A DNA stretch of 64,000 nt from Tetrahymena thermophila SB210 (lineage: Eukaryota; Ciliophora; Oligohymenophorea; Hymenostomatida; Tetrahymenidae): assembly GCF_000189635.1 (NCBI RefSeq), contig NW_002476353.1, forward strand, positions 124,001 through 188,000, given 5' to 3'. The position numbers and the translations under genes were made by a program. Under the pieces are notes generated by a model. That model saw only the letters and a program-made list of their open reading frames with translations, searched no databases and was not told where the DNA came from. This document shows, piece after piece, positions 1 to 64,000 of the stretch; position 1 is the stretch's first letter; each line of letters begins with the position of its first letter.

Positions 1-1184
1 GTTAGTCTCTAGATTCGTAGTGTTTTATGTAATTGAGGGTTTAGTTTGAGATAACTTGTACTTTAACTGTGCATGGTATTTCGAATCCGTCTCTGGTGAG
101 TAGAGTTTAGGAGAAGCTGTAGGCACTCTCTTTACCGACAATATTCTTGATCATAAAAATTGCCTTTGAAATACTCTCTTGACTTCTGAGAAGATGATTT
201 TCTAATTAATAAAATTAAGATTAGTTAGATGTAATGTTAATATAATTCAGGAAATTGTATGTTCAAAATTTTTTTGCTTCCCAGAAAAAAATAATTACAA
301 AATCGGGTAACTACTTATTGAAAAAGAAAGAAATTTGTATGAAAGTAAATTAAAGGATTTTGAAAGAAGTGTAATCTGTAAGTACCTTGATTTTTAGAGA
401 AGGCTTGTTACTTGCGCATTTTCCAAAGTAAATTTTAGTATTCGTTTTATACTGAGACTCCAAGGAGATTTACGAGAGATTCTGAAGTACCGTACTTCTT
501 GATTTCAGGCTATCCAGTTTTATAATTGGTAGTTACAGTTCTATAGGAATAATATTAGCTGGTCATTGATGAAGAATTTTAAGCTTGAATTTCAGCAATA
601 GTTTTTAACTAGAAGGCGTTAAATTCTTCTTAGAGTTTAGATTAAAGATTTTAATCTTTCTTGAGTTACTTATACATACAATTGGATCTATCGAATTCTT
701 GTTTAATGAATTTTTAGTATTAGAGAAGTACATTAGCAAGTTCTGAGTATTTTGAGCTTTAGTAGCGCTTGTATAAATTAATGAGAAATTGGAATTTGTC
801 CAAACAAGGCTTCAAAGTGGAGACTTACATTTCGACTCCCTTTTTTTCTGTAACTTATACTTAGTCTAGTTTGTAATACCCGTTTTCGACTAAACATTCA
901 GAGGTGTAAGGGCATTTTGAAGTGTCTTCGCTGTAATTTGTAAAAAGATTTATATTTCCATAAAGTAAGAATTTTTCAGGAGTTTAATTTTCGCTAAAGG
1001 GTGAAGCAATGTGAGCCCACTTAAGAGCCTTCTAGTATTTCTTTTTGGAAATTTTCTTTTGGATACCAAGGGGAGAGTGAATTTGTTGTTATTCTTATTC
1101 TTATTCTTGTTCTTATTCTTCGAAGAAGTAATCAAAGTGAGGTTGTTCTTATTCCATGTAGTAGTAAGAGTTCATGTAATCCAT
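1..1184 (-). CDS. PAS-like putative regulatory protein, 3' end outside the window
   Basis: Start chosen at ATG 1184-1182 (MDYMNSYYYME...). The N-terminus holds a Glu-Gln run written as repeated GAA-TAA codons (about 1085-1125). A helical, coiled-coil-prone stretch follows, then a segment with GTSESLVNLLGVS and, after an intron at about 202-385 (phase 1), FSQTLLTRDGFEIPCTV. These two pieces resemble the start and the later beta strands of PAS domains found in some fungal regulators; that comparison is from family knowledge and is tentative. The frame is free of TGA down to position 1, so the C-terminus lies outside the window. Codons ending in C or G (TAC, AAC, CTC, AAG) are much commoner than in the other genes here, which in Tetrahymena usually marks high expression. 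A real gene is very likely; the PAS function is uncertain. Confidence 0.6.
1085..1126. repeat. Hexanucleotide GAATAA-type repeat inside a coding region
   Basis: The plus strand reads repeated TTATTC/TTGTTC units. On the coding minus strand these are alternating GAA and TAA/CAA codons, giving a Glu-Gln tract near the N-terminus of the left-edge gene. Such a tract can vary in length between strains. Confidence 0.7.
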
Positions 1185-1550
1185 CTGTGAAAATGTTAAT
1201 TGGAAACTAAAGTTATGATTTTTTATAATTTTTTAATTATTTATTTATTATTTGTTTTTATAGGTAAGGAGCGTGTATTTTAAGTTAGGAATTAAACTGA
1301 TTGATTGATTGATAGTAGGTAATTAGGCAGAAACTATTAATTAATTAATTTATTTATTAAATGAGAGAAAATCTTTTATTTAATAGTATTTATTGTGTTT
1401 TCTTTTGTTTTTTTTAATTGATATTTAATATTTTTAATTTAAATTATCAAAAACTTTACTCCTCTACTAAATGTTTTTATAAACTCAAAACTTCTAAGAA
1501 TCCGAGAAATTAATTTCAAGAAAGCAAAGAAAAAAAGAAACAGAAGCCAG

Positions 1551-1945
1551 TCAAAAAAATTTTTAATTTTTGCCAAATCTGATGAGCTGCTTCAATTTAT
1601 GATATAGTAGAGTGCATACAGTAAATTAGTACTGAAAGTCAGCTGCATTTTAATAGTTGATTTTTATAACAACCATAGGATTAAAATCACATTCAAGAAT
1701 TTGTTTAAGGCGTTCCTTCATTTACTTTGCTAATCTTCATTTTATATTCTCTTCTTACTATAAAATTAACAATTATTCCTTTAATATATCCTTTAATGAA
1801 AGTTCGATGCTTTTATATTACGCATAAAGTTTCGTAATATTTAATACTCTTATTTCAAAAACTTTTTCTATAAAATACCTAAAAAGTTATTATTTGTTTA
1901 AAATGAAAATAATATCTAGCTTTGTCCTAGGCTATGCTCACTCAT
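1551..1945 (-). CDS. Possible small two-exon gene of unknown function
   Basis: A low-confidence call. An ORF from ATG 1945 (MSEHSLGQSQILFSFQ...) reads about 73 codons without TGA. It can be joined in frame, through a GTAAATG...GCAG intron (1643-1725), to a second stretch containing TVCTLLYHKLKQLIRF, with TGA at 1553-1551. That gives about 103 residues, basic and without a recognisable domain. GC content is a little higher than in the surrounding DNA. A second frame in the same place also looks partly coding, so the frame choice may be wrong or this may be a decayed gene. It lies upstream of and on the same strand as the left-edge gene. Confidence 0.28.
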
Positions 1946-4900
1946 CCTTGTAATACTCTCTCAATCAGAGATTCTCTTTAAAAATGGAATGAATGTAAAC
2001 TAAATTTTACCTATCAAAAATTGGAATTGTAAAATATATTTGATAAATTCAATTAATTCAAGGGCAGGATAGGGTAAGGTGGGCAGCCTATGTTTTCTAT
2101 TAAATTTGAGTTAATTTTCATACACGAGAAAGAAATAAATGATTAGTATATTTATAATTATTAAATTACTCTAAAATCTTCTTTATTAATTTGCTTATCT
2201 TTAAATATACGCGTATCTATTTATCTCTCTTTGCTTGTATTTATCTATTTTTCAAGCATTTATATATAATGTTACTGATATAATTAATCTATTATATCGC
2301 TTTATGCATTTCTCTTTTTTAAGCATATTTATGAAGTAACATGTATGAAGAGGACGATATTTTTTGAAAAATAAAAAAAATATTTTAAACAAGAATTTAA
2401 AAAAAACCATGGACTCACTAGTCCAATCAATGTACAGCTAAATTATATTTTTATATATAGACTAAAATTAGTTCGAATTCACAAAAAACATTGAATAATT
2501 TTTTATTAATTTATTAATATGACACTAGAATAAATATAAATACTAAGTAAATTGTTAAAAATTTCTACTTCCAAATAAAAATGTAATAGTATTATTTTTT
2601 TATTGAAGTTCCTTCACATATTCCTAAAATTAACAACCGTATTAACCAAAAGATGTTTATCTAGAATTCTAGCATATCAAATATTTAAATTGAATAGCGA
2701 TTAGGTTATGGTGAATTATGAGTAGGAATTTTAAAATGAATGAATGGACGGACGAATGGATATATTATGTGGTCAATTAGAAATTAAAACAATATTCATA
2801 AGATTGTTTACAAATATTTACTATCAGATGATCTTAATTAGAACTTTTTTTAATTGAAAATGAATGAATGAATATTAACTAATTGCATAGGCTTACTGAC
2901 TCTATTATTTTCTGATGTATAACAATTAGTTAATTAACTATTTCGAATATAAATAGAAAGAAAAATTATTAACAAACCAAATGGAAAATCTTTAATTAAA
3001 TAAGCTGACTATTGCTTTAATTTTGTAAGGTTGATTTAAAAATATCAGAGGGATTTTCACATTAATTAAAAATATAATCTAGTACCCACTATGTTATTGA
3101 ATCCTCCAACACATGTAAGCCAATCTAGTGAATTCGTTTATTCCTACCTCTGTCTAATAATAATAATATTAAAATATTAAATACGTCTTACTTATTATTA
3201 TTACACACTTAATAGTTAATAATATTTTTAATAGAAATGCTAATAGTTAGTATTAGGTGATGCATAATTCAATAGTAAGTAATCAAGAATGCATTAACCT
3301 AAAACAATTTTTTAGATTTATGATATATTTAGATAAGCTAAATTATATTTTACTTTATCAATGTAAGCAAGCGCATTAACATCATATCAAAATAAAGCAA
3401 TAAATAAATATTTGAAAAACAAAACAAAAAGCTTTTGCAATTTCTATATATGGCATAAACAATTCAATTATTTGTAATTGATTCTTATTTATCTATTCGA
3501 GCAAAATATATATTAAATCTAGATTGCAAAAACATTAAAGTATAAAAAACTCTTTGATTATTCACCACAAGTTTATGCTTCCAGAAATAATAATTAAAAA
3601 AATTCAATAAAATGTAAATTGCCCAATTATTGATAAATGGGATATTTGTATTACATAATCGTCCATTTCAATTCAACCATCCAAAAGTTGATTCATTCAG
3701 TAATTTTGCTAATAATTTTATAATACTCATTATTTTTTCTTCATAAATTCATTTAAATGTTACACAAAAATAATTTAGATCAAAATAAGTATCTTTTTCA
3801 TTATTATGGTAATACAAGCATGTAAAAGTAAAAGTATTTGCGTATTACTTTTAGTTTAGCTAAATACTTAAAAATACAAATTTAAATAACAAATTTGCTC
3901 AGCAATACTCATACTAAATAGTTAGTAAATTAATTAATTTACATACTTGTATCTATAATTAATAAAAAAAAGCCAATTAACAAATCTAGCCAGCCTTAAA
4001 TAAATAAAAATATCAAGTAATTGAATAGAAGTATATTAGTTAGCATTTAAAATTGAAACATTTTCTTAATTCTTATTAAGTATATGCAACTTTATACTTT
4101 TAGCTTTTAACGCTTAATTTCTTTGTTTATTTATTTATTCATAGATCACTCTCACTTAATACGTAAAGGACACTTAGTGAGTAAAAAATTTTAATTGACT
4201 GTAAATTCTTCGGTAATCATTAATATCCTATCTTTCTTGCTAATTTAATATTATTAATGTTAGAACTGTGTTTAAGATTAATTTAGCAAATGCTTGAATT
4301 CAATCATGATATTTCTTTCGAAACAGAATCAAGTATTCACACCTCGAAATTTATAGTACTATAAAATATTCATTTTTATTCAATTGCGATGGTATTTAAA
4401 AACTAGAAATTCTAAAAATATTTCATTATTACTATTATCGCTGAAACTTGAAAATTTGTCTTAGCCTATTGGACTTTACTTGAAAAATGCAAAACCAAAT
4501 TAAGGAGGAAATTAATTAAATATCATCGAATTTTTTATCTTACATTTTGATACTTTAAATGACATCATAAGATGGATGTTTACTCTGATAAAAAGCATTT
4601 TCTCAACATAATTATAATAAATATAAATCTAATGATAAAACAAAAGGAATTGATAAAGTCTGACAGTACTTACTAAGAACTTTTTTTAAGTTATCATCAT
4701 CAGAATAAAATTTATTTGACTGCTTGCTTGTTTATTTGTATATTTATTTACTATACTTTTACCTAAATTATTTATTTATTTACTATTATTTTACTTAATT
4801 CATTCTTTTTTACTTTCATTATTAATATTTACTAAAAATAAATAAAATATATTATTTTCCTTTGCAATCAAGTAATTTGTTACTAACCTAGCGAACTTTA

Positions 4901-7900
4901 TGTGATTTTTTATTTTGATTTTAATTCCTTCTGAAGTATTTATCATTTAATTTTAGTTTTTCTGGGTATTTGAAAATAAATAAAAATTTAAATCAATTAA
5001 TGATTGAAGGTTTAGGGAAAAATGTAGTAAACAAAATTTAAATATTATTTTTGCTAAAAGCTAGAGTAGCTTTATCAAATATAATAATTAATATACAGAT
5101 GCATTTATACATATTCTATTGAATAATTAATTGTATATTTTTAAATAATTAGCTCAAGCTTTTTCATTTACTCATTTTTTTTGTAGTTGTATTATTTTTT
5201 CTGAATTTTTTTCTAGGTAAGGAAAAAAGAAATTTTTTTCTAAAAGCGTGAGAGGGATAAATAGATAAATAAATACTAACTTATTGTATATATGATAATA
5301 AGTATCCGGCATTTTATTGCTTATAGCTCATGTAAAAAATTTTTTTTTAAGAAGTTTGAATTATTCTGAAAAGAAATACAATATATTTTAAAGATATTTA
5401 TGAAATATTAGGACAAAAGAGATGGAAATGTATAATTTAAAGGACAAAAATATGTACTATGAAAACTAAAATTACTCCAAGCATTCTAAAGTAAAATGCT
5501 GAACTATAAAGTGATTTTACTTTACAATTTTAAAATTTAAATTACAATTTATTGGAAATTTATTTAAATAAATTTTATTTCCTTACTAAACACAAATAGA
5601 TCGCTTATACAAAAATATATAATTTATCAGATATCTTTTGAATTTTTTAAGCAGTAATTCTTAGATGATTGATTGAAAAAAAATAAACAAAGAAAGAAAA
5701 TTTACTCACAACAAAAATCATAGATTTTGCTTTGATAAATATTAATGATTAAATATTGTAAGTTAAAAATTAGAAATCATATTCTTACATTTTCAATATT
5801 ATGTATGTGTGATTGATAATATTTATTTTTCAAAACAGAAAGAATAGAAATTTTATAAAATTACAAGGATAGAAAAAAAAAATGAATTATATTCGGTATT
5901 TAATTTTATTTTATAACTTTGTTTTATAACTCAAGAACATACTTAACATAGATATTCTAAAAGAGAATGTTCACTTTACACTGAATTTTACAGTTGAATG
6001 AATTAATTAATATTTATCATTGAGAAATCAATTTTATTAGCTTACATGATTAAAAAGAATAGCCATATTGCTCAGTAACTTAAAGATTGATTTCAAATCT
6101 ATACAAAATTTAAATTAAATTAACTAAATTATCTTAACAAATTTTAATTTTTCACAACTACAAAAACTTAGATCAATGAGAAGTAACTTCAATACAACAA
6201 TTATGAAAAATTTAAATCCAAATAAATCAATAAAATAAAGCAAATTGATTGACAAATAACCCGTAAACTATAATAAAATTAATTATCTAAATTTTAAATA
6301 TGCGTTGTTGCTTCTGATAAAATATAAAATGAAAGTAAATTATATCGAAACTCAAATTTTATTTAATTAAAATATAATAGCATTACAAATACTTTCTATT
6401 TATATAACTTCAGTTAATTAAATGTTTATTTTTGAGATGCTTTAAAATAAAACTTAACTGCTCCTGCTCATTTGTGTTTTCACTATAAGCAAATAACAAA
6501 ATATGTTTCCAAATATTTACTTTTCATAAAAAGGATAAACAAACAAATTTATTAATTTAAAAAGATCCTCTCCATATAAAGCTGCATTCTATAACTGGCT
6601 AAAAAATTAGCCATGCACACAATTTATTTATCACTAGAAGTTTTTGGAATGCGCTGTTCAAAAACTCAATTAGTTGGCTTTTACAATCAGCTGGAATAAA
6701 CTGATTAGATTTACAACTGATTTATTTTTTATAATTCTTTGATACAAAAATTTGAAGGAGAACCAGTAACAGAAAATTAATTTTTCTAAAAGGAAAAATC
6801 TCTTAGGTTAATTTACTTAATCAAAAGAATGCCAAAAAGGTTTTAGACTTAAAGCAGGATTAAAATCAAATAATAAGCTAAAAATTTAATTAACTTTTTA
6901 CCACTCTTTAAGATATAAAGCCAACCAGCTTATATCTTAACTAATTTATAAATGCACAAATAATACCCAAATCATCTTTTTTTATAGTATATAAATAATA
7001 GTTACTGATATCAATCATGCTATAAGTAGTTTGTTTAAATCTAATAAACTTACTATTATTTTTTCAAATTAAATCCATTCTTTTTAACAGAGCTTATACA
7101 ATTTGATTTACCTAGTGCCATATAAAATAACTAAATTTTTTTTTTTTCTCCACTCATTATTGAGATTCACTTAATTGTAACTAAGATCATATACTTCTAG
7201 AATAGGTTCAAATATAAATGTAAGATAAAAAAAAAATAAATTTAATAAATTATATTCTAGATTCTCTGAAACAGTAGCTAGCATTATCATTAACTTAAAT
7301 ATTTAAAAATGAATTGAATCTGTTTCAATTAAATTTATAAAGCAGACAAATTATATTAAAATTTTTAAAATATTTTCTGTAGCTTTTATGAAATAATTAA
7401 CCAATTAGATCATAAATAGATTGAAAGTTACTTATAAAATAATTAACAAACCAAATAAAAAAGAATAAATACCTCTATCAATTAATCAAAAGTTACTACA
7501 TAAAATTTTATAAAAGAAAGTTTTTATATTTTTAGATTTTTGAGAAAATTCATTTTTAATTTAATAAAAATCAATATTTAAGGTGTCTAAATCGCTTGCT
7601 CACTCTTTAGATTGATATATTAAAGCTAGAAAAAAAAATTAGTTTAACAATAAATAATACCATAATTTTTTTAATTATATTCAAAGTAATATTTTGTAAC
7701 TAAAAATTAATAAACCAAACTAACATTATTTATTTTTTTATTACTTAAATCTTTCTAAATCTTTTGTAAGCTAACAAAAATATTCTCTGATTAAATTATT
7801 TGATATTAATCATGAAATCTTGTATAATTATGAATATATTTTTCACCTTACTTTCTTTATTACTCAATAAACCAAATAAATTATTTGAAACTAAATACTT

Positions 7901-8892
7901 CAATAAAATTATACCTCAAACACTGTTAAAAAATGAGTTTTTTGTTCTTAATTATTTTATGTATGAAAAATAAATTCAAAAATAATATAAAATTACAAAA
8001 TATTCGCTGGTTAAAAGCCAATTATTTGGTATTGATTTTATAATATTATTCTCTTTTCATATTTCACTTGGATAAGATTAATCTTGTTTTGGAAAATATA
8101 ACCATAATAAAATATTTAAAATTCTCTCTACTCATTTTGATAAAATAAATTAAAATAAAATAAATTTGAATTTAAATTCATAAGTTAGAATTATCAATAA
8201 AATCTCTTTTAAAAGTAGATGAATTACTTATTCATTTATATTGCTAGAAGTAGAGTTTTTAAAATTAAAGAGAGCAAAAATTTTGGATAATTAAAAATAT
8301 AATTATTAAAAAGAAAAAGTAATCGCAAAATATATCTCACAAAAGTAAATAAATTTAAAGGAATTATAAAAATTATTGCTTTTATTTTGGTTTTATAATT
8401 TTAAAATATCAATGAAGTGACATTAAAATGTTATTAATTTAGAACATTATTTTTCAGTTTTAATTTAAATAATTTTTTTAAAAAGATTTTTTATTATTTA
8501 ATATTATAAATAAATTAGTGCATTACAAATAAATAAATGGAAGGAACAATAATATAAATATTATAATCTTATAAGTTTTTTTAATTAGTTTTAATTTGAA
8601 TAAATAATATTGAGGTAAATGGTTTTATATTTAATTAGAATTAAAATGATATTTTAGATTTAAATGTCAATAATATTATTTTTATTTTTTAAATCTTATA
8701 TAAGTAGCTAGATGATTTGCTGTATGGTTGTGAGTTATAGTGATACTATTCCTTAATTAATCGATCTGAACACTAAAATTGGGTCGATAAATTATCAGGA
8801 AATAGATAAATAGATATACATCTCTCCAAATTAGTATTTTGTCTTTTTATAAATTAAATCAAGAAATAATATCAGAATTTAAAACATTAATG
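1946..8892. other. Very AT-rich stretch without a convincing gene
   Basis: About 7 kb dominated by A/T runs, with short tetranucleotide tracts (GAATGAATGGAC near 2730) and small palindromes (GGACTCACTAGTCC at 2411-2424, GGCTAAAAAATTAGCC at 6597-6612). Small GC-richer patches near 2060-2090, 2405-2430, 3090-3160 and 6560-6720 give only short frames. TGA is rare in such DNA, so short open frames here mean little. I see no tRNA, repeat array or conserved protein. Confidence 0.6.
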
Positions 8893-9616
8893 TCAAAACC
8901 CAAAATCCTACTCTTTTTGTAAAATATTCTTTTTAAAGTAGACTATACCACTAGCAGTATTTGTATAGTGTGATTTAATCGAGTTATTATATAAGTTAAT
9001 AACTTTTTACTTTTCTTAGTTACTAAACATAACTTAATCCATTTCTAATTTCGAGGAGATCGACCTGTTCTATTTAAATTTAAGTTAAAAAAAAGATTAT
9101 AAATTCACCATTTTTATTTCCAAAAAAAAAAAAAAATTATGAAATGCTTAAAATTTAAAATTAAAAGATTGAGTAATCTTATATTTACTTTGAAATGCTC
9201 GCTGATTCTATATACTTTTTAATCAATCGAATTAGATATTTAGCGTGTATAGTTTGTTTCAGTCTTTATAGTATCATCAATTTATCCAAGAAGAGATACA
9301 AACTTATTGTTTATGGAGAATTTTTACGATTTATTTACTTAAGGGGTATTTTTAACATCTCGCTAAGTATATGGTATCCTTGGAGAAATTATAGAAGGTA
9401 ATTTAATCGATTTTTCACTCTTTATTTCTTTCAAAGTAATGAATTTTTTTTCCTATGACAAAGGACTGTTAAAATTTATAAGTTTCTGAGATCTATTAGG
9501 GCTTCTGGCTAATTATAACATTAAATATTTTAATAAATATATCCAACTAAAATACTCGAGTAAAGCAAACAATTACATTCTGGAAGTCTAATTTACTTAA
9601 GAGATTTTATGCTCAT
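8893..9616 (-). CDS. Small basic protein of unknown function, three exons
   Basis: Start ATG 9616 (MSIKSLKQIRLPE). Introns at 9509-9576 (phase 1) and 9070-9188 (phase 0) both keep the frame, and TGA lies at 8895-8893, giving 178 residues. The first third is rich in Arg, Lys, Ser and Pro. The middle part (FVSLLGQIDDTIKTETN and on) looks like a helical, coiled-coil-prone segment. The last exon is polar and ends KKNILQKEQDFGF. No signal peptide, membrane segment or known domain is visible. Compositional contrast with the flanking DNA and three mutually consistent exons support a real gene. A plus-strand frame over the middle exon (9195-9401) is its shadow. Confidence 0.6.
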
Positions 9617-10729
9617 TTTAGGTATTAAACTTCTTGTTTATATTTATATAAATATTTGTTATAACACAAAGTTTGTAATTAGTTTTTTTGTATTTTTTAT
9701 ACTGATGTGTTATTTTTTGCTATGCTTTAATTCCTTTTACTTTTTTTGTAAATTTTCTTAATTTATTAACTCTTTAATATAATCGACGATTACTTTGCAG
9801 TTTATACACTGAATTGAAATTGATATTTTATGCTAATCATAAAATATTTAATATCCTTTTTTTCAAAAAAATATTGCAAACTGCTTTTTTTCAAAAAATG
9901 TTTATAATATAATTCTGAAATATTCTACTTGTATTAATTGAATGAAGATAAATATGCACAAAATTTAAAAAAATGTTAACTAATAATGTTTCTATATAAA
10001 AAAGTGTAAGAGGATAATCTTTAATACATGTAAAAAATTATTAATTTATTTATTTTTTTAAACACTAATTTTAAGATATCATGAAGTTCTAATTAAAATA
10101 AAGTATTTTATTCATTTTTTTGTGAATAAAAATAAAATCACAAAAAAAGTATTTTATTTAAATCCAAATAATTTTCACAAAAAGAAATAAATTAAAATTT
10201 AAGATTTTATTTTAAATAATTTTGCTATAATTTAAATTTATTTTAAAAAAATATTCTTGAACTAAATTGTAAATCAAATTGGATACGTTTTTTATAAATT
10301 GCAAAATAGTATTTATAATTTTAGCTAGTAATTTTATTAAATTGATATAATTTTTAAATTATTTTTTCCATGTTTTAATCTTGTTTTGATGTGAATAAAT
10401 TAATATAATGTGACTAGATAAATTATTTTAATCAATATTATTTATTGATAATAAATATTTGTTATTACTTTTATCTATATGGACTTTAAATATTCAAAAA
10501 GTTCTATATTTATTATGATTTAATGGTTTATGCATTAAAATTACATAGCTTTATAGCTAAAAAAGTCAAATATTTTATAATTAAGATAAATATTATGGCA
10601 ACATTAAAAGATAATTAATTGAAAGCAACGAATTTATTGTTTTTAAAATATTAAATCAACAATGTTCTTGTTAATACAGAAATTACTAAAAACTTTTAAG
10701 CATATTTTTACTTAGTTTATAAATGTATT
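9617..10729. other. AT-rich intergenic DNA
   Basis: Long A/T runs with no frame showing protein-like composition. It separates two minus-strand genes, so it should hold the 5' flank of the small basic protein gene and the 3' flank of the cysteine-rich peptide gene. I see no distinct motif. Confidence 0.5.
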
Positions 10730-10972
10730 TCATTCATAATGATTCTTTTTGCATTTCTTCCCTAATAACTTTCCATTATTATAAACTTTGACACATTTAA
10801 ATCCTGAGCAACACTTCTTAAATACATCGCACTCATTTTCTTCTTAAACGCATTACAATTCATTTTCACTTAAACTGCGCAAGCGACTGTTTTTCTCGTT
10901 TAAAGCTTTACCTTAAACGCAGAATATTGATCCTAAGAAGAAGAAAATAAAAATTAGATAATGAAGTCTCAT
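10730..10972 (-). CDS. Small secreted six-cysteine, knottin-like protein
   Basis: Intronless, 80 residues, ATG 10972 to TGA 10732-10730. Residues 1-20 form a textbook signal peptide: basic start MRLHY, a hydrophobic core LIFIFFFLGSIF, then CVQG as a likely cleavage zone. Residues 21-40 are polar and may be a propeptide. The mature part has cysteines at about 41, 48, 54, 55, 60 and 74, giving the spacing C-x6-C-x5-CC-x4-C-x13-C. The C-C-CC-C-C order with an adjacent pair is the signature of inhibitor-cystine-knot folds, which occur in protease inhibitors, antimicrobial peptides, channel ligands and growth-factor-like peptides. Which of these applies cannot be told. It lies alone between two AT-rich gaps, and its GC content is well above both. 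The secreted Cys-rich assignment is firm; the knot fold is inference. Confidence 0.72.
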
Positions 10973-11430
10973 GCTGCTATTTTATTAATATTTTAATTTA
11001 TTATTTGTATTTTTAAAAACTAATTTTTTTTGTATTTAAAATAAAAACTAGCCGTTTTTAAATAATTATTTTTTTACAGTTTTTTAAAGTAGAATTACAA
11101 CTTCAATTTAATAAATATTTTTTTAAATTAAAATAATATTAATAATTTTGATTTTATTATTAAATACAAATAAATAAATAATTTATTGATTAATAAATTG
11201 CTTAGCTTGTATTTTGGAAAGAAAAAAATGTTAAAAGCATTAAAAAATAAAGGTGATAAATAAAAATATTTAAGCTTTCATTTGATTTTTCACAGAAAAT
11301 ATATTTTATTCATAATAAATATTATATTAATAATTTAAAATTAATTTGTTTTTATGGTTGATTGTAATGTTATTTAATTTATGCAGATCTTATCTTAAGT
11401 TTAAAGAATATTGTTAGTAAGTAAGAGTAT
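10973..11430. other. AT-rich intergenic DNA
   Basis: Between the start of the cysteine-rich peptide gene and the end of the next minus-strand gene. It is nearly all A/T runs. It presumably contains the promoter of the peptide gene, but no motif stands out. Confidence 0.5.
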
Positions 11431-14400
11431 TCAAAAAATATTTAAGAACTTTTAAGGAATATTTTTTAAAATATCTATGTTTTTGAGCTTGTTTGTACTT
11501 TTTTATTTGAAAAAATATTTTTAATTACATATTTAATTAAAGAAATTTATTTACCTCACAGATATGATGATTTTATTTTCATTAATCTTTCTAAGAAATG
11601 TTACAAACTAATTTAATTATTGAATTATTTTAAAGATTTAAACATTGCTTTTATTAAAAATATTTACTTTAGATAAAGAATCTTCTTGCTAATTAGACAC
11701 CTCAAGAGATACCAAAAGTAAAGCTCTTAAAAATTATTATAAATTCAATAATTAATTATCTAAATTTTGTTTTTAATTTGCAATTTTAAAATTTATTCCT
11801 ACTTAATTATCAATATCAATCTAATTTTCTTTATCTAAGCTTTAATATTAAACAAGAGTTTTAAATATCTGTTATAGCTTTTGAAATGAAATGTAAGTAG
11901 GAAATACTTCAAATTCAGAAAAAAATTTGATGTACATTTTAAAATTAATTTTATTATTAGAGGATGAGTAAATTTAGAATATAGTAGGAAAAGAAGTTTA
12001 AAGTGAGTTCAAAACTTAATTAATATCAGCATTTTATGCTAAATTTTAGAGCAAGCTTATATATTTATTTTAGCCTGACTAGTTATTTATAGGCAAAATG
12101 AATTATTTTATCAACTCTTCAAAATAATTAGCCTAGTCTAAAAGATTTTAGTCTTACTGAGATGAAAAATAAATGAATATTTTTTCTATAGATTGTAAGA
12201 AGCCCTTAAAATTTAAAGAATTTGTTGAATTCTTGCATTAAAAAAATATTATTTCAATCTATTACGAAGGGATAATTTAATCAAGCTGAGAATCTTTTAG
12301 AAACTCTTTAAATGATAATTTTTTTAAAAGCTTATTTACCTTATCTATATATTGGTTATAAATTTCTTTCAAATCGTAAGAATAAGAATCAAGAACAGCT
12401 TAAAGGTTTTAACTATTATCATTTATATCATTTTAAATTTAATTATTTTTAAAATCAAACATTTATCTGCTATCATCTTTAGATTTTTTTAATGCTTATG
12501 TTTAATTTTAATAATCTCTTATTAATACTTAAGATTCTTCTGTTTTAATCATTTATTTAGATTTAGATTCTTTTTAGTTTGACAAACTATATTCAAAAAG
12601 AGTGTCAGCTTCACTAATCAATCTATGATTTCCATATTAATTAGCGATTTCTTATTTTTCTTTCTAACAATTATCAAGGACTTCATAGCTATCTTTGTTT
12701 ATTTCTTCTTTGATCTTTAAATTTTAATAAATTTTATAATAATAAATTCTAAATATTTAAATTTACTTAATTTTTTAGTGTAGCAACAAGAGCAGTGTCT
12801 ATATTGAAGCCTCTTGAAATAACTCTTTCACAAATTAAATTTATAAGATCTTAAAATAAAATAATATTCATGTTTTGCTACATATTTTTAATCAGCCTTT
12901 ATTATGAAATAGATGTGCAAATTATCAAAAAAAATATAAATTTAGAAATTGTAAATATCTTTCCTAATGAATGATCCCAAGGAAAAGCACTTTGAATCTA
13001 ATTTATTTTTAAATCTTGAGGATTCATATCAAAAGTAAATTAAAATAAAGTGTGCATACTTGCAACGCTTATTAAACCAGGGAGAAAATCTAAATCTTTT
13101 AGCAACCTTGAACATTAAGTTTCGTTTTCTTTTTACAATACTTCTTTTTTTATTATTTTACTGCTGACATCTTTTATAAAGTATTACTTTTTTAATAAAT
13201 TAAAAATTTAATCAATTTTTGTAAAAAAAATTCATTATTTAAATATATTTTATTGAATGTTTTCTTTGAAATAAAATACCTGATATATGTCATATAAAAG
13301 AGATATAAACTGAGGAGAAAAGTGAAATTAATCCCAATTAATGCTGCTATATTTGAAAAAGATTATAATATTTTGACCATACTCTGTGTGTTCAATAATT
13401 TTTTCATATAGAGGTTTTAAGTGTTTCACATATAGCTACGTAAAGTTTGATTGAAAAATAATATTTGAAACAGAATTCAAAATAATTAGAAACCTATCAA
13501 AATCAGCATAATGTTTATTTCCATTTTATTAAGTCGACTAAAAGAAAATTAGATCAAACTTTTATTAATGCTAGCTAAATCCACAATCATTCATCATTTT
13601 AATAAATTTAGAAGATTTTAAATTTCTCACATTATTTCTTTCACCATATGAAGAGTAATATATAAAAATAACATAAAGAACGCGTTTTAGTTATTATTCA
13701 TCATAGTCTTCATATAAGTTTTTATCTTAAAACTGCTTAAACTCACTTCTAAACTAATCATCAACATAAATTTCGTCTTTCAAAATTTTTTTTATTTAAT
13801 TCGTATTATCAAGTTAGCTTCTCTAATTACCAAAAGATTTTAAGTTATTTATTATTTCCTCTTATTTTTATTTATGCTTATTCTCATTTACTATATCTTT
13901 ATTTAAAAAATGTTCCCCTTATCTGTTTTAGGTTTAAAATAAATATTTTAATTATTTAAAAATTGTTATTATAAATTTACTTTTTAATACTGTCTTAGTT
14001 ATTTGTTTGATTCAAATAGCTTAAAAAAATATGTAATTCATCTTAATTTCTTAAATTCAAATTATTTTCAAATTATTACTAACTAAAATCTTAACTTTGA
14101 AATTATGGATTTTAAATGTCCTCTTCTTTAAAGGTTTCAAGTTCAAAAGAAAGCGCAGATTAATAAATTTCATTTTGTGTTTATTAATATTAATTTTACT
14201 AATTCAAATCTTTTTCCTATTGATTTTATATTTAAAGCAAAGGAAGTTTATTCATTAATTTATTTTATTCTTATTCTAAAGAAATATAACATTTTATCTA
14301 TTAATCATCAAATTAATCATCAGTATATTTCCATTTTATATCATTATTACTGCTTTATTCTTAGCTTTACATGCTTTTTTGTTCATGTTATTAAATAAAT

Positions 14401-14877
14401 GGCTGAACTTAAAATTCATGATTATATTAATATTATATTTGCTTGCTGAGCTCTAAATTACATATATTATTTCTTTGAGTTTCTTCATTTATTCTACTTT
14501 CATTTTGTTATATAAAATTCTAAAAGCAATGCGAGGATATTTATGAGTTGCCTTGCATATCACTTGTTAATTATAGCTCTTACTAATATTCATAATCTTA
14601 ATCATTTTCGTTTGGTAGTTAGAATTATTATTCTTAATTTATGCTTGTAGAAAGCTCAGTCTCTACGTAATCACTATTATTTTATAACTATTAATCTTAA
14701 TTCCTTTTATTATCTTATTAAATATCCCTGTAGTATTTCGCTTCTATCTCCAACAGTTTCTATGAAATCACATGCAATTTTTCTCTATTTTATACTTAAA
14801 AAGGATAAAATATTAAATAATAAAATTTATAATTTACATTTGTCTAGATGAGCAAATGGTTCTTTTGACATACTCAT
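11431..14877 (-). CDS. Large protein with a p25-alpha/TPPP-like segment, unknown function
   Basis: ATG 14877 (MSMSKEPFAHLDK) opens a short exon. A second exon is Gln/Asn-rich. A conserved-looking region near 13,750-13,280 has LKRVLYVIFIYYSSYG, LKSSKFIKMMNDCGF, FDLIFFQ and YADFDRFLIIL. This order (helix, KFIKxxxD, DxIF, F..F...L) resembles p25-alpha/TPPP or degenerate EF-hand proteins linked to microtubules; the match is by eye only. Further exons carry LLKDLDFLPGLISVAS and LINLICERVISRGFN, then a long helical polar C-terminal part ending at TGA 11433-11431. Several short GT...AG introns keep the frame. It is a single large gene, divergent from the anoctamin gene 312 bp away. The exon chain is well supported by composition; the family call is weak. 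Confidence 0.62.
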
Positions 14878-15189
14878 TATTAATGATGGTTAATTTTATT
14901 TAGTCAATATTAATTTTTTTTTAATATTTTTAAAAAATAAAGATACTCTGTATAATAAATTCAAAATTAAAAAATTTAATTAATCTGATCCGATATTTAA
15001 AATTAATCATTTATTTATTTATTAATACATTATAATTCGCAGAAATTATTATCTTAAATAAGAAAGTTATATATTGAATTATTTAATAGATATTAATTAT
15101 AAGTACAAAGTTGAATTTTAAATATAATTTTTTGAATACTTAGCAATTTAATTTCATCTACTCAGATTAAAAAATAAGATCTGTGCTTT
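14878..15189. promoter_or_regulatory. Divergent intergenic region between two start codons
   Basis: The minus-strand p25-alpha-like gene starts at 14877 and the plus-strand anoctamin gene at 15190, so these 312 bases must carry both 5' flanks. The sequence is AT-rich throughout; I see no specific binding site. The role is inferred from gene orientation only. Confidence 0.5.
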
Positions 15190-18100
15190 ATGAGTGAAGA
15201 TAATGAAAAGAGTTTAGCTCATTCTTCATAAAATCAATTTGAAAGCAACTTTAGGAAAAATAAAAGAGCATATACTAATGTTGCTAGATTAGCTTAAAAA
15301 GAATTAATAAAAAACTAAATATAAGAAGAGTAAGTAGAAGAAGAAGATCCTTACGAAAATGAATAATTTTTATAGAGTACATTTAAAGATTTAGGATCAA
15401 AGTTGTATAAATCTTATTTGTATCTCCTGCTTGGTGACGAAGTATGCTATTTGATATTTAAATCTCTTCTTAAAAACATTTTATTTAACTATTATTTCTA
15501 AAGGCGAGCATGAAAAATCAAAAATATGATTTAGATAAAATTATGAAAAGCTACTTAAATAATGGAATAGAATATGAATAGGACTATTTAGATGAAAAAG
15601 ATTTTCATATGGGCGATCTCGTTATTGAATTTCCGAATCCTGATTATTCAAAAGAGTTTATTTTAACAGAAAAGAAAAAGAAGTAAAAAAAACAAGATAA
15701 ACTTGGTGATAAACCTTAAGAAAAGTCTTAAGATAAAGATTATGATGAAAAAGATACTACGAACTTTGATGCTAGCAGTAGAGTGGAAACAGAACAAGAT
15801 GAAAAAGTAGAAAATTAATAGAAAAAAGATTAAGGCTCTAAGATAAAACGTATTAGTTTACATTAAGCTTAAGATGACTTCAAAAAAGCTTTCAGTAATA
15901 AATATTTTGCTTAAATCAAAGGAACTAATATTTAAATCCATTTTTTAAAATAGGTATGGTTGATGCTTCAATTAGATCAGATGTAAGTGAGGGTAAGATA
16001 TTTTAGATATGCTTTGAAAATGCTTTCAAAAAATTAGCTTAATCCCCTGAAGGTAAACCAATAATCAAATAAGAAGACTAAGATAGCCATATAAATGAGT
16101 CTCTCTTTGATGAAGAGGATGATGAAAATGCTTAATATAGAGTATCTGATAAAACAAGTGATACTTTAACTATCTTAAGAGATTTGTTATTCACAAATAA
16201 ATAGGTTACCTAAAAAAAACTTACAAAAGATTTAACTAAAAAAGCTAATCATTTGCTAAATTAAAGAGCAATGAAAAAAATTCTTGATTAAAATAATGAA
16301 GAATAATAAGAAGATTCTAATAGTAATTTATATGATCTAAGTGATATTATATAAACAGATCCTAAAAATGATGAAGAAGAAGATGCACTAAATGCTGTTC
16401 TAAAAAATAATTAGTTTTAACAAAAAATAATAAAAAGTTAGAACATCAGAAAAATATTTAAAGGAGGTAAATTTTTAAGGTTGACAGAAGATAAAAAGGC
16501 CTTTGAAAGAAGTGAAAATTTAACTTAAGACTATCTTACACTAATAAGACATACAACTTGGATTAGGTTAATAAAGTATGGCTTTAAATTAAGACACTTT
16601 TTAAGTTAAGATGCAAAATCTATTTTCACAGTATGTTATGCAACTGATGAGAATTTAAAAATCACAGCAGAAAAAGAATAGATCACCAAAGAGCTTTATT
16701 TGGAATTTACAGATTTACTCTCTTTGGAACCAGTAAAATGATGATAAAAAATGCTTTAAATAATTTTATTTACATGTTTTGAAATATAAAATTAGGTAGA
16801 TGCAACACTTAGACCTTTGAGATTAAATACAAGACTAAGGAGTTTTTCTAGTGCTCAGTAGAATTAGGATGATGATGAAGATGAGGAAGAAATAAATTAG
16901 AATGAAAAAATAACGGGTTATTTAAGATACATTAGAGGAGATATTTAAAGGTTACTTTAAGTTATTGATTATAAAAAAATAGCTAGAGAAACTAATTTAT
17001 CAAAATTAAATCTTGAAATTTTAAGTGAGAAAGCTGTTGAAATAAAAAAAGACTAAAATCTAACCAATGCATAATGGGAAATTTATCTTTAGTATTTAAA
17101 ATAATTAGCTGATAAAATTACTGAATTAAGAGTTTAATATAAGTTTACAAAAGGTGATAAAAGAGCCTAAAGGATTTGTGAAATAATAGAATTTTAATAG
17201 TTTAAGCATCCACTACAATAAATTATAAAAAAATTCTTACAAAAAAGTGAAAATCTAAAGTCTGAAAATAGAACTCTCAATACAGAAGATAGTGTAATAT
17301 ACTTAAAAACTTAAAATGATGAAAAGGATGAAAGTATTCTTGCTAAAAAGTCAAGCAGTGAATTGACTTACATATTTAGGTAAAAAACTTATTTTTGTCT
17401 TTCATTTACTTAATTAAATTTGTTTCCATTTAAAAAATAAATTAGGATAATAAAGGAACATTTAAAAGATATTAAGAAGTACTCATTTTATTTTTTGCTA
17501 TAATTTATTTATCTTATTCAAATAAAAATATCAAAGGGATTTAGAAGAAGTAAGAGATGCTAAAATTACCAAACAGAAAGGATAGAATAAATAAGATATT
17601 TAAAAGGAAATTATTAAACAAAGGTAAGATGACATGAAAAAGCTGAAAAAAATTTACAAAAAGCATCGCTTATTGCAAAATATTATGGAAATAAGAAGCA
17701 AGAGAATAAGGTATTTAATGCTTGAATTAATCAATAACCCTTATCTTTTAGATTAGAAATATGAGCAGGTAAACTATTAACTTATTAAAATATTTAGTAA
17801 AATAAGAATTAAATTTTATATTTTACATTTAACATTTAACAGCTTGAATCAGAAGTAAAAGAACACGAAACAAAATATTCTAAACTTAGAGAAATATTTA
17901 GCTTAAAATAAGATAAGCTCATTCATGTTAAATATATAAAGCAATACTAATACTAAATCCTTGCTTTTAAATACAGAGAGGAGTTTATAAAAGCTCTAGA
18001 TGCTGCAAATTACCCTTATCCCTTTCATCAAAATTTAAAGAATTTGTGGGATTATATGAATATGAACCCTTAAGAAACATATGTAAACTACTTTAGAACC

Positions 18101-21100
18101 CCAAAGAATATTTCATTCCAAAAAAAAGTTAAACTAAACTAGGCTTGGGTTAAATACGAGGTAATTTATCAATTTTATCACAATTTTTTATATAACAAAA
18201 TAATTGTCTTCTAATTAAAACTGATATTTATTGGTAATGTTTGGTACTTGCTTCAATTGAATTTAAAATTATTTCAATTCTATCTTCTTTCAAATCTTAA
18301 ATATTTTCAATAAGATTAACTAAAAGATTAGCAATTTTGTCTTATTGTAATTTTCAATAAATAACTTATTTAATAGAATTATTGAAAGCCTATTACTTTT
18401 TTGGATTGATAGATATTTTTAAGATTTTAAATTAGTTAAATTATTTATAAAAAAACACCTTTTTTGTTGGAAATATTTATTTGTTCATTTAAAAACTATA
18501 TTAGGTAACTTAAAACGGTAAATAATCGTTATTCAATAACATGGAAAGGCTTAAGATTGTAAATTTAGCTATTTAAAAGGCAGTTAATTTATATTATTTG
18601 CAAGAAAAAGGATACATTAAATAATCCTTCTTCTTAAATGATATTTATGATTTAGAAGGAAAGACTTATAAATATATTTTTAGTGGTTGCCCTTTAAATT
18701 ATAAGGAAGTTAAAAAAACTGAGAAGTTGAATAAATTAAGAAATTTTATAATTAACACTGGAAAAAATGAATAACCAAATAATTAATATAGTCCTTAAAT
18801 AGATCCTTTAGCTCTAATAGGTGGAGATAGCTTAAACTAATCTAAAGTAAAAAATACTTTTCAACTTGTTTCATAAAGAATTAATTAACATGTAATACTA
18901 TTTAAAATTAGGAAGCTTTAATGCTACCTGAATCAGAATAAAATCAAGTTAGAAACAAAGAGCAAACAATAGATGATTATGACTATATTTCAGTAGAATT
19001 TATTTGATATGATACCATAATATATATACTAACTTATAAATTTCTTAAAAAAGTAAAACTAGCTAGCTTAGAAAGGAAATTAGAGTTAATAGCCAAAGTT
19101 TATGCTTGAAACATCTTAAGAAGACAAAATTTATGTTAAGAAAAAAATAAAAAATTTGATTTTCGAATGGTCATTTAAAATTAAAATGCCTTGGTATGAT
19201 GTTTTATTACGTTTAATAAAAACTTAATTTCATACATCTATTTATTAAAAAGGTACATTCCCACTTAACAAATTAGAGATTATTATGGAGAAAAGGTTGC
19301 TCTATATTTCTCTTTTTTAGGGTTCTACACTAACAGCTTATTAATTATAGGCATTATTGGGTTAATTATCTTTATTATTTAGTAAATTATTTAATTTATT
19401 GAAGTTTTTTTTGAGCTTAGATAATTCTCCAAAGAGCTTGATTTTTTTTTATTATTTTCATTTTCAAAATTATTTAAAAAAGAAATAAGAAATTATCATT
19501 TTCGAATTAATGAGTTTTATTTTTATTTTTGTAAATTATTTTAATTTTTATGAAAAATAATGTAAAAATGAATGAGAATTAAAAAATATTTGTAAAAAAC
19601 AAATTAAAGTAAATTTTTTAATTTTTTATAAAAGGTAATTATTTGTTTTTTAAAATCCTGCCAATGCAAACTATCTAAATATTGCATTTGGATGCTTGAA
19701 AATAGCTTGGACTTCTAGAACATTGTATAATTGGAAACGTTAGGAAAAATTAATTGCTTCAAAATATGGTTAGCTATAAGACAAGAAAGGGAATGACGAT
19801 GAAAGGAATGTAAATTAAGCTTTTTAATTGTACTTTTTATTATTTATCAATAAAATTAATAATAGGTAGAAGATGAAGAAAGACCTGGATTTGATGGTAT
19901 CTATATGAGGTCTTTAATCACAGATAATATGAATAGTATTTACTACCCAGAAGTATATTGCTTAATTTTTATTGTCATATATTTATCTATACTTTGATAG
20001 TTCAAAAGGCTCGTAAAACTTAGTTTGACAATGCTAACATGTGTACTTATGTTGGGTCTTTATTTTTCTTTTGTTGCAGCTATTTTTATTGTTCCTCAGC
20101 TTTTAGAGAAATTTGTAAAATTAGAAAATTTGTTTATGAAAAATATATAGATTTCATTCATCTTAAATTATATTAATATTTAAAGGCTGATAAAGCTCCT
20201 TTTTTATAAAATGATGTCTATAAAGTAATTATCCCTGGATTCTTAAATGTGATACTATTTTTAATATTTGATGGTTAAGTTTATGGCCCTTTTTCAAAGG
20301 TACTCACTGACTTTGAAAATCATAAAAGTTTTGTTGACTACGAAAGAAATTATGTTGCTAAAAAATTTATTTTCTCCTTCATATCTTTGTCAGGACCTAT
20401 TGTAAATTGCTTTATATTCAAAAAAATAACCCAAAAACAATAATTTATTAATTTATTTTTACTAATTAAAGTTTTTAATTGCTTTTCTAGGCTAATTAAT
20501 CCAAAATGCGTACACTGAAGAAATATTTAGATGCTCATTTTCTAACTGCTATAAGCACGCTTAATATCATTATGCAACTATTTTTATTAGCCTGTTTTCT
20601 ATTAATCTGTAAGAATTTTTCTGAATAAAATAAATTACATTTAAAATTAAATGAAAATAGGTTTGATATTATAGGCCCTAGAATAGTTAGCAGCTATAAA
20701 CAGTATATAAAAAAAAGAAACTAAAATGTTTTGATAACCTAAAATAATAAAGATTTAAAAGAATCAAATATCCTAAATAAAGACTAGCTTAAAAGTGGAG
20801 TAAGCAAAATAAGTGGAACTAATTCTAATTAAAATAAATCAGTCATTGCAGCAGATTCATCTTATTAGCCAGACTCATTTTTTTATGAAGAAATGGATTA
20901 GAATGTGGAATAAATAAAATTTAATGATATTATAAATAAAATTAAAATATCAAAATTATTTAATGATAATGTTTACAAAGGCCTTACTCCTGACTAATAA
21001 AAGATTATAAATAGTTATCTTCAAAAAAATAGATTCCATATTATAAATTTGTACATTAATTAAGAATCAGATAAAGAATAATATTCTGAATCAGCAGATA

Positions 21101-22240
21101 TTTATGGTACAGTCGATGAATATTTAGGTAAAATTACAAATCTTTAAATATGCAGCCACAATTAACATTATGCATTTATAATAAAATAGAAATTTGTTTG
21201 CAATTCTCCCTATTAACGATGTTTGGTATGATATTCCCTCTTAGTTTTTGGATAGCCTTTATATGGAATGTTATCGAACTTTAGGTAAAAAAATATTTAA
21301 TTATTAATAAATAAGAATGCTTAATTTAATATTATATAGACTGATAAAGCCAAACTAATTAAATTTACTTAAAGACCAATCCCTCTAAATGAAGGAAGTA
21401 TTGGAAGTTGGTTAAATTTAATGGACTTAGCATCATATATGTCTATCTTAACAAACTCAATTTTAATTACATTTCTTTAAGGCTAAATAAGTAAAATATT
21501 TAAACAAATATCTACAAAATTTAATAAGCTAATACTTAAATTTAAATAAATAAATAAATTTAATAGATGAGAATAACTTGATTCAAATTTTCCTTTCTTT
21601 GATTGTATTTAACTTTTTGTCTAAATTTACCTAATCTGCTAGTAATTTACTAAAAATAAAGTTATTTATATTTATGTAAAAATTTTCTTTTTTAAAGTTC
21701 TTGGTGATATCCCTTATAGACTATCAAATCTTCTAAAAAGATAAGAATATATTTTAAGATCTACTGTTGAAGTATTTAAAAAAGTAGCAACACCAGACCC
21801 AGATAAAAACTAAAACAAAGAAGAAGATGAAAACCAAGGTAAAAAACATAAAAAAGGAGTTAAAAAACTACATATTGAGAATCAGTAATTCGATTAGTTG
21901 ACAGAAGAGGAAGAATAAAGAATGAATAGATTAAGATATTTTATGAACAACAAATATGAAGCAAGGCCTGTTTTTAAGATATATAAAACAATTTGCAAAC
22001 CGAGAGAGTAGTCTTAGCTTCATGATAGCATGAATCAAGTACAAAATTCTTTTAATTTATTGATTATAAAATAAAAATTAAACACCTTATATTTTAAATC
22101 AGTCTTTCGAAATCTTATCAAGTGACGATGAAAATATTATTGATAAGAAGAAAAAAAATAAGGATTAAATCTCTAAATAAGAGCAAGTTGTTTAAATATA
22201 GCCAATGCTCTGGTTAAATTATAAATGGTACTGTCATTAG
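15190..22240 (+). CDS. Anoctamin (TMEM16) family membrane protein, Ca2+-regulated scramblase or channel type
   Basis: ATG 15190 opens a long acidic, Gln-rich cytoplasmic N-terminus (to about 19,190). Introns at 15442-15503 and 15895-15953, and about ten later ones, keep the frame. The family signature follows the splice near 19,200-19,260: WYIPTQQIRDYYGEKVALYF and then FSFLGFYT before the first membrane helix. Next come RPGFDGIYMRS (about 19,886), further hydrophobic helices at 20,010-20,110, 20,225-20,285 and 20,355-20,420, and the EYLEICLQF helix split by an intron at 21128-21189. In the TMEM16 family, four acidic Ca2+ ligands lie at the two Glu of EYxE and at the Glu and Asp of the next helix. 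Here EYLE and NVIELQ-TD retain all four. Final helices lie near 21,410-21,475 and 21,580-21,635. The frame does not stop at the usual family C-terminus but continues, via an intron at 22241-22296, into the pseudokinase feature. The true 3' end is therefore uncertain. Confidence 0.85.
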
Positions 22241-22296
22241 GTATTTTTTTTCTACTTTCTTTATAATTTTTAAGTTTAGTGTTAAAAATATTTCAG

Positions 22297-25200
22297 GGAG
22301 TAATTCAGAGACCGATCATGATGAAATAATAACTGGCTTAACAGATTCAAGAATATAAAAACGTAAAATAAATACTTAAATCCAATTTGCAGCTGAATTC
22401 TTTTAATTAATGCTTTATTTATATTATAAATTAAATTAAGAAATTCTATGAGTAAACAAAGGCTTATTTGCAGATTGTTAAAAACGTTAATATTCATAAG
22501 ATACTTTTAGAAAAAATAGAAAAATATAACAGAAAAGTATAAGTTTTCAATATAAATGCCAGTAAGATTAATTTAACTTTATTAAATACATTTTTATCTG
22601 TGGTGTCTTTTAAATAAAAGTTTGGGCTGATTAATTTAGGGTAGTTGACAATTACAAATCCACTGAGTAGGTATTGGAAATTCTTTATAGATTAAGGAAT
22701 GCAGAATAGAATTAGGAGAAAATGGAATATGACAAAATAGATGTTAACATTAACTTGATCACTTAAAGGGTAAATGATTAAGTTTTAAAACAACTAAATA
22801 AATATATTAAGCAATCAATGTTTATTATTAAAATTAGGATATTGATAAATATTTTGTTCCTAGAGGACCTCGATTTTAATTTTCTGAAAGCTTTCTTAAA
22901 GCTTCTATTTATCACAAATTATTAAACTCTATGTAAACAATAAATATGAAGAAAACAATTCTGCAGAAATCTCCTAATGAAATATTTTAGTCTCCATACT
23001 TTGAAGAAAAGTTGCATTAAGAAAGATTAGTATGGGAAATAATAAAATAAAGATTTCTTATAGATATTTATATGCCATAATCCCTGAACCAAACTCCATA
23101 GCTAGATACATGTATTCCTTCACAACTTTACCCAATAATATGTAATTCATATTCCCACTGAATTAAAATAAATTTTGTTTTTTTATTATTTTGTAAGAAA
23201 ATTGGAAAATACAGGTAAATAGCTAGGAATAAATGTTATCATTTTAAATTGTAAAATATGATGAAAATTTTGGAGTTCCTCTTTACTTGAACGAAGAAAC
23301 TGAACTAACTATGAGGACGCATTCAACTGAATTGTATAACAGCGGAGAGCCAGGATTTTACATAGGTATTTATTCAATCAAAATATTCAGAAAAATTATT
23401 AATTTTTTGAAGTTTTTTTTATCTAAAATTTAATAGATTTAATGTTAGTAAAATATAAATATATAAAAATAATTTTTCATTAGAATGTTTACTCCTTTTA
23501 ATTATTTAAGTAGCTAAAATTTTATTATAATTTTATATTTTATTTTTTTTATAGCATTTTAGTTAATTTTTATTAATCTAAGAATGAGTAAAATATTATA
23601 AGAAAAATAGAAAAATATAATTAATTGTAAAAGTAGATTCAAAATCATCTCTTAATTTTTATGAATCATAATATTTGTATTAAATCCATTCTTAGTAATT
23701 TAAACTGGAAAAAAACATCTATAAGGAGTTTTTTTAAAAAAAGAATAATTTAAACTATAAAATCAAATTTCTTTGAATTAAATAAAGTTTGTTTTATAAA
23801 ATATGGCTAAATATATTTTTTAATTAAATAATAGCTAAGTAGAATGTTTGCTACATTTACCCAGAGTCTATGTTTAACTTCACAACTAGAGATTAATGCT
23901 ATGTGATTAGATAATTTAATGAAAAATACATTTGCAATTTAGAAGATGCTGTTAGAATGAGAAGAAAAGATAATAAATTTAAACCATATTCTTAAAATGA
24001 GTTACTTGGGTTTTTGAATTAATGGCTAATAAATTTAGGAGGGTTTTAAGATTAGTATTAATTGTATCACTCCAATATAACACCTCAAACATTGATTTAA
24101 ACTGCTAGTTCTAATAGTGAATATAAAGTAAATTATTAATTAATTGCAAATGTTTTGAGTTTAAATAAATGAAAAATAATTAATTTAGTTGATAAATTTC
24201 TAAAATTTAATATCTGGTGATATTGATATCCAACTTTTAAGATAAATCACAGAAGAAGAAATGATATTTATAGCTCCAGAGCTTATAACTACATTTTTCT
24301 CATCAAAAGAAAAATAAGTTACAGTTAATATGTATTCAGCTGACCTTTATTCATTGTGTATGGTTTTACTTTATATGGCTACTCTAGGAGACAGCTAAAC
24401 TGAATTTTTGAAGTGTAAAGAAGCTGCATTAAAAGTTGCATTCCCAAAATAAGTAACTAAGCAAAACGGTAGTATGAACTCTTTGGCATCCTCTATGAGT
24501 GATGCTTCTTAAATTATGCAAACAAAAAAGTCAGAAAGCTTATCAAACTCTTTAACAACAAATAACTTTTAGTAATATTTCAATTCATTTAATTGATTTT
24601 ATTTAATAAAATTTTTTTAAATAAAAGAACTAAAGAAAAGAAAAAGAATCCGTTACAAAGTACTAGTAATCTTAGTTTGCTTATGGCTAATAGAACAGAT
24701 CAAAAAATGAAAATTGATAAAGAAATGGAAGAAAATACATTTGATCCTAATCTTGTAAATAATAAATAAATTGATAAATCAATTATTGAATTAAAATTTG
24801 AATTTAATAAAATAGAGTGAAGGATAAAATCTAATTCGAATATTAGAGAATTACTTTAATAGCTAAAGTAGCAAAGTTATGAGAGAAATGTATCCAATAT
24901 TGTTTCAAGTTATAAAATAAGTTGTCCTATAATCAGATCCAGAATTACGTCCTAGCAGGGAAAAGCTGTTAAATATGATTCAATTAAATTAGAAATAGTA
25001 ATTTTATGAGAACTAATAAATATTGAGAAATTGTTTCTAAGATTTAGATTCTTTGAGTAAATCAAACATAGAAAATGAAAAGAAATCTAGATACTAAATT
25101 TCGAACAATTTATATCAAAAGGTTTTGCTGTATAATAAAATTTCTTTATTCCCTCAAACTATTAACCTTTTAAAAAATCACCATTTCAATACTGAAATAC

Positions 25201-28200
25201 ACATGAATTTTGAAGACATTAGGAGACAGATAGAGTCTTAATTACAATTGATCATAGCATATATAGGTAAATATATATTTAATAGGAAGTAATTAATATT
25301 TTAATTTAAAATTTTGTAGGAACCTATGAGCTGTAGGCAGCTTTAGGTCAATTAGAGTTGTGCAAAGAATCCATTGATAATATTCTGCAAGGAAACTAAT
25401 TATTTTGGTAGAATAGTGAGATGTTTAAAACAAAAGAATCTCCTATTTCAGGAAACATTAATCAGAGAAAGAATTTTTATGATCCTAAAATACAATAAAG
25501 TGAAAGAGATATAATAACAAGATTTTAAAATTATTACTTTTACCTGAAAGCTTATGCATAATTCCTCATTATGGATCTTAGGTACATTGAGCCTGAAAAT
25601 GTAAACGATAAAAGAAAAGAGAGAAGAGAGAGAAACGAAGAGACAGAAAAGGCAATACCAACTTTATTTAAAAATTGCTTACAATGTCTGGATAACATAA
25701 TATAAACTATTGTTAATGAAAACAATGACAATAGAGAAAAAAATGGAGAGGAAGAAATTATTTTGTAAAATTTATTTTATTGAAACATTTTAATAATTTT
25801 AAATTAAAAATAGGTATATATAGACAGTCATTTTAAAGATAAAATTACTTATTGATTCAGGTTTAGAAAGGTAGTGCTAAAAATAGTTTAATACAATTTT
25901 TAATCAAATCACATCCATAAAATCTAAATTATCAAAATAAGAAATAAATAAAATATTAATTGATTAGTTCTACTTTGAGATTACCATTCTTGAGTCTGAA
26001 TTTTACATGTAACAAAGCAGGTATAATGATGCTCTTAATGTTTTAGAAGAATATAAAAAAAATACCACACGATACAAAAGAATCAGCTAATTTAAGGAAG
26101 AATATCTGGATAATAATGTGAAGATTTTAAAAGATTAAATGATATTTTATTCACTGTATTCAGATCTCTGCATAGTTACAGAAAACATTGACGGCTATTA
26201 AGAGAAATATCAATTATTAAAGAGAAACTTTTTTGGCATGATAAATAATGCAAGTTATTCATTTTGTTTCTTTTACGATATACTAGAGTAGCTTTTCCAT
26301 TTAATTGAATTGGATTCCTTAAAGTATGATATCTTATATAAGCTACAAAAATGTCTATAGTTTGTTTACATTACAAAATATGCTCCAGAGAAGTAACAAG
26401 GCTCAATAAGCTCCTTTTTAGAAATGAAAGCTTCTGAAGAAAAGCTTTTCAATCCCTATTTCTAATTTCTTATTGGAAAAGTAATGATTATTATGAGACT
26501 TTACACATTATTTATTTTTTATTAGTCGTTTATAGGTATGGATAGTCCTAGAGACAGAGAAGCAGGATATGTCTTTCTATACAGAGCATATAAAATTTTG
26601 AATTTTACAGTAAGAGATTCCTAAAAGAAGGCTTAAATATAAGAAAGGGAATTACTTTAAAATAGAGGCTCTTTAATTCTTTAATAGAATGCAGAAGATG
26701 ATTAAGGTGATATACCTGATAGGCAATACTCTGACTTTTCAAAATACATAAATTCTCTTGAAACTGATAAAACAAATGAAAAATAATAGAAGCTCAAATT
26801 TGTTTTTATTTATAATGATTAATTTACTAAAATAGTAGAAGATATTTAGATGAAAATGGTTGAAAAATCTTATTTCTTTTAGCAAAGATTAATAGAAAAT
26901 ATCCTGTATTGTGTCGATGTAGATTTAGACAAAGATTAAATAGAGATTATAGAAAAGCTCAATTATTTATATAGAATGAGACCTTAGAGAAAAATATCTT
27001 CTATGTACTTTTCAACATCGTAACATTTTTTTGTTTTTCAAACTAAACTAAACTAAATTAAAATAAATTAAATTTGAATAAAGAAATATAGAAAAAAAAA
27101 AGAAGGAAATTGAGGAATATAGAAAAACAAAAAAGAATACAAATAAAGACGTGATTTTAGAAAACAATGAAAGTATAAGGATTGAAGCAGCTTACATTCA
27201 TTAATATACTGAATTTATGAGGAAAGCTAAGTTATATCTTTAATTTAAAGTAAAAAGTTTATTAAAAGCTATCTATCTAACATTTATTTTAATATTTTTA
27301 ACTAAATAGAAATTTGATTATGCTTTGACTTAGTTAAAAATTTTAAATAACTTGATTTAAACTTACATTAAGAACTATGAAAGCAGTAAAAAGAAATATT
27401 TAAGTAAGCAAAAAAAGAAACAAAATATAGACGACTAAAATGATTAAGACAAAATCTTAGATGATTTGTCTGTTTTTGCTGAGAAAAAGCAACTTACTAT
27501 CAAAATAATAATTGATCAAATAAGCGTTTTAAATATGATTGCTTTATGTTATTACGGAATGCATGATATTAAGTAAGCTAAGACTAATGTAATGAGAGTA
27601 TTTAAATAAGAAAATATAGACCATTTAGGTCCTAATTTTACCATCATAAGGAATATTAAAGGATGCACTCTATTTGCCTTAGATTACAGGTATTTTTATA
27701 CAAATTAAAATAAATTTGAATAATTTAATTTAAAAAATAAATTCAGATCTTTAGGTATATTTTAGTCAAGTTTAATGCTAATAGAAATAATTGATAGGGT
27801 TTTGCAGAAAGTTGGCCACTATCCTTCAGTATCTAAGACAAAAATATTGCAAGATTTATAGATTCTAAAAAATATTGTATTGTTTGAGGCAGGATAGCTT
27901 GAGCTCTATTATTCTTTTGATGAGTTTAGAGAGTTTATATAGAAATAAAACATGCCAGAAGATGGAAACCTTGAGAAAGGAGAATAAGATGATGATCAAG
28001 AAGTTTTCATAGATGAGTAAAAGATAAAAAACAGAAAATCTAGACCCTCTCTTTATAGATCAAATTAGTTTAATTTAGAAGAAGAATTGAATTAAGAGAC
28101 ATAGAATCAATATAAAATGAGGGGATTCTATCTCCACAAATAATCATAAACACTGATTAATTTACTAAATTCTCAAAATATCTAGCAATTTAAATTACAA

Positions 28201-30980
28201 CAATATGAACTAACTTTCTTTTTGTCTATTGTCTTCTTAGAATTAGGAAGATATAGTAAATCACTACTTGCTTTTAAAAAAGTTCTTTAGTTTGATTACA
28301 ATTAGTTTCTCATAAATAATGATAATATCTCATAAATGCAGTTTCTCTATGAGAAAGAAGAAGTCAGAAACATCAAGATCAGTTTTACTTATGCACAAAT
28401 TTTGCTATGTATGCACCAATACAAACAAGCTCAATAAGAATTGTTGAAATTAAAGGAATATTGTGAAACTACATTGTAAACTAAAAAAGAATAGATGTAG
28501 GATACAAATATTTATTATAAGCAAACTTATGATTCAATAGAATAAATATAAACTTTTATCGTTAGCTACTTGTTCCTTACAAGGTATGCAAATCATATTT
28601 ATTTATTTATTTCAACATAAAAATATGATTAATCTTTCTTAAAAGTATTAAATTAGGGCAGGAAAATGTGTAAGAGAAATTAAACGAAGTTGTTAATTTA
28701 AATAGAAAACTTACACGTCACTAAAAAGATACAAAAGATGAAAGAACATTCTTGCTTCTTTAAATTTCAAACTGCTATTATACAACTGCAATTTATCAGT
28801 ATTTTTATTTTTTTTATTTTATTGAAAAAATTAATTTATTTTTTATTTAGTGTAAGCTAAATGTAGCACAGACAAGCCTTAGAAACAGTAAGAAAAGCTC
28901 TAAACATTATAAATAAACTCATGGGAGTTAGAAAAAGAAAAGCTAAAGAAAATGACTTTAAGACAAGAATTTCTGTGAAAACTTTAGTAAATATTGAAGA
29001 AGATGATAATGATGATGATGGAGATTAGAGCCCATAATTAAAACTTAAAAAGAACTAGCCTAGCACTCTGTTAGAAATATAGCATAAAGTGGATCCAAAA
29101 TAAAACATTGATATATTGGAACAGAATTTATTTGAAAATCTGATATTAATTGACAACTTTAGATGTACTTTAGAGCTTTCAGAGCTTGAATTGGAATAAA
29201 ATTTATTTTCAGGCGTTTAGCTATATGAGTTATATTATAAAACATAAGATCTGATTTCATCAGTAAATTGCAAAAAAATACTTTTTTTTAATTGAAATTA
29301 CATTTATTCAATAGATAAAAATCAGAAAAGGGGAATAGTCATGGTTCTACTTTAAAATACTTATAATCAGAGTTCAAATACTGCTTAAATTGCTATCAAA
29401 CTAGGGAGGAAATAGTGTATTCGGTCTCATCGAATACTAGAAAAAAATAAAAACTGAAAAAAATTAAAACTTTGAGAATTAGGTTTACAATATCTTTGGA
29501 ATAAATACTCAAGGAGACAACTTTAGCGAAGCAGATGAAAAAATAATTTTAAAGCAACCAAAGGTACAAAAATTATTAAAAAGATTTTATTCTGAAAAAC
29601 TAGATGAAGAAATGGAGGGTTATGGAATTTAAGGAAAAATTAAAGTTATTCTAGCTTAATTTGAATCTGAATTAAATGCTAAAGATAGAAATGTATCATA
29701 TGATGAAGTTAAAAGAATTATATATGATGATTTAAGGGTATGTGAAGAATTACTAAAAAAAATATATTCTTCAAATGTAGACATAAACCATTCAGCTAAT
29801 GAAGATTTTGCATTATTAAATATGTCTTATGGCGAATATTTACTTTGTAACATTTTTGAAATAAATTTTTTATTAAAATTTTATGTTTATTTTTAACAAA
29901 TATATTTTAGAAGCCAGAGATCTTTTAGGTTCCATAAGCAGGTTTAGATAATCGCTTAAGATATTTAAACAATCAAATTAATCGTTTATTTAGAATAGTG
30001 TAGCTGTTATTTATTTAAAAATGGCGAAAATGTAAGATCATATAATAGCTTTAATCCATTAAAATATCGAACTACTTTTAACTCTTGATATTTCATCAGT
30101 TACCTAAAAGATATAAGGCAATCTCTTTGAATTCGCTATTAAGAGGATGATTATGATGGATGAATCTGTCTACAAATGCTTTTTCGAATATTCAACAAAC
30201 AAAATAGTTATCTTTTTAATTGATACTCTAATTAATGTATTTTATTATTATTATTAAAAATTTTATTCAAACAATTAACTTTAAATTTATTAAAATTGTA
30301 AAATAAAGATTAAATAGCAATTTGATAAAAATGATTCAAATGAAGAGCAAAAGAAGTTAGTTTATTATTAAAAAAGTAAATAATAGCTTGAAATGGAGTA
30401 GCAAGTGAGTAAGATAACAAATACTAGTAGAGACATATTAGAATAGATCATTCATGATAAAGAGCAAAAAAAATCAATCTCAAAACAAGGCAATCTAGTA
30501 GAGGATATTTATAGCAAATCCTTAATTGAAATAATTTAAAGTAGAAGATCAGTTCATGGACTAAATATTAAGTATATGCAAAAAGACAGTGAGATCATCT
30601 TTGAAAACAAAAAAATCAAGTATCTTCGTATGGCTTTAATGGTTCTAAAGCAGCTTAACTGTTCGCATACTGATTCCTTCAAAGAAGTTGAAAAAGAGTA
30701 TATGAATGCCCTTCAAAGCAACTTTGATTACAGGGAAGAAGAGTATTATCTGTAATACGATAAAGATTAAGAAATAAACATGCAAAGAAAAACCTATAAC
30801 AAAATATTTTAGTTAGATTAAGATGATGAAGAATCCTAAGAACACGGTAGCAACGGACACAATTAATTTAGTTAAAATAAATCTAAATAGGGCAACGATG
30901 ATTAAAGTGAGCTAAGTCACAATATTTATTCTGTTGATTTTTTCAGTGCAGTAAGCTCGCCCTAAAAGATAAAGAAATGA
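22297..30980 (+). CDS. Pseudokinase plus TPR-like helical protein, probably the C-terminal part of the anoctamin gene
   Basis: Reading from the anoctamin exons, successive in-frame exons lead to a protein-kinase fold at about 23,200-25,000. A hinge-like CYVIRQFN is followed by a catalytic-loop equivalent YHSNITPQTL (24,064-24,093), where HRDxKPxN is expected. LISGDIDI (24,210) replaces DFG. FIAPEL, a typical F-helix (YSADLYSLCMVLLYMATLG) and ELRPSREKLL are intact. The catalytic Asp, Lys and Asn and the DFG Asp are all replaced, so kinase activity is unlikely. The rest is helical, with TPR-like repeats near 25,330, 27,530, 28,210 (LGRYSKSLLAFKKVLQFD) and 28,390, and ends at TGA 30978-30980. 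No intergenic-sized gap without coding exists between 21,700 and 23,363. If separate, the gene would need to start near ATG 22316 or inside the roughly 460-bp intron at 23,364-23,826. TPR repeats often bind partner proteins; the partner is unknown. Confidence 0.65.
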
Positions 30981-31481
30981 TAAAAATATGAATACTATTG
31001 ATGGATTCGATTATTTCAATGTTTAAATTTTTGTCTTTTTCTATACAAATAATTATTGTTGAATTCATTTATTGATTTATTTGTTTATTTATTTCACTTA
31101 ACTTTTTATGTTGAAGAAAATTTGCTAATAATTTCTTTATTAAAATTTTTAAAAATTGAATAAAGGTGCTTATAAGTATGAGAGCTTTTATTTACTTTAA
31201 AAACTTATTTTTTAGCCTTAACACAATTTAATTTTCTTATTAAAAAAAATCAATATTTTTTTGCAAATATATATTCGTTTTATTAATTATTTGGAAAGTA
31301 AATGAATAATACATACATATTTTAATGTACTAATTGTTTATTATTTTTAAATATATAATAATTATTATTACATGCAGCTTGTATATTTATTAAGTAAGCT
31401 TTATTAAAATTTATTTTTAGTATTTAAAATGATCAAACTTATTAATTAATTAATTATTTTATTTTCAAACATGTATTTTCC
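30981..31481. other. Convergent intergenic AT-rich DNA
   Basis: The plus-strand gene ends at 30980 and the next minus-strand gene ends at 31482, so this holds two 3' untranslated ends. It contains an ATTA repeat tract near 31,440-31,455. No terminator hairpin is visible, and none is expected for polymerase II genes. Confidence 0.5.
31440..31456. repeat. Short ATTA tetranucleotide tract
   Basis: Tandem ATTA/TTAA units in the convergent gap between two 3' ends. Similar tracts occur near 1300-1345. They are ordinary simple repeats of an AT-rich genome. Confidence 0.5.
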
Positions 31482-32934
31482 TCATTGCCTTTAGTATTTT
31501 ATATTATTTATTGGAGGGTGTTAAAAATTAGGTTGAATTGATTAAAAATACATAGGTTAAAGGCCTATAGGTTGTGGAGGTAGATATTATACATATTGAT
31601 ACTATGGATTTGGCATTACCATGTGCATATTAGACTGATATTAAATTGGCTAATAATATGGAAAAGTATTTGAAGAATTTGGATAAGAATATTAAGGATT
31701 TATAGAGTTTTATTAAGGCGATTCACTAGCTTAGTGTATCATTTAATCTTATTCTTTATACTCTGGATAGCTATAATAGTTATCATTTTAATCATCACTT
31801 TCAAAAGTTTTAAATTAAATATTTTATTAAGCTTCATATTTTAAATTTTATAAATTTTAGCTTTCTTAGTATTTTTCAACTTTAATTTAGTCTTTCTTAA
31901 TCAGATAAGAACTATCAATAGATTTTTTATGAGACTTCTTTAATTCACTACTCTCAAAGAATTTTTAATCATACTATTCATCTATTTACTTAACGTAAAT
32001 TTCAGAAAACTTAGGAGGTAACTCACTTTCATTTCCATATTAATGATTGTGAAAGTTATTTTTACTAATTTTATGATTTTTTTATTTAAATTCAAGAAAT
32101 TAATTTTAATTATTTTCTTCTTTTTTTACAAAATTAAAATTTTAAGCTTTATCTTATTCATTTAAATTATTTTCTTATTTTACAAAATCTTATTTGCAAA
32201 GTTTTTTATTTAATTTATCTTCAATTATCTAGTCTTAACATTTTTCATCAAATTCTATTTTTTTGTTAATTTCATATGATGGATTTATTTCTTCTTTTTA
32301 TAAAAACTTATATTTTTATTAGGACTGGCAAACTGGCTCATCCATCTACTATTAAATATTTTCGACTTATTATATGTTAATATTATGACTTAAATGGCTC
32401 TCTTGGCTTTTGCTAGGACTATTAGATTTATTTTATATATTTAAATCAAATAGATCCTTATTTTGGCTATTTTTAATAGATTTAGTAATTTTTTAGTTAT
32501 TAATTAGCTATTTTTCAAGTTAACTTTCGCATATCTATGAGCAAATAACAAATATCCTCTAATCTGATTTAACGAAATCTCTATTTAAGGTGATTTCTAA
32601 TTTTGGGATCTGGTACAAATTATCAGAAGTTAAATCTTTTTCAGAAATTATATCCTAATTATAATATCTTAATTACTTTTAAATTAAATTAGTGCTCTGC
32701 TAATTTATAAGCATCATTTCTAATTGTGGATAGGCTAACTTGTAAGCTAATTGCATATTTATTAAATTATCTGGGTTGTATAAGATAAAATCATCTAAAA
32801 TATTTGTATCATTATCAATAAATTGAACCATTTCACTATATATTGATTGTAGAAATCCTTTCACCTTAAATTTTAAAGTAAAAAAAAGAAATTAAATTTT
32901 AATAAAAAATGGAATAAAATACTTTTTCATCCAT
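31482..32934 (-). CDS. Gln/Asn-rich protein of unknown function, 464 residues
   Basis: ATG 32934 (MDEK), one intron at 32865-32922 (phase 0), then a single uninterrupted frame to TGA 31484-31482. The N-terminal third (GFLQSIYSEMVQFIDND and on) is compact and may fold as a small helical domain. The middle is charged and low in complexity, with KKEENNQNQ-type segments. The last 90 residues are rich in Pro, Tyr and Gln (PYYQPIQYQSNMHMVMPNPQ), like disordered RNA-associated tails. No enzyme motif, signal peptide or membrane segment is seen. Exactly 465 codons fit the two-exon model. It is in tandem with the next gene on the same strand, only 103 bp away. Confidence 0.72.
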
Positions 32935-33037
32935 CCCTTTATTTTACGAATGCTTAATTTTTAAAGCAATTTTTTTTTTTATATTTTATTTGCTGCTTAT
33001 TGACTCTATGAAGTACTTGTGAATGTTTACGAAGAGC

Positions 33038-34556
33038 TCAACTTAATACTTTATCAATACAATTTGAATAAATTAAATATACATAACTACTAAAAATAAA
33101 ATTATAAATTTATCTAAAAGGACTTTATAATGAAACAATGTGTGATTATTTTTTAATCAATTAAAAATTTATTACTTTTAATCTGTCCTCTTCTTCTTTG
33201 ATTGTGGGCTGCAAATCGCTTTAAAAGTAGAGTTTTATTGTTTTTGCAAATTTTATAGCTATAAAAAGGGGATGACAAATCTATTTATTAGATAAATGTT
33301 GATTTTTAATTAATCCTTAATGTTTAAGTTTATACTTTACTTTTTATTTAATCGTCGATCCTTTAAAATAATCTGAAAGTCCTTATATATTATCATAAAT
33401 AGGAATTTATCCAGCTTCTTTATTATTAAGAGTAGCGACTTAAGAGATTTTACTTTTTTATTATATTATATTAGTGCGGTTAAGTACAGCTGGCATAAAA
33501 GGCGAAAAAATTGAAGACTTTGATGGCTATATAATTTAAAGTAAAGTTAATATTTTTTTAATAATGAAAAGCTTAAGAAATGTATTTAGATATATAAATT
33601 ACCTTATCTTTTAAATAATTCTTCCATGATGATATGTGAATTTTGCTAGATATATAACTTTCTATAATCGTTTTGTTTGAGTCTAATATAATAATGAATA
33701 GTCTGACGCAGGAACCCTTTACAAAATAATTAATAACTTTTTAAAATAAAATATATTTAAGATCATATAATGTAAATGGGTAGGGTTATTAGAAATAAAA
33801 AATAAAAAAAATAAAAGAAGAAAATTAGATTAGAATTAACTATTTTAAATAAAATAATTTGATTTAATTTGAGTATCTGTAACAAAAGATTAGCTGCTTT
33901 AATGTGGTAAATTTGCTTTTATATTACTAATAACATTCATTTTGAATGATTAATTTATGAATAGATTTTCTTTAATTTTTTGAAGATAGATCAACCGATA
34001 TAAATTCATACGAATTTATTTTTTTTTTAATTTGAGGGTTTTAAGATGATAGATTTTTATTGAATATAATAATAGTTTTTACATTCAAAATATATGAGGT
34101 CTTTACAAACTTCAAAGACTAAAAAGAGCACTAATTTTGATCCTGCAAGCAATTTTCACCTTTTAGACAAGTGATAGCAAATTTGCTTTTCTCTATATAA
34201 CATGCATTTATATAAAATGTGTATGTATCTTTCTTTGAATTAGTAGTTTTTCTGTTAAATTTTACTTAACTTTTTTAGTCTTCATCTTTTTTTATTTATA
34301 TGGATGGAATATTTCTGTTTCTATACCACGCAAAATAGTTTTCCTAGTATTTCATTTTGTTTAGTTTCGAGTGAATTTTGAATATTCGATTTAAATTTTC
34401 GCTTTACACATTTTAATCTTCATAAATTATTCTAGTAAATGTGAACAAGTTTAAAGATTCTGTCTCTGCATCGTTGTCTAAAATGCATTATGCTTAAGTA
34501 GATAGTTTTTCTATGAGAGAATGGCATAGTGAAGATACTTAGTTTGTTGTAGCCAT
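33038..34556 (-). CDS. Unrecognised 480-residue protein, two exons
   Basis: ATG 34556 (MATTNQVSSLCHSLIEKL) reads 318 codons without TGA, then a phase-0 intron at 33527-33602, then 163 codons to TGA 33040-33038. The N-terminal part has LCHSLIEKL, YFAWYRNRNIPSIQ and a Cys-containing stretch (NACYIEKSKFAITCLKG, ENCLQDQNQC). The middle has a hydrophobic stretch (about 33,800) that may include an unrecognised intron rather than a membrane segment. The second exon holds IPIYDNIQGLSDYFKGS and a basic region, and ends LYFQSDLQPTIKEEEDR plus a less certain tail. No family recognised. An apparently good plus-strand frame over 34,440-34,565 is a shadow: the minus frame is far longer and starts with a clean ATG. 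Confidence 0.62.
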
Positions 34557-35861
34557 GCAATTTAAGTATACTATTATTGCAATAATTGATATATTATTTA
34601 GTTTAAGTTTATTATTTGTTTGTTTCTTTATAGTTTCAGTACCTTCTTGTTATCTAATTATTGTTAAACAGTTTTTGTAATATAAAATAAAAAAAGTAAA
34701 TTAATTTATTATAAACAAATAGGATTACAATTAATGTTGAATATTAATATTTAATTAATTAGTTATTTTTAAATTAGCACCATTTTCTTTTCTGATTTAA
34801 ATAATAACACGTTTTATGCAACCTTTGCCATTAGCTTTGGTTAGTACTTTATTGATATAATTATGTTACATATAAAAAAACCTTTTGTTTACAATTTAAA
34901 ATAGGTAAACAACCAACATATTATGTATTTGCATAAGTATTTCTTGATTAATTCTTGCGAAAGTCATTTAAAAATCTAAGTGAATATTACTAAAATTCAA
35001 TATACTTAAAGATATTCTAAATAATTTGCATTTATATTTTCAATAATAGAAACCATTTTAAAAATTCAAATAGTTAGTATCATAGAAATACTTCATTACT
35101 TTGAATGTGTACATAAAGAAATTAAAAAAAAGTTATTTACTCATTATTCATTTAAGGAGAAAAAAATGTATACATACGAAGTCTTCAAATATAAATATTT
35201 CTTATATATTAATTTGTTTGATTGATTTACCTTTAAAAAAATAGAACTTAATAAAAATAAATAATCAAAATCAAGAAAAATAATAATAATTAATTATATT
35301 TTTTCCTCAGAGATCAAAATCCGACTTTTAGTTAATTATTTAAATTTTTTTTTAATTACCCCCCTCAGTACTGTTAATAGACAAAATTTATTTAAAAGGA
35401 AATTGAAATGAATTAAATCTTAAAATATAATAAGAACATCATAGTAGAAATAAAATTATTTTTTAATAACTACTGTACTTTTAAATTTTAAAGATACAGC
35501 ACACATTCAATTAATACAATTTATTTTAATATATTATACAAATTGTATTTTAATAAAGAAATTTACTTTTTTTCTTGATCATTAAATTTAAATGAATTGT
35601 ATTTCTGTATATCATACATTCATTTGCTCTTATTAATTAGCTCAAAAAATGTAAAAAATACATGCTAATAAAATGTAAAATATATAATTAAAAAACAAAT
35701 ACTCGTTTGTTTAAATAAATATAAAATTATTTTATAAAATTTAAGAAAAATTTTGTTTTAAAAAATGCTTAAATCAAAATTTTTGATGTAAAATTTGACA
35801 TTTAAAGTTATTTATTTTATATTTTTAAACATAAATCCAAAAATTAAATATTAGTCATGAT
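34557..35861. other. AT-rich intergenic DNA
   Basis: Separates the 5' end of the 480-residue gene from the 3' end of the HECT gene, both on the minus strand. It is mostly A/T runs, with a short C tract (ACCCCCCTCAG) near 35,358. No coding signal is seen on either strand. Confidence 0.5.
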
Positions 35862-38800
35862 TCAAGCTAATTCAAATCCTTGGCATTCAAATAAAGCTTT
35901 TCTCAGAGCATCTTCAAGCCTTTCTTTTGTAGGGTAGTTTGGAAGATCAATAGAATTTGCACAAGTATGAGAAACAGGAAGCCTTTCTACTTTTTGTGTT
36001 AGAGTTATTGTAATAGGGAACTGTTTAAAGCCTCCATGAGGTAAATTCATACTTCCTGTTATTAAAAAAATAATTATGTTTAAAGATTAATGTAAATAAG
36101 GTTTTAGATAACCATGCTGAAAATCCTAGCTAATAAATTAATTTTGAGAAATAATTACCTGTTATGAAGAAAATGAAACAAGATTTTTCATAATTATTAA
36201 AGGATTCTAATATTTCGAAGAGCCATTTAATTTATTTATCATTTTTTGTGTATCCTTATAACTGAATAGTCTCTTTAAGTTCAGGAACTATAAAATTAAT
36301 CATATAACATCGATTAAAAATATGTCATTTAAATTTAAATAAGAATGAGGTGAGAATAAAAAATTTACTAGAAATTTCTGGGTTACCACTAAATATAAAA
36401 GATAACATTTGTTCATCTAAAATCTGAAGAAGATCTTCGCAAACAATTTCTTTGAAACCACTAGTTATAGCATGGGCTTAATAATAAATTTCTCTGATTA
36501 ATTTAGCATGGCAAATACTCTTTACATATTCTTTCTTGTTTTAGTTACAAACCTACATGTTTCTACCATTTTTCTTCAACTCAATTTCATACTTTTATCC
36601 TGCATAAAACTTGTCATACCTTTTTATATTTATATATGTTGTAAATTTTAGTTTAAATATATTTTATAAATACGCAAAATTTATGTCTATTTCATCAGCA
36701 TTAATTTAATTTTTCAATAACCAATTCAAATTCTTGTACAACTCAGGATCAATTTCTTCTATATCAGATATTACAATCTTTTTCTTTAAAAATAATTTCA
36801 AGAACGGCTTTGCAAAATTTGCTTGTACAGGATAGTTCTCTAAAAATGCTTTTCCTAGCAATATACCCAAAAATTTAAAGTAGATTAGGTGATCAGGAAC
36901 TAAAAATGAAAAAGGATTTGGCATATAAGTGTAATTTTTTTTGCTTTATACAAATAATCCGAAATTCGGGTCAAGAAGTTAATTAAAAATCAAGCTAAAC
37001 CACTCTCTTCTAGGACCACCTTCATCAATACCAGATTCATCTGTTTTTCAAAAAATTAATATTAAAAATAGAGCTCAATTTTTAAAAAAAATGTAAATAA
37101 AACAATAAGAAACTTTTACATTTCCATTTGACATACAAAGTATTTAAGCAGAGTTATTCACTTTTTATAGTCATTACAGCAGGAATACTCTCCTCTACCA
37201 TTTTAGTTCTGTCAATCGTGATCGACGAGTTTGAAGTATAATTATTATTTATATTCTTTTTTACTCTGAATTTCGTTTAACTAACAATAAGCATTTTTTT
37301 CAAATGGAGAGAATAACGGTTTTAAATATCTTTTAAAGGTTAAGTTATAATCTTAGCGAAATCCTAAGGTGTCCTATTTTTCATTATTTTAAAATAATTT
37401 GTACATTTGCTTTTTGAAATTCGCATTAAAAAAAATAAAGTTCATTATGCTATTTATCTATAAGTATGACTAAATTTTATTTAAAATTTACTAGTATTTT
37501 TTCAAAAGAAGCTTAATATTATCGTTGTTATAGTATGAAATAATATTGTTAAAAATATTTTTTTTGTTTCATGGAATTTTACTCGTTGTCTTGTAAAATT
37601 TATTTCAAACATTACAACAGACATTTTTTTATCGATTTAAGTATTTGTTTATTAAAATATATGCTAAAAAAGAGTGAATAAGTGAAATAATCAAAAATTC
37701 AAATTACCTCACGATGCAAAAGTAAATCACGTTTTCTAAACGAATGAAAAATTTAAATAGCTCATGATATCTTACAGCATTGCTCAAATTTAATTCCTAT
37801 AGAGATATTGAATTTAATCCAAGAAAGTCCTCATCATCAAATCCTTCTTCCAGGTTATGAGCTGTTTTAATTAGTTTATTGCTATAATGTTCTTAATTTC
37901 CAAATTATTCTTTTTTATCTGAATTATTTTAAATATTTAAATGATGATTTTGAAGTAAAGAAGATGTATTTTCTTCCTTTTCTTAAAGACTAACAGAGGA
38001 TACAGTCTGGTAGATGTGATCAGCATAATTATAATTATGATGCAGCTAAGTGTTTTTATCTTTTCTCTCTTCATCTGCTAAATCTACTTCTTTAGGTAAA
38101 TCAGATGTTCTGGATAAGGATTATCTTTACAGAGTTAGCAGAAATTCGTTTTAATCTATTGAACTATCTGAAGGAAAATCAAAGCATTCTTCGACATCGT
38201 CTAAGTCTTTACTTCCTTTGATGATACTATCTACTTGTGAGTAATGGTTTGAATGAATTATTTTATATAAATAGAAGAGTGATTGATACGATTTACTAAA
38301 GTAAGAATAATTGCTAAAGTATTTGCTTTACCTATCATTATATATCAAACCTGCTTGCAATGAAATACTATAATACTTTGAAAATATTAAAATTTAAGAA
38401 TACAAATTGAAGCAACCTGAGTCAAGTAAAATTTCTTCATATTTTTCTTTGATACTTTCCTCATAGTTGCGAAGACACTCTAAAAGTCTTTAATAATAGT
38501 TATCAGCAGAGATATATTCTTTATTACTAAGTATTTAGTTGTTAAAGGTATTATTTTTCTTAAGCAGGTCAATGGGTTCATTTTCAAATTCCTAAAATTA
38601 GATAACATTTTGTAGAGGGGCATTTAGATGACTCTACTCCTAATTTATTTATTTATTACTTTAAATATTATCATCAATTATAGGTTCTTCATTAGTATGA
38701 GTTAGATGCTACTATATATCATTAAATATTTTTCTTTCTTCAGTATTAAACTCATTTAGTTTAGGTTTGCAATCAAATATATTATTAATTATTTACTGTT

Positions 38801-41800
38801 TAAATTAAACTGGAAATTCTGATTGAACCTTTTATTCAATCATAATTTTAAATAAATTATTCATATATTTTATTAAATAAAACTGCTTGTCGCATTTGGA
38901 GTGAAGATTATCAACATATTTGCTTGATTATTATTAGAAGGAGTTGTAGTAAACATCTCTATCGTTATTGTCTATCTTTTCTAGATTTTGGGGATTATTT
39001 CCTAAGTCTGATTTCATTTACTTATATATCCTTTTTATGCACTCTAGGAGTTTATTTACAACAGGTTCTATCTACTCTACTATTACGTTAGATATTTCCT
39101 TAATTAGAGAAAATATTATTTCTTTGTTTAAATTTATCATTATCTTTTCAATATGGAAATTTATTTTAGCTTTGTAATTTGTGCTGTTTAAGTCGTTCAA
39201 AAGCATAGCAGTGTAAACTTTAATGAAATCTTAGTTTAATATGAATTTATTTATAGAGGATTCTCTCTTTTTTAAAGTTTATTCATCAAAAAATGGTTCA
39301 AAACTCTCCTTAAAATATAAGAAACTTCTATCAAACCAGAGAGTGTAAAAAGTAACAAATAATTTATAGTTACTTTTAATTGTTTTTTAGTGCTAAATAC
39401 TTTTTATTGTGTATTCACTTTTTCCCATTTCTCTAATAAAATTTTATATCATACTAGACTATTTTTCATCCTTATAGTTCCTATTTATTTTGCTATCTAC
39501 TGATATAAATTCGTTCTCTTTATATCTTTAAATATTATCAGTTTCTTTAGTTTATATGCTAAAATCATCGCCACTGTCTAAGAATAATTCATAAATACCT
39601 TCATTATTACTAATAAGTAAATTTAAGAACAAAAGATATCTATTTTATAACATTGTTTTTAATTCTTCAAATGAGTAGTTTTTCCTCTAATAGGAATTAA
39701 ATTGGAGTTAATTATTTTATTCTCCTAAATCTTATAAATTATATACAGAAGATTTGTTTTAATTATTTTCTTCAAATTATTTTTATTTATTATTTTATAA
39801 AATTTCCATTTTTAATTTCATCTATTTCATTAAATATTTTCTATTTTCAGGATGTTAGAAAAATATTAAAAGAAACTCGTATTAATCGCTACTACTTTAA
39901 ATAGTAGCTAAATAATCTTCTTCACAGCATAATTATTCTTACATCGTAAGTGATACTTCGATTACTTATTTTAAAGAAAGAAATTATTTTAAATATTGAA
40001 AAAAAAATTTTAATTTTAAATTTAAATATAACTTATAAATTTTTTAAAAATTGAATGAATTTATGAAAAAAAGCAGTAAGATTTGTTTGTAAAATTTTAG
40101 TTAAAAAAAATTCAAAATAAAGTTTACTTTAGTTGGGAAATTCAATCAGCAAATCTTAAAATTATTCACCAAAAATAATATCAAAATAAGATTTTCTAAG
40201 TTTGATTTCTGATTTTTAATTATTCATAACTGAATAAATGTTAATAGTTTGATAATTAATCAACGAATCTTCTTCTTTTATTGAGGTCGGAGAAAGGAAT
40301 TAGTTTATAAGTTGCTTAGTGCTAATAGAAGTGTCTACTTTTGTTTTGTTTTATTGCAATTATTATTTAACTTTTTAATTGTATTAATTAATTTTTTTAG
40401 TTTAATCTACTATGATATCAGCAATCTTTTTATCAAATTTATTCTTTGAAGCTTTTTCTATAGTGTATGGGTTTCTATTTTATAAAAATGGGTATTCTTT
40501 TCCTTATATTAGAATCTTTAAATGGTTTGTTGAATCGTCTTTGATAGGGAGAACATTTAATAAGTTCTATCCAGGAAATAGTTAATTAAAAAGTGTTATA
40601 AATGTTTTGACAATCTAAGCATTAGATTCAGACACTTTTTATAGAGATGTTACTTCATTTTAAAGGAAGATATCGTTATTGAAAGGAGCAAAATACTCAA
40701 ATAGTTCTTTAACAAAAGTAAAAGAATTGTTTGCTAAGGTTTCTTTAATTCTCTAACAAATGTATGAAACATCGTAATAAAAATATTTAGCTATTACTGT
40801 TAATATTTTGTTGCGGATTTCGCTAGCCTTTACAGGTCTCAATAATTTTTTAACTTCTTATATATGTTTTTATATCACTTCTTGTAATTATTCTTTTTGC
40901 TATTCATCATTGGCTAACTTATTAGTGTAATAATTAATAATTATTTCTTTATTATTTTCATATATTTCTGTTAGTAATCCATCTTCTTTTTCTTTTTCTT
41001 CTTCGTCTGAGCTAAGCTCTTAATCCTTGAAAGCCTCATATGATTTAAATTTAGATGAAGATTTTTTATCGCTTGCTTGCTATTTACTTTGAGAATTAGA
41101 TTTAGGAGAGTCATCTAAGATACTCTATTTTTTCTCTTCAGCTAATAGTTTTTTAATTGCTGTTTATTCATTTTTGTCAATGTCTAATCCTGAATGAATT
41201 TACTTGTTATTGTTTCTTTTATTCGAGAGTATTTTAAATAGTTGTTTATTTTCTATGAAATCTTTTCCTTTTTAGTTCTAAATTTTGAGTTGAATCTGTT
41301 AGTATTTAAATAATGCTATTTTATTTACTTCTTTCAATAAGCTGAACTTTGTATTTTCAGTTGGTATTTTTTAGAAATATTTTTATAAAGAAGCTTACAA
41401 ATTTTACTAAGAAAGAGGAAATTAATTGTAAGAGTTTTTCCATTTAGTTTTGTAGTATGTATTAGTCATAATATACTAAGAAGAGTCGTTAATAATTACT
41501 TATATGTCTCTTCCCATAAATTAACTTAGAGACTATTAATTGCAAAATTTATTTTCTACAATCCCACAATATTTTATTCCAACTTAAAACACATAATTTG
41601 TAGGAATGGCTGCTCCATCTATTTTAAGTCCGTACTGCAATTCCTTTAATCCTTCAAACAAATCATTTTCTGATGAAGATTACATATTAGTTAACTCACT
41701 GATATCACATTTTTATAAATTTTCTTTTTCATCATCTTATCTTTTTATTATTTATTGTTGCTTCGAAAATTCATTAAAAGATTCTTACAATTTATTATTT

Positions 41801-44800
41801 GATTATGAATCTAAGCCATTTTAAAGATTATTTTAAGAACTTTATTATTGCATAGAAATAGGTTCTTAGTCTTCACTTTCTTATTAACAACAAGTTAGCA
41901 TTTATTCATTGAGTTATTCTTACTATGCTTCTTATGTTCTATCTTGGTCTTCAAGAGCAAAAGGAAATTCTTAGCTGACTAGCTATATTTCATCTATTCT
42001 ATTTTAATCTAAATTAATTTGATGGATATTATCCATTTATGAAATAGAGAGATTGTTCAAATTAGTATCTTATCTATTAGACTCTACCTATTATTCTTAT
42101 ACTTAATTTGTTGTTTTTTCTATTAAGTTTTAAGTTGAATTATTGTTGCTTTGATTATTTTATTATTTAAATATATTATTTAGTGCAGGAATATAATTTT
42201 GCATAGATGTCATTTATAAGCAATATTTAAGCTCCTTCAAGTAATCGTATATTTATGTTTAATTAAATATGTCATCAAACCCTAAGTTATATAAGCAGTT
42301 TTTCAGATAGTTCTTATAGAATACTGCAAAAAGAGAAGGAATATTCAAATAATTTTAAAAGTAATAAAGATCATCCTATTTTTGGCACTAATTGTTTGAA
42401 AGTTATTTACCATCCCATAACTTAGTTAAAATATTTTGAAGGAAACGTTTCATATATTGTAATCCTTATTCAAACTTCAAATGAGCTGATGTTTCTTATA
42501 ATAAATCAATCATGTGTAATTATTAAAAGAGTTTCTGTAAATTTTTAGTACTGACAAGCCAATCAGATATTGACTGGTCTATATAATTGATGTATAAATT
42601 CCAATAATCATCAATTAAATTAAGATTATTGTGGTAAAGGGAATAAATTGTGAAATACAGTTTAACCAATCTTTTTGTAGCTCCCATAGAATCTTAAAGC
42701 ATAAAATCAATTAATATTTTTTAATATTCAGGTATTTTTTATCCAAATTCCACCAAGCAAGGATAATATTGAAGTAAGTTCAATATAATTTTACCAAAGC
42801 AAAAGTTATTCATACAGTTAGTTTCGATTTCATCTACTAAATAATTATTTGAGCCAGCTAGTGTATCTTATTATTTCGCCATTCCTTCATAAATTTATCC
42901 CTCCATCTCATTATTTTGGCAAATCTCAAAAAGTTAATAAATTACTTTTTACTGATTTTCATCTAATTTTATTGGATAACACCATTTGTTTCTGTATTTT
43001 TTCTTTATTAAGCATTTAAGCTTCTGCTTTTTTTATTTGTCAAAGCTCATAATTTGATAAAAAGCCTTCATAAAATTTTTTGGACCCTTCATAATTAGTT
43101 ATCTAAATTATAAAAAATTTATTAATTGTAAGTAAAATGTAATAAAAAATAAAATAAAAAGTGATAATTTATAATAAATAAAAAGATTTAAATAAGAATT
43201 ACTTTGCTTCGTTGTAATATGAATTTAGATCTAAAGGCTAAGCGTATTTTTCACTAAATTAAAATTTTTGGTAGTTAGATTTTGAACAAGTTAAAATATG
43301 GTTTTTGATAGAGAATTCAATATTATTGCAGTAATTGTATGGAGTATTAAATATTTCGTATATTATTGAATAAATAACTAAAGATAAATTATTTCTAAAA
43401 ACTTCAACTTAAGAAATTTTAATATCTCTAGCTATTTGCAGAATATTATAATGTATAAATAATTTTATGCTTTATTCTCTTTGTACTAAGATTAATTAAA
43501 AGCTTAGTTGCATAAATCTTTGAGCTAAATTTTATTGGACTAAACTAATCTTTTTCTAACACTAATTTTACAAATAAACACTCTCGTTTAAATAGAAGTT
43601 TTCACTATTAACCTGGTCTTAGCAATATTGAAATATGCTAATTGATCGAGACATTATTTTAAAAGTTTATTTTATTTTCTTCTCTTCACTCTCTTTGATT
43701 AATTAAAACTAAAGATAATATGAAATGACTGAGAGAGTAATTATGATGTTGATTATTTTACATTTCCTATCTTAGATTGCATTTTAAATACTTTATTACT
43801 AATTTTAATCACTACTTTTTAAAAATTCTATATTTTCTTGAATAGTTTTATTGATATTTTAAATTTCTGGAATCAACTCATCTTGAATGTAATTTAAAAC
43901 AGTTTTACAGTTTTAAATAATTTTCTCACTTTAATTAGAATTAAGAACAGTGATATCAAGAAACATTAGCTTATTTTTTTTAATTTTTTCATTAATTTTT
44001 TAAATTATTGAGGCAAACTATTGTTCTTTCTTTTTTTCATCTTCTTCTTACTATTTTTTATTTATTTCTAGGTCAATAATTTCATTAGATTTTTATTAAG
44101 CAATAGTAGCTTTTTCATTTTAATTTATTTATTCTGCTATTTCATTTTGTAATTCTGAAAATTCTACTTAACATTCACTTTCTTTTGGATTTTTTCTTGG
44201 ACTATTAGATTTATTTTCTGATTTTTAGTTATCCTAAACTTTTATTTATTCATGCTTACTATCAATTTTAAGATCATCTTTGAAAGTGGGATGATAAAAA
44301 TTATTCATAAATTATTTAAAAGAAATGGCTTCATATAAGTCAAACTATTCTATGGAGTCAAATAAAATTTCAAAAAATTAAATTGCTTTTAACCTGTCTA
44401 TTTTAAGTCCAATTTATTTTTCTTAAATTTTGATCATTATAGCTGAAACATCACAAGTTTCTATTTATTGCAAATTATTTAAAATTATTGATAACAAATA
44501 TTTTAATTTGATAAAGTAAATTTCATATTTTTATTTTTTCAAAGTTTCTCTCTACTTAATATGCTCTGCTTTACTAATTTCTAATGAATTTTTTAATGTT
44601 TAATTTTCATTCTCCATTAAATTACTGTTATGTTAATTTTTATCTTGCAAATAAAATTATTCTTATTTTTATTAAAATTAATCAAAATCACCATTTTGAC
44701 TAAATTTTTTATTTTAATTAATCTCGTACTCCAGCTTATCTGCATAAATTTGCTCTTCTAATTCAATCTATTCAGCGTCATCATCTTTTTATGATTAATT

Positions 44801-47800
44801 TATATTTTTTAATGCATCTTACTAGATTTATTATTCTTAGTCATTTTAATTTTAAGAGTTAGGTCTCTCAGCTGATATTTAATCTATGACATCAACATTT
44901 TTAGAGTCATGATTTATGGTTTGACTATTTAAACTATTTTAATCTGAATTTAAATTTTCAGGTGAATTTTAAGTTGAATTTTCTTAATTTGAGTTTTTAT
45001 TAATTGGATTGTTTTCTTCTGATTCTAAAAATTCATCATCATCATCAATGCTCTATTCACTTTCAAAACTTTTAGAAAAGTAATCTAGTTAATTATTGTC
45101 TTGGTTTATTTAAATAATTTCTTCTAAGTTAATATCTTCTTCTCCAAGAGTGCTAATTTCTTCTTCAAAAATATCAATCATACTCTCAGATGACAATTAG
45201 CTTAGTGTTGTATCATCGAATTAATTATCATCTTAAAAAATTAATTAATTATTGTTAATATTCCTCCTTTAGCCTGAAAAGACATTTTCTACAGACTCTA
45301 CTAATTAACGGGTATCCTCAAGCAAAGGAGTTTTTTCATCTGGTTTTTCTTTTTTAGTTTGTACATTTTCTTATGATTAATCTCTGCCTGAAAATCTATG
45401 CATTAAAAATACAGAGAATTCTTAAAAAATAAGCTGCACAAAACTGCTCATAGCTAGACAGCTTTTTTTAGAGTATAAATTAACATCCAAATATCCAATA
45501 TTAATGTTGCTTGAGCCTCCACCTCCAGCACCACCAGTTATAAAATTAGGTTATTGGCTTTAGTTTTTAGCAAAAGCTTCTTTGCATTACTAAATATGAT
45601 AAAGTGAATTTTTAAACAGATGAATAATAGAGTTAATAAATGAATTGCTTTCAATATATAATACTTTCTTTTTTGATTTAGCATTGAATTGTGATTATAA
45701 GTGAAAATGCATCATTTTTTGAAGAGGGTTAAAATATTTCATGCAAACAAATTAATTTATAACTATTTTTTAATTAAAAGTTGTGCTTTTAGATTTCAAA
45801 AATAAGATTAATCCATTCTTTCCTTTATCTTATTTATTGCCATTTCTATTTTTTTTATTATTTCTTTAAGAATTATTAATTGCAAAATTATCATCTTTTT
45901 ACTATTTAATTTGCTATTCTTACTAAAGGGTTTATTTTTGCTTTTTAAAAATTTTAGGCGCATCAACAGAGCCGAAAAAAACATAATTAAAACTTTATAT
46001 TATTGAATCGCGTATAAACACAAAGGCTTGCATTTACTCAGCACATGCACCATGCACGTCAATAGATAGACCAAATCTTGTTACATTTAAGAAGCACTTA
46101 GTTCTTTTATAAAAAATTTTTAGCTGCTCTTCATCATTTATAAAATTTATCAAAGCTTATTTTCTACTATTTTCTTCTAAAAAGTAATGTAAATTTCTCT
46201 AGATTAGTATGTCATCAAGTTTAAGCTTAAAAAGCTCTTTTACATATTTTCTTTAAACGCTAGCCGCTATTTAATAGCAGTTATTAATATTATTTAAATG
46301 ATATCTTTGAAAATATTTTGTGATTAGCTATTTTTTACTAGAATCGCTCAGCTATTTTATTATTTTTTTAAGAATGAATGATATTGTCTCTATATTTCTG
46401 GCTTCATTTACTAACTACGCTTCTGCTGAATTCTAAATTCTTGACAAAAAACCTTCTTGATCAAAGTAAAAGTTAGAAACCAAAGTAAAATTTTAAAACA
46501 GCTACTAAATCCTTTGCTTATTTAACATATAATTTCCATAAGAAAACTCGTTAACAACTTTGTCAAGGGAAATGCAAGATGAGCTTTAATTGCTTTTTGA
46601 TTTTTAATTTTCTAAGCCCCTGAATAATATTTAAAGTAAAGGATTAAAATCAACATCTTCAGAAGTATTCGAAGTGATTATTTCGACAAACCTCAGCACA
46701 GTAACTCTGATATTGCTCAGATAGGAAAGAGAGGTGCTCAGGCCATAAGTGAAAAGATTATTAAGAGAGAGAAGGAGTCTTAGAAGAAGAAATGAATGCT
46801 TCAATATTTCTTCTTTAATCTCCTTTTTTTCAGAGGGTGTTGCGTTGTTATTACACAAAGTCATAGTTGTGTCAATATATTATTTAGTATTATGTATTAA
46901 GAAAGTGTACTTAGCATTCAGCATAGTTTTATAAGTTTACTTGCAAATTAAATTCTCTTTTTTGATATTATTAATGTAATAATTTAATTCTAACTCATAA
47001 TCCATTTCAATTTTTTCAACTATTGCTTATAAAACTCCGCTTTTAAGTAACTAATTTCTAAGTTAAAGCTTAATCCCTGGCTAATTAAAGAATTAGGTAT
47101 GCATCATTACTGTACCTTTATTTAGGTAAATCTGAGGATAGTATTTTACATATAAATTATAAATCTTATTATTTTTTTCAAGATCTTACTTACAGTTTAA
47201 GCTAAAAGGATCTGTTTTACTTAAATTCATAAAAATATCATAGCAAAACCCATAATCCTTAATTAAACTTTCAGCGACACTCAAAATTATATTTTTTCTT
47301 ATTTATTCTACATCCTCTTATTCAACTTATGGATCTTTTTCAGATTTTTCTTCAATATCCTAAGATTAGCTGCTATTCATTTAAGGATTTTGTTTATCTT
47401 CTTCTATTAAAACAGGTTGAAATAAAGGAGTTTACTTTGAAGTAACAATAAATTCAATAATTTAATTGCGCAACACTTCACTACTGTGCTCTAAAAGCAT
47501 AAGAAAAGTAAAAGCAGCATGACGATTTTTGCAAGTTAAAATTTATTAAAATAATTAATCAAAGTATTAAACCCCCTTCAACTAAATTATTTCTAATTTT
47601 TTTTAATCACTAATCAGGCTACTACAGTTTATGACAAATCTATGAATAAAAATATCAGTTAACTAATTATTATTTTAAGTGTCTAAGCATCGATCAAGAA
47701 TCATAATAAAAATATCTTTGAATAGATCTGTGATTGTGATTCGAAATTAATCATTGTATCTCCTAATTAGCTCATTATATTAAATTTAGCTTATTATTCC

Positions 47801-49650
47801 TTGCTTTCCCTAAAAGGTCTCTGGCTAATTTAAAACATTTGTTAGCATTTATATCTACCACACAGTAATAGAGTTGTCGTAATCATGTAATTTTTTTTTT
47901 ACTGGGCAATTATCGTTGCTAAATATAATTTTTTCATAGCAATTCTTGAACTGTTAAAAGAACAACTAAAAAAATCCACTAGAAGTATCTATATTAGCAC
48001 CATTAGGAAATTGCATATCTTCATAAGTATAAATAAATGCGTTGTTTTTAGTATTAAGATAATATTGAAAAATGAAATCTTCAATTTTCCCAAATAAATC
48101 GCTTTCTATTTTGTATTGTTCTTATAAATAGTGCAGTATATTCCCATTCTCGTATAATATAATGTCCCATGCTAATCTAAATAGCTAATCTTTCTTTAAT
48201 TATTACACCTCATCCTGTTGGACTTCTTCACCGTTTCTGTATATCCAACCTTTTTTCTCCAATTTTTATATTATATCTTTAATTAAATAAAGACTAAACT
48301 AGGATATGTTTTATCTTTAAATATAATTGAAGTGGATTTCACGTTTCATGTATTGGAGACAGAAATTTTTTAAAATGCTCAATTTATCTTTTATAATAAA
48401 GTAATTATTTAAATATTTTTCTAAAACGAAAATTATAAAACTAAATTAAACTTTTTATTTTTACTTGAAGATGCAAAAGATGCTAATCTACGATAAAATA
48501 TTTAGAAATAAGCTGCTTGATTAAAGTTTTCTTTACAGAGGACAGCATATTTAAATTCAATAAATGCTTCAAAAATTTCAATCTGCTTTTAACTTTTATT
48601 GCTCTCTAAGTACGTTTATTCGCCTATTGTCTAAAGAAAATGATCCCATAAAGACTGATTTCTCTTCTCATTATTTTAAGAAGAAATGTCAAATTTGTAG
48701 ATTATATCTCCTTATCCTAAATTCAAATTCTACAAATTTGTGACTAAAAAAGAAGATGACCCTCTTTTTTTAAATAGAATTACTTCATCATATTTATACT
48801 CGACTAGACTGTTATAGCGATTTTTATGATGAAAATGATTTTAACTAGTCATAGCTATAACTATGTTAGTAAATAAATAAAATCCCATATGTATTTATTG
48901 CTCAAAACTTTACTAGACTATGCTGGGTTTAATCTAAAATTTAATAGCCTCTTCAAATTTGATGTCTTATAAAATCTAAATTATTCTATAAGAAAGCTCC
49001 CAATCATCACAGTAGATAAAAACGTCAAATATTGATGGAGACAAAGGAGTCTATTTCCATAGATACAAAAAGAAATTGCAACTCTATCCTGAACTATTAT
49101 GTCTTTTAATAATCAAATATATAAAATTTAATAAATTCAGCAAATTAAATTCTGCTTCTTAGCGATTTTTGTAATTTTCCTTCATTTATTCAATAAATCT
49201 TGTTGACTATTACTACCATATTTATTCAAGTTTCTCTTAAACTGCAAAATTAAGAGCAAAATCCTCTAGGTTAATTATTTTTTCACACTCCTTATCAAAA
49301 ATTCTACGCAATATGTTAATACTTTCATCTTATTTTTCATCTATCTTTTCTATTTGCTAGATTAAGCTTTACTTTATAAATTTTACCTAAATTTTTAAAA
49401 AAATATGCTCATTTTAAATACAAAACTTCTCCTTTGAAATAATTGAATCTAAAAATCATATAGAAAAATGAAAAAATACAATTAAAACATAAAAATTATA
49501 ATTTCACTTACGCAAAAATAAAATAAAATGGAATGCAAAAAAAATTACCTAAGGTTCTAAAACACTCTTCTTTGAAAAGTCTCTTAAAATATCCTTGCAT
49601 ATTGATACTTAATACTTTGGTTCAACTATTATTGAATACTAATCAATCAT
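35862..49650 (-). CDS. Giant HECT-type E3 ubiquitin ligase, HUWE1/UPL1/Tom1-like
   Basis: ATG 49650 (MIDQYSIIVEPKYQ) begins a gene of nearly 14 kb, with long exons and few introns (for example about 43,097-43,203 and near 36,600-37,800). The C-terminus is a complete HECT domain. In order: DESGIDEGGPRREWFSL (about 37,000), PNPFSFL and YFKFLGILLGKAFLENYPVQ (36,924-36,800), DIEEIDPELYKNLNWLL, NKKEYVKSICHAKLIREIYY, and the catalytic segment LPVSHTCANSIDLPNYPTK with the active-site Cys, ending GFELA at 35,862. HECT ligases accept ubiquitin from an E2 on this Cys and pass it to substrates. The wording of the HECT domain and the roughly 4000-residue size point to the HUWE1/UPL1 group; subfamily is inference. 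Upstream are acidic Ser/Asn/Gln-rich segments (about 45,000-45,350 and 41,000) and long helical regions. I could not delimit the N-terminal repeats of that group. Confidence 0.85.
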
Positions 49651-50404
49651 TATTTATTTAACAGTTTAGATCTTTATATTATAATTAAATGTTTTTGGAG
49701 AAGATCTACGACTGACTTTATACTATGAAAATAATTTCAAGCCTTTTTGCTATATTTATCCTTTCCTATTTATATAAATATTGCTTACTAGCTTTTAGAT
49801 ACTTATTTATCAGTTTTTATATTTTCAACTAAAATAATGATAATCTATCTATTCCGAAATTAATTTTTAGTTTAAAAAACTTTTTAAAGAAAGTGATTAA
49901 TTAATTAATTCCTTATTTAATATGTAAATCAGATGAGGTGATTTGTATTTCAAATGATGTGCCGATTTAATATTTATATCTTGTTGTATTAATTCTGTAA
50001 TTTAAATATTAAAAAGTTAATAGAAAGTTATATACAAGTCTTAAAATAATATTATTGCCAGATATTGCGCAAGGAAAAAAAAATGTAAAATAAATTGACA
50101 TGATAAAATATATTTGAGAATAATTATTTTATTTAAAATTATAAATAAAATTTATGTAATTCTAAATTAAAGTTACTAAAAGAATTTCTGTAATTAATTT
50201 TGAGATGTATTTATTAAATAAAAAATGTTTTGAGAATTTAATTTAAATTTTTATATTTCATTTTGAAATGGAATAGATTATTTTTAATTTGATAAATTAT
50301 TTAAAATTTTGAATAATTTAATTATTTACTAATTGGTTAATAAGTAATTTATTCCTTTTAATTAATCTTAGTTTGTTTGGGAATAGTGTTAAAAAAATTG
50401 AAAA
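49651..50404. other. AT-rich intergenic DNA
   Basis: Upstream flank of the HECT gene and downstream flank of the AAA protease gene. It includes a GTAAG tetranucleotide-like tract at about 50,531-50,551 just inside the neighbouring frame and many A/T runs. No independent gene is seen. Confidence 0.45.
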
Positions 50405-53956
<3,552 letters not shown>

Positions 53957-55429
53957 AAAGAATTTAGAATCTATTAATTAATATTTTATAGCAATTATTA
54001 TTATATATATTAAACATTATTAAGATCTAAATACATGGTTTTTAGCCCATTCTCCACATTCTCGATTATTAATGAAGGAGACCTATATTCTTAAATTTAA
54101 AAAAGATTGGTCAATTTTCATGATGCTATTTAATGGTAGGCAATTTACTTTTTATAAAATTTACTTCATAAGGTAATTAACTTATATGAAACTATCAAAT
54201 AAACTTTTTGTTTCTAGAAAAATAATTACTTTTTATATTAAAGAAATCTATACCTTTAATTAAAAATATGTTAATTACTTCAAAACGATATCATAAAAAC
54301 TCATTTTTGACAGGAATAGAATAATTCAAGAAATTAAAAATCAAAACTTAAGAATTTTCTAAGAAATTCATATCTATCTATTTATCTATCTTTATACTTT
54401 CTTTCATTTAATCAATTTAATGCTAAATATATCAAAAAACAAAACAAAAAAATTAAAATCTTACTTTAAATAAATATCCGACATCTTTACGATAATAAAG
54501 TTTATTTAAATGTTGTTATGTATTAATTGCTATAAGAAATTTATTTTTATTATTTAATATGAAAAATGAGATTTTTCTTAAAAATATATGTCAAAAAATA
54601 ACTAAATTTGTTTTTTATGAGATTAATTTTATAATATTTAATTTCAAATTTATTTATAAATAATTTTTTTAGTTGACATTTTAAATACATTTTTTTATAA
54701 TTTTCAATTCAATTTCATATTTATAATTTTTTTGTCTATTAAACAAGATAACATAAATTTATGAACATAGATATTAAATTAATATATAAATTTGAGCTCT
54801 TATTCAAATTCAATTGATTACTCTACATAAAATAATAGATTTGTTCGTTAATTGTTTATTTGAAAAAATTTGTAAATTTCAAAAGTTTTTTTATATTATC
54901 ATAAAAAAAATTAATTTTTCTTTATAACCTTTTATATAAATTTTTAAAAAACATAACTCCACATTAACAATAAAAATAGAATTTCTTTATGATATATTTA
55001 AGAAACTATAATTTATTCAAAAAATTTAATAATTTCAATAGTAAGATAAAAATGTTGAATAAATAATAAATAATTGATTGATTTAAAAATTTATTAATGA
55101 TTTTTTAATTAAATGGATAAAATTTAGCTAAATTTTAGTTAAATTTAGTAAATGTAATGCCTTTTACTTAAAAAAAAAAGGTCAAAAAGTAAAAATTAAA
55201 ATAAATTGTTTACTTTCAATATATAATATGTAAACTCTAACAAATTATTCTAAATCCAAAATTTATTTTTAATTTACAAACAACTTAATTGCTGTTTCAC
55301 GATTATTTTTTACAATGGTTATATTTTGATGAAAAAATATTAAAAAGATTGCAATTATAAATTAATTTTTTATAACAAATAAATATTTAAAAAATTAAAA
55401 ACTGAGATAATTTGGTGAAATAAAAAATA
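53957..55429. promoter_or_regulatory. Divergent intergenic region, AAA protease and S1P lyase
   Basis: Two genes start away from each other (53956 minus, 55430 plus), so this 1.5 kb must include both promoters. It is very AT-rich. A slightly GC-richer patch at 54,030-54,150 lies next to the protease start and may be its 5' leader. A TCTATCTATTTATC tract occurs near 54,368. No specific site could be assigned. Confidence 0.45.
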
Positions 55430-57442
55430 ATGGAAACAACAAATTAAATTTATTCAAAATTAACGCAACTTGTGCAATCATTTAGTAAGGAATCTCATCT
55501 TAGGAAGCTTGAGCATTTTATAGTGCTTATTGCTTTGATTAAGATGTACTAAAGCCTAAATAAAAATGGGGGATTTTTCAAGAATTGTGGAAAGATGTTA
55601 ATCAGACTGCTCAAAAAATCTTCAGCCATATCTTAAAAACTCACCAAAGAGCTATAAACTGAAGCTGCCAAAACTGTTAAATAACAATTTGAAGGAAAAC
55701 CACCTCCTAAATTTACTTAACTCCCTCCAAGTGGTTTGAGTGAAGAGGAAGTTTTAGAAATTATGAAAGAACGCAAAGCTTTTGATTTAGATCCAACTAA
55801 AGGAAAATGCTGGGCTTATGTGTACGACCACTCACACAAGCATACAGAATTCGTCACAAAAGCTCATAATTTATTGTAAAAATATTATTTTAAATATCAC
55901 TTTATATATGATCAGAGTTATTTCCATTTGTTTCTAAAAATTATTTAATTGATAATATTATAGTATACACACTAATGCATTAAATCCTATGAAGTTTATT
56001 TCTTTAAGAAATTTCGAAATTGAAATTGTTGCAATGACAGCTAAAATGATGAATGGAGACCCACATAAATGTGTTGGCTCAGTAACTTCTGGAGGATCTG
56101 AAAGTCTTTTACTAGCTGTAAAAACTTATAGAGATAGACTATATAAAATTAACCCAGAAATTACCGAACCTGAATTAATAATGTGTGTTTCTGGTCATCC
56201 AGCAATTAACAAAGGTACTTAAAATATTTACATAGATTCTAAATTTTAAATAATTTATTTTTAAAAGCATCTCATTATTATGGAGTCAAAATAGTTTATG
56301 TTGACAGTGATCCAAATACATTTGAAATGAGAGTTGATTAAATCAAATAAAAAATCAATAAAAATACTTGTTGTATTATTGCTTCTGCCCCTTCATATCC
56401 TCATGGAATAGTAGATCCTATAGATTAAATATCAATTATCGCTGAAAGAGCTAACATTCCTTTGCATGTTGATAGCGCTATTGGTGGGTTTATGTTACCC
56501 TTTATTGAGAAATTGGGGTATAAAATACCATAGTTTGATTTCAGAAATAATGGTGTTACTTCTATATCAGCAGATGTTCATAAGTAATTTAAATTTAATT
56601 TCTGAAATTAGTGTCATTTACTTTAATTTTCAAAGTTTAACTATATTTTTTACTATTTAGATACGGCTATTCTGCAAAAGGAGCTTCTGTTCTTGTATTT
56701 AAAGATTCAGAATATAGATTGAATCAATTTTATTCTTATACTGGATGGCCCGGAGGAATTTATATTTCTCCTACAACTCTAGGAACAAGGGGTGGAGGAC
56801 CTTTAGCAGGTAATTATAATATAAAGAAGAAAATCAAATTAAGTTTTAAATTTATAATGAAGGTGCATGGGCTTCTATGATGGTGCTTGGTTAAGATGGT
56901 TTTATGGATGTTACGAAGAAGATTATTGATGGTGCTAATTATATTAGAGATGAAATAAGAAAAATTGAAGAATTAGAAATTTTAGGAAATCCAGTTACGA
57001 CAATTATTGCATTTAGAGTAAAGAAGAATTAAGAAATAAATATTTATCACATATCAGATGCCTTAAAAGATATAAACGACTGGCAGGTAATAATTAAATT
57101 GTTCATAAGATTTTATTGATTTAATTAAATTCTAAAGGTTGAAAATTAAAGATTCCCTGAATGTATCCACATCAGTTTTATGCCACAGCACCTTTAAATA
57201 AAAGAATAATTTATCATTGACTTAAAAAAAGCTATCAATATAGTTAAGGAAAATCCAAAAAAATATGCTAAAGATGGCACAGCTGCCATGTATGGTATGA
57301 TGGGAATGGTAATATTATTAAATATTGAAATAAATATTTTATAGATTTGTATTAGGTACCTGATGAAGAAGTATTAGAAGAGTTTATGGCCCATTTTATG
57401 GATTCAGTTTATAGATTACCAAGCGAAAAAGCCAATTCTTGA
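55430..57442 (+). CDS. Sphingosine-1-phosphate lyase, PLP-dependent
   Basis: Cleaves phosphorylated sphingoid bases to phosphoethanolamine and a long-chain aldehyde, the exit step of sphingolipid breakdown, usually on the ER. ATG 55430 (METTNQIYSKLTQLVQSF). The N-terminal exon ends GKCWAYVYDHSHKHTEFVTK. After an intron (ending about 55,962) follow TNALNPMKF, VGSVTSGGSESLLLAVKTYR, CVSGHPAINK, YGVKIVYVDSD, SAPSYPHGIVDPI and HVDSAIGGF. SISADVHK with YGYSAKGAS across the next intron carries the Lys that binds PLP in this family. Then come GWPGGIYISPTTLGTRGGGP, ECIHISFMP and GTAAMYGMMGM, ending at TGA 57440-57442. The domain order and motifs cover the full family length (about 540 residues). The human enzyme has an N-terminal membrane anchor; here only a weakly hydrophobic segment (HFIVLIALIKMY) occupies that place. 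Confidence 0.92.
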
Positions 57443-57559
57443 AAGATAAACATTTAATTATTTTGCCAATATAAAGTTTATTTCTCTGTTAAAAAATATT
57501 ACTTTTTAATTATTAGAATTTGTTTCTTTATTTTTTTATTTATAGTTTGAAGATTGTAT

Positions 57560-57990
57560 AAAAAACCTATGTAGGGAAAGATATTTTAAAATAAATAATA
57601 ATACATCTTTCTTCAAAGAATATTCTTTTAAATAAAGAAGACTATTATTAGCTTTATCCGTATGTGTCTGTCTAACTCTTTTTTTATATTAGTTTGGATT
57701 AAATATTTTTTAAATAGGTTAAATTCAAACTTTTAATGGGTAAAATAATAATTATAAAATAAATAGAATGAAATAAATTAAGTTTAGCTTACTTATTTGA
57801 TATTTTTGCTCGTTTTTTTAAATCAGATATTTTATCAGACAATTCATTTTGTAGTATTATTTATTATTTTATTGCTAAATTATATTTATTATTCAAAGAT
57901 ATCTATTTTTTATACATTAGCGCTACAAACTAAAATTTTGTTTTTAGCTTACTTTCGAATTCCAAAAGAAAATTAATTGGCTTTGCAGGA
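57560..57990 (-). CDS. Possible small coiled-coil gene, exon borders unresolved
   Basis: A tentative call. The minus strand at about 57,990-57,790 reads FPAKPINFLLEFESKLKT..., then MYKKQISLNNKYNLAIKQQ and ILQNELSDKISDLKKRAKI without TGA, with strong coiled-coil character. A GTAAGC donor at about 57,792 follows. A further coding-looking patch lies at 57,690-57,560, but three frames compete there, so the 3' end is unclear. The start may be ATG near 57,916 or further upstream. It would be convergent with the S1P lyase gene, leaving only about 100 bases between their ends. It could be a real short gene or a relic. Confidence 0.33.
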
Positions 57991-58673
57991 AAGAAACTTA
58001 AAAGAGTGAGTTAGTAAACATAAAGAAAGATAAAAATATTTGAGTAAACTACTTAATATTAAACATACAAAAATTTCTTTTAAAATATCAGAATATTTAT
58101 TTATTCATTTATTCAATAAAAATTTGAAGAAAATTTATTTCGTATTTGAAAAATTTAAGAAAATTTAATTTGCTAGATACTCTCATTGATGAATGCTTAT
58201 ATAAATCTTTAATTGGAAATAGAAACTAAAAATAATTGTCGAATTATCAAAATTTTTTTGAGAGATTTCTTTTCTATGTTTATTGATTATTTGTTTGTAT
58301 TATTTTTATGATTTTTTTCCTATACTTACTTAATGCATGATGAAAAATATACCAAATTATATGAACATATTTTTTATTAGAATTAGGTTTGATCTCGCTC
58401 GCTCGAAAGAGAAAAGAAAATACTTAATTAAATTAAAAATAAAACAAGTTCGAAATCTACTTTTATAATAGGTAAAGAGATAAATAATATTTCTAAGAAA
58501 ATTTGGATACTTTTTATAAAATCAAAGGATTTTCTAGCAATTTTTAAGCAGCAAACAGAATAACCAAGTTCTTATAGTTGCCTTTTTAGCAGATTAAATA
58601 TCTCATAAAATAAAATTTATTAAACATATTTGGCTTTAGGCATTTAAAGTTCACTTCATTAATCATTATTTAT

Positions 58674-61190
58674 ATGAAACCCTATTTGTTGTAAGTCGAA
58701 AGTGTGAAGCAGAACTTAAGAGAGGATTTTCTTTACTTAACAGAGGTTCTCCTCAAGAAAACTATTCCCCATGCCAATAAATAACTTTAGGATACCCTTA
58801 CGAAATACTTTTTAGAAAACTATGTTTCAGATCTTCTTAAAGATAAAATGAGAAAAAATAATAATAGGGCTGTTTTTTAAGAGATTTCGAGTACAATTTC
58901 GAGTGGTCGTCCAAAATATTTAAAATTACTTAACGCCTTTGAAGATAAAATTAAATTCTACTAATTAGACTCATAATATAACAATATGCTTTTAATTCTT
59001 ATTCTTGATGTCGGCAGGCATCCAAGAGAAAGTGAAGAATGGCGCACTCACACTCGAAAAAGAATGCTTTCATTATTATTATATGTACATTGGAATGAGC
59101 AAGATAAAAGGGATGAATTTTAATCTTTTTTTGAAATGTGGAAAGTAGCTTATCCAGAGAATCCTCTTCCTTAGCGCTAATTTAAAAATCCTAAAATCCA
59201 TTCTTTTGATCAAAAAAATATGTATAGTTCTTAGTCTCTAGAAGAAGATTCACTTTATAATTAAAAAAATAATAACAACGGCGGTGGCGAAATGTCAAAT
59301 GATGATGCACAATAGCATTAGCCTAGCAAATCTAAAAAAATAAAAACAAATAAAAATGAGACACATTCTTCGAATACGCTCCAGTAAAAATCTGAAGTTT
59401 AAAAACCTTTTACAAGTGGAGCAGCTAACGGAATTTCGAGTGCACTGAATTTCGGTTCTTCATTTTGCTTGAACTCTTAATAGAATCAATAAATTCAAAA
59501 TTCTTAATAATAGCATGCAAATAACATCATCCTCCACTAGCAACCTCATTCGTTTTTAAATCAAAATATCATAAAAAATCATGTGAATCAATAAAATGGA
59601 TTTAGATTTAATGCAGGAAATAATCTTAGCTCAAACACTAATTAAATTTAAAATATTAATCAAGCTTAGCAATCAGGAAACTTATTTAATTAAAGTAACA
59701 AAAACGAGGGTGAACTTAATTAGAATTAACAGTAACAAATATTGAATTAGCACCACAAAAATTATTTCAATGGTCAGAGTTAAATAGGAAATAGAGATTT
59801 CATAATTAATATTGAAAATTAAAATTTCAGTTCTTAAATTAAAAATAACCCAATTAAGCAGGAGTCCACGGAAGACAATAACAATTCTACAGATAATTAA
59901 AATTTATAGCAATAATTTTTACAGGAAATCAACTCATAAAACCCTCTTTAGATTAATTAAAATGGTGATAACAACTTTGAAAATTAGCTCAATAACTAAA
60001 CCAACAGCATGTTTTTTACAAACAGTTAAAATATCACTAATTAAAATCCTTTTATGCCATTAAATGGTGGTTAAAATTATTCTAATTTCTTTTAAAATGG
60101 GGGAAATTAGTCTTAATATTTCTAGCAAGGCCTAAACGGCAATTTCTTAAATTACAATGGGAGCGCTTAGTAAAATATTGTTAATCCAATAGGAAACAGC
60201 ATCAATAATAGCATAATTAACATGACATCCTCATTCAACTAATTCAATTAGTAAGGAAATAACATTGGTTCAAAAATCACTGACAGTTAGAATTTTATCA
60301 ACAGCTTAAACCCTGAAAAATAAATTTTAATGGAAAATTCATATAATAATGAACTCATATTAGCAGCTAGCTAAAATCTAAACTCATATTAAAATAATGC
60401 ATAAAATATTTCTCTATTACCCATATAAATTGTTGCTGCTATGCAGAATATGCCAAATAATCGAGCAGATGCTAATAACAATTTAGCTTAAAATATGGCA
60501 AACAACTCAAATCATAATCATAATGGTAATAATTAATTTAATTCTTCAAACAAAGGCAATTAAAGTCAAGCTACTTAAAAGAAAAACTTTGCATTAAATC
60601 AATCAATTAACTAAGGTAATTAAGATGCTAACGACATTTCTCCTATTAAAATTGAATAGTAGTCTTCCTTTTTGCAATAGCAGTAAGCTTAGTTATAGCA
60701 AAATAATCTCTACCAAAACTAGTTTTTCACCACTAAATTACTTCAGAATCCAACAGATTCTTTACAAAACTTCAACAAACCCAGATTTAATATGGGTTAA
60801 TCTGTTTCTAATATGAATCAAATGCAAAATAACTCTTAATTAATTAACTCTACCTAACTTAATTGTAACTTATAAAATATGAATTTCTTTAATTTTTAGA
60901 ATGAGATTTATAGCTTCTTTTAGTAATACTACCAAGAGCCTAAAGAAGAGATAAGCTGGGAAAGCACTGAACCTCTTTATTTATATTAAACTAACTAAGC
61001 TCCTTTAATGAATGATATTAACAGTATTTTACCAGTAATTCAACAAATAAAAGAAGGAAAAAGTAAATTTAATATAAATAATGCAAAACAACAACAAATC
61101 TAGCAATCCAATTAGTAAAAAGAAAAAGAAAATGAAGAAATAAGTGAGGTAGATTCATATGAAGTTTAAGAAAATCCTGTTTCTTAATGA
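58674..61190 (+). CDS. Gln/Asn-rich low-complexity protein with a folded N-terminal region, 838 residues
   Basis: Single exon from ATG 58674 (MKPYLLQVESVKQNLREDF) to TGA 61188-61190, exactly 839 codons. Residues 1 to about 165 look folded and helical: KTIPHANKQLQDTLTKYFLE, DVGRHPRESEEWRTHTRKRM, LSLLLYVHWNEQDKRDEFQ. I do not recognise the family; a superhelical protein-binding domain is possible. From about residue 190 a basic patch (SKSKKIKTNKNE) could be a nuclear localisation signal. The remaining 600 residues are Gln, Asn, Ser and Phe rich, resembling prion-like tails of RNA-processing and transcription proteins. The C-terminus turns acidic (EENEEISEVDSYEVQEN). The exclusive use of TAA/TAG within the Gln tract makes it the clearest proof of the ciliate code here. 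Confidence 0.82.
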
Positions 61191-61552
61191 GTTAATCAGT
61201 TCTCTGAATTTTAAAAAATTTAATTAAAGAAACAAAATAAACTATTTTTTAACAAAATTTATTAATCTTTTAATTATTACTTTGAAAAATACTTTCACTT
61301 TTACTTTATATAATTCATATTCATGGTTTTAAAATTAACCAAAAACTCAACTGCTCTTTTAATAAATATAATAATAATAAACAAAATTTACAAAGAACAT
61401 TTTAAGAAATTATTTTTTGAAGGTCAAAAAAATTCATTAAAATATTAATAAAATCATTTTTTAAATTTATCTAAATTAAAAAAATTTGTGTTTAACAATT
61501 TTGTGTAAAGTAATTAATTCATTTTTCATTATAATTTACATTAGAAAAATAT
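61191..61552. other. AT-rich intergenic DNA
   Basis: 3' flank of the Gln/Asn-rich gene up to the transposase relic. Only A/T-rich sequence; no repeat ends or target-site duplication recognised. Confidence 0.45.
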
Positions 61553-61876
61553 GCCACAATTATTGTTATAAGAAGAAGGTAGAATGCATTTAATAAAGCT
61601 ACTACTGATTGGCTCTAAGATTATAATTTCAAATTACTTGAATGAACTTTTCATAGTTTAAATTTATCTCCAAAAGAAAATATCCATGTTATATTGAAAG
61701 ATTTGATACTTTAAGAAGAGGAGCCTTATTACTTATGCTAAAAGTATATGAAAAATCATTGGTATACAAAAGACACAAAGGTCCTTAAAATGGAATAAAA
61801 AATGATCTTAAAATTATAGTCTAAAATCTAATATTAAATTTAGCAGGCTCAACTAACTCATAAATGGTTTTTGTGA
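61553..61876 (+). pseudogene. Tc1/mariner-type transposase relic, C-terminal DDE part
   Basis: The frame beginning at 61553 reads RRRQNAFNKATTDWLQDYNF, then KLLE, an in-frame TGA at 61643-61645, then TFHSLNLSPKENIHVILKDL, later KNHWYTKDTKV, and LQSKIQYQIQ before TGA at 61874-61876. In Tc1/mariner and IS630 transposases the catalytic core contains QDNAPxHxA, then a helix, then LEWPPxSPDLNPIENxWxxLK. The order, spacing and the QNA and SPxEN remnants match. The TGA sits exactly where the conserved Trp (TGG) is expected, and the QDNA Asp is lost, so it is not an active transposase. The N-terminal two thirds and terminal repeats were not found. An antisense frame is also open here but has no family resemblance. 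Confidence 0.6.
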
Positions 61877-62645
61877 TTATACTAAATATGGCTTAAAAGT
61901 TAAGAAATAATGAATAAAAATCAATTAATTTATTTTAATTAGTTCTTTATTATATAATTTGAGTTTTATTTCCTCTATCAATTTCCTTCTTAAATGTTAA
62001 TATTACTTTTGAAAGACAAAACTTTGTCTCTTTGTGTTTAATGATCATGTTCTATAAGAATATGAAATTTGCTTTTATATGGTTTGGTTTTATTACTAAT
62101 CAAATACCTAAAATATAATTATATATCTTTTCTGAGGTGCTTTTAGTTTGAAATTAATAATTTTTAATAGAAAAAAAAACATTTATTATTTACTTAAAAT
62201 AAAAATAATTATTAAAATTTTTAAATTTCATTTTTAAAAGATTTTTATTTGTGTAAAATAAAATTTTGCACTTTCCAAATTTGTCTTTTATTATTAAAAT
62301 TTTTGTTTTCAAAGAAATATCAATAAATTTAAAACAGTTTTAATTAATTAGGGTCATATGCTAACAATATATTATTATAATTAAATAATATTAACTTTAT
62401 TCTAAATTTTTAAAAATTAGTATTGAAAAGATAATTTATTTCAAATTTATGAAAGTTTAAAATATCTTTTAAAAATTAAATTTTTAGAATAAGGATTTTA
62501 AAACTTCATAATATATATTTATATTTAATTTACTTTATGTCTAATTATTATTTATTTTTTACAAGATTTTTACAAATAAAGATATAAAAAATTTATTTAA
62601 AATATATAGAAAAATTAATTAAATGATATATAGAGTTTATGATAA
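61877..62645. other. AT-rich intergenic DNA
   Basis: Between the transposase relic and the end of the Sec24 gene. The first 200 bases are a little GC-richer and could belong to the old transposon insertion. The remainder is A/T runs. No terminal inverted repeat was found by eye. Confidence 0.4.
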
Positions 62646-64000
62646 TCACATCAAAAATTTAATAAACTCTTCATAACTAGCATTATAGCCCATAGAGTAA
62701 TTAACGTATTTATCTTCAACCAGTTTGTAATAGAACCTTTGAAAATATTTAATATTATATTTATTTATTTATTTATATTTATTATTTTTAAAAATTACAA
62801 ATTTTCTAAAGGTGAACCAGTACCAGCTATAACTATATTTAGAGGACAATATTTTGTACTCTTTCTCCTTTAAAAATAATTTAAAATATTAAATATGGAA
62901 GACTTTTCAAATTATATATACTTTCTTAGTTCCTAAATTAAATTTGATAACTATTCATTTATTCTGTTATGTGTATTTGCATAGAGGTTTTCCTTTATAA
63001 AAAAGTAAGATTATTAATTGCTTTAAACATTTTTAAATTTAATTATTTATTTACCTCTGTGAAAACTTAACTAAAGTCTGTGGATCCAATTACGTCTGTA
63101 ATGTAATTCCAATCAGTACCGCTGTTAGTTAGGTTGATTAAATTATGATTTAGATTAATTATTTAAAAAATAAATAAAATACTTTGTATTAATATATAAT
63201 ATAAGCTATTGTCCTAAATCCATTAGATAAATTGTTTTTCCTAATGAGCTGAATGCTGTTAAGGATGATTATGGATATACAAATAACCCTTAATCATCAA
63301 TGTATGACACATTTTCATCTTTCATATCATCGATACAGAATAAGTAGGGCACAAAATGAACAAGCAATTCATCAACAGGCATAGAATTAAATTAAAGTCT
63401 TTAAACGTTTATGAAGTCAGTAAATGGTGTATTTTCTTTTTTATGTTTATATTTTTAGATATTATTTATTAATAAAATTTTTTACAATAGTTGCTTGTGA
63501 ATATTGCATGCTTCATAATTCCCAATACATTAAGAGGAAGTTAGGCTAAGTTATCAGGTAGTTGTTTCTATTTTTATTCAATAAATTTTAATTAAAATTC
63601 ATAGATACTTACTTAATCTTACTTAATTAACGCTTATAGCACTCGAACAAATTCTTTTAGTAATTCCAATTAGTTCTGCTTTTAAATTTGATATTGGTTA
63701 AAGATATATTTTGCTTATTGCATTTCTTGCAAGGTAGGCAGTTAAAGCTGAGCAATCAGCTTGTTTGTAAATATCATAAGGATCTGAAGTGAGAGGAATA
63801 ATATAATTATGTGATCTAATTCTTCTTTCTCCATCACTTGTTGTGTATAACAAAGCAGTTTAAATTGATAAGTTTGTTCCTCTTGCTATTGTGTCATCCA
63901 TCTCGATTTCATAAATTAAAGACTTGTTCCTAAATTTTAAATAATTAACGTAAATAAATCTTCAATTCTTAAAATAAATAATAAGTAAGTAAGCAAATAT
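62646..64000 (-). CDS. Sec24-type COPII coat subunit, 5' part outside the window
   Basis: Sec24 is the cargo-binding partner of Sec23 in the COPII coat, which buds vesicles from the ER. The visible exons, read from the right edge, give IARGTNLSIQTALLYTTSDG, then ERRIRSHNYIIPLTSDPYDI and YKQADCSALTAYLARNAISK, the beta-sandwich/helical junction typical of Sec24. Next come LPDNLAQLPLNVLGIMKHAI, FVPYLFCIDDM, the gelsolin-like segment GLFVYPQSSLTAFSSLGKTI, and SGTDWNYITDVIGSTDF. The end is FYYKLVEDKYVNYSMGYNAS plus YEEFIKFLM with TGA at 62648-62646, matching the family C-terminus (VEDR...SYxEFL). Several AT-rich introns interrupt it. The zinc finger and trunk domain should lie beyond position 64000. 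Sec24 fits better than Sec23 because of the LYTTSDGERRIR wording. Confidence 0.85.

Follow-up and report, generated by a model that had tools for sequence, protein, structure and literature searches.

The window analysed here, a stretch of 64,000 nucleotides from Tetrahymena thermophila SB210, contains a very large predicted gene on the plus strand, whose features are listed in Table 1. A genome-trained gene finder was used in two trainings, i.e., a full model based on this genome and a leave-out model based on two other contigs only. Unconstrained decoding produced a single plus-strand gene at 15190-30980, identical in coordinates to that of a preliminary description of this DNA, and the leave-out model also returned one gene of this extent. 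After repair of the membrane exons by homology, the refined model comprises 45 exons and encodes 4,051 residues with a complete anoctamin domain, in agreement with the TMEM16 protein of about 4,000 residues described previously, and its sole TGA is the terminal stop (30978-30980). The refined coding sequence contains 185 TAA, 79 TAG, 80 CAA, and 18 CAG codons; this abundance of in-frame TAA and TAG is consistent with genetic code 6.

Table 1. Features of the predicted gene (positions in the window)
Feature	Position	Strand	Basis
Cytosolic N-terminus (aa 1-936; exons 1-11)	15190-18992	+	gene-finder model; BLAST against own paralogues
Anoctamin/TMEM16 domain and its C-terminal end, aa 969-1560	19054-22038	+	PF04547, PDB match
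Homology-repaired membrane exons	19253-19381, 20001-20114, 20186-20401, 20472-20608, 20661-21127	+	homology
Putative Ca2+ site codons: NLFDIIGP (TM6), DEYLE (TM7), NVIELQTD (TM8)	20604-21345	+	alignment; TM6 by eye
Linker exons 23-26 (numbering with the unspliced TM6 reading), borders uncertain	22103-22769	+	coding log-odds, alternative chains
Two well-coding exons ahead of the long intron	22838-23365	+	coding log-odds 19.0 and 18.8 nats
Inferred 469-nt intron, GC 13.2%, longest of the gene	23366-23834	+	gene-finder model
Kinase C-lobe-like module without catalytic residues	23835-25266	+	hhalign to 13 own kinases
Module motifs HSN, INF, APE, DLYS, DPELRPS	24068, 24192, 24273, 24342, 24936	+	
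TPR-like C-terminal tail, aa 2380-4051	25320-30980	+	TPR_2 below cut-off, TPR profile enrichment

Anoctamin core and its putative Ca2+ site

The anoctamin identity proposed earlier is fully supported, as the repaired model matches PF04547 over the complete profile (positions 1-460; 316.1 bits, 5.2e-94, cut-off 28; 247.6 bits before repair). The best PDB match is Anoctamin-10/TMEM16K (2.9e-27, with an intermediate TM6 reading in the query). Two other readings of TM6 were rejected on the basis of paralogue TM6 sequences and the PF04547 score, both of which favour 20472-20608 plus 20661-21127: the ab initio exon 20614-21127, and an unspliced reading, 20491-21127, which implied loss of the TM6 acidic residue. 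The unspliced reading is the one used in the PDB search, the hhalign kinase windows, the plain HMMER kinase comparison, the N-lobe tests, and the paralogue BLAST.

Introns split the codon stretches of NLFDIIGP and NVIELQTD. EYLE of TM7 and IELQTD of TM8 align with ANO10, ANO6, and ANO1, and NLFDIIGP of TM6 was paired by eye with NNLFEIGIP of ANO1. The five positions in TM6-TM8 that serve as Ca2+ ligands in the family are all acidic, and a putative acidic Ca2+ site thus appears to be retained in the core. Hydrophobic segments are confined to aa 1000-1453, apart from one weak segment at 3032-3050, and the long tail is therefore probably cytosolic.

Six other anoctamin genes of the same genome were compared (C220, C394, C443, C113, and two on C81). 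The domain is common to all of them, and some also share N-terminal parts with the present protein: in BLAST, aa ~396-529 match C220, and aa ~730-849 match C220, C81a, and C443. C113 differs in carrying ankyrin and B-box-like additions of its own. Beyond aa ~1571, similarity to the tail at E 1e-3 is absent from all six.

One gene or two

In the preliminary description, the fusion of the anoctamin to its tail was argued from the fact that all exons can be joined in one frame without TGA. The open frame is real, but in this genome it is not in itself evidence for a fusion. TGA is the only stop in this genome, so stop-free joins are abundant: 707,488 stop-free chains, each with at most five introns, cross 22103-22838 alone, and all 24 predicted same-strand neighbour pairs can likewise be joined in frame. 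We therefore rejected this argument. A second statement, that no gap between 21,700 and 23,363 exceeds intron size, holds for the present model, in which the inferred introns there measure 56-78 nt.

Stronger evidence than the open frame comes from the cost of a split, defined as the nats lost by placing a gene boundary at a given site, about 15 nats of each cost being the boundary prior of the model. At the junction the cost is 15.1-36.4 nats in the full model and 11.0-26.6 nats in the leave-out model, and the in-model log-odds against any intergenic base between 21700 and 24300 are 15.0 and 11.0. Splits within three Pfam-identified genes cost 3.9-57.1 nats (full) or 10.9-35.5 nats (leave-out), and for two boundaries between tandem, Pfam-identified genes of the window the cost is only 0-2.1 nats. 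Thus, the junction resembles the interior of predicted genes and not tandem boundaries. Judging by Pfam identities, however, both trainings also fused neighbouring genes wrongly: the full model joined an S1P-lyase-like gene to a Q/N-rich one, and the leave-out model a HECT gene to an FtsH gene.

The comparison with the paralogues bears on a different arrangement, in which an anoctamin gene ends at ~22.0-22.5 kb and a separate pseudokinase/TPR-like gene begins at ~22.9 kb. In five of the six (C220, C394, C443, and both C81 genes), the protein ends no more than ~0.8 kb past the end of the anoctamin domain, so a boundary would be expected at the corresponding place here as well, and C443 provides a precedent, as a separate protein kinase gene is predicted in the same orientation ~1 kb past its end. 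The coding signal at 22297-22769 is weak. The four linker exons of 22103-22769 score 8.1, 6.7, 3.2, and 6.4 nats, a rival frame reaches 6.4 nats in the second of them, and the exon borders between 22241 and 22838 are ambiguous, with all 12 chains listed lying within 5.3 nats of one another. Under leave-out training, placing a boundary at 22452 and leaving at least 480 bp between the genes costs 18.4 nats, only ~3 above the 15.1-nat prior, and some splits with shorter gaps are cheaper than the prior. Against this arrangement, the in-frame coding signal is positive in all six exons of 22103-23365, and the GC content at 22322-22838 (22.4%) is matched by only 8 of 132 intergenic windows. A realistic gap, given that none of the 24 same-strand gaps in the sample is below 480 bp, costs 31.6-36.4 nats in the full model, to be set against the low cost of the two tandem boundaries of the same window. 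We consider two tandem genes unlikely, and conclude that one gene containing both the anoctamin and the tail is well supported by coding statistics.

Kinase C-lobe-like module and C-terminal tail

Profile-profile comparison of the protein with 13 kinases of the same genome (hhalign) gave a C-lobe score of 51.2 with a probability of 90.6%. Among the 110 windows examined, one scored comparably (49.6) and overlaps the C-lobe region, while the other 109 reached at most 28.3. The C-lobe motifs occur in order, with YVIRQF, HSN, INF, APE, and DLYS aligned in register with the kinase profile, and an insert of ~118 residues separates DLYS from DPELRPS. In this alignment HRD is changed to HSN, DFG to INF, and the catalytic Asn to Thr, leaving the C-lobe-like module without the HRD Asp, catalytic Asn, and DFG Asp by which an active kinase would be recognized. 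A C-lobe that has lost its catalytic residues is therefore supported by sequence comparison, and the pseudokinase character claimed earlier is borne out for the part that can be detected.

The kinase fold itself, also claimed earlier, stands for the C-lobe only. An N-lobe was undetected upstream (score 8.9, against 17.4 for the best of 150 controls), and 150 of 220 controls did equally well in a second test; if any N-lobe exists, the exons at 22838-23365 would house it. No kinase match was found in Pfam, a search in which HMMER filters drop most matches above ~E 0.1. A plain HMMER profile of the genome's own kinases scored 2.1 bits, equalled by 105 of 990 reported shuffles (1,000 made), and the kinase region had no match among PDB sequences up to E 10. 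All of these results would be expected if the single gene carried a middle module that is not kinase-derived, its motif order arising by chance within a helical scaffold. This explanation has to contend with the large distance between the C-lobe score and the 109 other windows, with the five motifs in register, and with the DPELRPS segment, whose inclusion beats 214 of 220 random segments, though the score increases only from 39.2 to 39.4. We regard a chance resemblance as rather improbable and retain the C-lobe-like assignment.

The detectable kinase similarity starts directly downstream of the 469-nt intron, and this long, AT-rich interval is a possible site of a hidden gene boundary. A split there would yield an anoctamin with an extra domain, followed by a C-lobe/TPR-like gene from ~23870. 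The resulting kinase-like protein would begin without an N-lobe, and the remaining gap would be ~280-370 bp, shorter than any same-strand gap of the sample. Moreover, the split costs 21.8-26.9 nats in the full model and 18.9 nats in the leave-out model, and introns of at least 469 nt are predicted elsewhere in the genome sample (10 of 388, this one included). A boundary within the intron thus seems very improbable, and the single gene remains the preferred model.

For the tail, the TPR-like character described earlier is upheld as a weak profile enrichment but not at the level of a family assignment: 9 of 26 tail windows exceed the control 95th percentile for TPR profiles, against 2 of 40 in the front part, and TPR_2 scores 22.3 bits (1.2e-4), under the gathering cut-off of 27. 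TPR-like repeats are therefore weakly supported. A simple count of TPR motifs in the tail, an uninformative test, gave no matches. A 424-residue piece of the tail is single copy in the genome, the AlphaFold model of the single exon 27748-28473 reaches a pLDDT of only 38.9, too low for a fold comparison, and two pieces of the C-terminal half had no NCBIfam match up to E 0.1. Searches of viral contigs (3 of 8 scans) and prokaryote contigs (1 scan) for sequences related to the core or the C-terminal half yielded no confirmed match, a result with no bearing on ciliates.

Proposed function and comparison with known systems

The locus probably represents a real, unusual fused anoctamin. We think it likely that one ciliate gene encodes a giant TMEM16 protein whose tail would couple it to partners. 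A single transcript would span both halves, and the predicted protein would consist of a cytosolic N-terminus of ~970 residues, an ANO10-like core with an acidic Ca2+ site, and a cytosolic tail of ~2,490 residues that includes a kinase C-lobe-like module, catalytically dead, and a helical region of TPR-like character. Ca2+ would open the core, which would act as a scramblase of lipids or as a channel. The tail may bind partners without phosphorylation and in this way position the TMEM16 protein at a membrane of the cortex or of an organelle, so that scrambling or ion flow would be coupled to bound signalling or cytoskeletal proteins; the protein might then serve as an intracellular signalling platform, its tail linking lipid or ion movement directly with a signalling scaffold. 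More tentative, and in our view a little short of an even chance, is the stronger proposal of a single ~4,050-residue polypeptide in which a Ca2+-regulated TMEM16 core is hard-wired to a pseudokinase and an alpha-solenoid, the dead kinase acting as an allosteric or docking switch. If this holds, the protein and the ankyrin/B-box anoctamin of the same genome (C113) would together indicate that ciliates build modular signalling anoctamins.

In the anoctamins described so far, activity is controlled by Ca2+, by lipids, and by partners that are separate proteins. Anoctamin-10/TMEM16K (PDB 5oc9), of the TMEM16 family, likewise has a complete PF04547 domain, and its Ca2+-ligand positions are also acidic. 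The TMEM16 PDB chains among the matches listed have 667-975 residues, plus one YFP construct of 1,217 residues, whereas the present protein has ~4,050 and a long tail. The channel-kinases TRPM6/TRPM7 combine a channel with a C-terminal kinase module in a similar layout; however, the channel is unrelated and their alpha-kinase is active, while the corresponding motifs are lost here.

Among the matches listed for the open-access literature on anoctamin/TMEM16 with Tetrahymena or Paramecium, and on anoctamin with pseudokinase, the excerpts mention no such fusion. TgDAT1 was discarded as a lead, there being no sign of anoctamin identity in the excerpts of its source (PMC13298984). An excerpt on the superfamily states that some members are far larger and may be fusions (PMC5868767). 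A comparable alveolate protein, according to excerpts of two papers, is the P4-ATPase-guanylate cyclase fusion of Toxoplasma and Plasmodium (PMC6592433, PMC7858053). The protein families differ and the signalling part there is a cyclase, but both proteins would join a membrane part, of the P4-ATPase type in that case, and a signalling module in one alveolate polypeptide.

Gene limits and genetic code

The target coding sequence contains 185 TAA, 79 TAG, 80 CAA and 18 CAG codons and a single, terminal TGA, and is thus consistent with a code in which TAA and TAG specify Gln and TGA is the sole stop. The GC content of the window is 22.6% (host genome, 101 Mb in 445 contigs); genome size together with the code points to a Tetrahymena-like ciliate. 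The full exon/intron model was trained on 264 kb of this genome with the window included; its final training round comprised 51 genes and 385 introns, the latter with a median length of 63 nt. Run without constraint, it placed a single 43-exon gene on the plus strand at 15190-30980, and the leave-out model, trained on 160 kb from two other contigs only, gave identical limits with 42 exons. Both models therefore recover the single gene and the limits proposed in the preliminary description. Because ab initio calling dropped membrane-helix codons of the target, five exons were repaired from same-genome anoctamins and canonical splice sites. The repaired model encodes 4,051 residues in 45 exons, and the repair lifted its Pfam Anoctamin score from 247.6 bits to 316.1 (E 5.2e-94; profile positions 1-460 aligned).

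Coordinates of neighbouring genes and of anoctamin-associated loci elsewhere in the genome
Feature	Coordinates	Strand	Evidence or remark
Very large HECT E3 ubiquitin ligase, ~4,100 residues predicted	35862-49600	minus	PF00632, 5.1e-90, final 420 residues
FtsH/Yme1-like AAA + M41 protease, 649 residues predicted	51003-53956	minus	Pfam
Merged call: PLP-dependent decarboxylase, S1P-lyase-like (about 55544-57442), and downstream gene	55544-61190	plus	Pfam
Sec23/Sec24-type coat protein gene	62646-64000, continues past window end	minus	Pfam
Predicted fused anoctamin, 1,342 residues	C113:88161-93441 (loci L007, L003, L037)		ankyrin (1.1e-7), anoctamin (1.1e-90), B-box-like zinc finger (5.9e-5, below cut-off)
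Anoctamin, then separate, apparently intact protein kinase gene	C443:19659-25214 (locus L036)		same strand, ~1 kb downstream
Predicted gene, start resembling a kinase C-lobe	C394:102946-103686 (locus L001)	plus	VDIWAIGV, our reading

One gene or two

The joined TGA-free frame, previously taken as a sign of one gene, does not discriminate: all 24 predicted same-strand neighbour pairs (defined by the same model) can also be joined without TGA, at a penalty of 8.6-236.1 nats, and 707,488 stop-free chains cross 22103-22838. The measure chosen was the cost of inserting a gene boundary at the junction between the anoctamin part and the downstream half; about 15 nats of every such cost is the model's prior. 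The best splits cost 18.6 nats (21500-22900) and 15.1 nats (22900-24250) under the full model, or 31.6 and 36.4 nats when the gap had to reach 480 bp, the minimum among the 24 same-strand gaps sampled; the corresponding leave-out values were 14.6 and 11.0, and 18.4 and 26.6 nats. Interior splits of Pfam-identified genes in the window cost 20.8-57.1 (S1P-lyase-like), 17.0-26.2 (FtsH-like) and 3.9-22.6 nats (HECT) under the full model; the leave-out values, in the same order, were 13.0-35.5, 15.6-15.9 and 10.9-17.6 nats. The cheapest lie mostly outside the Pfam match, so these values calibrate interiors of predicted genes; the cheapest HECT split, at 37202, is called a gene boundary by the unconstrained full model. 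The S1P-lyase-like/Gln/Asn-rich and HECT/FtsH boundaries cost 0-2.1 nats under either model. The junction split cost behaves like that of a gene interior. Each model wrongly merges one of these two boundary pairs (apparently the S1P-lyase-like and downstream Gln/Asn-rich genes for the full model), and merging alone is thus no proof of a single gene.

Two separate genes, with a boundary near a weak coding stretch, would fit the weak coding signal at 22297-22769, just past the gene end expected from paralogues. Six further anoctamin genes were compared, some with predicted starts possibly cut by locus ends: in five, the gene ends within ~0.8 kb of the anoctamin domain, and in none does similarity to the target (BLAST, E 1e-3) extend beyond about aa 1571, numbered on an earlier 4,062-residue model shifted by 11 past aa 1223. 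The unfused C443 layout adds minor weight against fusion; its kinase gene is Nek-like by our reading. The split costs nevertheless favour one gene. The C113 paralogue is, on its predicted domains, a second fused anoctamin, and an EF-hand-like segment was seen by eye at the end of this C113 protein. The kinase-like gene on C394 is convergent to the anoctamin there and may be a chance neighbour, since this genome has many kinase genes (139 matches).

Predicted modules of the protein

The best PDB relative of the target is Anoctamin-10 (5oc9, 1.1e-21), followed by ANO6, ANO1, nhTMEM16 and afTMEM16. In the alignments, DEYLE and NVIELQTD match what we take to be the segments carrying the TM7 and TM8 Ca2+ ligands, and TM6 (NLFDIIGP) resembles, by eye, NNLFEIGIP of ANO1; all five presumed ligand positions are thus acidic, one being Asp. 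The core is a putative ion channel or lipid scramblase.

For the proposed kinase fold, a C-lobe-like module was recovered, but an N-lobe was not. Comparison with a kinase profile by hhalign scored 51.2 (probability 90.6%, own P-value 1.3e-6), with YVIRQF, HSN, INF, APE and DLYS all in register; among 110 windows of predicted proteins, the sole comparable score (49.6) overlaps this region and the remaining 109 reach at most 28.3. DPELRPS follows a ~118-residue insert; with it the score beats that obtained with 214 of 220 random segments, yet rises only from 39.2 to 39.4. No kinase match to the target was found by Pfam (E up to 10, HMMER filters on), nor by a PDB sequence search with this region; against an ordinary HMMER profile built from 13 kinases of this genome, the region scored no higher than shuffles. 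Two tests detected no N-lobe, 150 of 220 controls doing equally well in the second. The region appears to be a pseudokinase-like C-lobe with an unproven N-lobe, and catalysis of phosphotransfer is unlikely because HRD is replaced by HSN and DFG by INF.

The suggested TPR-like tail finds weak support: a single TPR_2 match (1.2e-4) falls under the gathering score, and when windows were scored with a profile built from 18 TPR stretches of this genome, 9 of 26 in the tail versus 2 of 40 in the front lay above the 95th percentile of 240 controls, although the windows overlap and only one surpassed the best control. Structure prediction of one tail exon gave no usable model (pLDDT 38.9). At the sensitivity of the search tool, two C-half pieces (344 and 424 residues) had no genomic match outside their own locus.

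Judging from this architecture, Ca2+ binding would most likely open the anoctamin core, the cytosolic tail would anchor it and recruit partners, and the dead kinase lobe would bind instead of phosphorylating. Among the matches listed in the open-licence literature, titles and abstract openings describe no ciliate anoctamin fusion (PMC5868767 and PMC13298984 were also consulted). A reported precedent is the alveolate P4-ATPase-guanylate cyclase fusion (PMC6592433, PMC7858053).
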